A stretch of DNA of 64,000 nt from Planctomycetaceae bacterium (GTDB lineage: Bacteria > Planctomycetota > Planctomycetia > Planctomycetales > Planctomycetaceae): positions 1 through 64,000 of the forward strand of contig JAHBXV010000011.1 in the NCBI GenBank assembly GCA_019636285.1. Reading direction: 5' to 3'. Below the pieces are notes generated by a model, which saw only the letters and a program-made list of their open reading frames with translations, made no database searches and was not told the origin of the DNA. The position numbers and the translations under genes were made by a program. Below are positions 1 to 64,000 of this stretch, piece after piece (within the stretch, counting starts at the first letter, position 1; each line of letters opens with the position of its first letter).

Positions 1-25
1 CGGCTTTCGGCAGGTCCGCCGTCAC
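1..25 (-). CDS. possible 5' end of a minus-strand gene leaving the left edge
   Basis: On the minus strand a GTG at 25 is preceded at about 5 bases by a GGAAGGA-like Shine-Dalgarno sequence and opens a frame reading V-T-A-D-L-P-K-A to the window edge. Only eight codons are visible, so no family can be named. If real, it is transcribed divergently from the unknown gene at 350 and would belong either to the mobile element or to the flanking chromosome. Confidence 0.25.
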
Positions 26-349
26 GTAATCCTTCCGCTGGGGTGCAATTTGCTCCTCAAGAAGAACGTCCGATATTTCACGTGGATTGCCATGTGCAAT
101 ACTGCGAAATCACCTGGCCTTGTTGCCCGCCATTTTTGCATTGCCGGACTGCCCCTTTTCAAGACAATCCCGGTCCACTGTGAGGCCTCTTCAGGCGCTC
201 TCGCGAAGTGCGACGATTTATCGGTTTACCCCACTTCAGCTAAAATCGATCCGCCGAGGACAGGGTTAGCGGACCGATCGGTGCGGCCTCCCGCAATCGG
301 ATTTCCCGCGATTTCTCTTTGTTGCTGCTCACGGTGAATGGGGAGAAGG
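26..349. other. intergenic region at the left edge
   Basis: About 320 bases with no convincing gene. Short open frames on both strands lack a ribosome binding site and have unlikely composition. The stretch is somewhat richer in A and T than the genes to its right. I searched it by eye for a copy of the tRNA-Val 3' end (6495-6520), which would mark the other attachment site, and found none. Confidence 0.5.
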
Positions 350-1252
350 ATGTCGGACGCTCGTGCGATTCAACTTGCCTGGGATCGAGTTGTTGCAGCG
401 GCCGGGAGTCAGGAAGTTTTGTCCGGGGCGGAGCGAGTGCCGATCGATCGTCGAGATGAACTCGCGGTTGCATTGGGCTCACTCCGAATCATGATCCGGA
501 ACACTCCCGCGGCTGAGGTCCAACTCCAGAAACGACTTCGCTGGGTCGACGAGCATGCGGGGCCGGGTACGGAGTTCCACAAACAACTTCAAACGGTCGT
601 CGCGACCCTCGCGCTAGAAGAAAACCACAACTCGCACGTACGTCGCGCCCAATGGAAAGTTCGCAGCGCAGCTGTGGACGAAGAGGATCGAGGACGCGTT
701 TTGGGATATCAGCCCGAAAGTGTCATGGTTGAGGGACAGATTACTCGTCGCGAAAGCGCGGTCGTGGGAGACCCGATTCACTCGTTGCCACGCCTCTTTG
801 AAGTTGAAAAGGCTCTGCGGCAACTGAGCGACCTTCCAAATGCCGGACCCCAGATTGCCGCGGCGATGGAAACTGCCGATCAGCTCGTCAAGGTTTCGAG
901 AAGCGAAGAAATCGAGGCTGCTGTTGCTCTCGTCGGTCTCGATGAGATGGGAGCAGGTGGACGATTCGGCGCGATTGGTAGCACGGGGATCGTTGACTCG
1001 GTCCCCTTGGGAGCAGTCGGGCGGCTGGTTCAACAACTTATTGCGGAACGGAATGATCCGGAGTGGTCGCAATATCTTTCACCGGAAGACTGGCAAAAGC
1101 TTCTGAGAAAGGCTGGCCTTCCCGCCTCGGCGAAAAGCTGGGCACGCTTTCGTACGAACCATGGCGGTGATTTACACCCGGACTCAGGTTATCGGAAAGT
1201 CAGGTTCAAGCTTTCCGAACTGCGTTCGGCCGGCCTCGACGGCGAATTCTAA
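350..1252 (+). CDS. unknown protein of the mobile element (300 aa)
   Basis: I do not recognise this protein. It appears soluble, with no signal peptide or membrane segment. It is rich in charged helical sequence in its first 130 residues, followed by an acidic, alanine-rich middle and a basic C-terminal part (roughly residues 235-290). The ATG at 350 is preferred to the one at 338 because GGGGAGAAGG lies directly before it, while the upstream ATG has no binding site. It is the leftmost clear gene of the element and is separated from the HTH gene by about 140 bases. It could be a cargo, control or replication-accessory protein; the sequence does not decide. Confidence 0.6.
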   Translation: MSDARAIQLAWDRVVAAAGSQEVLSGAERVPIDRRDELAVALGSLRIMIRNTPAAEVQLQKRLRWVDEHAGPGTEFHKQLQTVVATLALEENHNSHVRRAQWKVRSAAVDEEDRGRVLGYQPESVMVEGQITRRESAVVGDPIHSLPRLFEVEKALRQLSDLPNAGPQIAAAMETADQLVKVSRSEEIEAAVALVGLDEMGAGGRFGAIGSTGIVDSVPLGAVGRLVQQLIAERNDPEWSQYLSPEDWQKLLRKAGLPASAKSWARFRTNHGGDLHPDSGYRKVRFKLSELRSAGLDGEF

Positions 1253-1393
1253 ACCGCCACAAGTTGTCACTTCTCGGCATTAACTCGCCAAGTTGCGAAG
1301 CTCCCCAGATTCCGAATCTTGAGCTGCGGCTGCCATGATTGAATGGCTTCTGTCACGCATGTTCGTTTCCGAACTCGTATAGGAGCAATCTCA

Positions 1394-1603
1394 ATGACCA
1401 GTGCGTTGCAGCGTCCCGTGCCTCTCTCCCTGGCTGACCGCATGGCCCTCTCGAAAGCAGAGGCGGCCCGCTCTGTCAGTGTCTCGACCCGACTCCTCGA
1501 ATTGGAGGTCGCTGCCGGGCGACTTCGCGTCGCCAAGGTGGGCCGCCGCTGGCTGGTGCGTCCGGCTGATCTGTCGGCCTGGCTCGACGCCCGATCGCGG
1601 TGA
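1394..1603 (+). CDS. small helix-turn-helix DNA-binding protein, excisionase/AlpA-like
   Basis: A 69-aa protein with the excisionase/MerR-type winged-helix pattern: an ALSKAEAARSVSVSTR helix-turn-helix (about residues 17-33), a wing ending in KVGRRWLVRPADL, and WLDARSR at the end. Proteins like this either act as recombination directionality factors for the neighbouring integrase or activate it, as AlpA does. The start at 1394 is chosen because AGGAG lies about 9 bases upstream; the longer frame from 1343 has no such site. The gene ends just before a strong terminator (1618-1649), so it is probably its own transcription unit, upstream of the primase operon. Confidence 0.75.
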   Translation: MTSALQRPVPLSLADRMALSKAEAARSVSVSTRLLELEVAAGRLRVAKVGRRWLVRPADLSAWLDARSR

Positions 1604-1617
1604 GAGGCCCCATCAAC

Positions 1618-1649
1618 GACAAACCCCCGCTGCCAGGCGGGGGTTTGTC
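1618..1649 (+). terminator. perfect 13-bp hairpin terminator after the HTH gene
   Basis: Positions 1618-1630 pair exactly with 1637-1649 around a 6-base loop, and the GC-rich core is C5GC/GCG5. The 3' side has only a short mixed T stretch (TCTTCTC), so it is a good but not textbook intrinsic terminator. It begins 15 bases after the HTH stop codon and separates that gene from the operon starting at 1719. Confidence 0.75.
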
Positions 1650-1718
1650 TTCTCATGTCATCGACCGCGACGGCCAGCAAGCAAGGAGCGGTCAACATCC
1701 AAGAAGGAACTTTCAACG

Positions 1719-2339
1719 ATGGTAAATTCTGCACGTCTCGTAAACAACCCCGAACCGGAGGATCTGGTCCGGCGCTTGAATAGCATCATTCGGCATCATC
1801 GCCGGACGAAGAACTATGCTGGAATGGCGATAGAACACGCGCGAATTGTGAGCGAAGTTCCGGCTACTTTGAAGGCCTCGCTCCCGCCGGGCACTTTTCA
1901 GCAACGGTTTGCACAGCGCAGTGAATTCTTTGACAGGACCGCGCGGTCGTACCTGATGATCGCGGTGGGCCGGAGTCAGCTCAACAGCGGAATCGCTGCT
2001 GTTTTTTTTGTCCGGGGTTCGCTCGGCCTGCTTCGGGAACGGCGAATCGGCTGGCTGCCGGAACCCGGTGAAATCACGCTGGGGAATGAGGACGCCAGCG
2101 AGGTGGTTCTCGTTGTGGCAATCGGCGAACTGTGGCTACGGATCGCCACGGCCCTGCTCGATGGGGAACTAATTTGCGATTCTCGAGGTCTCCGGCGATC
2201 CGCGGCAACGAAGGATCATTTGCGGACTTGCCTCCGAGTTGATGCGGACCAGTCCTGCTGGAAGCGGTCGCCGGTCGACCGTTCCCAAAAACTCCTGCCC
2301 GCCTGGCTGCCCGAGTGGCGCTATGGGGGTGCGAAATGA
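1719..2339 (+). CDS. unknown protein translationally coupled to the primase (206 aa)
   Basis: Not recognised. The protein is basic at both ends, and its middle (about residues 70-150) is more hydrophobic, with the stretches VVLVVAIGELWLRIATALLDG and GIAAVFFVRGSLGLL. It has no signal peptide. The ATG at 1719 follows AAGGA at about 10 bases; the in-frame stretch upstream to 1401 overlaps the HTH gene and the terminator and is rejected. The stop overlaps the next start as ATGA (2336-2339), which implies co-translation with the primase and a replication-linked role. A run of eight T residues (2002-2009) inside the gene could permit slippage. Confidence 0.65.
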   Translation: MVNSARLVNNPEPEDLVRRLNSIIRHHRRTKNYAGMAIEHARIVSEVPATLKASLPPGTFQQRFAQRSEFFDRTARSYLMIAVGRSQLNSGIAAVFFVRGSLGLLRERRIGWLPEPGEITLGNEDASEVVLVVAIGELWLRIATALLDGELICDSRGLRRSAATKDHLRTCLRVDADQSCWKRSPVDRSQKLLPAWLPEWRYGGAK

Positions 2340-4684
2340 GCACGGCTTCCTGTCTGAAAGATGCGTATCGACTGTCAAAACTGGGCTATCGCCTGTTCCG
2401 GTTGGCGCCGCAGTCGAAGGTTCCATTGGCAGGCTCGGAAGGCTGCAAAGAGGCTACTTGTGATGATGGCCAGATCGCGGACTGGTGGGAGGAGCGTCCC
2501 GATGCGAACCTCGGCCTGTCGACAGACGGATCCGTGGTTATCGACTGTGATCCGGTCGACGATCAGACGAATCCCTGGTTGATCGAGAACCTGGAACGGC
2601 TGACTGAATCTTGCGGGGCCTCGGCTGAGACGCCACGCGGCGGTCGGCATTTCTACTACCGTGCGCCGGAAGGGTCAGATTTTCGCAATTCGAGCGGGCG
2701 GATCGCTCCGGGCATTGATGTGCGGGCGAACGGTGGCTACGTGGTCCTCCCGCCGTCGTGGGTGATCGATCCGAAGAAACGAATCAACGGCGGTTATCGG
2801 TGGGTCCAGGAACTGAATCGCCCTCCCGAGGACTTGCCGGAGCCTCCTCCGTGGCTGTTGGAATTGCTGGTTGAGAAACCCGCCGCCGCGGCCCCATCAG
2901 TGAATGAGAACGCTGAGGTCATTCCAGAAGGCCAGCGAAACGATTCGTTAGCGCGGTTCGCCGGTGCTCTACGCGGTGTGGGAATGGACGAAGAGGAAAT
3001 TCGCGTCTCGCTCCGGTCGACGAACGCGAAGCGGTGCCGGCCGCCGCTGGACGACGACGAAGTCGATCGGATCGCCCATTCGATCTGCCGGTATCGTCCG
3101 TCCGAAACTGCGGTGCGATCTACGACTGGACATCGCACTCCGAAGAATGCCATTCCCGACGAACCGGTTCCTGACTGGCAGCCGTTTCCGATTGCTCAAC
3201 TTCCTGAACCGTTGCGGAGCTATGCGAAAACAGCTGCCAAGGCCATCGGCTGTGACATCGCGATGGTTGCCGGGCCGTTACTGGTGATGTGCGCGATCGC
3301 GATTGGGAACTCGCGGCGAATTATTCTGAAGAATGGCTGGGACGAACCGGCGATCATCTGGCTGGGGGTTGTCAGTGAATCGGGAACCCACAAATCGCCC
3401 GCTCTCGACTGCGGCTTCCGTGCACTGAAAGCCTTACAGCGTGTGCGGCTCAAGGAGTATGCCGCCGCTTTAGCCGACTATGAGCAACGGTACGCCGAAT
3501 GGAAGGGGCGGCATACAAAGAACCCCAGCGAACTCCCTCCTGTCGAGCCGGTCGCCGAACGCTACCTGTGCGATGACGCGACGATCGAGGCGCTGGTCTG
3601 GCTGCTCAAAGACCAGCCTCGGGGGCTGGGACTCGTTGTTGATGAACTTGCCGGTTGGCTCGGGGGCATTGGCAAATACTCGGCGACAAAGTCACAAGCC
3701 GGAGACGCTGCCCGCTGGCTCGAAATGTATCACGGCCGGATGGTCATGCTCGATCGAAAGACGGGCATCCCCCGAACCATCGCCATCCCCCATGCGGCCG
3801 TCTCTGTTTGTGGAGGAATTCAGCCTGCCATCCTGGAGCGAGTCCTGACCGAGGACTTCCGTCTCAATGGCCTGGCAGCTCGATTGCTGCTGATGTCGCC
3901 CCCGCGGCGACCGCGCCAGTGGATCGATGCCGAGATCCCTCCCGATGCGGAAGCAACCATGCGGGAGCTGATCGATCGGCTGCTGGCGCTGTCGATGACA
4001 CCCGATGACGACGGAGGCGCCGAACCGGTTCATTTGCGGCTGTCGCCCCATGCGCAAGAACTGTTCATCGCCTATGTGAACGATCTCGGGGCCGAACAAC
4101 TCGATCTGTCCGGAGAACTCTCTGCGACGTGGAGCAAGTTGGAAGCCTACGCGGCTCGTTTCGCGTTGATTTTGGCATGCATCAAGTCTGTCGCCCACGG
4201 GGAGGACGGAACCGCCGACGTCGATGCCGACTCGATGGCGGCCGGAATCGCCCTGGCCCGCTGGTTCGCCGGTGAAGCCAAGCGGGTTCACGCGCTGCAC
4301 CATGAATCGGTTGATGCACGGAAGCAGCGGGAACTGATCGAGTGGATCCGCCGTAAGGGGGGCAGCACGTCGGTACGCGAGGTCCTATCTGGCTACCGCC
4401 GCTACCGCGGGCGGACTGCCGAAGAGGTGCGCGAAGCACTCGATGCCATCCGAAAGGCTGGCAAGGGGCGGTGGGTCACCGAACCGACCAGCACAAAGTC
4501 GGGAGAAAGGTTTGTACTGAACGACGACTGTCAGCAGATTCCCAATAACGCGCTGCACGAAACGGAATCCGCTGACGCTGACATGTCAATGGATTGTAAA
4601 AGCACGCTGCACCCTGGCGACTCACTGAAGAAGACGTCCAGCGCGTCAATCAGGCATTCGAGTGACGGTGCTCTCATGGACTGA
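2336..4684 (+). CDS. Prim-Pol (bifunctional primase/polymerase) with DUF3987 helicase-like domain, 782 aa
   Basis: This is a replication-initiation protein of the mobile element. Residues 1-180 form an archaeo-eukaryotic primase/Prim-Pol domain: DCD at 70-72 supplies the metal-binding acidic pair, GGRHFYY around residue 105 the catalytic histidine, and GIDVRANGGYVVLPPS the third motif. Residues 198-254 look like the primase C-terminal helical domain. From about 295 the protein matches DUF3987, with a P-loop-like SESGTHKS at 347-354 and a Walker B-like VVDELAGW at 434-441. Primase-helicase fusions of this type replicate plasmids, satellites and integrative elements. It overlaps the upstream gene by 4 bases, and the last 70 residues are low in structure. 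The domain calls rest on motifs seen by eye. Confidence 0.88.
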   Translation: MSTASCLKDAYRLSKLGYRLFRLAPQSKVPLAGSEGCKEATCDDGQIADWWEERPDANLGLSTDGSVVIDCDPVDDQTNPWLIENLERLTESCGASAETPRGGRHFYYRAPEGSDFRNSSGRIAPGIDVRANGGYVVLPPSWVIDPKKRINGGYRWVQELNRPPEDLPEPPPWLLELLVEKPAAAAPSVNENAEVIPEGQRNDSLARFAGALRGVGMDEEEIRVSLRSTNAKRCRPPLDDDEVDRIAHSICRYRPSETAVRSTTGHRTPKNAIPDEPVPDWQPFPIAQLPEPLRSYAKTAAKAIGCDIAMVAGPLLVMCAIAIGNSRRIILKNGWDEPAIIWLGVVSESGTHKSPALDCGFRALKALQRVRLKEYAAALADYEQRYAEWKGRHTKNPSELPPVEPVAERYLCDDATIEALVWLLKDQPRGLGLVVDELAGWLGGIGKYSATKSQAGDAARWLEMYHGRMVMLDRKTGIPRTIAIPHAAVSVCGGIQPAILERVLTEDFRLNGLAARLLLMSPPRRPRQWIDAEIPPDAEATMRELIDRLLALSMTPDDDGGAEPVHLRLSPHAQELFIAYVNDLGAEQLDLSGELSATWSKLEAYAARFALILACIKSVAHGEDGTADVDADSMAAGIALARWFAGEAKRVHALHHESVDARKQRELIEWIRRKGGSTSVREVLSGYRRYRGRTAEEVREALDAIRKAGKGRWVTEPTSTKSGERFVLNDDCQQIPNNALHETESADADMSMDCKSTLHPGDSLKKTSSASIRHSSDGALMD

Positions 4685-5247
4685 AACCATGAAATGCCCA
4701 AGACCGTCTCGTCCGGCGAATTCTTAGAGCCAAGTAAGCTGACTTCGACTTCGTTGCCGAATGCAGGAAATCGGCCGCCCGCACCGTCTCCCATTGGTCC
4801 AGTCGGGTGACAATCATCGGCTGTCTGCTTCGGCGGAAGTGATTTTTGTCGAATAGGTTACGGCTCCTCGCGCGCGTGCGCGGGGGGAGGGGGAGGGGGA
4901 GCGGTGCCCCCCCCCTCCCCCCAAACGTCCTCAAGCAGTGCCTGAGTCAAGCAGAACATCGCGCCGCCTCATGAGGGCGATTGAAAAGCTACCGGAGGTC
5001 CTTCAGTTGCGGCTGCGGTTGGATTCGCGATCTCCTCAATGGATTCTCTGACGGACGGGTACGGTGATCACTGCGGCCGTACCCGAACCCGCCGCGAGAT
5101 CGCGGGCTTCCCCAAGTGGTTCCTTGGCTTACGACGAATTGGATGATCGCGGACCTTCCGACAAATCTCACTCAGTTTCCAGTGAAAGAGGAAGGTGCTG
5201 CGTATCTGGGTGGAACTCGAACTTGTTTCTTCAGGAAAGGAAGTCGA
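4685..5247. other. 563-base non-coding stretch between primase and integrase
   Basis: No convincing gene lies here. The stretch holds the G-rich hairpin described separately (4882-4922) and the leader of the integrase gene, with the AGGAAAGGA ribosome binding site at 5233-5241. In element replicons of this kind an origin often lies next to the primase gene, so this is the natural place to look for one. I saw no clear iteron array. Confidence 0.5.
4882..4922. other. G-run/C-run hairpin with G-quadruplex potential
   Basis: The plus strand reads G6-A-G5-A-G5-A, a short spacer, then C9-T-C6. G6AG5 at 4882-4893 can pair with C5TC6 at 4911-4922 as a 12-bp stem. The same G tracts could instead fold into a G-quadruplex on the plus strand. 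It is preceded by an alternating GC/GT stretch (4868-4881). The position just after the primase gene makes an origin or regulatory function possible; the function is inferred. Confidence 0.6.
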
Positions 5248-6549
5248 ATGGCGAGCGTGAACAGAGAAGCGAACGGCCGATACCGAATTCAGTTTCTCGG
5301 TCGAGACGGAAAGCGACGAACGCTTCGGGTCGGCAAGATGCCCAAAAGCGATGCCACATACATTGCCACTCGGGTTGAGGCGATCCTGTCGGCCTCCGCC
5401 GCGGGCGTCTCGGTCGATCGGCAGACAGCGGAATGGCTGGGAACTCTTCCCGACGACTTCCATGGCAAGCTCGCGGGGGTCGGCCTGGTTGAATCGAGGA
5501 CTCCTCCAGAAGCCAAGATCATCCCGACCGTCTCCGGGCTCGTTGATGCCTACCTGGCCAAGCAGACTCGGCAGAAGGAAGCGACGAAGACGGTCTGGCG
5601 ACGCGTGAAGCGTCATCTGGTCGCGTACTTCGCCAATCGGCCGATCGATCAGATTACGACTGGAGACGCCGAGGACTGGATGAACTACCTGCTCGGGGTT
5701 CCGCTGGCCGAAGCGACTGTTCGTCGCGCCTGCGGGATCGCTCGCCAGTTCTTCGGCTATGCGGTCCGGCACAAGATGCTCGGCGAGAACCCGTTCGTTG
5801 CCAAGGAGATCAAGACGGCGGTCCGCGGCAATGAAGCCAAGTTCTTTTTCGTCTCTGCCGACGATGCCGAGAAGATTCTCGACGCCTGCCCATCGCAGGA
5901 ATGGCGGGTCATCTTCGCACTGTCCCGTTGGGGTGGCCTGAGATGCCCTTCGGAACACCTGGCGTTGAAGTGGGGCCATGTCGACTGGGAACACGGCCGG
6001 TTGATCGTTGAAAGTCCCAAGACGGCTCACCACCAGGGCCATGAGCGACGCGTGATTCCCCTGTTTCCAGAACTGCGGAAGGAGTTGGATGCCCTCTATG
6101 CGGAGGCCGATCCTGGCGAGTGGATCATCACCCGCTACCGGGACGCCGGCCAGAACCTGCGGACGACGTTCGAGAAGATCATTCTGCGGGCGGGCCTGAA
6201 GCCCTGGCCGAAGCTCTTCCACAATCTGCGGGCCACGCGGCAGACGGAACTGGCCGATCGGTATCCGGCTCACGTTGTCAGCCAGTGGATCGGGAATTCT
6301 GAGGCCGTCGCGCGGGAACATTACCTCCGGACAACGGACCAGCACTTCGACAAAGCGGCCGGAGAATGGACCACTGAAAAAGCGACGCAAAATCCGACGC
6401 ACAACCGGTCCGAATGGGGGCGAACCGACGCAAAAAGCGACGTAACCAAAATGAAGAAAACCCCTGAAAAACAGGGGTTTTCCGAGAAAACCAGTGGGCA
6501 CAACAGGACTCGAACCTGTAACCCCCTCCTTGTAAGGGAGGTGCGCTAA
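5248..6549 (+). CDS. tyrosine recombinase (phage-type integrase), 433 aa
   Basis: It would catalyse integration and excision of the element. An N-terminal arm-binding-like region (residues 1-70) is followed by a SAM-like core-binding domain (about 90-185) and a catalytic domain. Visible catalytic residues are R232 (GLRCPSE), K258 (SPKTAH), H325 and R328 (HNLR), W347 in the place of the second histidine, and Y359 (EHYLR). The ATG at 5248 follows AGGAAAGGA; the longer frame from 5116 lacks a site. The last 17 or so residues are encoded by the antisense of tRNA-Val, so the stop codon lies inside the tRNA gene. That geometry ties the recombinase to this attachment site, and the C-terminal tail probably changes on excision. 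Confidence 0.93.
   Translation: MASVNREANGRYRIQFLGRDGKRRTLRVGKMPKSDATYIATRVEAILSASAAGVSVDRQTAEWLGTLPDDFHGKLAGVGLVESRTPPEAKIIPTVSGLVDAYLAKQTRQKEATKTVWRRVKRHLVAYFANRPIDQITTGDAEDWMNYLLGVPLAEATVRRACGIARQFFGYAVRHKMLGENPFVAKEIKTAVRGNEAKFFFVSADDAEKILDACPSQEWRVIFALSRWGGLRCPSEHLALKWGHVDWEHGRLIVESPKTAHHQGHERRVIPLFPELRKELDALYAEADPGEWIITRYRDAGQNLRTTFEKIILRAGLKPWPKLFHNLRATRQTELADRYPAHVVSQWIGNSEAVAREHYLRTTDQHFDKAAGEWTTEKATQNPTHNRSEWGRTDAKSDVTKMKKTPEKQGFSEKTSGHNRTRTCNPLLVREVR
6457..6481. terminator. bidirectional hairpin terminator between integrase and tRNA-Val
   Basis: AAAACCCCTG (6457-6466) pairs with CAGGGGTTTT (6472-6481) around five A residues. On the minus strand the hairpin is followed by TTCTTCATTTT, so it works best as the terminator of tRNA-Val, whose 3' end is at 6495. 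It lies inside the 3' coding part of the integrase, so it may also end or weaken that transcript. Confidence 0.75.
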
Positions 6550-6568
6550 CCAATTGCGCCATGCGCCC
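6495..6568 (-). tRNA. tRNA-Val, anticodon UAC
   Basis: The minus strand folds as a full cloverleaf. The acceptor GGGCGCA pairs with TGTGCCC through one G-U pair. The D stem is GCGC/GCGC. The anticodon stem CCTCC/GGAGG carries the loop CTTACAA, giving anticodon TAC. The T arm is ACAGG/CCTGT with loop TTCGAGT. The discriminator is A. CCA is not encoded (CTG follows). The gene is intact although it is the integration site of the element, as expected when the element restores the 3' end. Confidence 0.95.
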
Positions 6569-6630
6569 TGGAGTTCTGGTACGGTAATCGGTTGGCGCGG
6601 TGAGGGGAAGGATTCGCCTCTGGGAAACCT

Positions 6631-7839
6631 TCAAAACACCGACAGCAGCAGCAACTGGGACATCCGTACCAGCCACGTGCGGTCGTCGGGGGTCATTTCG
6701 CCCTTCTCCAGAATGGCCCGGCAACGCTTGCGGACGATGCTGACCATGTACCGCTGCACGTCGGTCAGCGGACGCTTGTCGCCGGCTTCCAGGAGCAGCG
6801 TCGTGATTCGTTCCAGCGCGCGGGGTTCATCGAGGTCGATTTCGGGTTTGTCGACCCATTCGGGCAATTCCTCCGTGGCGGCCATGTCGCGCACCAGGCG
6901 GAGGACAAGGCTCGAAACGCGTGCCACTTTCTCGTAGTCGATCCGTTCGGGCGTGTCGCGCGGGGTGTGATAGTCGGGATGTTCGCCCGATGAGAAGAAC
7001 AGAAATGGAATCTGGCGATCCCGGAATGGGCCGTAGTCGCTGCGGGTGCCGATCAGGTCGACGCACAACCGTGCGACATCAAGACCTTCTGGCCGGCCAA
7101 CGCGGTCGAGTGACTCCTTGAGTTGCGGGGCGTGTTCACTTCCCAGCACGAAGACGGCCGGCAGCGGCAAGTCGCCCAGCGAACGGCCGATCATGTCGGC
7201 CGTGATGAAGAGCTTGACCCGTTCGATTGGCCAGGGAGGGTGTGCGGCGAACCAGGTTGATCCCCAGAGCATGTGTTCTTCGAGGTCGAACCCCACGAAC
7301 GCGATGCTGCGGGCGGGCTTGTTCGATTGTTTGGAGAGTGCCGTCGCGACGGCGAGCATCATGGCCACGCCGCTCGCGTTGTCGTCAGCCCCGGCAAAGA
7401 TCTCGCCGCCGCGCGTTCCCAGGTGATCGTAATGCGCGGTGACGAGCAGAATTTCATCACTTCGAGCCGGGTCGCTTCCCGGCAGGAACGCGCCGACATT
7501 GCGGCCGAGAACCCGTCGAACGCCGTTTTCGTCCTTGGCGGCCGGGATGTCCTGGTAGTAACTCTGTTCGGCAAACAGAGGCTGTAAACCGAGTTCCTGA
7601 AACCTCTGGACGATGAACTCGGCTGCCCGCGTGGAATGACGTCCGCTTCGTCCCGCGAGTTCGGGACTCGCCAGGTAGGCGATTGTCGGGCGAACGTCCT
7701 CAACGGCGATCTCGGGCCGGAAGGTGACCGGCTCCTCGGCCGGCGCCACTTCCGGCATGACAAGCAGCAGCAGGAGCAGCAACGCGAACAACTGTTGGGT
7801 CCGCCGCCGCGGAATCGGAGACCCTCCTGGTCGTGTCAT
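6631..7839 (-). CDS. secreted M28-family zinc metallopeptidase (aminopeptidase type), 402 aa
   Basis: A basic start and a leucine run (LFALLLLLLLVMPEVAPA) form a signal peptide. The M28 zinc-ligand pattern is complete: TAHYDHLG (His), GADDNASG (Asp), DLEEH (two Glu), ITADMIGR (Asp) and SGEHPDYHTPRDT (His). A helical C-terminal tail of about 80 residues follows the peptidase fold. M28 enzymes remove N-terminal residues from peptides outside the cytoplasm; the substrate here is unknown. Its 3' end lies 62 bases from tRNA-Val on the same strand and is the first chromosomal gene beside the element. Confidence 0.87.
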   Translation of the reverse strand: MTRPGGSPIPRRRTQQLFALLLLLLLVMPEVAPAEEPVTFRPEIAVEDVRPTIAYLASPELAGRSGRHSTRAAEFIVQRFQELGLQPLFAEQSYYQDIPAAKDENGVRRVLGRNVGAFLPGSDPARSDEILLVTAHYDHLGTRGGEIFAGADDNASGVAMMLAVATALSKQSNKPARSIAFVGFDLEEHMLWGSTWFAAHPPWPIERVKLFITADMIGRSLGDLPLPAVFVLGSEHAPQLKESLDRVGRPEGLDVARLCVDLIGTRSDYGPFRDRQIPFLFFSSGEHPDYHTPRDTPERIDYEKVARVSSLVLRLVRDMAATEELPEWVDKPEIDLDEPRALERITTLLLEAGDKRPLTDVQRYMVSIVRKRCRAILEKGEMTPDDRTWLVRMSQLLLLSVF

Positions 7840-7944
7840 AAGTGGACATCCCTGGCGAGGTTTGAAAAACCTCGGTGCGAAAGCGTTGCGAGCAACAACC
7901 GACCGCCTCGAAATGCCGATCGGTTCCTGAAACGGGTTGGAGCA

Positions 7945-9030
7945 TCAACTGGAGGGTGGCAGTTCCTCGGGAGGTTGATTCATAGCCGCCAAACCGACGA
8001 CCGGGAAGGGATCTTTAGGGACTCGGTCGTCGTCATCCGGCGTGACGAGGTCGATCGGAGCCCCGTCGACGACCTCGCGCAGGAGCAGGTAGATCAGCGT
8101 GACAAGCACCCAGAATACGGCTGAGGCCCAGGTTCGCACGCCCAGGATCGTCCACCCGGCCAGCGCTGCTGCTGCCCGGTGCTCCGCGTCAATTCCCAGG
8201 AGCGGCTGCCAGCTGAGCATCACCAGCCACTGGGCGAGTTCCCCCAGCCAGCGGGCAACTTCCGTTAATGCGGTTCCGATCAAGAGTCCCAATATCGCCA
8301 GCAGCAGGGCAATTCCCGGGCGCGAGATGAGGAAACTGTAGACGCGGCTGAGGACGCCGAAGCTGTCTGCGTCTTCCACGACCGATGCCACTGCAAAGAA
8401 TGGCCAGCCGATGATGAGTACCGCGAACAGAAAAGCCGCGATCAATCCCAGAACGAGCGCAATGGGGCTGACGAGCGTGACCCAGGACTCATCCCACCAG
8501 CCCACGACACCAGGGAGCCCCGTTACGGCAATCACGAACCCGAGTAGGGCTGTTGCCACCAGCGGGATGCCAACGGCCCCCAGACTGCACGGCAAACGGC
8601 TGATTGCGTGCCGCACACATCGTGGGAACGATTTATTGCGTCCCGCGACATCGAGCGCGACGGAACGGGCGATGATGCTCCCCGCGAAGAGCCAGACCAC
8701 GATCGTCAACAGCCACTTCAGCCCGCGCCAGGCCTTTTCGCGCAAGGGCTCCTGAGCGGCAGAGATGAGCACCAGGTCATTCCCCGCCAGCCGTACTCCG
8801 AGCGACAAATCGCTCCAGGAGCGCAGCGTCGCCTGCGAGGCAGCCGACGACACGGAATCCGCCTGAATCGGTTTGATTTCGAGGATGGGAACGACGCGCC
8901 GCGGCGATAACGCCCAATCGATACTGGCCGTCAGAAGGACCGCGACAAACGCGGCGATGAGCGGCGTGGCGGCGAAAGCCAGCGAACCAGCCCGTCCCAG
9001 CATCCGCAGCGCCGCGCCCAATGCAAACAT
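7945..9030 (-). CDS. multi-pass membrane protein, unknown (361 aa)
   Basis: About six hydrophobic segments are visible, near residues 18-38, 108-128, 150-172, 182-212, 245-270 and 300-328, with an extracytoplasmic-looking loop of about 60 residues after the first. The tail is acidic and proline-rich (TPDDDDRVPKD, PPEELPPSS). The layout recalls YIP1-like or DUF4013-like integral membrane proteins, but I cannot assign a family. It lies 105 bases upstream of the M28 gene on the same strand, and 69 bases downstream of the oxidoreductase. Confidence 0.7.
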   Translation of the reverse strand: MFALGAALRMLGRAGSLAFAATPLIAAFVAVLLTASIDWALSPRRVVPILEIKPIQADSVSSAASQATLRSWSDLSLGVRLAGNDLVLISAAQEPLREKAWRGLKWLLTIVVWLFAGSIIARSVALDVAGRNKSFPRCVRHAISRLPCSLGAVGIPLVATALLGFVIAVTGLPGVVGWWDESWVTLVSPIALVLGLIAAFLFAVLIIGWPFFAVASVVEDADSFGVLSRVYSFLISRPGIALLLAILGLLIGTALTEVARWLGELAQWLVMLSWQPLLGIDAEHRAAAALAGWTILGVRTWASAVFWVLVTLIYLLLREVVDGAPIDLVTPDDDDRVPKDPFPVVGLAAMNQPPEELPPSS

Positions 9031-9099
9031 GAGGGTTTCCCGGTTCGATTCGCGGTTGAAGACGGAAGACGCGCTCCCCGTTGGGTCGCGGCTAAGCAG

Positions 9100-10377
9100 T
9101 TAGACCGTGCCGTCATAGAGGACAATCGGTTCGGCGCTGCCGGGTCGTTCGAGGACGAGGCCGCCGCGCGGGTGGTTGACGCGGACGACGCAGTCGGGTT
9201 CGCCGGCCGCGTGGCGTTCGAGGATGGCTTCCAGGGCCTGGACAGCCGCGACCGTCTGGCGATCGGCGGCGAGATCGTTGTAGCCCAGTGCCTGCATCTG
9301 GGCGAGTCGCTCGCTGCGTTTGTCCGCTGACCCGCCGTATTGCACGTAAGCGAGTTCGCGGACGAAGCGTTCGATGACTTCGATCCCGTATCCCCGCTGC
9401 GCTCGCTCGCCCCAGGGTTCCACGAACGTGCCGTTGTAGTGGTTGTTCATCGAGTTCTTCAGCGTGAACGGCGTCCGCTCTTCGACCGTGCATTCGACGC
9501 CGCGTTTGCGGCTGTGGCCGTTCCACAAACCGTTGTCGAAGCGGAACTGGACTTCCTGCTCGACATAGCCTGGGAAGTTGTCGGGAGTGACCCATGAGGT
9601 ATGAATGTCGAACGCGGCTTCGCGGCCGTCGTTGTACTCGTAGATCATCCGCATCTGGTTGCTGTCCCACGTGGGACCATCTTTCGGACCCACGAGTCCC
9701 CGCTGACCGGTCGCGGTGATCGTCTTCAGCTTTCCGCCGAAGGTGAAGTCAATCAACTTGATGTAATGAACCGCGACATAGGTTCCGGGGTTGCGACCGA
9801 CGATCCACTCGGCGAACTGTCCCCCCGAAATCGACTTCGGTTCCAGCAGGGAGCAGTAGCCATTATTGACATGGCTGAGGACGTTATCGTGAACAAGCGT
9901 GCGCAGCTTCTTGTGATCGGGGTCGAGCAGTTTGTGGTAGACCACCTTGGCGAGAACCTGTTTCTCGCGGGCGATGGCGACCAGTTCGTCGAGCTCCTGC
10001 AATCGGAGGACAGATGGTTTTTCGATGAGCAGATGGCACCCGGCCTGAAGAATTTTCCGGGCGGCTTCAAAATGACGGTTGTCGGGGGTGGCGACGCAGG
10101 CGAAATCGACGCCCGACGCCAGCATCCGGTCGACCGAATCCTCGCCCGCGAAATTGGTGAACTTCGCGATCGCGTCGCCAGCGGCGGCCTGGTATTTGGC
10201 GGCCCGGCTGCCCGTTCGCGAAGCCATCGCCGTCAGCGGGACGGAGACATCGCCGAAACGGCGGTCGTAGACCCCTTCGCGATGGGCTCGTTCAAAAAAC
10301 GGGCGATAGGTTTCGTCAAAAATCATGCCCACGCCGACCATGCCGGCGCGAAGGGTGGGGGTGGCGTTCGTGCTCAT
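9100..10377 (-). CDS. Gfo/Idh/MocA-family NAD(P)-dependent oxidoreductase, 425 aa
   Basis: The N-terminal Rossmann fold begins AGMVGVGMIFDETYRPFFERA (a variant GxGxxxxx loop), VATPDNRH is the end of the nucleotide-binding sheet, and LLIEKPSVLRLQEL carries the EKP signature of the family. The second domain has the usual beta-sheet pattern, with HYIKLIDF in place of the common HxxD site. The ATG at 10377 starts directly before a hydrophobic strand; the longer frame to 10461 has no binding site. Such enzymes oxidise or reduce sugars, inositols and related compounds; the substrate is not evident. It is transcribed divergently from the PQQ-type dehydrogenase at 10660. Confidence 0.85.
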   Translation of the reverse strand: MSTNATPTLRAGMVGVGMIFDETYRPFFERAHREGVYDRRFGDVSVPLTAMASRTGSRAAKYQAAAGDAIAKFTNFAGEDSVDRMLASGVDFACVATPDNRHFEAARKILQAGCHLLIEKPSVLRLQELDELVAIAREKQVLAKVVYHKLLDPDHKKLRTLVHDNVLSHVNNGYCSLLEPKSISGGQFAEWIVGRNPGTYVAVHYIKLIDFTFGGKLKTITATGQRGLVGPKDGPTWDSNQMRMIYEYNDGREAAFDIHTSWVTPDNFPGYVEQEVQFRFDNGLWNGHSRKRGVECTVEERTPFTLKNSMNNHYNGTFVEPWGERAQRGYGIEVIERFVRELAYVQYGGSADKRSERLAQMQALGYNDLAADRQTVAAVQALEAILERHAAGEPDCVVRVNHPRGGLVLERPGSAEPIVLYDGTV

Positions 10378-10659
10378 GCCGCACGTTATACCACGCCCTC
10401 CGGGGTCGCGCACAAGGATCGACGACTGCTGATCGAGGACCGGCGATGCGATCGACGGCATTTCAACGGGCCGTGGCGACTCGAGACTCCTCTCCGACGA
10501 TCGAAGGATGAGCTTTTCGTCTTTTTTGATTGCAGCAGGGGGATTGCCACCATTCTATTGGGGCGCAAAGATTCACAGTGGAATCGGTCAGACCCCATTG
10601 GCGACCGACGATCCGCGGGCCCACAGTTCGACCTGATAGTCCTGTTGGAGTCCGCAACG

Positions 10660-11925
10660 ATGTCACAACTACGCTTTCGCACCCTGACACTGTCCCTCGC
10701 CGTCGGTTCGCTGCTCTTCAGCGGCTGCATCACCACGCGGCGTGTGGGGACCGGCTTTTCACAGCCGACGTTCCTTACCGCCCTGCCCGGCGTCGACTCG
10801 CACGTCGCGGTCCTGGAAAAAGGGGGGCGAGTTCAACTCATGAGTCTGGAGGACGGCGGCCAGTCGACGTACCTCGATCTGACGAGCGTTGTTCGTTCCT
10901 CCGAAAATGAACGGGGCCTGCTGGGGGTGGCATTCGCGCCGGACTTTTCTTCGTCCGGGGTCGCTTTCGTGGCCTACACCGCGCAGCCTGATGGCGCCTT
11001 GCATGTTGTCCGGTACGAGGCCACATCGCTTGATCCGCCCCAAGGCAACCCCGCATCGGCACAGCTCATTCTGCGGGTTCCGCAGCCGCAAGCGAACCAC
11101 AACGGCGGCTGGATCGGTTTTCGCGAGGCCGACCGACTGTATATCTCCCTGGGAGACGGCGGCGGCGACAACGATGACGACGCCGGACACACCGACGCCA
11201 TTGGCAACGGTCAAGACACCAATGTTCTGTTAGGCAAAATCCTGCGGATCAATCCGAACCCGGACGCGGACGCATTTCCCGACGATGCGGACCGCAACTA
11301 TGCGATTCCGCCAGACAATCCCTTCGTGGGAGTCGCTGGAGACGACGCCATCTGGAATTATGGGCTGCGGAATCCCTGGCGGTGCAGTTTCGATCGCCAG
11401 ACAGGCGATTTCTGGATCGCCGACGTGGGCCAGGGAGCACGCGAAGAAGTCAATTTTCAGCTTGCCAACAGCACTGGCGGTGAGAACTACGGCTGGCGGC
11501 TTCGCGAAGGGACGATTGCGACACCAGGCAGTGTCGGCGGCCCGCCACCGAGCGACGCGGTCGAACCGATTTATGACTACGGCCATGGCAGCGGCGGGTT
11601 TGAAGGCCGCTCCATTACGGGGGGCTATGTCTACCGGGGCCCCATCGCCGACCTCCAGGGGCAATACTTCTTCGCCGACTATGTCAGCCAGCGCATCTGG
11701 TCGTTCACCCGCTCGGGGAATACAGTCACTGACCTGACCGACTGGACCAGTCAGTTCCGGCCCGACGTGGGAACCATCGGCCGCGTCTCGTCGTTTGGCG
11801 AAGACAACATCGGAAACCTGTACATCGTCGATTTCGACGGCGATATTTTCCGCGTCACGGACGCGCGACGCGGCAACGAGTCGATGAGGAATGTCTCGCG
11901 GCGTCTCGTTCTTCCACGTCGCTGA
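10660..11925 (+). CDS. PQQ-dependent sugar dehydrogenase (glucose/sorbosone dehydrogenase family) lipoprotein, 421 aa
   Basis: The signal peptide ends in a lipobox (LLFSGC), so the protein should be anchored outside the cytoplasmic membrane. The body is a six-bladed propeller of the GSDH type: NERGLLGVAFAPDF, the catalytic-His motif ANHNGGWIGF, LYISLGDGGGDNDDD, LGKILRINPN, WNYGLRNPWRCSFD, IADVGQG and ENYGWRLREG. These enzymes oxidise aldose sugars with pyrroloquinoline quinone and pass electrons to a respiratory acceptor. The ATG at 10660 has GGAG about 9 bases upstream; the open frame running back to 9601 is the antisense of the oxidoreductase. The next gene, a multihaem cytochrome, converges on it. 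Confidence 0.87.
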   Translation: MSQLRFRTLTLSLAVGSLLFSGCITTRRVGTGFSQPTFLTALPGVDSHVAVLEKGGRVQLMSLEDGGQSTYLDLTSVVRSSENERGLLGVAFAPDFSSSGVAFVAYTAQPDGALHVVRYEATSLDPPQGNPASAQLILRVPQPQANHNGGWIGFREADRLYISLGDGGGDNDDDAGHTDAIGNGQDTNVLLGKILRINPNPDADAFPDDADRNYAIPPDNPFVGVAGDDAIWNYGLRNPWRCSFDRQTGDFWIADVGQGAREEVNFQLANSTGGENYGWRLREGTIATPGSVGGPPPSDAVEPIYDYGHGSGGFEGRSITGGYVYRGPIADLQGQYFFADYVSQRIWSFTRSGNTVTDLTDWTSQFRPDVGTIGRVSSFGEDNIGNLYIVDFDGDIFRVTDARRGNESMRNVSRRLVLPRR

Positions 11926-11973
11926 ATGCGCTATGTTGGCGACACGACTTCGTATGCGGCCGGACAAAGGTGG

Positions 11974-13125
11974 TTACTCAGTAGCCCTGACCGAACGCCG
12001 GACGCGCACCCAGTGGTCCGTCAACTCCAGATGCGGCGCGACCTCGACCGGCGGCATGTGACAGGGAAGGCAATTCGAATCGGCGGGACTGGCCGAACAG
12101 TGGGGAGCGGCTGGCTTCGCGCCGCCATGACACGCCTGGCATTTCTCGACGTAGACTCCGGGGGCTTTCCCCGCCGGTCGATGAGGGTTGTGACACGTCA
12201 GGCAGTCATAACGCATCGCGGCCGTCTTGCCATGGCTCTCATCCTGCCCCTGAAAACAGGGGCTCATCACGAATCCCACCGAGGCGAAACGAACCAGGAC
12301 CGTTCGTTCGGGATTCAACTCGTCGGCGGTCAACTGGTCGGCTCGGCGATGACATTCTCCACAGCGATTCACCGATTCCAGCGGAGGCAGCTTGTACCAC
12401 TGCTCAAGCTGGAACGATTGCCCCCCCTCCTGTGCGCGGGCGTGTTGTTCCCCGCCCGGGTGGCATCGCTCGCAGGTGACGCCCGTCATGATCCGGCTCT
12501 CGTCGATCACTCCATTCATTACGGGAAGGTGCGTCACATGACAGCCAAAGCATTCCAGCGTGGTCGCGTGATTGTGCGGCTCACCCAGCGAGCGGATTCC
12601 CGGTTTGCCGGTCAGATCGGCTCCCGGTGTCGCGCTCAGCAGGTCGGGCGGATACCACGAGACACTCCCTTCGATCAGTTCCGTTTCTCTCCGCGCGTTC
12701 GTGAGGAGACTGACAGGTGTCATCGCATGCTGGCCGGATCCGAACATCCAGTCGACACGAGCTGCTTCCGGGAAACCGTCCGATGCCATCCACAGCTCTC
12801 CACCGCGGTCCTCGAACGAGACCGTTGGTCCATCTGGAGTGAGCGGGTGGCTGCGACCGGCGAACCGGGAGAGAACCTGCGGATCGGAGCCACGAACCAG
12901 AGTCCGCTGGTGGGGCGCATTCGCGAAATCGTCGCATTCGCGCGGATGACAGGCGGCACACCGCTCGACGGCGGGAGCAAAAGAATTCCGGGCCCGCACC
13001 AGCGGAATATCGACTTCCTCCCGTTCGGCCCGAGCGACGAACCATGCCTGGAGCCCGCCCAGCGCGATCAGAAAACCAGCCGTCAGGCCAGCTCGCGTGA
13101 CGGGTGAGACGATCCGAGGCAGCAT
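11974..13125 (-). CDS. membrane-anchored heptahaem c-type cytochrome, copy 1 (383 aa)
   Basis: Seven CXXCH haem-binding motifs occur in order: CAACH, CFGCH, CERCH, CGECH, CLTCH, CQACH, CLPCH. An N-terminal hydrophobic stretch (residues 12-31) acts as anchor or uncleaved signal. Extra histidines beside several sites (CFGCHVTH, CLTCHNPH) could be the distal ligands of bis-His haems. The spacing and flanks match the cytochrome at 19075 motif by motif, and both end in HxDHWxRxR-like sequence, so the two are paralogues. The fold is likely related to the cytochrome c554 group. It is divergent from the TPR-CRTAC1 operon at 13390 and probably shares its control region. Confidence 0.88.
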   Translation of the reverse strand: MLPRIVSPVTRAGLTAGFLIALGGLQAWFVARAEREEVDIPLVRARNSFAPAVERCAACHPRECDDFANAPHQRTLVRGSDPQVLSRFAGRSHPLTPDGPTVSFEDRGGELWMASDGFPEAARVDWMFGSGQHAMTPVSLLTNARRETELIEGSVSWYPPDLLSATPGADLTGKPGIRSLGEPHNHATTLECFGCHVTHLPVMNGVIDESRIMTGVTCERCHPGGEQHARAQEGGQSFQLEQWYKLPPLESVNRCGECHRRADQLTADELNPERTVLVRFASVGFVMSPCFQGQDESHGKTAAMRYDCLTCHNPHRPAGKAPGVYVEKCQACHGGAKPAAPHCSASPADSNCLPCHMPPVEVAPHLELTDHWVRVRRSVRATE

Positions 13126-13389
13126 CCTGCCGTGCTCCGCGCGAATTCGAGATCATTGGGAAACTCGCCCGCGGATGCCTTCCGCTGGCTCGAACCTGAG
13201 CTATTGTCGCCGATTCGCGAGTGTCCGCAACCCGCGATCCGAACGGACCATCCGTGACGCGCCCCGGAATCCACCAGGCCCCAGTTTCGATCGACTGGTC
13301 CGACCCGGTAGACTAACAGTCGACGTCTTCCTGGCGACGACGCCTCAACCAACGAGACACCTCCTGGAATCGCCATCGAGCGGGCCCTC

Positions 13390-14502
13390 ATGAAATGGGT
13401 TTTGTGCCTCCTGTCGGGACTCGCGATTGGATACGGCCTGCAGCGAGCCTTCCGCGACGACGTTTCCGATCTGGAGCTTCGTGCCTCGCTGGCCTGGAAC
13501 GAGACAGACCTCGCCACGGCCGAACAGGTCTCACGCGTTGCCCTGGGAAGAAACCCCCAGTCGATCCGCGCGCGGGATATTCTGGGTCGCATTTCCGATG
13601 TGCTTGGCCGCCCAGAGATTCGCCTGGCGATGCAGCGAGATTCTCGAAGTGGAGCCCCCGCCGATGCGGCTGCTTTCGGGGAACTCGGAGCGACCGCCTT
13701 GACGGCCAACTGGCTGCGCGTGGCCGACGGATTTCTGGCGGAAGGAGTTAAACACTTTCCCGATGACGAGCGGCTGCAGCGCCAGTATGCCTCCCTGGCG
13801 GGGCTGCGGCTGAACGCCGACCAGATGCAATCGCGGCTGGTCAACTGGCAAAGCCATGGAACTCCGGCCCTGGATCTGGTCGCCATGGCGATCGGGCTTT
13901 ACGCGCTCGACGGGCGCGGGGTGGCCCCCGCCGAAACGTGGCTGCGCGCCGCGGTCGAAGCCGATGCAAACGACCTGGAATCGCGACTCGGACTGGCCCG
14001 CTGCCTCTTAGCGACCGGTCGCTACCAGCAGTGCGTCGTTCTGCTGGAACCGGTGCGTGACAGCGACCGCGCCCGCTCGCTCCTGGTAGTTGCCCATGTC
14101 ACCATGAATGACCTGTCCCAAGCCGAGGCCCTGTTGCCGACCGCGGAGCCGGCCGAAGATCGGGCCGATTACTGGTATGCGCGCGGGTTGCTTGCGCTCG
14201 AACGTCGCGACCTCGTGGACGCGGAGGAATCGCTTAAACAGGCAGTCTCCTTGCGACCGCTCTCCCCGTCCTATCGATCGCGCTACTGCGACGTGCTGCG
14301 CCGGCTCGACGAGACCGACCGGCATGACGAGCAGGTTCGACAACTGGAACTGGTGACGCGGATCCTGCAGAAAACACTTCTGTTCGGCACCACGAACGAT
14401 CTCTCGTCGCTCGGTGAACTGATCCCCCTCTGCAACGCGGTCGGCGCGAAGGAAGCCGCCTCGCTGCTCGCCGCCGCCATTCGTCCCCGGGAGCCGTCAT
14501 GA
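13390..14502 (+). CDS. tetratricopeptide-repeat protein of the cytochrome-CRTAC1 module (370 aa)
   Basis: A short N-terminal hydrophobic segment (MKWVLCLLSGLAIGYGL) suggests membrane anchoring facing outwards. The rest is alpha-helical with TPR-like repeats, for example LAWNETDLATAEQVSRVALGRNP, ALDGRGVAPAETWLRAAVEADAND and ARGLLALERRDLVDAEESLKQAVSL. TPR proteins are assembly or interaction scaffolds. The stop overlaps the next start as ATGA, so it is co-translated with the first CRTAC1 protein. It heads the four-gene operon 13390-19065. Confidence 0.82.
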   Translation: MKWVLCLLSGLAIGYGLQRAFRDDVSDLELRASLAWNETDLATAEQVSRVALGRNPQSIRARDILGRISDVLGRPEIRLAMQRDSRSGAPADAAAFGELGATALTANWLRVADGFLAEGVKHFPDDERLQRQYASLAGLRLNADQMQSRLVNWQSHGTPALDLVAMAIGLYALDGRGVAPAETWLRAAVEADANDLESRLGLARCLLATGRYQQCVVLLEPVRDSDRARSLLVVAHVTMNDLSQAEALLPTAEPAEDRADYWYARGLLALERRDLVDAEESLKQAVSLRPLSPSYRSRYCDVLRRLDETDRHDEQVRQLELVTRILQKTLLFGTTNDLSSLGELIPLCNAVGAKEAASLLAAAIRPREPS

Positions 14503-16274
14503 AATCGCGACTGCTCCTGATCGCGGGACTGGTCGTCTCGATGGCCGTTGGCGGGCTGCTCGGCGAGTGGCAGGATCGTCGCTCGACCTGGCAGGCCGAC
14601 CGCGAACTAATCGCCGATCTCGGGATCCGCCCCGAGCCGTTGGCAACCGAATCGAAGGAATCGTTCCCCGAATTCGCCAAGAACGACCTGCAATTCGTAG
14701 GCATCACGCCCTCGGAAACTGCATGCGTCTACGACAACGGCCCCGAAGGTCGATTTCACCTGGCGGAAACGCTCGGCGGAGGAGTCGGCGCGATCGATTT
14801 TGATCGCGATAGTTGGCCCGACATCGTCCTGATCGACGGGGGCGACCCGATCAATTGGCCCACGAACCGAACGTCGCGCGTGACGGTCCTGCGCTGCCGG
14901 GCTCCCGATCAGTTTCGTCCGGTCACGGCGCACACCCGCATCGACTGGACTGGATATGGTCATGGTTGCGCCGTCGCCGATGTGAATAACGATGGCTTCG
15001 ACGACATTCTGCTCACCGGTTACCAGCAAAGCCGCCTGTATCTGAACGCGGGCGACGGCACCTTCCAGGAAGCCGAGGATCTGCGCGATCTCGTCGGCGA
15101 CAAGTGGTGCGCCTCGGCCGCCTGGTCGGACCTGGACCTGGACGGCGATCTTGATGTCTACATCACCTGTTATGCCGACAGCCCGCGCACCCTGCCGACA
15201 CCGTTCTGCGAGGTCAAGGGAGTACGAATTCACTGCAACCCGCACTCCTACGGTCCGGTCAGCGATCTGCTGCTGGAAAATCTCGGCGACGGCACATTCG
15301 CCGATCGCTCGGAATCATCGGGGATCGCCCAGTACCGCGAATACGGTCTCGGCGTTCTCACGCCCGATCTCGATGGTGATGGGGTTCCGGAGATTTTCGT
15401 GGCGAACGATGGCGACCGGAATCTCCTGTTTCGGCAGACCGCCCCCTGGACCTATGAGGAGATCGCACTGGCGAGCGGAGTCGCCTTCAACGGCCAGGGA
15501 GAATCGATGGGATCGATGGGAGCGGCCTGCGCCGACTTCGACCGCAACGGCCAGTTCGACCTCTTCACGACCAATTTCTCGCGGGAGTCAAATGCTCTGT
15601 TCCGGCAGGTCGGCAATCTGGTCTTTACGGATGACTCGCAGGGAACGCTGATCGACCGCAGCAGCCGCGCCCTGGTCGGCTGGTCGGCCATTGCCTTCGA
15701 TGCCAATTGCGACCGCTTTCTCGATCTGTTCGTGGCGAACGGTCACGTCACCGAAATGCCAGGTGAAGAGCTGCGGCAGCGCGCCATTCTCCTCCGGGGA
15801 AGCGAACAGGGCCTGACCGAAGTGAGCCGCGCGGGACCATGGTTTGAGTACTCGTGGAATGCCCGCGGAGCCAGCCGGGTCGATCTCGACCGCGACGGAC
15901 TCGACGATCTCGTTGTCAGCCTGATCGATTCGCCCGCGATTGTCCTGCTCAATCGCTCGGTCTCGCCCGGGCACCGCGTGCAATTGCGACTCGTGGGAAC
16001 AACAGCCTCGCGTTCGGTCGAAGATGCCCTCATCGAAGTAACTTCAGCGTCCGGCCCCCAGATCCATCTTTCATCCCGGGCGGGGGGTTACCTTTCGACG
16101 CATGGGGATGTTCTCACCATTGGACTGGGGGCCGACACAAAGATCGAATCGCTCCGCATTCGCTGGCCGCGCGGGGACTGGCAGGAATTTCGCGATATTC
16201 CGGCCGATCGCCTGATCACGGTCATTGAAGGTCGTGATACGATCCTGGAATCCGACTTCGAACCCCGACGATAG
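14499..16274 (+). CDS. CRTAC1-family FG-GAP/VCBS repeat protein with ASPIC/UnbV domain, copy 1 (591 aa)
   Basis: An N-terminal hydrophobic anchor (residues 4-22) precedes repeated calcium-binding DxDxDG-type motifs: DFDRDSWPD, DVNNDGFDD, DLDLDGDLD, DLDGDGVPE, DFDRNGQFD, DANCDRFLD. These mark FG-GAP blades of a beta-propeller. The C-terminal 80 residues form the ASPIC/UnbV domain (SSRAGGYLSTHGDVLTIGLG, then LRIRWPRG). A Cys pair around residues 229 and 240 matches the conserved cysteine loop seen in this family and in copy 2. The family is extracytoplasmic and of uncertain function. It is coupled by ATGA to the upstream TPR gene and followed after 12 bases by copy 2. Confidence 0.9.
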   Translation: MKSRLLLIAGLVVSMAVGGLLGEWQDRRSTWQADRELIADLGIRPEPLATESKESFPEFAKNDLQFVGITPSETACVYDNGPEGRFHLAETLGGGVGAIDFDRDSWPDIVLIDGGDPINWPTNRTSRVTVLRCRAPDQFRPVTAHTRIDWTGYGHGCAVADVNNDGFDDILLTGYQQSRLYLNAGDGTFQEAEDLRDLVGDKWCASAAWSDLDLDGDLDVYITCYADSPRTLPTPFCEVKGVRIHCNPHSYGPVSDLLLENLGDGTFADRSESSGIAQYREYGLGVLTPDLDGDGVPEIFVANDGDRNLLFRQTAPWTYEEIALASGVAFNGQGESMGSMGAACADFDRNGQFDLFTTNFSRESNALFRQVGNLVFTDDSQGTLIDRSSRALVGWSAIAFDANCDRFLDLFVANGHVTEMPGEELRQRAILLRGSEQGLTEVSRAGPWFEYSWNARGASRVDLDRDGLDDLVVSLIDSPAIVLLNRSVSPGHRVQLRLVGTTASRSVEDALIEVTSASGPQIHLSSRAGGYLSTHGDVLTIGLGADTKIESLRIRWPRGDWQEFRDIPADRLITVIEGRDTILESDFEPRR

Positions 16275-16286
16275 ACCGGCTGATCG

Positions 16287-18008
16287 ATGAGCGACGGTAT
16301 GACGACTCCGCCCCTAAAGAGGCCCCCGCGATTCCGGACGCTCGCGATATTGGCGATCCCGTTCATCACGCTCTTTGGCGAGCCCCAACATGACGGACTG
16401 TCGGCCGACGAAATTCGCTTCGTCGACGCCGCCGCTGATGTCGGACTCGACTTTCGACATCACTCACCGCTGACTCCCGAACGGCACCTCCATCTTTTCA
16501 TGGGGTCGGGCGTCGGTTGGCTCGACTACGATGGCGACGGCTGGCCCGATCTGTACGCCGCCCAAGGGGCCGCCTTTCCGCGAACAAAGGCCACGGATCC
16601 TGCCCACAGCGACCAACTCTTTCGCAACCGCCAGGGGCAGTTCACGTCGGTCGCCGTGCCGGCCGGTCTTCAGGACTTTGAGTATTCCATGGGTGTCGCC
16701 GTGGGCGACTTCGACAACGACGGGTTTGCCGATCTCTTTGTTTCGGCCTACGGCCCCAACAGCATGTACCACAACAACGGCGACGGGACGTTTTCGCAAG
16801 TGGACGATCAGCCGATCCTCGCCGACCCGCGATTTGGCGCGAGCTGCACGTGGGCCGACATCGATGCTGACGGCGACCTTGATTTGTATGTGACGAACTA
16901 CCTGAAGCTCGATCCGGAGAACTATCCGCTTTGCAGTCATCAGGAACTGGGGAAGCGCTATCCCGGCGGTTGCCATCCCCGGTATCAGCAACACGAACAC
17001 GATCAACTGCTGCGCAACAATGGCGACGGCACCTTTTCCGATGTCAGCCAGGAATCGGGAATCCTCGCGGAAACGCCACGTGCCGGCCTGGGAGTCGTCT
17101 TGTGCGACTTCGACGACGACGGCGACACCGACTTTTACATAGCCAACGACACGGTCAACAACCAGTTATGGGTCAACGACGGAAAGGGAGCCTTTGTCGA
17201 CGACGCGCTTCTCATGGGAGTCGCCGTGAACGGATTCGGCGTCGCCGAGGCGGGCATGGGAGTTGTCTCGGGAGACATCGATCGAGACGGCCTCGTGGAC
17301 CTGTTCGTGACGAACTACTTCAACGAGACGAACACTTTTTATCGCAACGACCGCCTGGCCTTCACGGACGTGACGGCTGAATTTGGGTTGGCGGCCCCCA
17401 GCAAGCAGCGGCTTGGTTTTGGAACGTCGCTGTTCGATGCCGACAACGACGGCGCGCTCGACATCTTCGTCGCCAACGGCCACGTGCAGTCGTACCCTCC
17501 CGAACTCGATCGCAAGTCGCCGTTCGCGCAATTGCAGCAGTTCTACCACAACATTGAAGGCCGTCGCTTCGAGGACATCTCCGCATCGTGCGGTCCCTAC
17601 TTTCAGCAACCCAGAGTCGGTCGTTCCTCGGCGGTGGCCGACTTCAACAAGGATGGGAGGCCCGATCTGGCTGTCTTGCATTTGAACGATCGCCTCGCGC
17701 TCTTGCGAAACGAGACGGCAGCGACGGGCAATCGCGCCACTTTCCACTTCGTCGGGCGAACCAGCAACCGCGACGCAGTCGGAGCGCGCGTCGTATCCAA
17801 GATTGGTGACCGCTCGTGCGTGCAGTTTTGCCAGGGAAGCCAAGGCTACCTGTCGAGCGACTTTCGCCGGGTGAGCATCGCGCTCGGGACCGCGAACCAA
17901 GTCGATTCCATTCAAGTTCGCTGGCCGTCGGGCATGACAGAATCGTGGGCAGCCCTCGCGGCGGGAGAGGACCATGTCCTGCGGGAAGGGACCGGCCGTG
18001 CGGATTGA
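16287..18008 (+). CDS. CRTAC1-family FG-GAP/VCBS repeat protein with ASPIC/UnbV domain, copy 2 (573 aa)
   Basis: Same architecture as the gene before it. A hydrophobic N-terminal segment (LAILAIPFITLFG) precedes FG-GAP motifs DYDGDGWPD, DFDNDGFAD, DIDADGDLD, DFDDDGDTD, DIDRDGLVD, DADNDGALD and DFNKDGRPD, with NNGDGTF repeats between them. The ASPIC/UnbV domain is at the C-terminus (GSQGYLSSDFRRVSIALG, IQVRWPSGM). The paired cysteines before the fourth blade (YPLCSHQE, PGGCHPRY) are conserved with copy 1. The region upstream of residue 40 differs between the copies. The gene overlaps the following TPR gene by up to 35 bases. The repeat number and calcium ligands are clear; the function is not known. 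Confidence 0.9.
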   Translation: MSDGMTTPPLKRPPRFRTLAILAIPFITLFGEPQHDGLSADEIRFVDAAADVGLDFRHHSPLTPERHLHLFMGSGVGWLDYDGDGWPDLYAAQGAAFPRTKATDPAHSDQLFRNRQGQFTSVAVPAGLQDFEYSMGVAVGDFDNDGFADLFVSAYGPNSMYHNNGDGTFSQVDDQPILADPRFGASCTWADIDADGDLDLYVTNYLKLDPENYPLCSHQELGKRYPGGCHPRYQQHEHDQLLRNNGDGTFSDVSQESGILAETPRAGLGVVLCDFDDDGDTDFYIANDTVNNQLWVNDGKGAFVDDALLMGVAVNGFGVAEAGMGVVSGDIDRDGLVDLFVTNYFNETNTFYRNDRLAFTDVTAEFGLAAPSKQRLGFGTSLFDADNDGALDIFVANGHVQSYPPELDRKSPFAQLQQFYHNIEGRRFEDISASCGPYFQQPRVGRSSAVADFNKDGRPDLAVLHLNDRLALLRNETAATGNRATFHFVGRTSNRDAVGARVVSKIGDRSCVQFCQGSQGYLSSDFRRVSIALGTANQVDSIQVRWPSGMTESWAALAAGEDHVLREGTGRAD

Positions 18009-19065
18009 TTGGCTGCCCCATGGCAAGAATCATGCGTGCCGGCGATTGTTTCACGGCATGGCATGGCTGTTTGGTCTGATTCTGCCACTGCTGGCGAGCG
18101 GGTGCGGCGACTCGGCCGATCCGGATCGGCGTCATGGAAACTCGTCTGCCAACCGGCATGACGAAACGGAAATCGACTCGCTCCGAGCGCGGCTCGCGGC
18201 CAACCCGCAATCGGCCGCCACGCGCCTGCGGCTGGGGGAACTCCTGCGATCGGACGCTCCAGATGAAGCGATTTCGCTTCTTGAAAAGATTCCGGCTTCC
18301 GTCCCCGAACGAACCGCGGCACTTCAGCAGATGGCGATCATCCACATGCTGGCGAATCGTTATGAGTCGGCACGAACGGTTCTGCGGGAGTTTGTTGCTC
18401 GTGAACCCGATAACTTCGGCGGCCAATTGTCGCTCGCGGAAACCGAGTTCAACCTGGGAAATCCCGACGGCGCCCTGCCGCACGCGCTCGCCGCCGCGAG
18501 GCTGTCTCCCGACCGGCCGCGGACGTTTGTCTTGATCGCCGACATTCATGATGAGCGGCACGACTATCCCGCGATGATCGAGCCTCTCCAAACGGCGCTC
18601 GCGCTCGATCCCGACGCGTACGACGTCCATTTGAATCTCGCGTACGCGTGCCAGCGAACCGGTCATCTCGACCAGGCAGATACCGAGGCCGGTTGGTGTC
18701 TCGCACGTAAACCGGACGATGTTGCCGCCCTGCGCATTCAGGCCCTGGTCGCCCGCGACCGTGGTGACTTCCCGCGATCGCGACAGCTTCTCGACCGGGC
18801 TCTCGCTCTCCAACCCAACGATGTCGATTGCCGAATTCTGGAAGCCGACCTCTTGCTGTTCGAACGCCAGCCGCGCCAAGCGTATGACCGTCTGCGCGAG
18901 ATCGAAGACCAGCATCGCGAAACGGTCCGCTATCTGGGAGCCCTCGCCAGGGCAGCGGCTTCGGCCGGCGAGCGTGAGGAAGCGAAACGACTTTACGAGG
19001 CCGCCCAAGACCAGATCGCCAAGTCGCGACGCGCGGACGAAGACAGTTCGACGACCGCACCGTGA
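17974..19065 (+). CDS. tetratricopeptide-repeat lipoprotein of the cytochrome-CRTAC1 module (363 aa)
   Basis: A hydrophobic stretch ending in a lipobox (GLILPLLASGC, about residues 32-44) makes this a lipoprotein. At least six TPR-like helical pairs follow, such as ANRYESARTVLREFVAREPDN, DYPAMIEPLQTALALDPDA and DFPRSRQLLDRALALQPND. Three starts are possible: ATG 17974 (with GGAGAGG close by), GTG 17998, or ATG 18058, which gives a more typical lipoprotein signal. All but the last overlap the CRTAC1 stop, implying coupling. It closes the operon and converges on the second cytochrome with a 9-base gap. Confidence 0.8.
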   Translation: MSCGKGPAVRIDWLPHGKNHACRRLFHGMAWLFGLILPLLASGCGDSADPDRRHGNSSANRHDETEIDSLRARLAANPQSAATRLRLGELLRSDAPDEAISLLEKIPASVPERTAALQQMAIIHMLANRYESARTVLREFVAREPDNFGGQLSLAETEFNLGNPDGALPHALAAARLSPDRPRTFVLIADIHDERHDYPAMIEPLQTALALDPDAYDVHLNLAYACQRTGHLDQADTEAGWCLARKPDDVAALRIQALVARDRGDFPRSRQLLDRALALQPNDVDCRILEADLLLFERQPRQAYDRLREIEDQHRETVRYLGALARAAASAGEREEAKRLYEAAQDQIAKSRRADEDSSTTAP

Positions 19066-19074
19066 CGACCGGCC

Positions 19075-20220
19075 TCACCGCGATTGACCGTCGGAAGTCA
19101 TCGCGGGCGGATCGGATTGGTCGCGAATCCGAATCCAGTGATCGTGAAAGCCCGCCACTCCCTCGAAGGAGACCTTTGGCAGGTGACAGTCGATACAGCG
19201 GCTGGTTTCCTTCGGACAGGTCGTTCGGCCAGGTCCATGGCAGTCGAGACAGATCTGCTCGTAATGGACCACGTCGTGCGACACGGTTTCATGCGGATCA
19301 TGGCATGTCGTGCATCGCATCGCACCGTTGGATTCCGTGAAGCACCGGCTTTGCAGCAGCCCGGCTGGTTGGAAGCGGGGCAGGACCGGCGAATCGCGAG
19401 TCAATTCGCTCGGCTTGAGCGATTCCGGCAGGCGATGGCATTCGCCGCACATCCGGATCTCGTCGATCGCCTTCGGCCACCGATGTTGGACGTTCACGTC
19501 GGGTCCGGCTCGATCGGCGAGTTTCGCCCGCGCGTGGTTGGCGGCCGGGCCATGGCAGCTTTCACAACCGACATGAGGAATCAGTTCGGTCACTTCGTGG
19601 TTACGGATCATCGCGTGCGTCGTATGACAGCCGATACACCGCGCGAGCGACTTGCCATCCACGATCTTCCCGAACTGTTCCGCGTCTTCGATCGGTTCCG
19701 GAAGGTAGGGGTGTCCCACGGTCAGGTCGAGTTTGTCCGTGTCGCGGTAATACGTGACTCGGTGCTCCAGGCCGATCGTACCGCCATCGCGATGGGGCAA
19801 CAGCGTCAGAAACGTCACCGCGTGCGTTCCGGACCCCAAGGCGTACGTCAGCGGAAAGCGCTCGTCGCCGAACACATCGGGTAACGAGACCGCCACCCCA
19901 TCCGCGTCAACGTGGTAGCGGAACGTCCTGTCGCGGAGTTTGTCGTGGAACGTCGCGTCACGCAGCCTTTGAACGAACTCCGAGCGGGAGGTGAGCTCGA
20001 AGGTGCGAGCATGGCCGCTGGTCTCGTACTTTTCGGTGATCTCGCCATGGCAGTCGCGACAGGCCGCCGCCCCGGCGAAACCAGCCACATCTCGAATCTC
20101 GCTCACCGACGCGGATGACGAGCCAACCCCTCCCGGACGGACGATCGCGATCGCCAGCCAGACCAGTCCCGCGGCCAGCAGGACCAGCAGCCCGATCGTG
20201 AAAAGTTGCTTGCTCGCCAT
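19075..20220 (-). CDS. membrane-anchored heptahaem c-type cytochrome, copy 2 (381 aa)
   Basis: Seven CXXCH motifs occur in the same order and with similar neighbours as in the cytochrome at 11974: CRDCH, CIGCH, CESCH, CGECH, CTTCH, CLDCH, CIDCH. An N-terminal membrane segment (QLFTIGLLVLLAAGLVWLAIAI) anchors it. Additional histidines (CIGCHTTH, CTTCHDPH, HDHWIRIRD at the end) are candidate sixth ligands. The ATG at 20220 is preferred; an in-frame GTG at 20247 falls inside a terminator hairpin. It is probably an electron-transfer partner of the TPR/CRTAC1 proteins; the redox partner and direction are not shown by the sequence. Confidence 0.88.
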   Translation of the reverse strand: MASKQLFTIGLLVLLAAGLVWLAIAIVRPGGVGSSSASVSEIRDVAGFAGAAACRDCHGEITEKYETSGHARTFELTSRSEFVQRLRDATFHDKLRDRTFRYHVDADGVAVSLPDVFGDERFPLTYALGSGTHAVTFLTLLPHRDGGTIGLEHRVTYYRDTDKLDLTVGHPYLPEPIEDAEQFGKIVDGKSLARCIGCHTTHAMIRNHEVTELIPHVGCESCHGPAANHARAKLADRAGPDVNVQHRWPKAIDEIRMCGECHRLPESLKPSELTRDSPVLPRFQPAGLLQSRCFTESNGAMRCTTCHDPHETVSHDVVHYEQICLDCHGPGRTTCPKETSRCIDCHLPKVSFEGVAGFHDHWIRIRDQSDPPAMTSDGQSR

Positions 20221-20235
20221 GGACCGGCCCACGAA

Positions 20236-20254
20236 ACAAAAAGGCACGCTCTGA
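20236..20254 (-). terminator. intrinsic terminator of the prepilin-like gene
   Basis: GGCACGCTCTGA at 20243-20254 pairs perfectly with TCAGAGCGTGCC at 20259-20270 (12 bp, 4-base loop). On the minus strand the hairpin is followed by TTTTTGTTT (20234-20242). It lies 35 bases beyond the stop codon of the DUF1559 gene. The same bases hold the GTG that would otherwise extend the cytochrome at 20220. Confidence 0.88.
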
Positions 20255-20304
20255 TGTCTCAGAGCGTGCCCGGTCTGAATCCGAAGCGACTCGAATTGGC
20301 TTTT

Positions 20305-21402
20305 CTAGAACTCGCTCTGAACTTCGCCGCCCGCTCGGGAGTGGGCCGCATTCCAGACGTTTGAGTCGACGTTGTCCGACGCGAACTTAACCGCTCCGTC
20401 CGACATCAGCACATGCGCGCCGCCCGTATGGGCGCTCGATGCTGGGCGGAAACCGTCATGGACGCCTTCGTCGTTTTCGCCGTTCCAGGAAGACTGGTCG
20501 GCTCGCTTGTCGTTGGGCCCGCCATCACCGGTGATGATCGTGCCAGCGGGGACACCGAACTGCAACAGGCCACCGGGATTCCCGTTGCTCGTGTGGTAGT
20601 CAAGAGCGGGAGCGGGCGTGCCGCTACGTCCAAGAGTCCCCGTGACACCGCACGAACCTTCGACCATCCAGCGGCTGCAGCGGCCATTCTGGAGGCCCCA
20701 AGTGCCGCTGCCGCGAATCGCAGTGACTCGACCGCGGTAGACTTCGGCAACCGCAATCGTGTTACTCGTTCCATCCTTGATGTCCGACAGCGTGACCTTG
20801 GTCGCGCCGACGTTGTCCATCTGAAACACTGCCTTCAACCGCTGCGACGGGATGGCTCCCGATGCCGTGGTCGCGCTGAGCTTCGCCAACGAGCTTGCCG
20901 ATACGACTCCATCGTAATTGGTGCCAGCGTTCGATCCGCTGACGGCTGGCGTTTCGTCCGACGGGCAAATATAAGCAGCAAGCGGCGTTCTGTTGATCGT
21001 GCCCCACGAGTTCGTCGAACCGGGACAGGTCGCCTGCGAATGGTGATTGACAAAGTCAATCTGGTTGTAGGCGGGTGCCTGATCGATGAATGGCAGAATC
21101 ATCACGCGCCAGCTGTAACCGCCTTGATTGGTCCAGCCGTCGGGGCCGCCAAAACAATCGGTACCGTTATTCCATGTCTTGTAGGGCGGCAGGACGCTGT
21201 GCGTGTCCGCATAGTTGTGCAGGGCCAGGCCAATCTGCTTGAGATTGTTGCGGCACTGCGTCCGACGAGCCGCTTCACGCGCCTGCTGCACGGCGGGCAG
21301 CAGCAAAGCGATCAGAATCGCGATAATCGCGATCACGACCAGCAGTTCGATCAAGGTGAAGCCGTGACCACGACTTCTTTGAAAACCTGGGCGACGGTTC
21401 AT
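20305..21402 (-). CDS. DUF1559-family prepilin-like protein (type IV N-terminal methylation motif), 365 aa
   Basis: The start shows the prepilin signal [36 protein letters not shown] (split here for reading: cleavage after G, then FTLIE and a long hydrophobic helix). The following region carries [15 protein letters not shown], a hallmark of planctomycete DUF1559 proteins, and the end carries [12 protein letters not shown]. The ATG at 21402 sits behind a GGAG site; the upstream extension has none. These proteins are numerous in planctomycetes and may form pseudopilus-like or surface fibres, but their role is not established. The gene ends in a strong terminator and has a small lipoprotein gene upstream on the same strand. 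Confidence 0.93.
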
Positions 21403-21711
21403 GATGCAACTCCAAAATAGGCGAACCAAGAACGGTAAATAAGAACGCCCGATGATCGGGGCGCCACGACGTGAACTCACGGCCTCTGGAACGATGCCAA
21501 AGGATATTTCGACAAGTTTTGATGCAATTGTCACAGAATAACGGTGCGGTCCGGGGGAATCCAGATTGAATTATCCCCAATTCCGTCAGGATGATGCGTC
21601 AGATGCCGAAACAAAATCAATGAACAAAAAAACAGAACCCGCCCTCGAACTTCCGGACCTTGCCGGTTTTGAAGCCTCTGGTTCGGTTCGCGGATTGAAA
21701 GGGGCGCCCTA
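21403..21711. other. 310-base gap upstream of the prepilin-like gene
   Basis: Nothing coding could be supported. The region is A/T-richer than its neighbours, and its half nearest 21402 should hold the promoter of the minus-strand DUF1559 gene. I could not pick a confident -35/-10 pair. Confidence 0.4.
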
Positions 21712-21885
21712 CTATTTCTTCCCGCCAAACTGCTTGGCGTACTCGGGATCACTCCCCAACTCTTCCGGGGCTGGCGCGACCTTCTCTGGCGGAACATTTG
21801 CGTTGGGGTTGGATTTACCGCAGCCGACCATTCCCAGCGAAATGACGGCAGCCAGCAGCAGACACAAGGTAGACAATACTTTCAC
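21712..21885 (-). CDS. small lipoprotein, 57 aa, GTG start
   Basis: On the minus strand a GTG at 21885, preceded by GGGAG at about 6 bases, opens a 57-codon frame. It begins VKVLSTLCLLLAAVISLGMVGC, a signal with a clear lipobox (GMVGC; written here in pieces: hydrophobic core LLLAAVISLG, then MVGC). The mature part is about 35 residues, proline- and charge-rich, ending PEYAKQFGGKK. Because it starts with GTG it is easily missed. Similar tiny lipoproteins commonly sit beside DUF1559 genes in planctomycetes, so the two may be functionally linked; that link is inferred from proximity and strand. Confidence 0.8.
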   Translation of the reverse strand: MKVLSTLCLLLAAVISLGMVGCGKSNPNANVPPEKVAPAPEELGSDPEYAKQFGGKK

Positions 21886-22181
21886 GTTGCAACTCCCGAG
21901 TTGTTAGAAAGCCAGTTCTCCACGTCCGGCCGCCGGCGGACATTGATTCTGAATCGACGACAATCAATGACCGGCAACCCACCACCTGGAACTTCCAGTG
22001 CGACTCATGTTTCAATTTCACGTCGGGGCACGATCCCCACGTCGTTTCTACTTCGTATCACAAGTGAATTGTCAAGAATCTGACAAGATTCGACTTGAAT
22101 CATGCCCAGACACGAGGACGAACGTCAATTGATCCTTCAAAATCACGACGCCGGCTCCGAAGGAGCCACTTTTTCCGTCCT

Positions 22182-24329
22182 TCAGTCCGCGAGAGTGTCG
22201 GCAATCGCGGTGGCGACGCGCGCCAAGTGATGCTCCGGGAATTCGTCGCATAGCTGGCGAAGCCGTTCTCCTGCCGACCTGGGATTGCCCCCTTCCAGAT
22301 TCATCATGGCCTCGGCGAAACCTGCTTCCGGCCGGTTGGGACTCTTCCGAAATGCCGCGATCGCTTCCTCGCGATGTCCCGCGAGATACGCGGCGACCCC
22401 CGTCAGGAATGCAGGATCGACCGCGGTCGCAGACTCTGTTCCCCAATTGAGTATCTTCTCAAGTTCATCGGATGAGAATCTCACCGGATCGGCCATTCGA
22501 GCCGCGTGGAATCGAAGAAGACTTCCCCGGCCGCAAAGTTTTCGCTCTCGATACCCCAGCGCCGCCTGGTTACTCGCGAACTCTTGTCGCACCTGTTCGA
22601 CATCGAAAGCGGAGAGGGCCCCCAGAACCTTGAGCGCGGCGAAGTTCAGATCCATCGCGCGAAAGACACCGGCCAGCCTCAGGCCTCCGCGCAGCATGGA
22701 ACGATGGGATGCCAATTCCCAGGTCTCGGCGCCAACTTCGCTCGCAGGGTCGTAGGTCCAACTCCCCAGGTCGACAAATCCGCGCAGCGACAGTGTCTGC
22801 ACGATCTGTCGCGCGCTGGCCGGATCACCCGCCTTGCCATAAACCAAGCTGACCGCATTGAGTGACAACGGCTTCCAGACCGTCGGTTCCAGAGCCGCGA
22901 TCACATCGACTCGCTCGCTCGGAATCACCAGCGCCGTGAGTCCCCAGTCGCGTGCCGGCTCCGACCAGCCTCCCCAGTCGCCATTCACGCGGCGGCGGGG
23001 CAGCCGCCACTCCCGAGACAGATCCTGCGTCAAAAGAACATGTTGCTCGAGGCGGTGATGGAGCAATGCCGAGGTCGGAGTGTCAAATGGCTGAAGCCTT
23101 GGCGGCCCCAGCCACGCCACCAGGCCCGCTTCCCGCGAACCGACGCAATGAGCCGTTCCCGCGAGTTGCGTTTCGGCGACCGACGCCGCGAATGCCGTCG
23201 GATCAATTCGTGGATCGATTCCCCACCCCATTCCGGCGGACGTCTGGCTCCAGGGGCGGATCGCGATCAGCAGGGCCAGCACGGCGGCCACTTTCCCCGG
23301 CAACCCTCGCCAGCGACGAACGGGACGCGCGACATCGACGCTCCTTGCGATGGGGGACACCGTGCCGATCAGCGGCGACGTCAGGTCCAGCACCAACAGC
23401 AGCACCGCCAGGGGTCCATTCTCCGATGAGGCAGCCGCCAGAACGTGAGCGGCACAAATCGGCATGATTGCGTACCCGGTCACTGTTTCCCGGCCGATCC
23501 GCCAGAGTCCCACCAACGTGAAGAGGACGATTGCGATCGCCTCGGCGGAGAGCGGGGCGTCCCACCAGGGCTGCCAGCCAGCCAGCCGGAGAATGGCGGT
23601 CCGTTCCACGAGTTGAGGGAACGTCACCACGGCCGAATCGACCCAGCCCCGGATTCCCGCCGGTGTCAGGCTGCCGCTGGCCAGAAAGACCAGACTTCCG
23701 ATTGCCAGGGCTTTCCAGTTTCGCCGCCGGGCAAGTAGCCCGATCGAGAGAACGGCTCCCACGATGAAACGCGGGCCGAGATTCGCCCAGACCGCCAGCA
23801 GGACGGCGGGAATCACAAGACTCCGACGATCCAACGTCTCCGGGAGCGACTCAAGGGCGCGAAAGAGCAGGACCAGCCCCAGGGCATCCCACAACAGCGG
23901 AACGGGTTCCCAGGCCGCATGGCTGCCGACCAGCGCCATCGCGACGAGGCCCGCGACTCCCCAAGGGTCGGCATCGCCGCGCGACAGGCCGCGCTTCAGG
24001 AGAAAGCGAGCCACGCCCAACGCGATAAACAGTTTGGCGGCCATCAGCGCCCCAGTGCCCAACATCGAGGCGATCAGGTAAGCCGGAACTCCGCTGAACC
24101 AGTCGGCTTCGGTGCCTGTCGTGCCGGCCAGAAGGTCGCTCGTTGGCTGCCAGCTTCCCGCGACGACAGCGCGGCCTTTGCTGAGCTCCCACCACAGGCC
24201 ATCTGCCCCGATGGGATGCAGGGCCGTGAGAATCGCGATCAGCCAGACGGCCGCGCTGGCCAGACGCCTGTCCGAGCCCCAGCGAAAACGATTCTCGGGC
24301 TGGGGTGAACTTCGTGTGCTATGCGTCAT
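22182..24329 (-). CDS. large multi-pass membrane protein with C-terminal helical repeats, unknown (715 aa)
   Basis: About ten to twelve hydrophobic segments fill residues 25-370 (for example WLIAILTALHPIGADG, LVAMALVGSHAAW, AIAIVLFTLVGLW, VAAVLALLIAIRPW). They are followed by a soluble domain of about 345 residues. The last 120 residues contain a TPR-like segment (AYLAGHREEAIAAFRKSPNRPEAG). The layout resembles membrane glycosyltransferase-like or O-antigen-ligase-like proteins of planctomycetes, but no catalytic motif was recognised. ATG 24329 is used. A gap of 154 bases separates it from the STAS gene upstream. Confidence 0.72.
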   Translation of the reverse strand: MTHSTRSSPQPENRFRWGSDRRLASAAVWLIAILTALHPIGADGLWWELSKGRAVVAGSWQPTSDLLAGTTGTEADWFSGVPAYLIASMLGTGALMAAKLFIALGVARFLLKRGLSRGDADPWGVAGLVAMALVGSHAAWEPVPLLWDALGLVLLFRALESLPETLDRRSLVIPAVLLAVWANLGPRFIVGAVLSIGLLARRRNWKALAIGSLVFLASGSLTPAGIRGWVDSAVVTFPQLVERTAILRLAGWQPWWDAPLSAEAIAIVLFTLVGLWRIGRETVTGYAIMPICAAHVLAAASSENGPLAVLLLVLDLTSPLIGTVSPIARSVDVARPVRRWRGLPGKVAAVLALLIAIRPWSQTSAGMGWGIDPRIDPTAFAASVAETQLAGTAHCVGSREAGLVAWLGPPRLQPFDTPTSALLHHRLEQHVLLTQDLSREWRLPRRRVNGDWGGWSEPARDWGLTALVIPSERVDVIAALEPTVWKPLSLNAVSLVYGKAGDPASARQIVQTLSLRGFVDLGSWTYDPASEVGAETWELASHRSMLRGGLRLAGVFRAMDLNFAALKVLGALSAFDVEQVRQEFASNQAALGYRERKLCGRGSLLRFHAARMADPVRFSSDELEKILNWGTESATAVDPAFLTGVAAYLAGHREEAIAAFRKSPNRPEAGFAEAMMNLEGGNPRSAGERLRQLCDEFPEHHLARVATAIADTLAD

Positions 24330-24483
24330 CGCCAACCCGAACCGATCGCGGGAATTTCCGCGAGCACGTTCGCTCGCGAACCCGCCATTCTCGGATTTTG
24401 CCGATCATCGGCAACCCGAAAGCCGTCGCCGGCCGGGCAAATGTCACGTTCTCGACGCGTCCCGCGAGAATCGCTCGCGCGAA

Positions 24484-24843
24484 TCAGGCTGTCGCCGACG
24501 GAAGCAGGCGCGCGGACTCCACATCGGGATAGACCAGGAAGAGACTGTCGAGGCGTGTCGTGCGGAACACCTCGCCAACCTGTTCCTGCAGGCCGGCGAG
24601 CTTGACCACGCCGCCGTGCTGGCAAACACGCGAATGCAGCGCGACGAACGCACCCAGGCCCAGGCTACTGATGTACCGCAGATCGCGGCAGTCGATCAGA
24701 ATTTCGTTGTAATCCGCTGCCCGGCACATTTGCAGATGACGCTGGAATTCCGGGGCTGCCGTGGCATCCAGGTCGCCAATCAAACGCAACGTCAGGACAT
24801 CGCCGTCAAGCGTCTGGCATTCAAAGCTGGCCCGCTCTGACAT
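24484..24843 (-). CDS. STAS-domain protein, anti-sigma-factor antagonist type (119 aa)
   Basis: A single SpoIIAA-like STAS domain fills the protein. LRLIGDLDATAAPEFQRHL is the first strand and helix, and LIDCRDLRYISSLGLGAFV contains the conserved serine region that is phosphorylated in partner-switching systems. The start has a strong site (AGGAGGGAGG). No anti-sigma kinase is adjacent, but a second STAS gene lies at 52040 and an unrelated ECF/anti-sigma pair at 32664-33943. The role is likely regulatory, by partner switching; the target is unknown. Confidence 0.88.
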   Translation of the reverse strand: MSERASFECQTLDGDVLTLRLIGDLDATAAPEFQRHLQMCRAADYNEILIDCRDLRYISSLGLGAFVALHSRVCQHGGVVKLAGLQEQVGEVFRTTRLDSLFLVYPDVESARLLPSATA

Positions 24844-25144
24844 GATCCTCCCTCCTCGCGGAGACTCGGGGACCGAACTAAAACCACACTCACACTACGG
24901 CTGATCGCGACGGCAGGCAATCCGGAATGAGACGAATTCGCCCCGTCTTTTTCGTCATGGACCGTATTCCTCCGCATCGCAATAGGTATTTACGTGAACC
25001 CCAGACCGACCGGCTGGACTCGATTGCGCGCGAGACTTGCCCCTTTGCGGCCTCTACCTTGTCGGTCGTAGCGGATTTTACGTCCGCCCCGTCGCCAGCT
25101 ACAGTTTCGGAAAGTCCCGAGCAACTCACCAGGAAACTGCCATC
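24844..25144. other. 301-base divergent intergenic region
   Basis: It separates the minus-strand STAS gene from the plus-strand sialidase-like gene and should carry both promoters. The STAS ribosome binding site lies at the left end, and AGGAAA before 25145 serves the sialidase. No repeat or hairpin of note was seen. Confidence 0.4.
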
Positions 25145-26404
25145 ATGACATTGAAACGCTCGTTCGTGACGGTCCTGCTTGCCGGCTGGTTGCTCGGTCC
25201 ATCGCAGTCGATCGGCCAGCAGCCTTCGAAATCCCCGCCGCGATCGCCGGACGAAATCGCGAAGTGGGAACGCATCGCCGACCACGCCCTCGAGACGCCG
25301 AAGCTCAACACCTCCCCCCTGCCCAACTATGGGTACGACCGCCTCGACTACGGTATGACCATCGGCATCGCGCGAACTCCGGGCGGGCGGTTGTGGGCCT
25401 GCTGGGTCGCCGGAGGAGACAGCCCGGACGCCTTTTTCGTGCTGGCCACCAGCGATGACCACGGAGAGCATTGGTCCGATCCGAGACTGGTCATCGATAC
25501 GCACGATGCCTCCCTCCCCCGCCCCCGCAGCACTCTCGTCGGCAATCTGTGGACCGATCCGCTGGGACGACTCTGGCTGATCTTCGACCAGTCGATGGAC
25601 ATGTTCGATGGCCGGGCGGGCGTCTGGGCGAGCATTTGCGAGAACCCCGATGACGATGCCCCACTGTGGTCGCAGCCGCGAAGGATCTGGCATGGCGTCA
25701 CGTTGAACAAGCCGACCGTGCTGGCCAGCGGAGAATGGATGCTGCCGATTTCGCTCGATCAGCGGGGTGGGTTTGGTCCCTTTCAGGGCTGTTTTGCTGA
25801 ACTTGATCCGTTACGCGGCGCCAATGTGTTTGTTTCCGCCGACAAGGGCGAAACCTGGGAACGGCGCGGGATGGCCGTCTTTCCCAATCCCGACTGGCAC
25901 GAGCACATGATCGTCGAGCGGCGCGATGGATCGTTGTGGATGCTCGCGCGGACCGCGAAGGGGCTCATGGAATCGACGTCGACGGATGGAGGCAGAACCT
26001 GGTCCGCGCCCGTCGACTCGCCGATCCGCAACCCCAACGCGCGATTCCATGTCCGCCGCCTGGCGTCGGGCCGCCTGTTGCTCGTCAAACACGGCGACCG
26101 GATCGATGCCCATCAGGGTCGCGTCCAGCTCAGCGCGTGGTTGTCGGACGATGATGGCCAGACCTGGTCGGGCGGTCTGGTCCTCGATGAGCGGAAGGGG
26201 ATTTCCTATCCCGATGGTTTCCAGAGCCCCGACGGAACGATCTTCATCTCGTACGACCGGAACCGGGCCACCGACGGAGAAATTCTGCTCGCTCGGTTCA
26301 CCGAGGACGACATTCGTCAACAGACGCTCGTGAGCGAGAACTCGCGGTTGAAGATGCTCATCAGCCGTCCCCTGGCGGGCAAGAACGTCAACCCGCGCGA
26401 TTGA
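25145..26404 (+). CDS. secreted exo-alpha-sialidase-like protein (BNR/Asp-box propeller), 419 aa
   Basis: The signal peptide (VTVLLAGWLLGPSQSIGQQ) sends it out of the cytoplasm. Four Asp-box motifs of the S-x-D-x-G-x-T-W type are visible: SDDHGEHW, SADKGETW, STDGGRTW and SDDDGQTW. They are spaced as in six-bladed sialidase propellers. An arginine after GMTIGI (TPGGRL region) and later arginines could form the carboxylate-binding triad, though I cannot confirm this by eye. Many planctomycete members act on, or only bind, other sugars. The ATG at 25145 follows AGGAAA. Its 3' end converges with the lipoprotein gene at 26423, 18 bases away. Confidence 0.83.
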   Translation: MTLKRSFVTVLLAGWLLGPSQSIGQQPSKSPPRSPDEIAKWERIADHALETPKLNTSPLPNYGYDRLDYGMTIGIARTPGGRLWACWVAGGDSPDAFFVLATSDDHGEHWSDPRLVIDTHDASLPRPRSTLVGNLWTDPLGRLWLIFDQSMDMFDGRAGVWASICENPDDDAPLWSQPRRIWHGVTLNKPTVLASGEWMLPISLDQRGGFGPFQGCFAELDPLRGANVFVSADKGETWERRGMAVFPNPDWHEHMIVERRDGSLWMLARTAKGLMESTSTDGGRTWSAPVDSPIRNPNARFHVRRLASGRLLLVKHGDRIDAHQGRVQLSAWLSDDDGQTWSGGLVLDERKGISYPDGFQSPDGTIFISYDRNRATDGEILLARFTEDDIRQQTLVSENSRLKMLISRPLAGKNVNPRD

Positions 26405-26422
26405 CGGCCTCCCGTTGGCCGT

Positions 26423-27163
26423 TTACTCGGGTTCGGCAAGGGCTCGGTCGAAAGCGCTCTCCAGGTCGGTCAGCGATGGCGACGACTGCCGGCTGGGGAC
26501 GGGCATGGTCAGGCTCTTGCCCAGCGGAGTGCCGCGAGCGGGTTCGCCCTGGGGAACCTCGTACGAGGCCTGCTGGATGCCCGAGGAGGCCAGCGAGTCG
26601 TGGGCGGAGCGGGGCGTCGCGCGCGTCAAAGAGCCGTCGCCCGACTTCGTTCCGGGCAACGTCAACGTCGCGGATTTCGAGTAGAGCGCTCCGCTGACCG
26701 TATCGGAATAGCGGAGCCGTAGCGAACAGTTGGCCAGATTCGATCCCGGCCGCGTATAGGGAATGAAGATCTGGTACGAAGCGCCGACATTTCCCACGCG
26801 GAAGTACGTATTCCAGACATCCGCGGGAAACTCGAAAATGTGAATCGGTTTCTTGCGCTCTTCCTCGGTCCCGTGGTCATCAAAGACATAAACCTTCACG
26901 TCTCCATTGACCTTCATGGGTTCGGCCACGCCCATTCCGAAGAACAGAACCTGCCCCGCGAAGCCACGCGTCGGCAGACCCTGGGTGTCGCGACCTTCTC
27001 CCGGTTCCCACAGGCACATAACCTCCACGACCGGATGCCGGGCATCCACGGTACGGTATTCCGGCTTCTTGGCCAGGGACATCCGGGAAAGGTCCAACCC
27101 GGCGCAGCCCGCCAGCCCCATGGCCAACAATCCGACGATCAGCGGCATTTGGAAGCGAATCAT
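26423..27163 (-). CDS. lipoprotein coupled to the secretin (246 aa)
   Basis: The signal peptide ends in a lipobox (GLLAMGLAGC). The mature protein starts with charged sequence and continues with beta-strand-rich segments (VYVFDDHGTEEERKKPIHIFEFP, YQIFIPYTRPGS), then a Ser/Pro/Gln-rich tail of about 70 residues. I do not recognise the fold. Its ATG overlaps the secretin stop as ATGA (27160-27163), so the two are made together. A lipoprotein partner of a secretin suggests a pilotin- or accessory-like role, which is inference from position only. Confidence 0.78.
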   Translation of the reverse strand: MIRFQMPLIVGLLAMGLAGCAGLDLSRMSLAKKPEYRTVDARHPVVEVMCLWEPGEGRDTQGLPTRGFAGQVLFFGMGVAEPMKVNGDVKVYVFDDHGTEEERKKPIHIFEFPADVWNTYFRVGNVGASYQIFIPYTRPGSNLANCSLRLRYSDTVSGALYSKSATLTLPGTKSGDGSLTRATPRSAHDSLASSGIQQASYEVPQGEPARGTPLGKSLTMPVPSRQSSPSLTDLESAFDRALAEPE

Positions 27164-30100
27164 TTCTGGCTCCTCGACGGACTGGCCATCTGCTCGACTT
27201 CGGCATACGCCGGCTGCACGCCGCGGCGAAGGTCATAGTACGTTTCATCCAGACCGGGCATTTGCGTGGTGGGGACCGCCGCTTCGTCAATCATCAGATC
27301 GTCGGCCGGCGTCGGAGGGATTGTTCCATCGAGCATCGGACCCTGGAGTGGCAGTTGGTCGAGCGGCGTTGGCTGCAATTCGTAGGGCACCTCTTCGGGC
27401 GACACGCCGAACAGCGGGCCGTGAATGTCCTCAGCGTCCTTCAGGTAGAAGTGCATCCGCTCGGCTTCCACCTGCTTGACGAACTCGGCCTTCTCGTTGC
27501 CTTCGATGATCCGCGGCGTGAGGAAGATCAACAGCTCGGTCCGCCTCGTGCTGAACGAGTCGTATCGGAAGGCGAGCCCGATGATGGGAATATCCCCCAG
27601 CCACGGAACTTTTCGCTCGATCGTCTCGTCGGTCTTGGTAATCATCCCGCCGACGACGATCGTCTGCCCGTCGGGAACCTTGACCGTCGTTCGAGCGGCG
27701 GACAGATCCTTGATCGGCGACGTGATCACGTTGCCGTTGGTGCCGTCGGTGAAGATCGGCACGCCGTCGCCATTGAAGGCCGACTTCTCGGCGAGCAGTT
27801 CCATCACGACCATTCCCTCGGGACTGATCCGGGGCGTGACGTTCAGAATAATCCCTGCCTGGTCCTGCACGATGTTCGGATTCGCCAGGCCCTGGGCCGA
27901 AATGTTCACGCCGTCAACGATGGGCACCTGCTGACCGACCTGGATTTCGGCTGTCTGATTGTCGAGAGCTAGAATCTGCGGCCGCGACAGAACCTGCACG
28001 TTGCGGCGGGCAGCGAGAGCGCGAATCAACACGCTGACCGACTCGCTCCCGGCCGAGAGCACCAGTCCCCCATAGCCCAGGTCGTTATTAACCCGGCCGA
28101 CGGCGAAGTTGCTCAGGCCCTGCGTCCCCACTTTGCTGGGATTGGCGGAAATGTTGTTTCCGAGACCCTGTCCGGAATTGAACAGGAAACCGGGATTGCC
28201 CGACTGCGAAATGATTCGCTGGGTGGTCGTCTGCACGCCGTTGGGGGCGGTGGTCGTCTCCGAAATCGTCACCAGGCCGTCGGCTGGAACGATGCTGCGG
28301 TCGAAGAACACCGAGTCCTGAAAGCCAAGTTCGACGCCAAACTCGTCGTTGTTATCCAGTTGCACTTCCACCAGCAGAGCCTGAATGATGACCTGAGCCG
28401 GCTCGCGATCGAGTTCCGCGATCAGCTTGCGGATATCCTCGAAGTACCGCGGCGTCGCCGAAATGAGCAGGCTGTTGCTCACCGTTTCCGCCGTGACGAT
28501 CACTTCCTGTTCCAGCAGTTCGCTGGTGCTGATGCGATTGGGATCGATCTGCAGCAGGTCGCGCTGTCCTTGAAGGAATTGGTTGACGGCGGTGGCGACG
28601 TCGGCGGCGGGGCTGTTTCGCAGCTTAATGACCACGTTCTGGCGATTCCGAAGATCGCTCTCATCCAGCCGCAGCAGGATCGCCTCGACGATCTGTAACG
28701 AGGCTCCCCCGCCGATCGCCACGACGCTGTTGGTCCGGATATCGGTGGAGAACCGCAAAGGAACCAGGCTGCTGTTGGCGTTCTCGGCTCCCACCAGCGC
28801 GACGCCAAGCTGCGACTGATTGGCGTCATCGTTCGAAAAGAGCCCTTGCAGCAGTTCCACCGCCGCTGTCGCGTCCGCGTTACGCAGAGTAAAGACCTTG
28901 ATCTCCGCGATCGTCGCGCTCGGCTGATCCAGCACGCGAACCAGTTCCTCGATCAGCGGCAACGACTGCGCTGAAGCGGTCACCATCAGGCTGTTGGTGC
29001 GCACATCGGCATTGATGCGGATGTCGGAGAGCAATCCCGATCGCACGAGGCGTTCGGCCCGCTGTCCGGAATTCAGGAATTCGAGGACCATCGACTTCGG
29101 CGTCCGCTGCTGGGTCTGGCCGCCAACCCCGCCCGTGAAACCCTGCCCACCCTGTCCCTGAGTTTGAGCCGGGTTCAGGACGCTCTGAATCGCCGTTGTC
29201 AGGAACGTCGCGAGTTCCTCAGCGACGGCATTCTTCAGCGGAATCACCTTGACCTGAGCCACCGCGGCGGCTTCGTCCTTGTCGATCTTGCGAATGAGCT
29301 GGACGACTTCCGTCAGTTCCAGCGGCCGTGCCTGCACGATGATCGAGTTCGACCGGGCATCCGCGACGGCGACAATCTGCGATTCCAGGGCCGTCCGGTT
29401 CTGATAGAACTGGTCGAGCATGGTCACCACGTCGGCCGCGACCGCATGTTTGAGCGGGAAGACCTGCACTTCCGACCGGGGATCGACTGGTTTGTCGAGT
29501 TCCTCGACGAGTTCGACCACCGACTCCACCATGGAACCGGGCGCGAGGATGAGAATGGCATTCGGCTTGCCAACCGCCACGACATTCACGGAGCGCGGGG
29601 ACGACTGCTGCCCCGTCGGGCGATTTCGCAGGTTCCCCATGCGTTCGTAAACATCGGTCAACAGGACCGCGAGCGACTCGGAATCGACATGCTGCAACAG
29701 ATGCAGGCGAATTTCCGGAGTCGCGCCGAGCGCCATCCGCTCGATTGCGCGAATCACCGTCATCACGCTTTCAATGTCGCGTTCGTTCCCGCGCAGAATA
29801 ATCAGGTCGAGGTCGTCCATCGCCTCGATGTTGACGTCCCCCTTCATGCTTTCGATCAGCGACATCAGGTCGTTGTTGGACGGAGCCTCGATGGCCACCG
29901 CGGCCGGCGCGTCGGCTGGCGCTGCGGGAGTCGCGGGCTGGGGAGGTTGCGGCGGTTCTGCCGGTGCGTCCGCGGCGTCGCCCGGAAGCTGGCGCCGAGC
30001 AGTGACCATTCGAGCCAGCACGGGTTGCAGTTTGTCGGCGACATTGGCCAGACCCGGCTCTCCCGCGACAAGCCGCGTTGTTCCCGTTCCTTCTTCCGGA

Positions 30101-31086
30101 ACATCGAGCGAGGTCGCCAGATCAACGAGGCTGTTGACCACTGCTTCTGGCCCATGAAACCAGATCTGGTTCCGGGCCATGTCCAGTTCAACCGTGAACC
30201 AGACCGTGTCCGAGGCTTTGCCTCCCTGATTGATTTCCAGAACTTCGTAGGCCGGGAAACCCTTGGGGCCCGTCGACAAGAGTCGATTGCGGTTGGTGAA
30301 CGCCGAACGAACCTGACGGGCGACATCCCGCGCGGTCCGCTGCTTCACATTGGCGACCACCGAGACTGGCGGACCGGCCGGCCGGGGGGCCGCCGGCGGG
30401 TCATCGGCAAAGGAGTCGGTTTCCGCCGGCTGCTCATAGTTTGTCTGAACAATCGGACGCGAGGGCGAAGCCGTTTGCTGCATCGACCGGGGACGCGTTG
30501 AAACTCGCTCATCCGCCTGCGCCGCCTGCATCTGCCGCACCCGGTCCGTGATCGAGTCGAATTGCCGCTCGGGCTGACGTCCCGTGACCTGGTCGACCGT
30601 GGGCGTCGTTCCGGCCACCGGCTGGTTTTCTTCGGGGTACAACGGACGGCGATAGTCGGCCCGTGCCTGCCGCATCGAAACCACGGTCAGAAAACCGTCG
30701 TTCGCCAGAACCTTGAATCCTTTGGGTTCCAGCTCGCGGTTGAGAATCTGCACCGCTTCGTCGAGGGTGTGTTTTTTGAAGTCGCGACGGCTGAAACGCC
30801 CTTCTGGAAGGGCATGCACCACCAGTTGCAGCCCCGCTTCCGCGGCCACTTCCTTGAAGACTTTCTCCCAACTCGACGAGAGGAAGTTCAGGCGGATGTT
30901 AGCCTTTTCGGGAATCGGCGCGGGCGCGGTCTGAGCCCCGGCCGTCGTCGTTCCTTTCTTGGAACTGGCTCCGCGCGGAGGGGGATCGGCAGCCAGGACA
31001 GGCAGACAAAGCTGCGAACCAATCAGCAGCGGCGCGCTGATCCAACGGGTTTGCCGCCAGACCGCGAGAGTCGTTCGCATCAACAT
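27160..31086 (-). CDS. very large type II secretion-type secretin (GspD family), 1308 aa
   Basis: The signal peptide (residues 1-30) ends in QLCLPVLA. An N0/STN-like domain follows (EKVFKEVAAEAGLQLVVHA region), then an unusually long series of N1/NolW-like domains recognisable by repeats such as LDLIILRGNERDIE, VFPLKHAVAADVV, VIPLKNAVAEELA and VFTLRNADATAAVELL. The C-terminal secretin barrel includes VPIVDG, GIILNVTPRISPEG, TTVKVPDGQTIVVGGM and ERKVPWLGDIPIIGLAF, ending LLIFLTPRII. Typical GspD has about 650-750 residues, so the periplasmic part is roughly doubled. It would form the outer-membrane gate. Other Gsp genes are not in the window. The start at 31086 (GGTGGA upstream) is preferred to the open frame up to 31170. 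Confidence 0.92.
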   Translation of the reverse strand: MLMRTTLAVWRQTRWISAPLLIGSQLCLPVLAADPPPRGASSKKGTTTAGAQTAPAPIPEKANIRLNFLSSSWEKVFKEVAAEAGLQLVVHALPEGRFSRRDFKKHTLDEAVQILNRELEPKGFKVLANDGFLTVVSMRQARADYRRPLYPEENQPVAGTTPTVDQVTGRQPERQFDSITDRVRQMQAAQADERVSTRPRSMQQTASPSRPIVQTNYEQPAETDSFADDPPAAPRPAGPPVSVVANVKQRTARDVARQVRSAFTNRNRLLSTGPKGFPAYEVLEINQGGKASDTVWFTVELDMARNQIWFHGPEAVVNSLVDLATSLDVPEEGTGTTRLVAGEPGLANVADKLQPVLARMVTARRQLPGDAADAPAEPPQPPQPATPAAPADAPAAVAIEAPSNNDLMSLIESMKGDVNIEAMDDLDLIILRGNERDIESVMTVIRAIERMALGATPEIRLHLLQHVDSESLAVLLTDVYERMGNLRNRPTGQQSSPRSVNVVAVGKPNAILILAPGSMVESVVELVEELDKPVDPRSEVQVFPLKHAVAADVVTMLDQFYQNRTALESQIVAVADARSNSIIVQARPLELTEVVQLIRKIDKDEAAAVAQVKVIPLKNAVAEELATFLTTAIQSVLNPAQTQGQGGQGFTGGVGGQTQQRTPKSMVLEFLNSGQRAERLVRSGLLSDIRINADVRTNSLMVTASAQSLPLIEELVRVLDQPSATIAEIKVFTLRNADATAAVELLQGLFSNDDANQSQLGVALVGAENANSSLVPLRFSTDIRTNSVVAIGGGASLQIVEAILLRLDESDLRNRQNVVIKLRNSPAADVATAVNQFLQGQRDLLQIDPNRISTSELLEQEVIVTAETVSNSLLISATPRYFEDIRKLIAELDREPAQVIIQALLVEVQLDNNDEFGVELGFQDSVFFDRSIVPADGLVTISETTTAPNGVQTTTQRIISQSGNPGFLFNSGQGLGNNISANPSKVGTQGLSNFAVGRVNNDLGYGGLVLSAGSESVSVLIRALAARRNVQVLSRPQILALDNQTAEIQVGQQVPIVDGVNISAQGLANPNIVQDQAGIILNVTPRISPEGMVVMELLAEKSAFNGDGVPIFTDGTNGNVITSPIKDLSAARTTVKVPDGQTIVVGGMITKTDETIERKVPWLGDIPIIGLAFRYDSFSTRRTELLIFLTPRIIEGNEKAEFVKQVEAERMHFYLKDAEDIHGPLFGVSPEEVPYELQPTPLDQLPLQGPMLDGTIPPTPADDLMIDEAAVPTTQMPGLDETYYDLRRGVQPAYAEVEQMASPSRSQK

Positions 31087-31509
31087 GGAGAGTCCACCAC
31101 AACCGGATGGGAACTTAACCGTCAGGCGCAATTGCCGCGCGGAACTCGATACAATCGATACAATCGTCAAAGTTTGACAGCTGGCTTGAGGCGGAAACTG
31201 GCGGCCGAGAATTTCGTTGATTCGTCGTAACCAGTTGCCTTATTGATTGATGCGGCACAATCCGTGCGCAGGCGCTACCATTCGCAGGCCCTTGGAGAGG
31301 CTGCCAACAGTGCAAAAAAGACCCAGCGGGTCGCCAGAAGTGCGAGTCGCCACCCGTTCAGAGAGAGAATCCATCCCAACGAAAAGACTGAAGTCCCTGC
31401 CCAACGACTGACGTTCACTCAGACACGGCACAATGGCCGCGGGCATTGAACCGGCGGCGATCTCCCGTGGACCGCCGCGGGACCGGATTTCAGCGCGACT
31501 CTACGGACT
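31087..31509. other. 423-base intergenic region upstream of the secretin gene
   Basis: No gene was seen. Two tandem copies of CGATACAAT stand at 31147-31164, 61 bases before the secretin start, and could be an operator; this is a weak inference. The rest is the tail of the 31510 gene's downstream region. Confidence 0.45.
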
Positions 31510-32667
31510 TTAATCGCGGGGTCGCTCAGGCTTCGGCGGAAATGGCCGGTCGCTCGACTCGGGGCCGCGTGATCCGCCATCTGGACGGCCGCGATCTCCC
31601 GGGGGACGATTGAAGCCGGGACCGCCGCCCCCTCCAGGTCGTCGGTCATAAAACCGCATGAAACCGCCGCGCAGGGATTCCGTGCGTTCCCGCATCTGCA
31701 TCAGCCGCTCCACTTCAGGCGTGGGGTGCTCCTTGAAGTACAGCGTGAGCAGTTCCCGCCGGTAGCGAAATGGGTCGAGGTTGCTTAACTCCTCGCGGGA
31801 GGCGGCATCGAGCCCGGCAAAGAACTTGCGCAACTCTTCGTCCCCAGGCCGCAGCCGATCGAACTCGGCTTCCCACAACCGCCACAAGGACGCCAGCGTC
31901 TGGCCGTAACAAGCCATGCGGCGAAATTCCGGATGCTGATCCGAATGCATGTTGGCTCGGATGTGGGGGGGCAGCGCGTCGATCATCTCGTTCACCAGGT
32001 CCGGTGGCGGCCAGGCGGCAAGCCCGCCCGGGGTATTCGTAATCGACGCGTCCACGACACGGACGGCATCTTCAAGAAGCCGGTCGCGTGAAATCTCGAT
32101 CTGCCTGTTCGGGGGCAATCGCTCGACGAGAGGTTGCAGGAAGGCGAGCAGTTCGCTTTCGCTCAGTCGAGGGGGCCCGCCGCGCGGTCGCTCCCCACTG
32201 CCCGGCAAGACCAGGTTCGGCAAAGGAGAATCCATCTGGTTTGCCTGGTTCTGCCGAAAATCGGCCACCAGCGCGGCACGCGCGACGGGATCGGTGGCCT
32301 CTTCCAGACGGCTGAGTTGCCCGGGTGTCAGGGTCTTCAGCCAGTTGCTGTAAGTCTCCAGCAACTGGTTCAGACGCGGCTCCGCGCGAACCGCGGCATC
32401 CAGGTCGCGCAATCGCTGCCGTTCCGCGGGGGGCAAGCTCTCGAAGCGCGCGAAATTCCGCAGAACCTGTGCGCGCTCGGGCTCGGTCAGCGCGGCGAGT
32501 TCGGCCTGCCGGCGTTCCACGGCTGTTCGTCCGACATCATTGGCGCCAATCAGCACCACCGCGACCATCGCGAACGCCGGCAACCAGAATTCGCCGCGCG
32601 AGCATCCGCGAAGGAAAGCACCCGCGCGAGAAATTCTCTCGGTCGAGCATCGTTGAAACCAGTTCAT
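31510..32667 (-). CDS. unknown protein, third gene of the ECF operon (385 aa)
   Basis: An N-terminal membrane segment (FWLPAFAMVAVVLIGANDV) is followed by a charged, helical DUF3106-like region. Repeated L-P-P-x-E-R-x-R-L and L-T-P-x-x-x-x-R-L motifs occur (PAERQRLRDLDAAVRAEPRLN, TPGQLSRLEEATDP). The C-terminus is a Gly/Pro/Arg-rich tail (RRPGGGGGPGFNRPPGDRGR). The ATG at 32667 overlaps the anti-sigma stop as ATGA, so it is co-translated. The open frame further upstream is only the antisense shadow of the anti-sigma gene. Such proteins are typical third members of planctomycete ECF operons and may be part of the stress sensor. Confidence is high for the gene and low for the function. Confidence 0.75.
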   Translation of the reverse strand: MNWFQRCSTERISRAGAFLRGCSRGEFWLPAFAMVAVVLIGANDVGRTAVERRQAELAALTEPERAQVLRNFARFESLPPAERQRLRDLDAAVRAEPRLNQLLETYSNWLKTLTPGQLSRLEEATDPVARAALVADFRQNQANQMDSPLPNLVLPGSGERPRGGPPRLSESELLAFLQPLVERLPPNRQIEISRDRLLEDAVRVVDASITNTPGGLAAWPPPDLVNEMIDALPPHIRANMHSDQHPEFRRMACYGQTLASLWRLWEAEFDRLRPGDEELRKFFAGLDAASREELSNLDPFRYRRELLTLYFKEHPTPEVERLMQMRERTESLRGGFMRFYDRRPGGGGGPGFNRPPGDRGRPDGGSRGPESSDRPFPPKPERPRD

Positions 32668-33170
32668 TCCCTGGCCCCCTCTGATGCGGTGTTGAAGACG
32701 CCCGCCCGATCGAGCTGCCTGAGAAACTCGAGGCTGCCAATCTGTTCGTATTGTTCGTAGCGCTGGATCACCGGGTAGTCGTCGAGCAGGCGCTCGACGC
32801 GATTCGGAATTGCCCGGCGGGTGAGCAGAAATCCCCCCCAGGCTGCTCCCCCCAGAACAGACGCCCAGATCAGACAAACCCCGCTCAGACGAACCCAGCG
32901 GAACCAGGGCTGCTCCGTCAGCGGAATCCTCTCTTCGCCCTGCCGCGCGATCGTAATCGTATTTCGCGAAAAATCGGGCGAAGCCTTCTGCATGGGCAAG
33001 ACGTCGAGCAATTCCCAACTACGGGCGAGCGCCTCGACTTCGTGCCGGGCCACCTCGCTCTGCGCGAGAATATGATCGATCTGCCGCGTCTCGGCTTCGC
33101 TCAGTTCGCCGTCGAGATACGCGACCAGATTGTCGCGCTGCTCGGCGGAGAGTCGTGCGGTGGGAGCCAT
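32664..33170 (-). CDS. anti-sigma-factor-like membrane protein (168 aa)
   Basis: The N-terminal cytoplasmic part begins LSAEQRDNLVAYLDGELSEAETRQIDHIL, an anti-sigma domain pattern lacking the zinc-binding His/Cys set. A membrane segment follows at about residues 95-118 (VCLIWASVLGGAAWGGFLL), with a short outside tail. It lies 131 bases downstream of the ECF sigma gene at 33302-33943 and just before the DUF3106-like gene, to which it is coupled by ATGA. It would hold the sigma factor inactive at the membrane until a signal arrives. The ATG at 33170 is preferred. Confidence 0.82.
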   Translation of the reverse strand: MAPTARLSAEQRDNLVAYLDGELSEAETRQIDHILAQSEVARHEVEALARSWELLDVLPMQKASPDFSRNTITIARQGEERIPLTEQPWFRWVRLSGVCLIWASVLGGAAWGGFLLTRRAIPNRVERLLDDYPVIQRYEQYEQIGSLEFLRQLDRAGVFNTASEGARE

Positions 33171-33301
33171 GGTCAACGTCCGGTAAATCGTCGGGAGTCT
33201 CGTCCGCGTTCCTGCGTCCGATCGGTCGGGGCAAGTTGGTTGGGAGTGTTCTGGAGGTCAGCCATTTCCCGTCAGACAGGCTGCGGCGAACCGCCCTCCC
33301 G

Positions 33302-33943
33302 TCAATTCTTCGTCATCTGCATATAGGGTTCCAGGACGGCTCGCAGATTCTCGCGCGCTCGAGCCAAAAGCGATTTGACCGCCGTTGCCGACAGTTCCAT
33401 CGCGTCGCCAATGTCCTGGTAACTCATGTCTTCGTACTTGTGCAGCAGGACCGCCATCCTCTGACGATCGTTGAGTCCGGCGATCGCCTGCTGCACCAGC
33501 ACTCGCATTTCTTCCTTATCCAACTGTCGATTCGGCATCAGAGCCGACTTTTCGACGACAATGCTCTCCGACGGCCCCGCCGGCACGGCGGACGTATCGG
33601 ATCCGGTGAAATGGACTTCCTTACGGCGGCCCTTGGAACGCCGCACGTTGCTGGCCAGGTTATTCGCAATTCGAAAGAGCCACGTCCCGAACCGGGCGGT
33701 CGGCTCGTAACCATGACGCGCCCGATAGATGCGCAGAAAGACGTCCTGGGCCAGATCTTCCGCGGCTTCCTGGTCCTGCAACAGGTGATAGAAAATATTG
33801 ACCAGCCGGTCCTGGTAGTTCGCCACAAGCTGCGTGAAGGCGGCTTCGTCGCCTTCTTTGGCGCGGAGCATCAGTTGCACGTCGGGATCGTGCTCGTAGG
33901 CACTTCCCGCCGGCTCAACAGGAAGACTCGCGGTCGATGTCAC
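33302..33943 (-). CDS. ECF-family RNA polymerase sigma factor (213 aa)
   Basis: Region 2 is visible as RLVNIFYHLLQDQEAAEDLAQDVFLRIYRA, with the -10-recognising stretch FGTWLFRIANNLASNVRRS. Region 4 is LNDRQRMAVLLHKYEDMSYQDIGDAMELSATAVKSLLARARENLR, the -35 HTH. No extra C-terminal domain is present. The start is taken as GTG at 33943; an in-frame ATG at 34060 adds 39 residues of unlikely sequence. Together with the anti-sigma at 32664 and the 385-aa protein at 31510 it forms a three-gene regulatory operon. Confidence 0.92.
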   Translation of the reverse strand: MTSTASLPVEPAGSAYEHDPDVQLMLRAKEGDEAAFTQLVANYQDRLVNIFYHLLQDQEAAEDLAQDVFLRIYRARHGYEPTARFGTWLFRIANNLASNVRRSKGRRKEVHFTGSDTSAVPAGPSESIVVEKSALMPNRQLDKEEMRVLVQQAIAGLNDRQRMAVLLHKYEDMSYQDIGDAMELSATAVKSLLARARENLRAVLEPYMQMTKN

Positions 33944-34220
33944 AAACAGTCTCTCGAACGGGCGTGTTCTTTGAACACCAGGAGGCCGAAAAAGTGTCTG
34001 CCGCGCAGAAACTGGCGGGACCAGGCCGATTGCCGTCCCTTCAGAACCATCGGGGATCACCAGTCACCCACCGCCAACCGTGTTCCCAACATGGTCCCAG
34101 TTTCCCACTTGCAGTATAATCGGGGTATCGAGGGAGGCATACAAGCCTGGACAATTCCGCGCTCCGAAATCGCCGACTTTCCACTTCCCGCCGCCAACTC
34201 CGCCCACCCTGAGCCCCATC

Positions 34221-35399
34221 ATGGACTGGCCCCCCGTTCTTCCCTTGAGCTATTGCACCAACGTCCACCCTGGCCAGACGGTCGCGGAAGTCTTACAGGG
34301 CCTCGACAGCCACGCCCTGGCCGCCCGGCGGAAACTCGGCCGCCCCCTCGCCGTGGGCCTCTGGCTCGCCGCTCCTGTCATCGCCGAACTGCACGAGTCT
34401 CCCGACGGCATTCGCGAATTCGCCGCCGAACTCGCCCGGCGAGACCTGCCGTGCTACACGCTCAACGCGTTTCCGTACGGAAACTTTCACCAGGATCGGG
34501 TCAAGGAACAGGTTTACCTTCCGGATTGGACGACCGCCGAGAGACGTGACTACACGCTAGGCTGCGCGCGAGTCCTGGCAGCGCTGCTTCCCGAAGGAGC
34601 CGACGGCAGCATTTCCACGGTCCCATTGGGCTTCAAGGAACTGTCCGATCGCCCCGACTTCCTGAACACGGGTGTTGAGCAACTCCTGGCAACGGCCCGG
34701 CAGCTCGCCGCTCTCGCGCGGGAGACCGGCCGCACCATTCGCCTGGCCATCGAACCGGAACCTTGCTGCGTCCTGGAGACCACCGAAGAAGTCCGGACTT
34801 TCTTCCGGAGGCTGTTCCAGGAAGCGGACGAACAGGGACTGGGCGAAGCGGTCCGAGAGCACCTGGGTGTCTGTTACGACATCTGCCATCAGTCGGTGGA
34901 GTTTGAAGACGTCGACCAGTCGATTCGCCAACTGGCAGCCGACGGCATCCGCATCAATAAGGTTCACATCACTTGTGCTCTCGAACTGCGCGATCCGGGA
35001 AGGAACGAAGCCGCACGCCGTCAGCTCGCCACCTTCGCCGAACCCCGTTACCTGCATCAGACGTTCGCCTGGACGCGCGAGCCGCATGGCGACGTCATCC
35101 GTCACGTGGTCGATCTAACCCCCGAACTGGCACTTGATCCCCCCGAGGAGTTTCAGTCGGCCGATTACTGGCGCATCCATTTTCATGTGCCGGTCGATGC
35201 CGAAACCGTGGGCGAACTGGGCACCACGCGAGACGACTTGCGGCGGGCTCTGAAAGCCGTTCGCAACTTGCCCTATACTCCGCATCTCGAAGTCGAAACG
35301 TACACGTGGGGCGTCCTGCCGGGGGAGCAGAAACCGGAGTTGTCGACCGGGCTGGCTCGCGAACTGGATGCCACCTGGCAACTGCTGCGAGCACTCTGA
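34221..35399 (+). CDS. eboE: EboE-like metabolite traffic protein, TIM-barrel fold (392 aa)
   Basis: The N-terminus LSYCTNVHPGQTVAEVLQGL matches the EboE/xylose-isomerase-like family, and the body continues as a TIM barrel with TVPLGF, LAIEPEPCCVLE, VCYDICHQSVEFE and IHFHVPVDAE. The repeated acidic and histidine residues (E in EPEPC, D/H in YDICHQ, H in HFHVP) would sit at the metal site. In cyanobacteria and other bacteria EboE belongs to the eboABCDEF cluster for scytonemin or eustigmatophyte-type metabolite export. Here the other ebo genes are absent, so it may act alone or with unlinked partners. The ATG at 34221 is chosen as the first conserved residue before LSYCTN. Confidence 0.82.
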   Translation: MDWPPVLPLSYCTNVHPGQTVAEVLQGLDSHALAARRKLGRPLAVGLWLAAPVIAELHESPDGIREFAAELARRDLPCYTLNAFPYGNFHQDRVKEQVYLPDWTTAERRDYTLGCARVLAALLPEGADGSISTVPLGFKELSDRPDFLNTGVEQLLATARQLAALARETGRTIRLAIEPEPCCVLETTEEVRTFFRRLFQEADEQGLGEAVREHLGVCYDICHQSVEFEDVDQSIRQLAADGIRINKVHITCALELRDPGRNEAARRQLATFAEPRYLHQTFAWTREPHGDVIRHVVDLTPELALDPPEEFQSADYWRIHFHVPVDAETVGELGTTRDDLRRALKAVRNLPYTPHLEVETYTWGVLPGEQKPELSTGLARELDATWQLLRAL

Positions 35400-35447
35400 G
35401 AGATTCTCACACAACCTCTGTGAAATCCGTTTTTGGAACTGACCTCG

Positions 35448-36545
35448 ATGCGACAATCGCTGATCGTTGAACTCGACCAGATTCTGCGAACCGGCGAGCC
35501 GGTCTGCTATACGGCTCTGGTCGAGACGCGCGGATCGACGCCGCAGAAAGCGGGAGCCTCGATGCTGGTCTTCCCCGATGGTTCCCAGCGCGGAACACTG
35601 GGCGGAGGTTGTGTCGAAGCCGAGGTGAAGCGCCGGGCACTCGGCATTCTGAACGAGGGCACGACCGAATTGCTGTCGTTTCAGCTCGACAGCGACTATG
35701 GATGGGACGATGGCCTGATCTGCGGCGGCCGCATGAAAATGCTGGTCGATCCGCTACGCCCCGGCACTGACACCAGCTATTTCTCCCGTTACGCCGCCGA
35801 AATTTTGGCCGATCGACCAGTGACCGAAGCAATTCTGATTGATTCGGAAAAGACCGGGTTGGGAACGGCCGGCGATCGGTGTCTGCTCAATGCCGAAGGG
35901 CAAGTCATTGCCGAACGTCGGCAGGCCAACAGTCAGCCCCATTGGACGTCCCACCTGCGTCCGCTGTCCGAACGTCCCCGCCCCTATGTGGCTGGTGGAA
36001 TCTCGTATTTGCCCTCGCTGCAGCGCTGTCGACTGCTCATCGTGGGGGCCGGACACGTCGGCCAGCGTGTGGCCAAATTGGCGGCCGAGGTCGACTTCGA
36101 TGTCTGGGTGATCGACGACCGGGAGGAATACTGCAACCCCGACCGGTTTCCCTGGGCAGGTCGGCTGATCGTCGCGGACATTGAGACCGGCCTTCAAGGG
36201 CTGCCGATTGATTCCAACACGTATGTGATTATCGTGACGCGCGGCCACAACCACGACGAAGAGGCGCTGTTTCATGTCGCCGAAACGTCGGCCCGCTACG
36301 TCGGGCTGATCGGCAGCAAGCGCAAGATCAAGCTGATCTTTGACGACCTGTTGCGAGAAGGCATCTCCGCGGGCGCGTTGCGCCGAGTGCAGGCCCCGCT
36401 GGGATACGACATCGGTTCGCAAACCGTCCCGGAAATCGCGATCAGCATCGTGGCCGAGTTGGTGGCTCATCGAAATCTGGGGCAGATACCCGAGCGAACC
36501 CGGGGCGCGAACCTTTTGGATGCCATCCTGCCTCAGACCACATAA
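35448..36545 (+). CDS. XdhC/CoxI-family molybdenum-cofactor insertion protein (365 aa)
   Basis: An N-terminal XdhC_CoxI domain is shown by ALVETRGSTPQKAGASMLV and GTLGGGCVEAEV. The C-terminal Rossmann domain shows LLIVGAGHVGQRVAKLA, VIDDREEYCNPDRFP and IVTRGHNHDEEAL. The ending YVGLIGSKRKIKLI is typical. XdhC-type proteins bind molybdopterin cofactor and help insert sulfurated cofactor into xanthine dehydrogenase-like enzymes. No such enzyme lies in the window. The ATG at 35448 is preferred to 35433 because of spacing. It follows the EboE gene by 48 bases and may be co-transcribed. Confidence 0.85.
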   Translation: MRQSLIVELDQILRTGEPVCYTALVETRGSTPQKAGASMLVFPDGSQRGTLGGGCVEAEVKRRALGILNEGTTELLSFQLDSDYGWDDGLICGGRMKMLVDPLRPGTDTSYFSRYAAEILADRPVTEAILIDSEKTGLGTAGDRCLLNAEGQVIAERRQANSQPHWTSHLRPLSERPRPYVAGGISYLPSLQRCRLLIVGAGHVGQRVAKLAAEVDFDVWVIDDREEYCNPDRFPWAGRLIVADIETGLQGLPIDSNTYVIIVTRGHNHDEEALFHVAETSARYVGLIGSKRKIKLIFDDLLREGISAGALRRVQAPLGYDIGSQTVPEIAISIVAELVAHRNLGQIPERTRGANLLDAILPQTT

Positions 36546-36609
36546 CAACCTGGTTCCATCCCGGCTGACTCGAATCCCGTTCCTTCTGGTTTCATTGGCT
36601 TCTCACGTT

Positions 36610-37050
36610 ATGTCAGATGCAGCAGATTCCCCGAGCACTCTCGAAATTCGCCAGGCGGTCGCGGTCGATGTCCCCGCGCTGCAGGCCTTTCTGGATCCGT
36701 TTGTCGAGTCGGGCCGTCTCCTTCCGCGCACCCTCGACGAACTGAACGACCTTATTACGCACGGCTTCCTCGCGATTCAAGACGGACAGATCGTCGGCTT
36801 TGGCGCCTTGGAGATCTATTCGAGCAAGCTGGGAGAAATCCGCAGCCTGGCGGTTGCCGAGGGATCGCGCGGACATGGCATCGGCCGGCGGATCGTGGAA
36901 GCCTGTCTGCAACGAGCACGGGAACGCCGCGTGTTCGAGGTGATGGCGATCACGTCGACCGACGAGTTCTTCCGCCGCTGCGGCTTCGACTTCACGCTGC
37001 CGGGGGAGAAGAAGGCGCTGTTCCTGCAAACCCGAGACTCCTATCAATAG
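36610..37050 (+). CDS. GNAT-family amino-acid N-acetyltransferase, ArgA-like short form (146 aa)
   Basis: A single GNAT domain with acetyl-CoA pyrophosphate loop GSRGHGIGRR and flanking strand EIRSLAVAE. The opening EIRQAVAVDVPALQAFLDPFVESGRLLPRTLDEL is typical of short N-acetylglutamate synthases (the C-terminal half of ArgA without the kinase-like domain). Neighbourhood supports this: argF, argD and argB lie just beyond on the opposite strand. It would provide N-acetylglutamate, the first step of arginine synthesis. Its 3' end overlaps the 163-aa gene by 59 bases, tail to tail. The assignment is inferred from motif and context and needs a tree to separate it from other GNATs. Confidence 0.72.
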   Translation: MSDAADSPSTLEIRQAVAVDVPALQAFLDPFVESGRLLPRTLDELNDLITHGFLAIQDGQIVGFGALEIYSSKLGEIRSLAVAEGSRGHGIGRRIVEACLQRARERRVFEVMAITSTDEFFRRCGFDFTLPGEKKALFLQTRDSYQ

Positions 37051-37483
37051 CCGCCGTCAGTCGCGCCGGCGGAACCAGGTCGGGTTCGACCCAATCGAGA
37101 CGAGCGGCCTTCGAGTACAGCGTGTCTCGCTTATAAAACGCAAGCCCCCACTTGCGATCGGCCAGCCGCGACATCAGCAATCGTTCCAGCGACGATGCCA
37201 GTGGCTCGGCTTCGTGTTGTTTGTGATGCGAGCAGACCCCCTGCCAGAACAGTCTCGTCAGGGTCTCGTGATAGCCCGCCTGGTCGGTATTGGGGATGCC
37301 CACGGCGGTGTTGCACGCCCGAATCCGTTCCCGGACGATCGCCAGCCCTTCGTCACCGGTTGTCTGCCGTGCGTACCAGAGAGCAATCGTCAAATGTGCC
37401 GCATGGTTCCACTCGGCCCGAGACAGCGTTCCCGCCTCGAAGCGTTCCATGAATGCGGCGATCTCATTCTGGGTGAGCGACAT
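36992..37483 (-). CDS. conserved hypothetical protein downstream of argF (163 aa)
   Basis: The sequence reads MSLTQNEIAAFMERFEAG, then WNHAAHLTIALWYAR, TDQAGYHETLTRLFWQ and DRKWGLAFYKRDTL. The two His (HAAH) and later GYHET could bind metal. It looks like a widespread small family of unknown function, with no signal or membrane segment. It is the last gene on the minus strand after argF (100-base gap) and overlaps the 3' end of the ArgA-like gene by 59 bases. The start at 37483 gives a conserved N-terminus; the upstream extension is an antisense artefact. Confidence 0.68.
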   Translation of the reverse strand: MSLTQNEIAAFMERFEAGTLSRAEWNHAAHLTIALWYARQTTGDEGLAIVRERIRACNTAVGIPNTDQAGYHETLTRLFWQGVCSHHKQHEAEPLASSLERLLMSRLADRKWGLAFYKRDTLYSKAARLDWVEPDLVPPARLTAAIDRSLGFAGTAPSSPPAA

Positions 37484-37543
37484 GCTGCATGTGCCCGCAT
37501 GCGGGATAACCAATCCGCAACGTTGACAAGAGGATCGTTTTCC

Positions 37544-37560
37544 TGACCGCGAAGCGGTCA
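37544..37560. other. small hairpin between argF and the 163-aa gene
   Basis: TGACCGC and GCGGTCA pair around GAA. There is no strong T tract on either side, so it is a weak terminator or processing site at most. Confidence 0.35.
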
Positions 37561-37583
37561 AAGGGGGTAGCCGAAGGTGATAC

Positions 37584-38507
37584 CTACTTGAACGGCACTT
37601 CCAGCAGCCAGCAGAGCATGCCCTTCGCCAGGTGCATACGGTTTTCGGCCTGCTGGAATGCCAGGCTTTGCGGGCCATCCATCACGTCATCGGTCACTTC
37701 CAGCCCGCGCTTGGCCGGTAGACAGTGCAGGAACCGGGCTGTCTTAGGAGCCATCCCCATCAGCTTGGCATTCACCTGATACGGCGAGAAGACGCGTCGT
37801 CGCTCGGCATCCTCCGCTTCTTGGCCCATGCTGGTCCAGACGTCGGTGTAGATGATGGCCGCGTCTTTGAGTGCTGTCTTGAAGTTGCTCGTCTGTTCAA
37901 TCCGCGAATCGGGATAGCGCCCCTTGAGATCGGCGAGGAATTCGTCAGTCAGCCGGTATTCGTCGGGGGCACAGATCGTGAACGGAACCTTCAGCAGCGA
38001 GCAAGCCGTTGCCAGCGACGTCGCCACGTTGTTGCCGTCGCCGACAAAGACAAACTTCTTGCCTGCGACATCGCCAAAGACTTCCTGCATCGTGAACAGA
38101 TCGGTGAGCGCCTGGCAGGGATGCCGTTCATCCGAGAGTCCGTTTACGACGTGCGTTCCCGAATAACGGATGAACTCGTCGATGAGCCGTTGCGAAAACG
38201 TCCGCAGCACGATGACGTCGCTATACCCACCCAGCACCCGGGCCACGTCTTCCACGGCTTCGCGACCGCCGAGCCCCGCATCCTTGGCCGAGAGAAACAA
38301 ACTGCTCCCGCCCAGTTGCATCATGGCCGCCTCGAAGCTGACGCGAGTCCGCAGCGAGGGCTTCTCGAAGACCTGGCACATCACCCTCCCCGCCAGGAGC
38401 GCCGGGCGCTCTCCCCGCGAGAGGCCGGATTTCAGCGAAGCGGACCGCGCGAAGATCTCTTTGACTTCGTCGGCCGTCAGATCAATCAAGGCATTCAGAT
38501 GACGCAT
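37584..38507 (-). CDS. argF: ornithine carbamoyltransferase (307 aa)
   Basis: It converts ornithine and carbamoyl phosphate to citrulline. The carbamoyl-phosphate site is visible as SLRTR in EKPSLRTRVSFEAAM, and the HPCQALTDL and HCLPAKRG motifs follow. GDGNNVATSLATA begins the ornithine-binding half. Length is normal for the enzyme. It lies in the minus-strand cluster argB-argD-argF with gaps of 95 and 178 bases. A hairpin between argD and argF (38584-38609) may control its expression relative to the others. Confidence 0.95.
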   Translation of the reverse strand: MRHLNALIDLTADEVKEIFARSASLKSGLSRGERPALLAGRVMCQVFEKPSLRTRVSFEAAMMQLGGSSLFLSAKDAGLGGREAVEDVARVLGGYSDVIVLRTFSQRLIDEFIRYSGTHVVNGLSDERHPCQALTDLFTMQEVFGDVAGKKFVFVGDGNNVATSLATACSLLKVPFTICAPDEYRLTDEFLADLKGRYPDSRIEQTSNFKTALKDAAIIYTDVWTSMGQEAEDAERRRVFSPYQVNAKLMGMAPKTARFLHCLPAKRGLEVTDDVMDGPQSLAFQQAENRMHLAKGMLCWLLEVPFK

Positions 38508-38583
38508 GGTCTAACCCGCATGCGACAAACCGGAGTCCGCCGCTGTTTCGCAATTTGTTCAATCGACGATCGTGAAAACGTGC

Positions 38584-38609
38584 GAGGGCAGACAACTTTG
38601 TCTGCCCTC
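38584..38609 (-). terminator. hairpin between argD and argF
   Basis: GAGGGCAGACAA (38584-38595) and TTGTCTGCCCTC (38598-38609) form an 11-12 bp stem with a tiny loop. On the minus strand it is followed by GCACGTTTTCACG, so the T run is imperfect. It could be an attenuator or partial terminator within the arg operon. Confidence 0.5.
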
Positions 38610-38685
38610 CTCTGGCGAACGCCTGTCGCACCGATCGTGGTGTTGAAAACTCCCGAAGCCAATGGGCGGCCGCGAGAGCTTCGCA

Positions 38686-39894
38686 TCAGCTTCCTGTCTG
38701 TTCGGCAATTTCCCGAATCGCCTGGCAGATCACCTCACATCCTTCATCGACCTCCTCGGCGGAAATGTTCAAGGCAGGCAGCAATCGCACCACGGTGTCA
38801 TGTGTCACATTGATGAGCACACCCCGTTCCATGCAGTAAGAAACCGCCGTTCCGGCAGGAACAGACAGTTCCACCCCGATCATCATCCCCCGAATCCGCA
38901 AATCCTGAATAATCGGAACTTCCTGACGCAGGGCTTCGAAGTGACCTCGGAACCGTTCGGCCATTTTTACCGCATGGTCCAGGAGGCCCTCGCGCTCGAT
39001 CGTCTGGAACGTCGCGATTCCCGCAGCCATCGCCAGCGGGTTTCCACCAAACGTGCTGGCATGCATGCCGGGTTTCAGGCTAGGAGCGAGTTCATTCGTG
39101 CAAATGAGAGCCCCGCAGGCCACCCCGGCCGCGACACCCTTGGCCAGCGTCATGATGTCGGGCTGTACGCCAGAGTGCTGATAGCCGAACCATTTGCCGG
39201 TCCGGCCGCTTCCAGACTGCACCTCGTCGAAGATCAGGAGCAGACCATGGTCATCACACAGCTTCCGCAGTCCCTGAAGATAGGAGTCATCGGGGATGTT
39301 GACGCCCCCTTCTCCCTGAACCGGTTCGAGCAGCACCGCCGCGGTCTCCGCGTCGATCAGGCGTTCGATCGCGGCCAGGTCGTTGTAGGGAGCGTACCGG
39401 AACCCGGGGAGCATCGGGCCGAGTCCTTCGTGGTACTTCGGCTGAGCCGTCGCTGACAGCGCCCCGAACGTGCGCCCATGAAAACCGTTCGCGCACGTGA
39501 TGATCTTGTAGCGCGACGGCCCCTGCTTCAGTCGGGCTAGTTTGATGGCTCCTTCGTTGGCTTCCGCGCCGCTGTTGCAGAAGAACGCCTTGCCGAACGA
39601 TCGCGTGCAGAGGATCTCGGCAAATTCGCCCTGGGCCTCCATGTACCAGCTATTGGGCACATGGATCAGTTGAGCCGCCTGCTCCTGAATCGCCTGGACG
39701 ACCGCCGGCGGGCAATGCCCCAGAATATTGCAGCCCCAGCCCGGAAAGAGATCGAGGTAGCGCTTCCCCTCGGCATCCCAGCAGACCGAACCTTCGCCGC
39801 GCGTCAGACAGACGGGATAACGCCGGTAGTTGGGAATCACGTACCGGTCGAATTTCGCGATCACCTGCTGACTGGAAAGAGTGGCGGTCGACAT
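38686..39894 (-). CDS. argD: acetylornithine aminotransferase (402 aa)
   Basis: Class-III aminotransferase: [16 protein letters not shown] is the cofactor-phosphate region, [13 protein letters not shown] follows, [15 protein letters not shown] carries the Asp that contacts the PLP ring nitrogen, and [11 protein letters not shown] carries the Schiff-base lysine. In arginine synthesis it moves an amino group to N-acetylglutamate semialdehyde. Length is typical. Position between argB and argF makes the ArgD assignment more likely than other class-III members. Confidence 0.94.
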
Positions 39895-39989
39895 GGCGAG
39901 TCCCTGATTTTTCGTGTCGTGCTATCCGGCGGTTTTCTTCACGTGATCGAAGTTGCTTCGGCTGAGAGCGGTCTGCCCGCGGCGGTCAC

Positions 39990-40883
39990 CTACAAAACAA
40001 TTTCCGTCCCGATCCCCGCATTCGAGTAGATTTCCAACAGCACCGAGTGCGGGATGCGGGCATCGATGACGTGAACCTTTCCCACGCCCGCCTCCAGCGC
40101 TTCGATCGCTGCTTCCACCTTCGGCACCATTCCCGAATCGATAATTCCCTGCGCGATCAGTTTCCGGCAGGTCTCGGCATTCAGGTGCGACTGCAAAGTT
40201 CCGGGATCGTGGCGATCGAGGAAGATTCCCGGGACGTCGCTGAGAAACACCAGCTTTTCCGCCTGAATCAACCGGGCGATCGCCGCCGCTGCCGTATCGG
40301 CATTGACGTTCAGCCGCCCGCCGTCGTCATCGATGGCGATCGACGGGATGACCGGGATTTTCTTGTCCCGGCAGGTCATCAGCAGCAGATCGCGATCAAT
40401 ATCGGAGACTTCTCCGACACGCCCCAGATCGATGGGTTCGCCCCCGCTGCCGGTCAGCGTCAGACGCTTTCCACGCAGGCAGTTGACGGTCAGATAGCTC
40501 AGCCCGACCGCGTCCCCCCCCTGCCGGTTGATTTCATCGACCAGAGACTGGCAGATTTCCCCGGCGAGCGTGCTGGCCACGATTTCCAGCGTGGCATCGT
40601 CGGTGTACCGCCGCCCCTGGACAAAGTGGGGCTTGAGGCCCGACTTTTCCATGGCCGCGGAAATCGCCTTGCCGCCGCCATGGACGAGAATCGGCCGCAT
40701 CCCGACTGACTCCATGAAGATGACGTCGGTCAGAAACGCCTTGACCGCCTCCTCTTCTTCGAGCGCGCTGCCGCCCAGCTTGATGACGACGTGCCGGTCG
40801 CGAAACCGCCGGATCCAGCCCAGCGCTTCGAGTAACACGTCGGCCTTGCGAACCGCTTCAGCATCAAAAATCGGATGGGCCAA
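39990..40883 (-). CDS. argB: acetylglutamate kinase (297 aa), TTG start
   Basis: Amino-acid kinase fold: [16 protein letters not shown] is the phosphate-binding loop, [19 protein letters not shown] binds substrate, and [15 protein letters not shown] and [11 protein letters not shown] are the later conserved blocks. It phosphorylates N-acetylglutamate. No ATG is available near the natural N-terminus; the frame starts at TTG 40883, with GGAG about 8 bases upstream, giving [11 protein letters not shown]. The in-frame ATG at 41048 has no site and adds 55 unlikely residues. It is the first gene of the arg operon. Confidence 0.93.
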
Positions 40884-41101
40884 GAGAGGAGCTCCGGAAT
40901 GTCGTAAACCGCCAGTGTAGAAACCGATGGGGCGAAACGTCAATTTTCGAGCCTCGGCACGATGCGGGGCAACCTCGGCGAAAACACAAACGCAATCGAC
41001 CTGCTTTCGGATTAAGTCTTGGCGGGATAAAAGGAAGTGGAATTTCAATCAGCCCGGATTCCTCTCAGTTCAGACACCCCGACGTCGAAAGGGACGCACC
41101 C

Positions 41102-42052
41102 ATGAAGTTCTGGCACCTTGCCGTAGTTCTCGCCCTTTGGGCGGGAAACGCCGTCTCCCCGACGACTGCCGCCGAGAAGCCGATGGAGTTGATCCAGGGG
41201 GCCAAACGGATCGTCTTTCTGGGCGACAGCATCACCTACAGCGGACAATACGTGGCGATGTTCGAAGCCTGGCTGGAAACCCAGCCGCTTGACCCGCAGC
41301 CGACAATCATCGACGTCGGACTCCCCAGCGAAACGGTTTCTGAACTCAGCGAAGAAGGTCATGCCGGTGGGGCGTTTCCCCGGCCTGGCGTCGCCGAACG
41401 GCTGGTGCGCGTGCTCGACACCACGAAGCCGGACCTGCTGTTTGTGTGTTACGGCATGAACTGCGGGATCTACGAAGAGTTCGCGGAAGAGCGTTTCCAG
41501 AAGTACCGCGACGGGATGCTCGCCTTGCGGAAAGAAGCTCTTGGCCGCGGAATCAAAATCGTCCACATCACGCCCCCGATGTACGACGACGCCGTCAAGC
41601 CGCTGGCCTGGTCGTACAATCACGTCCTGGACGAGTACTCGCGATGGCTGCTTGATCGGCGATCCGATGGCTGGACCGTCGTCGACACCCACTTTCCGAT
41701 GAATCAGTTCGTCGCCGAGAAGAGAAAGTCGGACCCCAAATTCACGGTCTGCCCCGACGCGGTCCATCCGAACAACGCCGGCCACTGGCTGATTGCCCGC
41801 GAACTGATTCGCTGGGCGGGAGACGAAGCCTCCGCGAATGCCGATTCGCCCGAAGCCATGCTGAAACTGCGAAGCGCGCCGGAGGGCGCCGCCGAGCTGG
41901 TGCAGCAACGGATGGCCGTCTTGCGCGACGCCTACCTCTCCGCCGCCGGCCACAAACGCCCCGGCATGCGCGCCGGGTTGCCGATTCCGGAAGCCACGAA
42001 ACGGGCTGATGAACTGACCCAGCAGATCGAGAAACTGAAGTCGGCCAAGTAG
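41102..42052 (+). CDS. secreted SGNH/GDSL-type hydrolase (316 aa)
   Basis: The signal peptide ends VSPTTAA. Block I is IVFLGDSITYSG (nucleophile Ser), a later CYGMNCGIYE supplies the glycine and asparagine of the oxyanion hole, and CPDAVHPNNAGH holds the Asp-His pair of block V. Such proteins deacylate polysaccharides or lipids outside the cell. The C-terminal helical tail (residues 260-316) is extra. It is divergent from argB with a gap of 218 bases. Confidence 0.86.
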   Translation: MKFWHLAVVLALWAGNAVSPTTAAEKPMELIQGAKRIVFLGDSITYSGQYVAMFEAWLETQPLDPQPTIIDVGLPSETVSELSEEGHAGGAFPRPGVAERLVRVLDTTKPDLLFVCYGMNCGIYEEFAEERFQKYRDGMLALRKEALGRGIKIVHITPPMYDDAVKPLAWSYNHVLDEYSRWLLDRRSDGWTVVDTHFPMNQFVAEKRKSDPKFTVCPDAVHPNNAGHWLIARELIRWAGDEASANADSPEAMLKLRSAPEGAAELVQQRMAVLRDAYLSAAGHKRPGMRAGLPIPEATKRADELTQQIEKLKSAK

Positions 42053-42361
42053 CGCCTTGGCCCAACCAAATGGCCGACTAACCCGCAGGATGTGCCGGTC
42101 CGCAACGAGGGGACGAAGTTTTCGTGGCGATTTCTCGGCACCGGCATCATGCATTTTGTATTCCGTGTGCCATTGGCTCCGCCAGTGCAAATGGCTTTGA
42201 AGACCCGAAGTTAAGGCGCACTGGCTGAGCCAGCGGCACCCTGAAAAAGCAGCCATTTCCCAGTCGATTCACCCGGCTCAACTCCCGTTGACCCTCCCGG
42301 CAATCCGGCAGTAGGACACCCCTGATTCGAGGCGAAGTCGCGCTTCGTGCCGGGGTCTGTC
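42053..42361. other. 309-base intergenic region holding a palindromic repeat
   Basis: The only structure seen is the repeat at 42167-42239, described separately. No gene or promoter could be supported beyond the region before 42362. Confidence 0.5.
42167..42239. repeat. dispersed palindromic element, copy A (REP-like)
   Basis: Arms 42167-42188 and 42218-42239 are inverted copies of about 22 bases (19 of 22 match) around a 29-base loop. The core is GGCTC/CGCCAGTGC-like. The same arms, perfectly paired, occur at 52432-52507, with the shared loop end AAGGCGCACTGG. Two such copies in one window suggest a genome-wide family. Confidence 0.85.
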
Positions 42362-43507
42362 ATGTCCATAACATTCTCATCGTTCGTGACCTTGTCCTTC
42401 GGGGCATTCGTCGCGCTCGCGTTCTGTCCGGAAAGCACCCGCGCTGGTGACGGCGTTATCGTCACCACCAGTGGCCGCGTGGTCACGGGCGAGGTCGTGA
42501 TTCAACCGGGCGGACGCCTGGTGCTCTCGCCCATGGGAAGATTCTTCGTTCCGGACGAGCAGATCCGTGTTGTCGCGAGTGATCTGCACGAAGCTTATCG
42601 CCTTCAGCGGGACGCCGTTGTCTCTCCCACTCCCGCCAGCCGCATGGTCCTCGCCAACTGGTGCATCGTTTATCACCTCTACGACGAGGCGCGCGACGAA
42701 CTGAAGCTGGCGCTCAAACAAAATGGGAACCTTGACGAGGCTCGACGCCTGCTAGACCGTATTGACACCGTTCTCGACCCGCCCAAACGACCGGTCGCCG
42801 CGCTTCCCCCTCGCAAGACGTCCGATGGCTTTCTGATTCCCGATGTCGAATCGCTGGGCGGCCTGCCGCGCGACGTCGCGGCTCAATTCAGCGGCCGCAT
42901 TCAGCCTCTCCTCGTTAACAAGTGCGGAAACACCGGCTGCCACGGCCAGCGAGACGACAACGGCTTCAAACTCCATGCGGTCCGGCTCGAAGGGGGAGCG
43001 CAGCGGCTACAGTCGGAACAGAACCTCGCCAGCGTGCTCAGCCAGATTGATGTCAGCAGTCCGCTGGCGAGTCGCCTGTTGTCCGTTCCTCGCAAACCTC
43101 ACGGCGGAATGAACCAGGGTTGCTGGTCCGGCGCCGGGGGCCACGCTCAGGAAAAAATGCTGCGAGACTGGGTGACCCGAATTTCGGCGCACCAGCGGAA
43201 GTTTGTCGCGACGGCTCAAAAAAGTCCTTCGCTCGAACCAGTTATCGAGGTTGCTTCGCCGCCCGAAGAGTTCGTCGAAGAGGTCGAGCCAAGCATGCCG
43301 GTCGTCCAGGCCGCGGCCGAGTTCTCAGCGCTGCCCATACCACACCCAAGCAAAAGGCAGCGCGATCCAGCCACAGACGAGCCTGTATCGCCCCCGCGAA
43401 CGCCCGGCTCGGAACGAACTCAAGACGCCTTTGACCCGGATGTCTTCAATCGCCGGATTCACGGGATCAGCGTGTACGGCGCGGCAGGACGGAAGGGGGC
43501 GCGATGA
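42362..43507 (+). CDS. secreted c-type-like protein with a CxxxxCH site (381 aa)
   Basis: The signal peptide (SSFVTLSFGAFVALAFCPES) precedes a beta-rich domain with VIVTTSGRVVTGEVVIQPGGRL and FVPDEQIRVVA, then helices, then CGNTGCHG, which resembles a PSD/DUF1588-type single haem site with a longer spacing than CXXCH. Pro-rich sequence fills the last 90 residues. The function is unknown, possibly a haem-binding surface protein. Start ATG 42362 is preferred over the in-frame GTG at 42347. The stop overlaps the next start as ATGA. Confidence 0.7.
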   Translation: MSITFSSFVTLSFGAFVALAFCPESTRAGDGVIVTTSGRVVTGEVVIQPGGRLVLSPMGRFFVPDEQIRVVASDLHEAYRLQRDAVVSPTPASRMVLANWCIVYHLYDEARDELKLALKQNGNLDEARRLLDRIDTVLDPPKRPVAALPPRKTSDGFLIPDVESLGGLPRDVAAQFSGRIQPLLVNKCGNTGCHGQRDDNGFKLHAVRLEGGAQRLQSEQNLASVLSQIDVSSPLASRLLSVPRKPHGGMNQGCWSGAGGHAQEKMLRDWVTRISAHQRKFVATAQKSPSLEPVIEVASPPEEFVEEVEPSMPVVQAAAEFSALPIPHPSKRQRDPATDEPVSPPRTPGSERTQDAFDPDVFNRRIHGISVYGAAGRKGAR

Positions 43508-43692
43508 AGTCCGTGAGCCAATCCGCAAGCTCTCCTCGTTCGCTGGTGTCCAGCGCCAAGTGGATGCTGCTGACGATCGCCTTTCTCTGGCTGGTCGGCT
43601 GCCACTTGCCGCTGAAGGCCACTCAAGGCAAGAAGACCACGAAGCCCGGCGAGTTTTCGTGCGGGGAAGCGTGTCCGCCCGCGATTCCGTGA
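43504..43692 (+). CDS. small lipoprotein coupled to the upstream gene (62 aa)
   Basis: A hydrophobic stretch with lipobox (MLLTIAFLWLVGC) is followed by a short, Lys- and Cys-containing tail ending CGEACPPAIP. Its ATG overlaps the upstream stop as ATGA, so it is co-translated with the CxxxxCH protein and may act with it. No family was recognised. Confidence 0.68.
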   Translation: MKSVSQSASSPRSLVSSAKWMLLTIAFLWLVGCHLPLKATQGKKTTKPGEFSCGEACPPAIP

Positions 43693-43868
43693 AAGCAAAT
43701 CTCGACGAATCCACATCTTTGAGATTCTGATCGTGCCCGCTTTCATGAAAGACAATTGCGCCCTCCCGCGGCGAAACATGTCGGGGCCCGTCTTCTTATG
43801 TCGGCGGAGCTGAAGTATGCCTCAAACAAGTTGCGAAGAGCGTCGTTCAACCGGCTCTGCCCACCGGT

Positions 43869-44675
43869 TCATGCGGGTGAAGCTGTCGACGACTTTCCCG
43901 TCTCAGGGCTGACGGGATCTGTCACCGGCATCTCGGCGTGTCGCGCGGACCACTCGGTAGCGCGGTCGAGGATATTCATCTTCTGCCAGATGTTGCCCGA
44001 GAGTTCGTTCGTCAGCGACGTCAGTTGGTCGACAGCCGCCAGCGCTTCGCGATCGGGAAAGTCCTGCACGTACATGGCCGCCACCTTGCTGACCAGTGAC
44101 AGGAGCTCGCTGCAATAGTCGAGATAGCGGCTGAGCAAAAAGGGAGTCAGCAACCGCTTGGGCGATGACGGCGTGGCCGGCCCCTGACGCAGCGTCGACT
44201 CCGGATCCTTCGTCAACTGGTGCATGTCGATGATGTGAGCGATCGAGCGAAGTTCCCGCACGGCTTCGAGTGCCTTCTTTCGCTTCCAGCGCTGCTCCAG
44301 CGAGGCCAGAAAGACAATCGCGGCTCCCAGGAAGACGACAATCGCCAGGCCCGATTCGATCGTCTGCACGAAGCTGTCGGGGTGAAACAATTCCCGCCAG
44401 TGTTCGCGATCCTGGTCGACATTGGCTGCGGCTGCGACAACCCCGGCGACCAGACCTGCCAGCAGCACGAAAGCCACGAATCGCAGCCCGAGGTGGGGCC
44501 GCCGGAACTTCGCGGCTCGTTCGATCGCCTCGCCGGCGATTGTTCTCAATTCCCGGGCGACATTTCGCAGCCCAGCGTCCGGAAAGCGTTCCCCGATACG
44601 CTTTTCCAGCCGAGCCGCCGTATCCACGACCCGCTCCAACTGCAACGACCGATACCGCTCATTCGGTTCGGACAT
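43869..44675 (-). CDS. membrane protein with two transmembrane segments, unknown (268 aa)
   Basis: A helical cytoplasmic N-terminus (about 60 residues) leads to hydrophobic segments at about 66-86 (VAFVLLAGLVAGVVAAAA) and 110-127 (IVVFLGAAIVFLASL), then a long helical region with RELRSIAHIIDMHQLTKDPES and a soluble C-terminus. I do not recognise the family. The ATG at 44675 is preferred to the GTG upstream. It is downstream of the nrdJ terminator and read in the same direction. Confidence 0.65.
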   Translation of the reverse strand: MSEPNERYRSLQLERVVDTAARLEKRIGERFPDAGLRNVARELRTIAGEAIERAAKFRRPHLGLRFVAFVLLAGLVAGVVAAAANVDQDREHWRELFHPDSFVQTIESGLAIVVFLGAAIVFLASLEQRWKRKKALEAVRELRSIAHIIDMHQLTKDPESTLRQGPATPSSPKRLLTPFLLSRYLDYCSELLSLVSKVAAMYVQDFPDREALAAVDQLTSLTNELSGNIWQKMNILDRATEWSARHAEMPVTDPVSPETGKSSTASPA

Positions 44676-44873
44676 ACGGAGTTCCACCAGCGAAGTGAGA
44701 GATGAAGGGAATGCTCACCGGCAAGAACGCAGAAACGGGGTGTGGGGATCACGGGAGGAGGCAGCCAGCCGCCAGCTTCCAGCAGCCAGCAAAAGTCATT
44801 CAACTCACCCCAACCTTTGCGTTGTGGCTTTCATCTTCTACGCTGGCCGCTCGTAGCTGGCGGCTGGCAGCGA

Positions 44874-44916
44874 CAAAAAAAGCCAACGCCCCGGCCGATC
44901 CGTTAGCCGGGGCGTT
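44874..44916 (-). terminator. intrinsic terminator of nrdJ
   Basis: AACGCCCCGGC (44885-44895) pairs with GCCGGGGCGTT (44906-44916) as an 11-bp stem. On the minus strand it is followed, after GGC, by seven T residues (44875-44881). It lies about 165 bases after the nrdJ stop codon. Confidence 0.82.
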
Positions 44917-44967
44917 GCTCGCCGTGATGCGGAGGTCATCCCTGCCGCAGCATCCCGACAGATGTTG

Positions 44968-45054
44968 GGTGGTTGGTAGTTAGTGGTCAGTGGTTGGTGA
45001 GGAAGTCCACGATTCCACGAACTCCCGACCGCTTTCCACTAACTACCAACCACC
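44968..45054. repeat. 19-bp perfect inverted repeat with 49-base loop
   Basis: GGTGGTTGGTAGTTAGTGG at 44968-44986 and its exact complement at 45036-45054. The right arm continues into CACCCACTAACCACTA, a degenerate short-repeat series also seen at 57460-57492. Confidence 0.82.
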
Positions 45055-45080
45055 ACCCACTAACCACTACTTAGTTTCCC

Positions 45081-48000
45081 CTAACTACACCCCAGGCTAT
45101 TGCCACAGTTGTGACACAGGTAGCAGTTGCCGTTGCGGACCGTGATGGCTCCGCAGTTATCGCAACTGGGGGCATCGGTCTGAAACATCGCGAACTGCTG
45201 GTCGCGCGAGGTCAGCGAAAGTTCTCCCGCGTCATCGGCACGCAGTGGAATCGGAGACGTCGGCGTCAGGCGGCTGACGATCGGTTTCGGGAGCCGGGCC
45301 AGCTTCGAGGCCGAAGTCGCGGGCTCCTGTTGCGGAGCGACTTCGGCCACGGGATGACTTTCCGCGGGCTCGTCATCGGCCTTGGCTGCCACCTTCGGAG
45401 GCCGCTTCGGCGCGTTCGCGTCGCGATACCCTTCGATGAACTGCATTCCCAGCCAGCGGAAGATGTAGTCAACCACGCTCTTGGCGTTGGGGATGTCCTG
45501 GTTCGGTGTCCAGCCCGACGGCTCGAACCGCATGTGCGAGAACTTGTCGACCAGCACCTGGAGCGGCACGTGGTATTGCAGGCACATACTGGTCTCGGTC
45601 CCGATGACGTCCATCAGGCCGCCGATCGTGCTCCCTTCCTTCGCCATGCTGATGAACAGCTCACCCGGCGTTCCGTCTTCGAACAGACCCACCGTGATAT
45701 AGCCTTCGTGCCCACCCACCGAGAACTTGTGAGTGATCGACTGCCGCGTGGCGGGAAGACGTCGCCGCACGGGCTGAGCCGAGGCTCCCCCCGCCGCACC
45801 GTTCTTCCGATCGCTTTCCTTCGAGGTGCTGAGCGGCTGGCTCTGCTTCGATCCGTCGCGATAGACGGCCAAGGCTTTGAGACCCAGCTTCCACCCCTGG
45901 AAGTAAGCATCTTCAATGTCGGCGACCGTCGACTCGTGAGGCATGTTGACGGTCTTCGAGATCGCTCCCGACAGGAAGGGCTGGGCAGCCGCCATCATGC
46001 GGATGTGAGCCGGCCAGGGAATCGTTCGCGTTCCGGCAGCCGCCTTGAACGCACAGTCGAACACCGGGAGATGCTCGGCCCGCAGATCGGCAGCATGCTC
46101 GATGGTTCCGGACTCTTCGATCTCGTGAACGATCCGGTCGATCGCCGACTGCTCGTACCCCAGGCTCTTGAGCGACTGCGGCACCGTGCGGTTGACGATC
46201 TTGAGCATCCCGCCGCCGGCAAGCTGCTTGTACTTCACGAGCGCGATGTCCGGCTCGATCCCCGTCGTGTCGCAATCCATCATGAAGGCGATGGTGCCAG
46301 TCGGGGCCAGCACGGTTGCCTGGGCATTGCGATACCCATGCTTGCGGCCCATGTCGACGCACTCGTCCCAGACGGCTTCCGCCGCATTGCGGAGGTATTC
46401 GGGACAACTGTAGTCGATGCGGTTGACCGAGTCGCGGTGCATTCGCATCACACGCAGCATGGCGTCGGCGTTGTTGGCATAGCCCTCGAACGGCCCGAGA
46501 TATCCGGCCATGCGAGCGGAGATCAGATACCCCTGCCCCGTGAGCAGCGCCGTCAGCGCCCCGCAGATACCGCGGCCGGCATCGCTGTCGTAGGCAATCC
46601 CCATCGACATCAGCAGGCTGCCCAAGTTGGCGTAACCCAACCCGAGCGGACGATACTTCTGGCTGTTCTCGGCAATCCGGTCGGTCGGATAGCTGGCGTG
46701 TCCGACGAGGATTTCCTGGGCCGTGAAGAAGATCGAGATGGCTTGCAGATAGCGATTGACGTCGAAGGTATTGTCGGCCCGCTGGAACTTTCGCAGGTTG
46801 AGACTGGCCAGGTTGCAGGCCGTGTCGTCCAGGAACATGTATTCCGAGCAGGGGTTCGACGCATTGATCCGTCCCGAGTTCGGGCACGTGTGCCAGCGGT
46901 TGATGGTCGAATCGTACTGGACGCCGGGATCGCCGCAGCCCCAGGCCCCTTCGGCCATCTGCCGCATCAGGAACTTGGCTTCGAACTCCGGCCCGGACTT
47001 GTTCGGATCGGTGACCCAGCGGGTCTTCCAGATCTTCCCTTCTTCAACGGCCCGCATGAACTCGTCGCTGACGCGAACCGACAGATTCGCGTTCTGGAAC
47101 ATGATCGAGCTGTAGGCTTCGCCGTTGAAGTTCGAGTCGTACTTGCCCGACTCGATGAGCGTGTGGGCCTTCTTCTCTTCCTTCGACTTGCACTGGATGA
47201 AGTCCAGGATGTCGGGATGCCAGTCCTTCAGCGACTGCATCTTGGCGGCCCGGCGAGTTTTTCCGCCCGACTTCACCACGGCGGCAATCTGGTCGTAAAC
47301 CCGCATGAACGACAGCGGGCCGGAGGGAGTTCCCCCGCCGGAAAGCTTTTCCCGCGCACCGCGAATCGAGGACAGGTCGGTGCCGGTTCCGGAGCCGAAC
47401 TTGAACAGCATGGCCTCGCTGGTGGCGAGACGCATGATGTCTTCCATGTTGTCGTCGACCGACTGAATGAAGCAGGCCGAGGCTTGCGGGTACTCGTACG
47501 GCGTGGTGGGCCGCTCGACTTCACGCGTTTCGGGATTCCAGTAGTAGTTCCCTCGCGAACCCTTCACCCCGTACTGGTGGTAGAGGCCGACGTTGAACCA
47601 GACCGGCGAGTTGAACGAACCGTATTGGTGCAGGCAAAGCCAGGCGAGATCCTTATAGAAGTTCTCGCCGTCTTCCTTGCTCGCGAAGTACCCGTCTTCG
47701 ATGCCCCAGTCGGCAATCGTGCGGGCGACGCGGTGAATCACCTGACGGACGCTGTATTCGCGTTCGGCGGTGCCGTGCTCACCGTAGAAATACTTGCTGA
47801 CGACCACATTCGTGGCGAGCGAGCTCCACGACGCGGGGATTTCGCAGTCGGTCTGCTCGAAGAGCACCTTGCCATTTTCATCTTTAATGGCCGCGGTGCG
47901 ACGATCCCACTCCACCGTTTCAAAGGGATCTTTTCCGGCGGGGCAGAAACTGAGCGGGACACTCATCGGTCGCAATTCGGGACGCATTTTGGCACCCGCA

Positions 48001-48095
48001 ACCCGAGACCCAGACGACCCATTGCCCGCGTGATGCCCGTTCGCGACATCCACGCCTGCATTCACCATAGACAGTCCATTGGCGTCGTGCATCAT
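45081..48095 (-). CDS. nrdJ: adenosylcobalamin-dependent (class II) ribonucleotide reductase, 1004 aa
   Basis: It reduces ribonucleotides to deoxyribonucleotides using B12. Visible motifs include ASACFIQSV (N-terminal cysteine of the disulphide pair), FKFGSGTGTDLSSIRG, the active-site loop NPCSEY, VLAPTGTIAFMMDCDTTGIEP and a C-terminal zinc-ribbon-like CDNCGAITVRNGNCYLCHNCG. The total length matches large class II enzymes. No intein interrupts it. The ATG at 48095 has AGGGAG 5 bases upstream. I looked for a cobalamin riboswitch before it and did not see a B12 box. A terminator follows at 44874-44916. Confidence 0.95.
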   Translation of the reverse strand: MMHDANGLSMVNAGVDVANGHHAGNGSSGSRVAGAKMRPELRPMSVPLSFCPAGKDPFETVEWDRRTAAIKDENGKVLFEQTDCEIPASWSSLATNVVVSKYFYGEHGTAEREYSVRQVIHRVARTIADWGIEDGYFASKEDGENFYKDLAWLCLHQYGSFNSPVWFNVGLYHQYGVKGSRGNYYWNPETREVERPTTPYEYPQASACFIQSVDDNMEDIMRLATSEAMLFKFGSGTGTDLSSIRGAREKLSGGGTPSGPLSFMRVYDQIAAVVKSGGKTRRAAKMQSLKDWHPDILDFIQCKSKEEKKAHTLIESGKYDSNFNGEAYSSIMFQNANLSVRVSDEFMRAVEEGKIWKTRWVTDPNKSGPEFEAKFLMRQMAEGAWGCGDPGVQYDSTINRWHTCPNSGRINASNPCSEYMFLDDTACNLASLNLRKFQRADNTFDVNRYLQAISIFFTAQEILVGHASYPTDRIAENSQKYRPLGLGYANLGSLLMSMGIAYDSDAGRGICGALTALLTGQGYLISARMAGYLGPFEGYANNADAMLRVMRMHRDSVNRIDYSCPEYLRNAAEAVWDECVDMGRKHGYRNAQATVLAPTGTIAFMMDCDTTGIEPDIALVKYKQLAGGGMLKIVNRTVPQSLKSLGYEQSAIDRIVHEIEESGTIEHAADLRAEHLPVFDCAFKAAAGTRTIPWPAHIRMMAAAQPFLSGAISKTVNMPHESTVADIEDAYFQGWKLGLKALAVYRDGSKQSQPLSTSKESDRKNGAAGGASAQPVRRRLPATRQSITHKFSVGGHEGYITVGLFEDGTPGELFISMAKEGSTIGGLMDVIGTETSMCLQYHVPLQVLVDKFSHMRFEPSGWTPNQDIPNAKSVVDYIFRWLGMQFIEGYRDANAPKRPPKVAAKADDEPAESHPVAEVAPQQEPATSASKLARLPKPIVSRLTPTSPIPLRADDAGELSLTSRDQQFAMFQTDAPSCDNCGAITVRNGNCYLCHNCGNSLGCS

Positions 48096-48645
48096 GCACA
48101 CTCCCTGAATCCAGAGACACGTGACGAATTGGTTAGTCGACAGAACGGTTCAAATGACCGGCGATCGGAGATTGGGGAACCGCAAGAACATACAAGCGTT
48201 CACCCCGGATGTGCCGATCTCCCCACTGTACAAAAGAATCGGTCGAACTCCTCCGTAAACTTCAGGAAAGCACAACAGATAGGGTGCTTTCCCGAAGCAC
48301 GGCACCACATGTGGGGACCGAGCACATGAATCAGAGAATAAACACCCGCACCGGAATGTCAAGAACCGGAAGCGCGGGCATTTCTTGGCGGACAGGTCAT
48401 GCCCCCCTTAACGTGCAATTGGGGGCGGGTTTACTGAAAGATGAAAATTCTGAAGAGGCCTTCACAGACGCTTGCGCGACAGCGCGGCGGAGTTGATATC
48501 AACCCCCTACGAACATCTACGTACGCTCTCCACAACCTGCTATTTGAAAAGCGGTTAGGGTCGCTAGAATTCGCGCGCTGGCGATTGTTGTCATTTGGCC
48601 ACGTCCGCCGTGTGCCGGCGACTCGCTTCGACCGTGGAGCCCGCG
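48096..48645. other. 550-base divergent region between nrdJ and DUF486
   Basis: No convincing gene is visible. A 9-bp hairpin (48265-48273 with 48284-48292) lies about 170-200 bases upstream of nrdJ. Both promoters must lie here, but no confident elements were picked. Confidence 0.4.
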
Positions 48646-49029
48646 ATGCTGACCGTGTTGTTACTGCTGATATCCAATGTGTTTATGACGTTCGCCTGGT
48701 ACGGGCATCTGAAACATCCGCATACCTCGCTCTGGGCAGCAATCATCGTGAGCTGGCTCATCGCGTTCTTCGAATACTGCTTTCAGGTCCCCGCAAATCG
48801 CATCGGGGCCGGGCAGTTCTCGGCGGTGCAACTCAAGCTCATTCAAGAGGTTCTGACGCTGATCGTCTTCAGCGTCTTCGCGGTCACCTACTTGGGAAGC
48901 CGGCTTTCGTGGAATCACCTGCTGGCGTTCTCACTGGTTGTCGTCGCCGCGTTCCTCGTCCGCGCCGACAAGCCCTATGCCGCGAAGACGTCCGCGGCGG
49001 CCGAAACCCAGTCTCCCACGCTGCCCTGA
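48646..49029 (+). CDS. DUF486 small membrane protein, DMT-like (127 aa)
   Basis: Four hydrophobic segments carry the DUF486 pattern: ISNVFMTFAWYGHLKH, IIVSWLIAFFEYCFQVPANRIG, KLIQEVLTLIVFSVFAV and LAFSLVVVAAFLVRAD. The family is of unknown function, possibly a four-helix transport protein. The ATG at 48646 has GGAG about 7 bases upstream. The frame running further upstream is not supported. Confidence 0.9.
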   Translation: MLTVLLLLISNVFMTFAWYGHLKHPHTSLWAAIIVSWLIAFFEYCFQVPANRIGAGQFSAVQLKLIQEVLTLIVFSVFAVTYLGSRLSWNHLLAFSLVVVAAFLVRADKPYAAKTSAAAETQSPTLP

Positions 49030-49189
49030 CCGACTTCGCGTTCGTCGATTGGCCGTGTGAAACACTGATCTGGCAACGAGTTGCACTTCCCCGCGATCGT
49101 CCGGTTTCACTACAACTCTCGCACTGGCAGCGGCCCTGTCTCTCCTAGGTCTCGCGAACGTCAGTGTTCCGCCTTTCCATGACTGATCG

Positions 49190-51961
49190 ATGCGACTGAG
49201 ACACCCCGCGACGAAGGCTCGTCCCTGGGGCACCGCATTCCCGATGCGCCGTGCGGGTCAGCCGTTTGGACCGCTTCGTGATACAGCGCTTATCGTGTTT
49301 GTGCTGGTACTTGGTGGCTGCCAGATGTTTCCGGTCCAACCGACCGGCGAATTGGCGAGCGAACTGGAAGCGGCGAGTCCTTCACCATCGGCTCCGGAAG
49401 CCACGCCGGCAGCCGAAGAGACAACTGCGGCTAAACCGGATTCGCTCCCTGGTGTCTCCGCAGCGCTCATCGACGATCTGCGACGGGAATTGAATCATCA
49501 GGCGTGGATTCCCGATCCCCGCAGTTCGGTCCTGACGGGAACCGACAACCGAGCGACCGTGTATCGCCCCGCATCGACCTGGACATGGAAGTTGTCGCCT
49601 CGCGTTTCCACCGAGGATTCAGCGCGTGCGACTCCCACGCTGGTTGGCGGCGAGACGCCGAAAGACCCGTTGATCGACCATCCTCGGCGCTGGCTCTATG
49701 AAGGTTCGCGCGGCCTGCCCGCGAGTGCGAGCGGTCTCGATCGCTCGGCCACGCTAGCCGCGCTGGAGCTAATCGCGAAAGACGAGACGGCGGCTGGCTG
49801 GAATGCCCGCATTCTCCTGGCGCGCTGGCAGCCAGACCGGGCGTTGCCCCATCGGTCGGCTTTGGAAGAATTGACCCGCGGTGATGTGGCGACGCTGGAA
49901 GACGCGGAGGGAAAAAAAGGAACTATGTCGCCGACGCGCGCCGCGGCCTCCGAAGCCTGGTGCGTCCTTCTGGCGACCGCTGGCGGGCTTACTCCCGGCG
50001 GCGAACCCGTCTCGGCCCCGAACGCGCCGATTGCCGATGAGGTTCTAAGCGACGCCGGCTGGATGTTGTCGGAAGTGGCCCTTCCTCGCGAAGTTCGCGC
50101 GACACTCTGGAAAAGCCTCGCGCGGTGGATCCCTCCAGCCGAATTGCCCCAGCTTGAATCGGTCTGGTCTGCCGCGCTGTCCGAAGGTTCGCTCGATCTC
50201 GAAGCGGTTCAGTCAGCATTGGAAGTCTGTCTCGTGTATGCGAGGCGTTCCGCCGATGGCTGGCGCGCTGAAGCCTGGCCGGCAGCGATCTGGCATTGCC
50301 GCCTCGTGAATGATTCCCGTTCGCGCCTCTACTTCGGGCGCTGGTCGGCGATGGTCGGTCACGACCGAGCCATTGAAGTTCTGCGATCGCAGCTCAACGA
50401 CAGCGATGCGGACGTGCGGCAGGGCGCCATCACCAGCCTGGGGCTGATAGCCACGGACGAGGCGAAGGCCGAGCTTCAAAAACTGACCCGCGACTCTGCC
50501 GAAAACACACGCCGGCTGGCGGTCGCCGCCCTGGCGAACTGGTCATGGAACGATCTGGAACCTTTCGCGGCCGATCCATCCGGGCGAATCCGCCGCGCGG
50601 TCGCCGAAGGACTGTCCCACTTTCCCGAGCGCTCGGCGTTGTCTTGCGTCGGTCGCCTGCTCAGCGATCGCGACGTGCAAGTGCAGTCGGCGATGCTCGA
50701 CAGCCTGACCAAATGGCCGGACGAACTGGCCCTGCCTGCTCTCGTGAAGGGTCTGGACACGTCCTCGCTCCCCACGCGCCGGCAGATTGTGACCCGACTG
50801 CAAGAGCGGACATCGGAGCCGATCTTGTTTCCGGTCGACGGCGATGGCCCCGCCCGTCAGTCCGCGGCGCGCGAGCTGGCGAACCGCTGGAACATCGAGC
50901 CCTGGTGGAAATCGGGGGAACTGACGGCCAGCGGCAACGGACTGACGGCCGAGGCCGTTCTGGATGATGTGACCCGCACGCTCGGTGAAGCCGTGGCGGA
51001 AGGACGTCCGCTCACGAGCGACGAGCGCGAGCGGTTGACAAGCCACGGAACAGGCGGGATTGCCGCGCTGGAAACCGCCGCGAGACAGAGCCCCCAGTTT
51101 CGCGAACTGGCGGAGCCGCTGCTGCGGGCTGCCAGTGAACCCTATGCCCTCCTGGACAAATTCGCCGACAAAGAAGTGACGGTTCGCCGATCGGCCGCGC
51201 ACAAACTGGTGGCCCTCGGCGAGCAACAGTCGCTGAGTCGGGACTTTCTCGTCGCCCTTCGTCAACGACTGCTGCACGAGCAGGATCGGCAAGTCTGGTT
51301 CGCCATTCTGCAACTGCTGCGGAATGAACCGGGAGACGAAGCGGCAGCCGTGGCCATGCTGGCCGTCCATCAACCCTGGCCCGATTTACGGTCGCTGGGA
51401 GCCGATTATGTCGGTCGGCACCCGCAACCCGAACGCGCGATGTGGCTGTTACCACTCTTGGGCGATCCCGATCCGGCGGTTCAGGAAGCAGCAGCCCGCG
51501 CGCTCGGTGCCTGTCAAAATCCGCGTGCACTGGATGGCCTCCCCGCCAGCGAGACCGGAGAACCCGCGCTGCCTGGTCTGCGGTCGCTACTGACGAGTTC
51601 CCATGCGAACGTGGAATGGACGGCCATCATGGCAATGGCAAGCCTTGGTGATGAACAGGCCACCAGCGAACTGCTTCGCCGCGCGCTCGACCCGCACCCG
51701 CGCGTGCGCGAACGGGTGATTCGCGCGATGGGAGAAACGGGTAACCGTCGCCTCGTCGATTCGCTGATCGAGATGGGCTGGACGGAACGCGATCCGCAGG
51801 TTCTTCAGGCGATTCTGTGGTCCTTGGACCGATTGGTTCCTCTGGACCAGCGCGACGCCGAACTGATCCGCGCGGGCGGACTTGCCGCCAGCGCCCCAAT
51901 CGAAGATAAGATCAGGATGTGGGCCGACTGGCAGGCACGGCGAAAGTCTGCCGCGCGGTAG
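49190..51961 (+). CDS. HEAT-repeat lipoprotein (923 aa)
   Basis: An N-terminal hydrophobic segment ending in a lipobox (IVFVLVLGGC, about residues 35-45) makes it a lipoprotein. After a Ser/Ala/Pro-rich linker (residues 50-110) the rest is made of HEAT-like helical pairs, such as DADVRQGAITSLGLIATDEAKAELQKL, PSGRIRRAVAEGLSHFPERSAL and DPAVQEAAARALGACQNPRALD. HEAT proteins are flexible scaffolds. Starts at 49190 and 49244 are both possible; the first is used. No neighbour indicates a partner. Confidence 0.83.
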   Translation: MRLRHPATKARPWGTAFPMRRAGQPFGPLRDTALIVFVLVLGGCQMFPVQPTGELASELEAASPSPSAPEATPAAEETTAAKPDSLPGVSAALIDDLRRELNHQAWIPDPRSSVLTGTDNRATVYRPASTWTWKLSPRVSTEDSARATPTLVGGETPKDPLIDHPRRWLYEGSRGLPASASGLDRSATLAALELIAKDETAAGWNARILLARWQPDRALPHRSALEELTRGDVATLEDAEGKKGTMSPTRAAASEAWCVLLATAGGLTPGGEPVSAPNAPIADEVLSDAGWMLSEVALPREVRATLWKSLARWIPPAELPQLESVWSAALSEGSLDLEAVQSALEVCLVYARRSADGWRAEAWPAAIWHCRLVNDSRSRLYFGRWSAMVGHDRAIEVLRSQLNDSDADVRQGAITSLGLIATDEAKAELQKLTRDSAENTRRLAVAALANWSWNDLEPFAADPSGRIRRAVAEGLSHFPERSALSCVGRLLSDRDVQVQSAMLDSLTKWPDELALPALVKGLDTSSLPTRRQIVTRLQERTSEPILFPVDGDGPARQSAARELANRWNIEPWWKSGELTASGNGLTAEAVLDDVTRTLGEAVAEGRPLTSDERERLTSHGTGGIAALETAARQSPQFRELAEPLLRAASEPYALLDKFADKEVTVRRSAAHKLVALGEQQSLSRDFLVALRQRLLHEQDRQVWFAILQLLRNEPGDEAAAVAMLAVHQPWPDLRSLGADYVGRHPQPERAMWLLPLLGDPDPAVQEAAARALGACQNPRALDGLPASETGEPALPGLRSLLTSSHANVEWTAIMAMASLGDEQATSELLRRALDPHPRVRERVIRAMGETGNRRLVDSLIEMGWTERDPQVLQAILWSLDRLVPLDQRDAELIRAGGLAASAPIEDKIRMWADWQARRKSAAR

Positions 51962-52039
51962 TCGACGAATGTCGCGACGACCGTTCGAGGTTCGTGAATC
52001 GGTCGCGGTCGACCGCGCGCTCGACTCAGGGAAGCGGTG

Positions 52040-52408
52040 ATGGGCAAAGCAAGCAGCGATGATTTCCGGCTCGACTTCAAAGGCAACGCCGTCGTCATCA
52101 CGCCGGCCAGCAATGTCGAGCAGATGAACTGGGAGTTGATCGAGCAGGCCGCCGAAATCGTGATGGCCCCGATCCGCAACCAGGAGTCACCCATGGTCGT
52201 CGTCGACCTGTCCGAGGTGAGCTACTTTGGTTCGGTCTTTCTGGCCCTGCTGCTGCGGTGTCACACCGCGGTGAAAAGCCGTGGCGGCGAACTGGTGCTG
52301 TGCGGCCCCAGCAAGATGGCGCGGGAACTCCTGAAGATCACCGCGCTCGATACCCTTTGGGCCATTTACGGCACACTGGACGAAGCCTTGGCGGCCGTTG
52401 ATGCCTAA
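52040..52408 (+). CDS. STAS-domain protein (122 aa)
   Basis: A single STAS domain with [22 protein letters not shown] in place of the usual D-S-S loop and a following strand [16 protein letters not shown]. The Ser around residue 60 could be phosphorylated. The ATG at 52040 follows AGGGAAG. It is the second STAS protein in the window; no kinase is adjacent. It probably belongs to a partner-switch system elsewhere in the genome. Confidence 0.85.
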
Positions 52409-52431
52409 TGCTTTGTCAGGGCCTGATTTTC

Positions 52432-52507
52432 GTGTGCCACTGGCTCCGCCAGTGCATCTTTCTATGAATGAAAGACTCAAGGCGCACTGGCGGAGCCAGT
52501 GGCACAC
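52432..52507. repeat. dispersed palindromic element, copy B, perfect 24-bp arms
   Basis: Arms 52432-52455 and 52484-52507 are exact inverted copies of 24 bases (GTGTGCCACTGG, then CTCCGCCAGTGC). The 28-base loop can form a small inner hairpin (CTTTC/GAAAG). It lies just after the STAS gene and before the LOG gene. See copy A at 42167. Confidence 0.9.
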
Positions 52508-52573
52508 ACCCAAATTTTTGACATTGACATACCACTAGGGGAATCCTTTCCCAACGCACGGAGCGCGCCGCGC

Positions 52574-53596
52574 ATGACGGGAAGCGAAGAAGAAGTTCTG
52601 CTCACGAGCACGGGCGCTCCGGACGTCGCGGCGTTCGAGCAGCAGGGCCGACAAGCCCTGCTGGAACTCATTCGGGAAACCGCCGACAAGCTCGAGCGAG
52701 ATCAGGCCTCGCGCGGCGATCTGAAGATCGTTGCCCGCGCCATGCGGGAACTGCGCTACGCGTTCAAGGTGTTTGGAGAATATCGCACGACGCCGATCGT
52801 TTCGCTGTTTGGATCGGCTCGAACTCCAGATGGCCACCCGGAGTTCGAGGCTGCGGAAGAATTCGGTCGACGCATGGCGGCCGACGGCTGGATGGTGCTG
52901 ACCGGAGCCGGCCCCGGCGTCATGGAAGCCGCGCATCGCGGCGCGGGCCGGGAGAAGTCGCTCGGTGTCAATATTTTGCTCCCGTTCGAGCAGTCGGCTC
53001 ATCCGTCGATCGAGGGCGATCCGAAGCTCGTCACGTTTCGCTACTTCTTCACGCGAAAACTGATGTTCGTGAAAGACGTCCGGGCGTTCGTCGCTTTTCC
53101 CGGCGGCTTCGGCACGCTCGATGAACTGTTTGAAGTGCTGACGCTGGTGCAAACCGGCAAGCGCGACCTGCTGCCGATCGTGCTCATTGATGAACCAAAG
53201 GGAACTTACTGGTCCGACTGGTTGAAGTTCGTCTCGCACCAATTGGGCGACCGGCGATTCATTTCGGTCGAAGACCTTTCGCTGTTTCGCGTCACGAACA
53301 GCCTGGAAGAGGCGATCGATGAAATCCAGACGTTTTACCGCGTCTACCACAGCAGCCGGTTCGTGCGCGGTCGTCTGGTCATGCGGCTGAAAAAGTCGCT
53401 CTCGCCGGAAACTCTCAAGAAGCTGTCGTCGGACTTTCGTGAGATTCTTACCGGTGGCGAGATCGAAGCCGTCGGACCGCACGCCTATGAGGCCGATGAA
53501 CCCGAAGTCTGGGATCTGCCCCGGATTCAAATGTCGTTCAACCGGCGGGACATGGGACGGCTGCGGCAGTTCGTGGACGCCCTCAACCGGCTGTGA
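52574..53596 (+). CDS. LOG-family protein (Rossmann fold nucleotide-binding, TIGR00730), 340 aa
   Basis: The Rossmann-like core shows SLFGSARTPDGHPEFEAAEEFGRRMA, TGAGPGVMEAAHRGAGRE and the family signature PGGFGTLDELFE. Members hydrolyse nucleoside monophosphates (LOG or PpnN type) and are sometimes called lysine decarboxylase-like. There are N- and C-terminal helical extensions. The ATG at 52574 follows GGAG by about 10 bases; the in-frame GTG at 52499 falls within the palindromic repeat and is less likely. Confidence 0.88.
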   Translation: MTGSEEEVLLTSTGAPDVAAFEQQGRQALLELIRETADKLERDQASRGDLKIVARAMRELRYAFKVFGEYRTTPIVSLFGSARTPDGHPEFEAAEEFGRRMAADGWMVLTGAGPGVMEAAHRGAGREKSLGVNILLPFEQSAHPSIEGDPKLVTFRYFFTRKLMFVKDVRAFVAFPGGFGTLDELFEVLTLVQTGKRDLLPIVLIDEPKGTYWSDWLKFVSHQLGDRRFISVEDLSLFRVTNSLEEAIDEIQTFYRVYHSSRFVRGRLVMRLKKSLSPETLKKLSSDFREILTGGEIEAVGPHAYEADEPEVWDLPRIQMSFNRRDMGRLRQFVDALNRL

Positions 53597-53629
53597 TCGA
53601 CAGTCCGCCCCACGGGTCCCAAGTCCCGT

Positions 53630-55285
53630 TCACTTCACAACCGGGGCGATCACGTGCGAGGCATATTCGGCGTCGTGCCGAACCGTGTTGATCGCCTGCC
53701 GCGCATCGACGGGAATTTCAAACGAGATTGGTTTACCCGTGTTAGGGTTCGACTCGTAGAACGGTGCCCCGGTGCTCGCGACGGTCACGCGAATGCGATG
53801 CCCCTTCGCGAAGATCTGGCTGAGCCAGCCGACGTCGAAGGCGACTTCGTGAACCTTGCCGGGTTCCAGGAAGGCTTCGTGATCGAATCCCTCACGATAG
53901 CGGGCCCGGCGAACGTAGTCGATGATGAGAATCGAGCGTCCGTCCGGATAGACGTCGCTCACACGAACGATGAAATCGGTATCGGGGGCGTTCGAGGTCA
54001 CGTACAGTTTGGTCTGAACCTTCCCCGTCCATTCCACGGGCTCGGTCAGCACGTCGCTCGTGAAGGTCAGCACGTTGTTCTGGACCTCGAACGGGCGGGC
54101 ATCTCGCGCGCCGGGGAAGCCGATGGCCGGGATCTCGGCGGGGTGCAGTGGATCGGCGATCCAGATGGATTCGCTTTTCGCTTCGGCAGGCTTTTCTGTC
54201 GCAAGTCTCCCACCGGGGGACAGGTAATAGGGAGTCTGTTGCGCGGGGATTGGCCAATCGGCGGCAGTCCGCCATTCGTTACCCGGCGCGCCGGCTTCGC
54301 CGACGGCTCCCATGACGTAATACTTCACCGCCGGATCGCGCTCGACGCCGGTGTCGCGTCCTTTCAAATGATGGTCGAACCAGCGGACCATGTGTTCCAT
54401 CATGGGGAACGTGGCATTCTCCGGGTATTCGAGTTCGCCGACTTTGGACTGCTTGTTGAACCGTCCATGGAGCCACGGACCGATGAGCAATTGCTGAGTC
54501 CCACGCGAATTCGCCCCGCCCTGGTGCTGACGGCCAATGTAGCTGTCGACCGAGCCGACGCACATGAAGTCGTACCAGCTTCCGACGGTGAAACAGGGGA
54601 CGTTCATCTTGTCGAAGTGCCGAGAGCAGTCTTCGTCGGCCCAGTAGTCGTCAAAGTTCGGGTGCTGGAACCATTCGACCATCAGTTCCTGGTTATCCGC
54701 GGGATTGCGGCAGACGTCGGCCATCTTGACGAACCGCTGCGGTCGTGACGTTCCCCCGATGCGATACCCCTCCTGGAACAGACTCAGGCCGGTATCGATC
54801 ATGTACTGGCAGACCAGGTGTGGCGGCTGCGTGACCGCGAGAAAGTTCTGCGCGAAACCGGCCTGCGAACTGCCGAACGTGCCGACCTTGCCCGTGCTCC
54901 AGGGCTGCGTCGCCAACCATTCGACGGTGTCGTAACCGTCCTGAAGTTCTCCCCAGCCGAGCGCCCGGTAGCCCCGCCACTTGCCTTCGGAGAGCTGCGA
55001 ACCGCGAAAGTTCTGGAGCGAGACGACGTAGCCGTACGAGGCGAGCTTCGCGAGTTCCTTACGAGTCCCGGCTGCCCGGCCGTTGGCGTACCGCTGTTCC
55101 AGCAGCACCGGCCAAGGCCCTTCTCCCTGCGGGAAGTACAGATAGACCGAGAGCTTCACGCCGTCGCGCATGGGAACCATGACGTGCTCTTCGCGGACGC
55201 CTCCGAGGTCGATCGGTTCTTCCTGCGCCGTCGCCACGGAAGCAGACACCAGGAGCAAAGCAAGCACGCAAACCGATCGAAGCAT
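53630..55285 (-). CDS. secreted CocE/NonD-family hydrolase (X-Pro dipeptidyl-peptidase-like), 551 aa
   Basis: The signal peptide ends ASVATAQE. The alpha/beta hydrolase core has VGTFGSSQAGFAQNF, where the GSSQAG elbow carries the nucleophile serine. The C-terminal beta-jelly-roll domain is seen in GKVQTKLYVTSNAPDTDFIVRVSDVYPDG. The catalytic Asp and His are expected near DHHLKG and the last third. Enzymes of this family act on acyl esters, amides or X-Pro peptides; the substrate is not known. It converges on the LOG gene with a 33-base gap. Confidence 0.85.
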   Translation of the reverse strand: MLRSVCVLALLLVSASVATAQEEPIDLGGVREEHVMVPMRDGVKLSVYLYFPQGEGPWPVLLEQRYANGRAAGTRKELAKLASYGYVVSLQNFRGSQLSEGKWRGYRALGWGELQDGYDTVEWLATQPWSTGKVGTFGSSQAGFAQNFLAVTQPPHLVCQYMIDTGLSLFQEGYRIGGTSRPQRFVKMADVCRNPADNQELMVEWFQHPNFDDYWADEDCSRHFDKMNVPCFTVGSWYDFMCVGSVDSYIGRQHQGGANSRGTQQLLIGPWLHGRFNKQSKVGELEYPENATFPMMEHMVRWFDHHLKGRDTGVERDPAVKYYVMGAVGEAGAPGNEWRTAADWPIPAQQTPYYLSPGGRLATEKPAEAKSESIWIADPLHPAEIPAIGFPGARDARPFEVQNNVLTFTSDVLTEPVEWTGKVQTKLYVTSNAPDTDFIVRVSDVYPDGRSILIIDYVRRARYREGFDHEAFLEPGKVHEVAFDVGWLSQIFAKGHRIRVTVASTGAPFYESNPNTGKPISFEIPVDARQAINTVRHDAEYASHVIAPVVK

Positions 55286-55398
55286 GAGTCATTCCCTCTC
55301 GCGACGAACACACCGAACCCATCAGCACGCAGTGTGGACGGAGCGAGGGGATTTCTCAACGCAGCGGGGACACTCGACGTGATCCGACTTTGTCGGCG

Positions 55399-55482
55399 GG
55401 GTGGCACGCCCTAAGTCTTCGAAGGGCGTGGCGTATGGGCAACTCCCACGCCCTTCCGCAAAGCCTTCAGGGCGTGCCACCC
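55399..55482. repeat. nested palindrome element, about 84 bp
   Basis: Outer arms 55399-55412 (GGGTGGCACGCCCT) and 55469-55482 pair over 14 bp. Inside, 55421-55431 (GAAGGGCGTGG) pairs with 55446-55456 over 11 bp. The result is a two-level cruciform. It lies between two minus-strand genes and may be another dispersed repeat, but no second copy was seen in the window. Confidence 0.8.
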
Positions 55483-55577
55483 TTATGAAACCTCGTCAAA
55501 CGCCGTTCCTTGTCCCCAGGCTCCGCTTGGTAACGAGACCATAAAGGGAACGGTATAGCATGCGAAGTGAGAAGCCA

Positions 55578-57281
55578 TTACACCCGCTTCGCGAGCGACT
55601 TGCCCAGCCGCTTGAGGGCGGGGCTGGTATCGTAGGGGTCGAGATGGACGTTGAGCAGGCTGAAGGCGTCTTCGTGCGCGAGGGCAGCTTTGAGAGACTG
55701 GTCGAGTTCGCCTTCGGTGTGAACTTCGAATCCCCAGCCGGCTCCCAGGAGATCGGACATCCGGTGGTAGTTCCAGTTCAGGATGTCGTTGAACTTCCCG
55801 TCCTGAATGAAGCGCTCGGTGGTGTAGCCCTTGTTGTTGAGCACCACGACAATCGGGTTGTAATCGCGGCGGACAGCGGTCGAGAGTTCCAGGCACGTCA
55901 TCTGAAACGCGCCATCGCCCACCAGCACCAGGGGCCGCAGCTTTCCATTCGCGGTCTGGGCACCGATCGAGGCGGGAATCGCAAAGCCCATCGACGTGTA
56001 ATAAGCAGGGCTGAGGAACTCCGTCGCCTGATAGATCTGCAAATCAGCCGCGCCGAACAGGCAATCGCCCACGTCGGCCACCACCACCATGTTCGCGGCG
56101 AGCATCTGGTTGATCCGCAGAAACAACCGTTCGGTCGTCACCGGGTCATCCGGCTTCAGGACGAATTTGCGCCCTTCGGACTTCGGTCGCGGCAAGAGTG
56201 GCCGCTTGACGGTCCGGAAGTCCTGCTTCGCCAATCCTTTCACGAAGTCGGTGATGAGGACATTGTGATAGTGATGATGCGAAATTCGCAGTTCGTCGGC
56301 TGTCGCGAAGATCATCCGGCCTGGGTTCAGATTGGCCGTGTAGATCCCCAGGTCGATATCGGTGAGAAAGGCCCCCAGCACAATGATGCAGTCGCTCTCT
56401 TCGACATATTTCTGCACGTCTTCGCGGCCCATGCCCCCTTCGTAAATGCCGACAAACAGCGGATGCTTCTCGCTGACGACCGATTTTCCCAGTAAGGTCG
56501 CCGCGACAGGAAGCGAGTGCTTCTCGGCGAACCGCAGCAGGTCGTCGCTGAGCCGGAAGCGGTGCATTTCCACCCCGGCCATGATGACCGGCTTCTTCGC
56601 GGCCGCGATCAGTTTCGAAGCTTCCGCGAGTGCTTCGTCGAGGGCCCCCTTATCGCTCTTCACCCGGTCTGTCTGCGGCGTGTGCGGATAGGGACAGCGG
56701 GCCATCACCCGATCGCGGGGAAGTTCGAGATAGACCGGACGCTTGTAGCGCACGGCTGCTTCCAGGCAACGATCGATCTCGCGAAACGCCGTGAGCGGGT
56801 CTTCCAGCGCGGCGCTTGCCACCGTGATCTTTTCAAAGACTTCGCGCTGCGTGGAGAAAGCCCCCACGCGATGGTGAAGCATGGGGTTCGAACGACGTTC
56901 GTCGACACCAGGCGCGCCGCTGATGACAATCACTGGCGACTTCTCGGCGTACGCTCCGGCGATGGAATTACAGACGCTGAGGCCGCCGACGCAATACGTG
57001 ATGCAGACCGCACTGAGGCCATTCACGCGGGCATAAGCGTCGGCGGCGTAGCCCGCGTTGTCTTCGCGCGTCATCCCCACCACGTCGATGGGGGACTCTT
57101 CCAGCATGCTGTAGAAGCCCAGCACGAAGTCGCCGGGAATTCCGAAGACATGCTCCAGGCCATAATCCTGCAGCCGCCGGATGAGGTACTCGCCGATCGT
57201 CGGATTGGCTTCGGCCGCTGGCGCGGGCTTGCCATTGTGGGATGCCGTTTTCGCCGCTGCCTTCTTCACGCGCGTCGTCAT
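55578..57281 (-). CDS. thiamine-pyrophosphate-dependent decarboxylase, pyruvate/indolepyruvate type (567 aa)
   Basis: The enzyme binds TPP through [29 protein letters not shown] (GDG-x-NN motif), and the activating Glu is in [19 protein letters not shown] in [10 protein letters not shown] matches the catalytic histidine pair of pyruvate and indolepyruvate decarboxylases rather than acetolactate synthases. The N-terminal 28 residues are Lys/Ala-rich and extra. It decarboxylates a 2-oxo acid to an aldehyde; the exact substrate cannot be read from motifs. The 2-oxo-acid decarboxylase assignment is fairly sure. Confidence 0.85.
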
Positions 57282-57364
57282 GACAGACTCCCGGCCCGGG
57301 TGATATTGGTTCCACCAATTGAATTGTTGGTGGCCCGGGCAAGGACGTCAATTGCGAGTCGAGG

Positions 57365-57385
57365 GTCCAGAGTCCAGAGTCCAGA
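57365..57385. repeat. 7-bp tandem repeat (GTCCAGA x3)
   Basis: Three exact copies of GTCCAGA stand in tandem between the decarboxylase and the CcsA fusion. It is a short microsatellite of no obvious function. Confidence 0.8.
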
Positions 57386-57459
57386 AGAACGCTAGAGTTT
57401 CCGTCCTCCTTCTTCTCCCCCTCCCCGCGTCTCCCCCTCTCCGGTTCTCCGCGTCTCTA

Positions 57460-57492
57460 CCACTAACCACCAACTACTAACCACCAACCACC
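57460..57492. repeat. degenerate CCACTAACCACCAAC repeat
   Basis: A short pyrimidine/A-rich repeat built from CTAACCACC and CAACTAC units. The same motif makes up the right arm of the inverted repeat at 44968-45054. It lies directly behind the 3' end of the ResB-CcsA gene. Confidence 0.65.
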
Positions 57493-57496
57493 TTTC

Positions 57497-60400
57497 TCAC
57501 CCCCCCGCCTTCCCGCTCCACCACCAGTTGCGGGGGACCAGGCCAATCGCGGCGAGGACGATCGACGCGGCCGCGACGCTCACGAACAACGTGGCCATAC
57601 GGGCGTCGAAACCGTAGCTGTGCAGGCCCACTTCCAGGCCGTTGACGCCGAACCATGACCAACTGACAACGCCCGCTCCGAGAATCGACAGCACGGCGAT
57701 GCCGCGGTCCTTGATCATTTTGCCCCAGCGGGCGTGCAGGATGAGGGCGTTCCACAGCACGATCATGAGGGCGCCGTTTTCCTTGGGATCCCAACCCCAG
57801 AACCGGCCCCACGAATCGTCGGCCCACAAACCGCCGAGCACGGTCCCCACGAAGCTGAAGAAGATCGAGAAGCATAGCGTGCCGTAGATCATGCGGGTCA
57901 GGTCGCGACCCACCGCTGGAGTCAGCGACGGCGTCAGCACGCCTCGAACCACGTAGAGCGCTCCCAGCATGGCAGCCAACAGCGTCGTGGAATACCCGAA
58001 CGTGATGCAGGTCACGTGCGTCGCCAGCCAGAACTGCGTGTCGAGCACCGCTTGCAGCACGCTCATCGTGTCGTCACCCGTCGCGAGAGTCCCCGCGACG
58101 TACAGAGTGCCGGCACCCGCCAGAACGGCTCCCACGACGCCAATGCCGTTGCGGTAAATCGCTTCCAGGAACAGCCCCAGCCCCACGCAGCCCCAGCCAA
58201 TGAAGACCGCGGACGAGTAGAGGTTTGTTACCGGCGGGCGTCCGGAAATGTACATGCGGGCGACGAGCGCGAACGTATGCACCGCCAGCGCGACAATCGT
58301 CACGGCAACAGCAGCGCGGTTCATGGGCTTCGTCCACGCCAGCCAGCCGATGGCGCACAAGACGAACGCCATGATGTACAGAATCTGCGCGACCGTGAAC
58401 GGCACGAAGCGATTGAAGAAGGCTTCGAAATCGGCCTTGGACAACGAGACCTGATCGGGACGTTCCTTGCCGAGGACGGCGAGATAGCGATCCACTTCGT
58501 TGTTGAATTCACCTGGCTTCTCTTCAGCATAGGCCAGCAGAATATCGCGGATGTCGTCGGTGTAGGGATTCGTCTTGTCCTTCGTCAGCGTGCTGGTGAC
58601 GATATTCCGCAGCCAGCCACCCGCGAATGTCTCCCATTTCTCGTCCTTCCGCGAGGGAGGAACAATGAGCGGGGGATGACGCTCGGCGAGCGCTTCCTGC
58701 CGACGGATCGCTTCGATCATGTCTTTCGCCGTGTTTTCGCCATCGCTGCGAATTCGCGGGGGTGAGAACGACTGAAGTAGCAGGTCCAGCACGCCCAGCT
58801 TCTTTTCCAGTTGCAGCACATGCTTCTGGAACGTATTCAGCGATTCGGCGGGAGCCTCGCGCGCCAGGTTGGCCTGCTTTGTCAGCTCGCCGAACTTGGG
58901 CAAGAATTCTTCCGGCGCGTAGCGGAAGCGTTCGCGGCGTTCGAGGCCGAGAAGCTGTTGAAGTTCCAGGTTCTCGATGCGGAAGACGCGGTGCTTGAAG
59001 GCCGCTTCGGGATTCGCCATCAGGTCGGCGAGCCAACGGACAGCCGGCTGCCGCTTTTCGTCTTCATCCACGAAATAATCGCGGCTGGAAACAGCCAGCA
59101 GGCTGTTCCGCGCCAAGGTGTCGAGAGGCTGTGTTCGACCCCCCATGACGACGGGAATATCACCGAAGCGCGTCCAGTTGTATTCGTCGGGTGGAGTCGA
59201 TTTGCCGCTATTGACGGCCTGGTCCAGTTGCCGACCGACGATCGACAGACTTACAACGACAGCCACCGCGGGGACGATGATCCCCAGCCAACCGGCTTTT
59301 TCCAGCGTCTTATCGGCGGGAGCAGTCGCAGGGCGCGCGCGGTCTCCAAAGCGGGCGGCGAGTTCCGGCGAGAGCTGCATTGCTCCGGAGGGCGAGCGTT
59401 CCATGCGATTCAGAAACCGCATGAGGGCCAGTGAAAAGTGGGTCAGCATCCCCACCGCGACGATCATGCAGCTCACATAGGGAATCATCCAGCCGGTATT
59501 CGTGACGACCGACAGCGTCGTCCCTTCGACGCCGGTCGTGGGATCGCGGTGATAACTGCTCTGGTAGAACGTCTCGCCAGCGAAACGCAGCGGGTTATTC
59601 ATCCAGATGCGGACATCGGGGCGGTCGACATTACGGCTGGGATCGACGAGATGCACGAACGACGAATAGTCCTTCGGTGTGCTGGTCCCGATGTAGTCGA
59701 CCTTGCGAATGTCTTCGAGCGTCATCCGGTAGGGTTTGTAGTGGCGGGTAAATCGCAATGCCAGGCCGTAGGACTTGTCACCAACGGATACGGTCTCGGT
59801 CACGTTTTGAGCCGAGAAAACAATTCCCGTCAGGTATGTCCCGAGGTCGGTGCCATCTTTGCCGGTCAATTTCACATAGGCGGCCGACAGGTCGACACGG
59901 CCACCGCTTTCGACCCCGGTGCTGGCGGCGACCTCATCAACCTTCCATTTCAGTCCCTGGCCCGCCGTCGCGGGAGTCTCGTCACTGGACTTGCGGTCAT
60001 CCAGTTGCGAGTTCTGCAGGAACTTCACGACCGTGACATCGAAGGGCAGGCGTTCATCGACAATCGGTTTGCCGGTCTTCGCGGCATTCACGAGCAGCGA
60101 TTTTGGAATGACCGTCACGACGTCCTTCTCGGGATCGCTGGAATCGACGACAGCGAGTTCGACCGTGCGGATATCTTGTGCGAAATTGACGGTCTCGCCT
60201 TCCTGCATCTGAATCTGGCTTTCGACAGCCGTCAGACCGACGAGCAATTCGCCGAACATCATCAGCCCGATTCCGCCGTGCAGCAGGACGACGCCGGCCC
60301 GGTGGCGGAAGACCATCCAGCAGCCCGCGAGCAGAATGCCCGCGGCCATGCCCCCCTTGGTGAGTTGCCAGAGAATTCGCATCGACGAAACGCTGGGTGC

Positions 60401-61084
60401 GGTGGTGACTCCCAGCGAGCAGAGCCAACCGAGCAGCGTCGCCAGGCTGATCGCGGTGATTCCCACGACCGTGCGACTGACATTGTTCCCGGCGGGAATC
60501 TGGAACCAGCCGTAGACCGCGGCTCCGCAAGCGATTGCCATGGCTGCCAGGAACAGTTGCCACAAGGCCGTGTATGGAATCAGCGAATCGGTCTGCAAGC
60601 CGTTTTCGTTCGCGCCGGATTGCACGACGAGCACCGTCATGACCAGTCCAAGGAGGAGCACGATCAGCCCTCCGACCAGACGGCTGCCGCTCGACTGCAC
60701 TTTGAACCGGATCAGGTGGGCGGCGACCAGATTGGCGCTCATGACGGCACCAATCAACCACCCACCGGGAAACCAGAAACCTCCCGGAACGTTGGCGGCC
60801 CAGGGAAACTGATTCCGTGGAAAGAACGATGGCGGAAAGAAGATTTTCAGATCGATCCACGCGAACGTGCAGCGAAAATACTTCTCGATGACGTCCCAGA
60901 TATCGAGCTCAACCTGCGCCAGCGTTCCGGCGAGGACGATGAAGATCGACATCGCGAACAACGCGACCGTCAGCTTGAGCGAAGCCAGCGGCGCCAGCGC
61001 GCGGACCACCCAGTCCGGCAGTCCATGGTCGAACGATTCGGGTTCGCGGGACATCTCGTTGAACGTGGTCGCGGTGGTCGTCAT
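57497..61084 (-). CDS. ResB-CcsA fusion, cytochrome c biogenesis (1195 aa)
   Basis: The N-terminal 600 residues are ResB-like: SLKLTVALFAMSIFIVLAGTLAQ, large extracytoplasmic domain, FYQSSYHRDPT and membrane segments. A middle stretch of about 230 residues is soluble. The C-terminal 370 residues are CcsA: GGLWADDSWGRFWGWDPKENG is the haem-handling WWD motif, and histidines in WLATHVTCITFGY, ILHARWG and GLHSYGF are the expected ligands. It would carry haem out and attach it to CXXCH proteins (system II). Such fused ResB-CcsA proteins occur in Bacteroidetes, epsilon-proteobacteria and planctomycetes. Here the heptahaem cytochromes at 11974 and 19075 are natural substrates. Confidence 0.92.
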   Translation of the reverse strand: MTTTATTFNEMSREPESFDHGLPDWVVRALAPLASLKLTVALFAMSIFIVLAGTLAQVELDIWDVIEKYFRCTFAWIDLKIFFPPSFFPRNQFPWAANVPGGFWFPGGWLIGAVMSANLVAAHLIRFKVQSSGSRLVGGLIVLLLGLVMTVLVVQSGANENGLQTDSLIPYTALWQLFLAAMAIACGAAVYGWFQIPAGNNVSRTVVGITAISLATLLGWLCSLGVTTAPSVSSMRILWQLTKGGMAAGILLAGCWMVFRHRAGVVLLHGGIGLMMFGELLVGLTAVESQIQMQEGETVNFAQDIRTVELAVVDSSDPEKDVVTVIPKSLLVNAAKTGKPIVDERLPFDVTVVKFLQNSQLDDRKSSDETPATAGQGLKWKVDEVAASTGVESGGRVDLSAAYVKLTGKDGTDLGTYLTGIVFSAQNVTETVSVGDKSYGLALRFTRHYKPYRMTLEDIRKVDYIGTSTPKDYSSFVHLVDPSRNVDRPDVRIWMNNPLRFAGETFYQSSYHRDPTTGVEGTTLSVVTNTGWMIPYVSCMIVAVGMLTHFSLALMRFLNRMERSPSGAMQLSPELAARFGDRARPATAPADKTLEKAGWLGIIVPAVAVVVSLSIVGRQLDQAVNSGKSTPPDEYNWTRFGDIPVVMGGRTQPLDTLARNSLLAVSSRDYFVDEDEKRQPAVRWLADLMANPEAAFKHRVFRIENLELQQLLGLERRERFRYAPEEFLPKFGELTKQANLAREAPAESLNTFQKHVLQLEKKLGVLDLLLQSFSPPRIRSDGENTAKDMIEAIRRQEALAERHPPLIVPPSRKDEKWETFAGGWLRNIVTSTLTKDKTNPYTDDIRDILLAYAEEKPGEFNNEVDRYLAVLGKERPDQVSLSKADFEAFFNRFVPFTVAQILYIMAFVLCAIGWLAWTKPMNRAAVAVTIVALAVHTFALVARMYISGRPPVTNLYSSAVFIGWGCVGLGLFLEAIYRNGIGVVGAVLAGAGTLYVAGTLATGDDTMSVLQAVLDTQFWLATHVTCITFGYSTTLLAAMLGALYVVRGVLTPSLTPAVGRDLTRMIYGTLCFSIFFSFVGTVLGGLWADDSWGRFWGWDPKENGALMIVLWNALILHARWGKMIKDRGIAVLSILGAGVVSWSWFGVNGLEVGLHSYGFDARMATLFVSVAAASIVLAAIGLVPRNWWWSGKAGG

Positions 61085-61141
61085 GGCTGATATCTCAATC
61101 CCTGGAGAGGGGGGACGTCGTGGGCTGCTGCTTGTCGTGCG

Positions 61142-62233
61142 TCATTCAAATTTCAGGCTGCTGGCAAACTCGAGGAAGTGTTCCTTCTCGGCCGCGGCAA
61201 TTTCCGGACTCCCCTGCATCTTGAGGAACCAGGTCTGAACGCCCCGGTCGAAGATCACACCGAGAATCGACTGCCTCTTTTCGGCCGCCGGGTCGCCGGG
61301 CAGTTCGACGAAGTCCCCCATCTGCCCGGCAATGGGAACAGAGTTGATCGCCTTCGGCAGTTCCGCTTCGGTGATGGGTGGCAGGCCCACCTGACCGCGC
61401 CAGCGATTGATGTTGGCCAGCCGGTCACCCGCCCCGCGATCGAGATCGATCAGTGTGATTTCAACGCGCCCAGCCGTGGATGCGACCTCAAACGCCGCCT
61501 TCCGCATCCCGCCGGCTCCGCGATCGCGCCACCCTTCTGGAAGCTGATACGCCAACTTGGGGGCTGCTGCTGGAGGCGGAGTTTCCTGCGGCGGTGCGCC
61601 GCGCATCATGTTGGCAAACGGGGCCGCCGACGACATGCCGCCGCCCGAGGAGGTTCCCTCGAAGTCGACCGCGACGACTTTCCCGAACTGCCTGGTATCC
61701 GCTTTCCACGACTCAGCCGTCGCTGGGGAAAGTCCTACCTGGCCGCGCCAGCGATTCACGTTGGCGAGCATCTGGCCGTCGAGGTCATCAGACGTCTGCG
61801 GGAGCGGAATGATCGTCAACTCAAGTTTGTCATCACCGGGAGGTCGCAGAGTCGCGAACCGCATCCCCTGCCCGGCTTCTTCGGTCCAGCCTGACGGCAA
61901 CTTCCACTGCACGGAGCCGGTCTGGGTAAGTTCAACGCTCGCCATCAGTTGCTCGAAATCAGCCGTCAGTGAGGCGATCTTGTCGGGCGGACCAGTCAGC
62001 TTGAAGAACCACATCTGGTCTTTACCGGCGAGCATTCCTCCCAGCATCCGTTCCGGTCGACTCGCGGTCTCCTGTGTCGGTGTCGCCGGGGCAGGAGAAA
62101 GCCGCTCAACCTCGTACTGCGTAATCCCTTCCGACCTGTGACAGCCGCTGGCGATCAATAAAGCGATCATGGCGGCTGCGAGAAACCGGGGGCGGGTCGG
62201 CACGAGAGGGGCCAGCTTGAGCATGGTGTTCAT
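61142..62233 (-). CDS. duplicated-domain lipoprotein upstream of the ResB-CcsA gene (363 aa)
   Basis: The signal peptide ends in a lipobox (AMIALLIASGC). Two related halves each hold an alpha/beta strand pattern with NRWRGQVGL (about residues 153-161 and 279-287), preceded by LPSGWTEE or LPEGWRDR and later by W-F-x-K-x-x-G-x-P-x-x-x (WFFKLTGPPD, WFLKMQGSPE). A Pro-rich linker joins the halves. No enzyme motif is seen. It is read in the same direction as ResB-CcsA and starts 57 bases upstream of it, so it may be a partner in cytochrome maturation; this is inferred from position. ATG 62224 is an alternative start. Confidence 0.76.
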   Translation of the reverse strand: MNTMLKLAPLVPTRPRFLAAAMIALLIASGCHRSEGITQYEVERLSPAPATPTQETASRPERMLGGMLAGKDQMWFFKLTGPPDKIASLTADFEQLMASVELTQTGSVQWKLPSGWTEEAGQGMRFATLRPPGDDKLELTIIPLPQTSDDLDGQMLANVNRWRGQVGLSPATAESWKADTRQFGKVVAVDFEGTSSGGGMSSAAPFANMMRGAPPQETPPPAAAPKLAYQLPEGWRDRGAGGMRKAAFEVASTAGRVEITLIDLDRGAGDRLANINRWRGQVGLPPITEAELPKAINSVPIAGQMGDFVELPGDPAAEKRQSILGVIFDRGVQTWFLKMQGSPEIAAAEKEHFLEFASSLKFE

Positions 62234-62610
62234 CAGCGGAGATCGTGGTGGCGGGAATGGCTAGGCGGGAGCGTGGTCCAATCCGGAACGGACCACTCAA
62301 TAAAGTATAGTCACGCATCGCGCGCTTCGTACACGACCGGTTTGCGATCTGGTCACGATCCGGGGAATTTGTCAAAGCGGGGAACTTCGGCCAAATTTGC
62401 CGGTCGGCACACCGTTCGCAATAAAGTAACTTGGAACTGGAACCCGCTCGGGCTCTGCCAACGTGCGAAGCGCGGAACCAGTTCGCAAGCAAGGCGTTAC
62501 ACCGTTTTGACAGATCCGCCATGGACGGCGGATGAGGCTCCGTTTTGTAGAAGTTACGAACGGAACGGCGTCGGATTGAAAGTCCGACAATCGGCAAGGA
62601 GGCCGAATCG

Positions 62611-64000
62611 ATGCCGCAGGTCACTACGTCCCGCTCCGCGTCACGCCAACGAACATTCTGGGAGTGCTGGACCGTCTGGCTGCTGGTCGCGGCCGTCAGT
62701 CTGGCCGCTTCCGCGTTCGTGGCGACGCCCCTCCCGATGAACGCCGGCGCCCAGGACTTTGATGGCGTCCTGCTCGACTTCACCGCCACCTGGTGCGGAC
62801 CATGTCAGCAGATGACCCCCATCGTCGAAGGACTGGCCCGGGAAGGGTTCCCGATTCAGAAGGTCGACATCGACCAGCAGAAGGCACTCGCCCGACAATA
62901 CAACGTCGCGTCGATTCCCACGTTCGTGCTGGTGGTCAACGGCCAGGAAGTGACTCGAACCACTGGCTCCACGAGCGAGCAGCAGTTGCGACGGATGCTG
63001 TTGCAGATTCCCGCCGCCAATCGCGCCGGCTCGCCCCGCCCCACAACGACGACCAGCGGCGTGAAGCCGCTCCCCCGTTCGCCACGATCGACTGCCGACG
63101 AATTTGAAATTGTCCTGGGCGAGGCCGCGCAGTTCCCGGGGCCGTCGCGACCGGGGCTGGAGGCTGGCGCCCCGGCGAACTCGCTGCCTGCCAACAATCA
63201 GGTTGCGGAAAGCGCGCCTCCTCGGTCCGGCATTCGCCTGCCAAACTTGTTTGGCGGTCGTCCCGAGCAACCGGCCCGGCAACCGGCCCCCGCTCCCGCC
63301 ACGGTGCGCGGTCAGTCGCAGGAAGTTGACCCGCTGCTGGCGACCGTGCGACTGCGGGTCCAGGATCCCAACGGCATGAACTATGGGACTGGTACGATTC
63401 TCGAAAGTCGCCCTGGTCGCACGATTGTCCTGACCTGCGGACACGTCTTCCGCCATCTCCCGACCGGTCAGACGTTTGATGTCGATGTGTTTCTAACCGA
63501 TCGAACCACGCGAAGCTGCCAGGGAACCGTCATCGAGTTCGACCTGGAGGGGGATGTGGGACTCTTAGCACTGGAAACCGACCAGCAATTCCCGGCTGCC
63601 CGCCTCGCCTCGCCCGCGACTCCTTTGAACAAAGGGGAGTTCCTGCAATCGATCGGTTGCAGCGGCGGGGCCGATCCGACTCGCGAAAACGTCCAGGTGA
63701 CGGGTATCAACAAATACCAGGGACCGGACAATATCGAGTGTAGCGGCGTGCCGCAGCAGGGCCGCTCCGGAGGCGGACTCTTCCGCCGCAACGGCGACCT
63801 CGTGGGTGTCTGCATTCTGGCGGAGCCGCAGCAGCGCGTTGGCGTGTATGCCGCGATGACGCCCATCGTGGAACTCCTTCACAAAGCAAATCTCGGACAT
63901 CTCGCTCCCACGAAGGGCCAACAGTCGGAAGCCGCGTTGGCCGAATCAGAACCCGGCGTGCCGTTCGCGGACACCGCCGCTGGCGACGTCTTTGCATCAA
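62611..64000 (+). CDS. membrane-anchored thioredoxin-trypsin-like protease fusion, truncated by the window edge
   Basis: An N-terminal hydrophobic segment (WTVWLLVAAVSLAASAFV) faces the rest outwards. Residues about 50-135 are a thioredoxin fold with FTATWCGPCQQM (CGPC active site) and SIPTFVLVVNG (cis-Pro). A Pro/Ala/Ser-rich linker of about 100 residues follows. The C-terminal part is trypsin-like: LTCGHVF supplies His, GDVGLLALE Asp, and QGRSGGGLF Ser. The gene is open to the end of the window. AAGGAGG stands 8 bases before the ATG at 62611. It is divergent from the lipoprotein at 61142. Confidence 0.88.
   Translation, partial: MPQVTTSRSASRQRTFWECWTVWLLVAAVSLAASAFVATPLPMNAGAQDFDGVLLDFTATWCGPCQQMTPIVEGLAREGFPIQKVDIDQQKALARQYNVASIPTFVLVVNGQEVTRTTGSTSEQQLRRMLLQIPAANRAGSPRPTTTTSGVKPLPRSPRSTADEFEIVLGEAAQFPGPSRPGLEAGAPANSLPANNQVAESAPPRSGIRLPNLFGGRPEQPARQPAPAPATVRGQSQEVDPLLATVRLRVQDPNGMNYGTGTILESRPGRTIVLTCGHVFRHLPTGQTFDVDVFLTDRTTRSCQGTVIEFDLEGDVGLLALETDQQFPAARLASPATPLNKGEFLQSIGCSGGADPTRENVQVTGINKYQGPDNIECSGVPQQGRSGGGLFRRNGDLVGVCILAEPQQRVGVYAAMTPIVELLHKANLGHLAPTKGQQSEAALAESEPGVPFADTAAGDVFAS

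Follow-up and report, generated by a model that had tools for sequence, protein, structure and literature searches.

Heptahaem c554-like cytochromes, TPR proteins and CRTAC1 proteins form a genomic partnership that is real, conserved and well above chance. We describe it from a window of 64,000 nucleotides of a Planctomycetaceae bacterium (contig JAHBXV010000011.1 of assembly GCA_019636285.1), where two cytochrome genes frame an operon of four genes and two further genes adjoin. The first-pass annotation had read six of these genes as cytochrome, TPR, CRTAC1, CRTAC1, TPR and cytochrome, and the open reading frames, the seven CXXCH motifs in each cytochrome and the Pfam domains agree with that order and its coordinates. 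The parts of the block are:

11974 to 13125, minus strand: cyt1, a heptahaem c554-like cytochrome of clade A with an N-terminal signal anchor and seven CXXCH motifs
13126 to 13389, no strand: divergent intergenic region between cyt1 and TPR1, 264 nt
13390 to 14502, plus strand: TPR1, an exported TPR-type protein (TPR_19), specific partner of CRTAC1a
14499 to 16274, plus strand: CRTAC1a, FG-GAP propeller with an UnbV/ASPIC domain
16287 to 18008, plus strand: CRTAC1b, FG-GAP propeller with an UnbV/ASPIC domain
17974 to 19065, plus strand: TPR2, a TPR protein with a lipobox-like LLASGC, specific partner of CRTAC1b
19075 to 20220, minus strand: cyt2, a heptahaem c554-like cytochrome of clade B with an N-terminal anchor and seven CXXCH motifs
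20305 to 21534, minus strand: DUF1559/H-X9-DG pseudopilin, true start probably near 21.4 kb
22182 to 24335, minus strand: MEM725, a polytopic membrane protein with a GT-C-like predicted fold and a TPR-like C terminus

Both cytochromes matched the Pfam domain Cytochrome_C554 (PF13435), at 30 and 32.5 bits against a gathering cut-off of 20.8, and each carries a second domain, Cytochrome_C7 in cyt1 (above its cut-off) and Paired_CXXCH_1 in cyt2. FG-GAP_3 repeats and a C-terminal UnbV_ASPIC domain scored above their Pfam cut-offs in CRTAC1a and CRTAC1b, which places both in the CRTAC1 family, and Pfam TPR domains were weak in TPR1 and strong in TPR2. Within the operon, TPR1 overlaps CRTAC1a by 4 nt and CRTAC1b overlaps TPR2 by 35 nt, with a gap of 12 nt between CRTAC1a and CRTAC1b; the pseudopilin gene lies 84 nt upstream of cyt2 on the same strand. 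Relative to the plus-strand operon, cyt1 is divergent and cyt2 convergent. Because the two cytochrome genes share the minus strand, the mirror image seen in the first-pass annotation survives in gene order and fails in orientation. Comparison of the 264-nt divergent region with loci L042 and L043 gave no convincing conserved motif, and the TPR2/cyt2 junction contained no special hairpin (z 0.39). Judged by eye, all six proteins have export or membrane-anchor-like N termini, in keeping with the suggested location outside the cytoplasm.

The block is conserved in relatives, which we found by searching 59 genomes with cyt2 as the query and then annotating the neighbourhoods. All six genes, with relative order and orientation kept, occur in two genomes of two other genera (G001 and G024), and in a third genus one genome (G111) holds four contiguous genes of the block on a short contig that ends there. 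In direct comparison the syntenic orthologues of the six genes are 47-69% identical, with cyt1 at 60% and 50% and cyt2 at 57%. The best-conserved member is the DUF1559 pseudopilin, which is 73-75% identical to its syntenic copies in L042 and L043, and its evidence is one of synteny, as distinct from linkage measured against genome-wide abundance; MEM725 (717 aa) is 39-44% identical to its own syntenic copies. Since synteny continues through these two genes, we take the block to run from 11974 to 24335. Beyond cyt1 or beyond MEM725, no matching gene was present in the stretches compared. Six genomes, representing five genera, have both cytochromes at a single locus (G000, G001, G024, G152, G095 and G099).

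Linkage was scored as a CRTAC1 gene within 8 kb of a family cytochrome, with the expectation taken from the UnbV count of each genome. The window's genome and its relatives together have 44 family cytochromes, and 16 of these had such a neighbour against 1.1 expected; with the three module genomes set aside, a linked pair was still found in 8 of 25 genomes against 0.85 expected (P 5e-7), probabilities that assume random gene placement. For contig scans with the cytochrome a broad alignment proved too divergent, and a narrower one was used. A further GTDB set of 80 loci was fetched by the cytochrome alone, and here 33 of 86 cytochromes were linked to CRTAC1; by locus, the counts were 17/35 in Planctomycetota, 12/31 in Acidobacteriota, 1/7 in Bacteroidota and 1/4 in Rhodothermota. 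Several Acidobacteriota have compact, co-directional cytochrome-TPR-CRTAC1 operons whose genes overlap or lie a few bases apart. We also found 39 cytochrome-TPR and 11 CRTAC1-TPR fusion proteins, and none in a search for direct cytochrome-CRTAC1 fusions. It might be argued that these are abundant planctomycete families meeting by chance, for TPR, DUF1559 and FG-GAP proteins are numerous in planctomycetes and the host genome alone has 12 UnbV genes. This is refuted by the recurrence of orthologous blocks across several genera and by linkage that greatly exceeds expectation, and the probability of a chance meeting is in our view negligible. The conserved partnership that the first-pass annotation had put forward is upheld by the block in G001 and G024 and by the linkage counts. 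Our literature search returned no paper describing the trio.

Within this partnership, TPR1 is tightly paired with CRTAC1a and, separately, TPR2 with CRTAC1b. Among 170 genomes of the order, 13 contain CRTAC1a relatives (E<=1e-110), and almost all CRTAC1a loci examined have TPR1 immediately upstream. These loci are often near DUF1559, membrane-protein genes and a clade-A cytochrome, and in one (L178) all five lie on one strand. Relatives of CRTAC1b (E<=1e-125) were found in 42 of the 170 genomes; the TPR2 homologue cluster comprised exactly the 8 CRTAC1b loci of our first neighbour set, and TPR2 adjoins CRTAC1b in most, or nearly all, of the further loci examined. Three loci (G152, G095 and G099) hold cyt1, the membrane protein, CRTAC1b, TPR2, DUF1559 and cyt2 without TPR1-CRTAC1a. 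Consequently, the mirror arrangement is one configuration of a modular cluster. MEM725, which lies outside the interval of the first-pass annotation, is the commonest neighbour of clade-A cytochromes and adjoins the cytochrome in most clade-A loci, more regularly than CRTAC1 does. As 12 of 19 clade-A cytochromes have no CRTAC1 nearby, and CRTAC1b-TPR2 occurs in one sampled genus without a family cytochrome within ~8 kb, the parts can work apart. In the host genome, too, most CRTAC1 genes have no family cytochrome beside them.

The first-pass annotation had also taken the block for a duplicated three-part machine and proposed trees as a check, and the trees lend that reading no support. The cytochromes are 30% identical to each other and the CRTAC1 proteins 34%, and TPR1 and TPR2 gave no significant BLASTP match; the TPR profiles align as TPR superhelices do, a similarity of the generic TPR type only. 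In the cytochrome tree, cyt1 falls in clade A (n=19; 99/96) and cyt2 in clade B (n=27; 100/96), old clades that are sisters relative to acidobacterial homologues, and each cytochrome has closer relatives elsewhere. CRTAC1a and CRTAC1b are each monophyletic (100), but the best tree does not join them as sisters; there, CRTAC1b groups with TPR-fused CRTAC1 proteins of other planctomycetes. An AU test does not reject a tree that forces them into one clade (p 0.32), so our claim goes no further than to deny a recent duplication of the two. A recent tandem duplication would make all three pairs reciprocal closest relatives, and they are not. The idea that a single cytochrome-TPR-CRTAC1 unit was duplicated, in tandem or inverted, could draw on the sister relationship of the cytochrome clades, on the AU result and on the alignable TPR profiles, but the closer relatives elsewhere of each cytochrome, the position of CRTAC1b in the best tree, a TPR similarity that generic repeats suffice to explain and the separate existence of the two CRTAC1-TPR pairs make such an origin very improbable. 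As judged from these sequences, the data support an ancient duplication of the cytochromes but not the duplication of three genes as a unit.

Predicted structures suggest what the cytochromes resemble. In the cytochrome model (pLDDT 83.8), haems 1 and 2 are separated by a beta-rich region; the top PDB match of the model was OcwA (6i5b; Foldseek E 4e-5, low TM 0.32), followed by MccA (4rkm), so that the cytochromes appear to resemble the c554/OcwA/MccA lineage. The passages of the OcwA report drawn on here describe a cell-surface terminal reductase with open sites at haems 2 and 5, and an extra beta-sheet domain shared with MccA, with haem 2 as the active site in both (PMC6703420). Counted from sequence, the cyt1 clade conserves 5 histidines capable of distal ligation and the cyt2 clade 6, against seven haems, which may leave one or two haems without a histidine ligand from the protein. 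Two non-haem cysteines are also conserved in the cytochrome clades; the idea of a copper site as in MccA was dropped, since the second of them did not align with a MccA cysteine. The MEM725 model (pLDDT 84.2) is GT-C-like and matched AftA, OST/STT3 and PglB at low TM (0.30-0.41); its transferase activity is putative.

Taken as a whole, the reading that we judge most likely is that the locus encodes an exported multihaem redox assembly with CRTAC1-TPR scaffolds, a proposal to which, with its accessory parts, the chemistry of cyt1 and the origin of the mirror order included, we give an even chance. The two non-equivalent heptahaem c554-type cytochromes would form the electron path, with a presumed direction of electron flow, and the CRTAC1-TPR pairs would act as calcium-stabilised propeller and superhelix scaffolds, keeping the cytochromes together or presenting substrate, a role that might fall to CRTAC1b-TPR2 in most related loci and to CRTAC1a-TPR1 in some. 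The pseudopilin and the GT-C-like/TPR membrane protein would be accessory parts. With fewer conserved distal histidines, cyt1 would be the likelier site of chemistry, in a presumptive catalytic role, and cyt2 would be more relay-like. The mirror order may have come about when two separate gene sets, TPR1-CRTAC1a with cyt1 and CRTAC1b-TPR2 with cyt2, became neighbours. Our direct observations are of gene content, conservation, non-random linkage, fusions, domain families and phylogeny; from them we infer a physical complex of the cytochromes, CRTAC1 and TPR proteins, bearing in mind that gene linkage can reflect co-regulation alone.

Two other functions have to be weighed against this assembly. 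In extracellular electron transfer, the cytochromes would carry electrons through the envelope to an insoluble or humic acceptor, displayed at the surface by the pseudopilin and CRTAC1. The nature of the best fold match, OcwA, and the pseudopilin in the block favour it, but that match is weak, and we noticed no gene for an outer-membrane porin-cytochrome at the planctomycete loci. Several of the carriers, moreover, are genera of ordinary aerobic marine physiology, such as Rhodopirellula, and we consider this function unlikely. Pfam found no porin domain in the block genes, and none stood out in the part of the recurrent planctomycete neighbours that was scanned. A TonB-type OMP_b-brl_4 barrel is often near the Acidobacteriota loci, but receptors of this kind abound in Acidobacteriota, and we drew no evidence from it. 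A multihaem enzyme of the NrfA/MccA/HAO type, acting on a soluble substrate (e.g., in nitrogen or sulfur oxyanion chemistry) with CRTAC1 as a structural propeller, would fit the c554-type domains and the conservation of fewer distal histidines than haems. It would also fit the placement of CRTAC1 between homologues of HZS alpha and beta-gamma, one clade of which bears c554 domains (PMC12758564). The cytochromes lack the CXXCK haem motif, however, and offer no recognised substrate-defining or MccA copper-site residues, and we view an enzyme of this type as doubtful, though worth keeping in mind.

Bacterial CRTAC1/UnbV proteins are common and, to our knowledge, have no settled biochemical role. 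Tentatively, and with rather less than even confidence, we suggest that CRTAC1-TPR with a heptahaem c554-like cytochrome makes up an undescribed class of exported redox machine in Planctomycetota, Acidobacteriota and part of Bacteroidota/Rhodothermota. Bacterial CRTAC1 would then serve a multihaem enzyme as a subunit that has a structural role or presents the substrate. If true, this would be the first testable biochemical role for bacterial CRTAC1. Its partnership with one heptahaem cytochrome family, both being found fused to TPR, gives the concrete hypothesis that propeller and TPR proteins are subunits of a multihaem redox complex, and Thalassoglobus, Neorhodopirellula and Stieleria are cultured carriers in which to test it.

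Several known systems share features with the block. OcwA and MccA have a haem core of the c554/NrfA lineage, and their beta-sheet domain may be compared with the beta-rich region here; they differ in having 9 and 8 haems, respectively, against 7, the TM-score is low, and the passages on them that we drew on mention no CRTAC1 or TPR partner. The porin-multihaem clusters of Verrucomicrobia (PMC5615132) are likewise multihaem gene clusters of the PVC group without a settled function, but they combine a porin with octahaem cytochromes, whereas no porin was noticed in our block. Human CRTAC1 (PDB 9etn) is a further member of the FG-GAP propeller family and matches in sequence (E 6e-13), although it stands outside any cytochrome or TPR context. 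In the literature searched, CRTAC1 beside haem protein genes was met only in passing, in the context of hydrazine synthase. Those hydrazine-synthase-like loci (PMC12758564) have a CRTAC1/FG-GAP gene next to genes for haem proteins, some of them with c554 domains, in Planctomycetota and others. Their haem partners are HZS alpha and beta-gamma, whereas the partners here are heptahaem c554-like cytochromes and TPR proteins, with TPR fusions; none of the block genes matched HZS alpha, beta or gamma subunits in Pfam or NCBIfam, which sets the block apart from a hydrazine synthase complex. That case shows CRTAC1 recurring beside haem protein genes in another setting.

Five further genes were noted in the window around the syntenic cluster that carries the two heptahaem c554-like cytochromes, cyt1 and cyt2.

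2315-4684 (+), Prim-Pol/DUF3987 primase-like gene
6494-6568 (-), tRNA-Val
about 10600-11925 (+), glucose/sorbosone dehydrogenase-like gene
27160-31170 (-), secretin of the type II/III secretion or type IV pilus type
57497-61084 (-), System II cytochrome c assembly protein of 1195 aa, a fusion of ResB with a CcsA-type part

On the left flank, the primase-like gene lies close to the tRNA gene, and they are possibly the remnant of a mobile element. The dehydrogenase-like gene is convergent with cyt1, and the locus comparison did not find it adjoining the syntenic copies of the cluster in L042 or L043. The secretin lies close to the DUF1559 pseudopilin, and the assembly fusion sits 33 kb past the cluster.

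Among the other loci, an additional heptahaem-type homologue of about 560-610 aa adjoins or lies near cyt2 in L045, L209, L210, and L212. In L103, from a metagenome-assembled genome whose record bears the putative name Candidatus Kuenenia stuttgartiensis, two cytochromes of the family are accompanied by a CRTAC1, a TPR protein, and a DUF1559 protein in about 8 kb. At L083, CRTAC1 is divided between two genes (13320-15770), the first encoding an FG-GAP protein of 599 aa and the next a distinct protein of 209 aa with UnbV_ASPIC; the same split is present in L201 and L202, and across these three loci it recurs adjoining cytochromes of both clade B and clade A.
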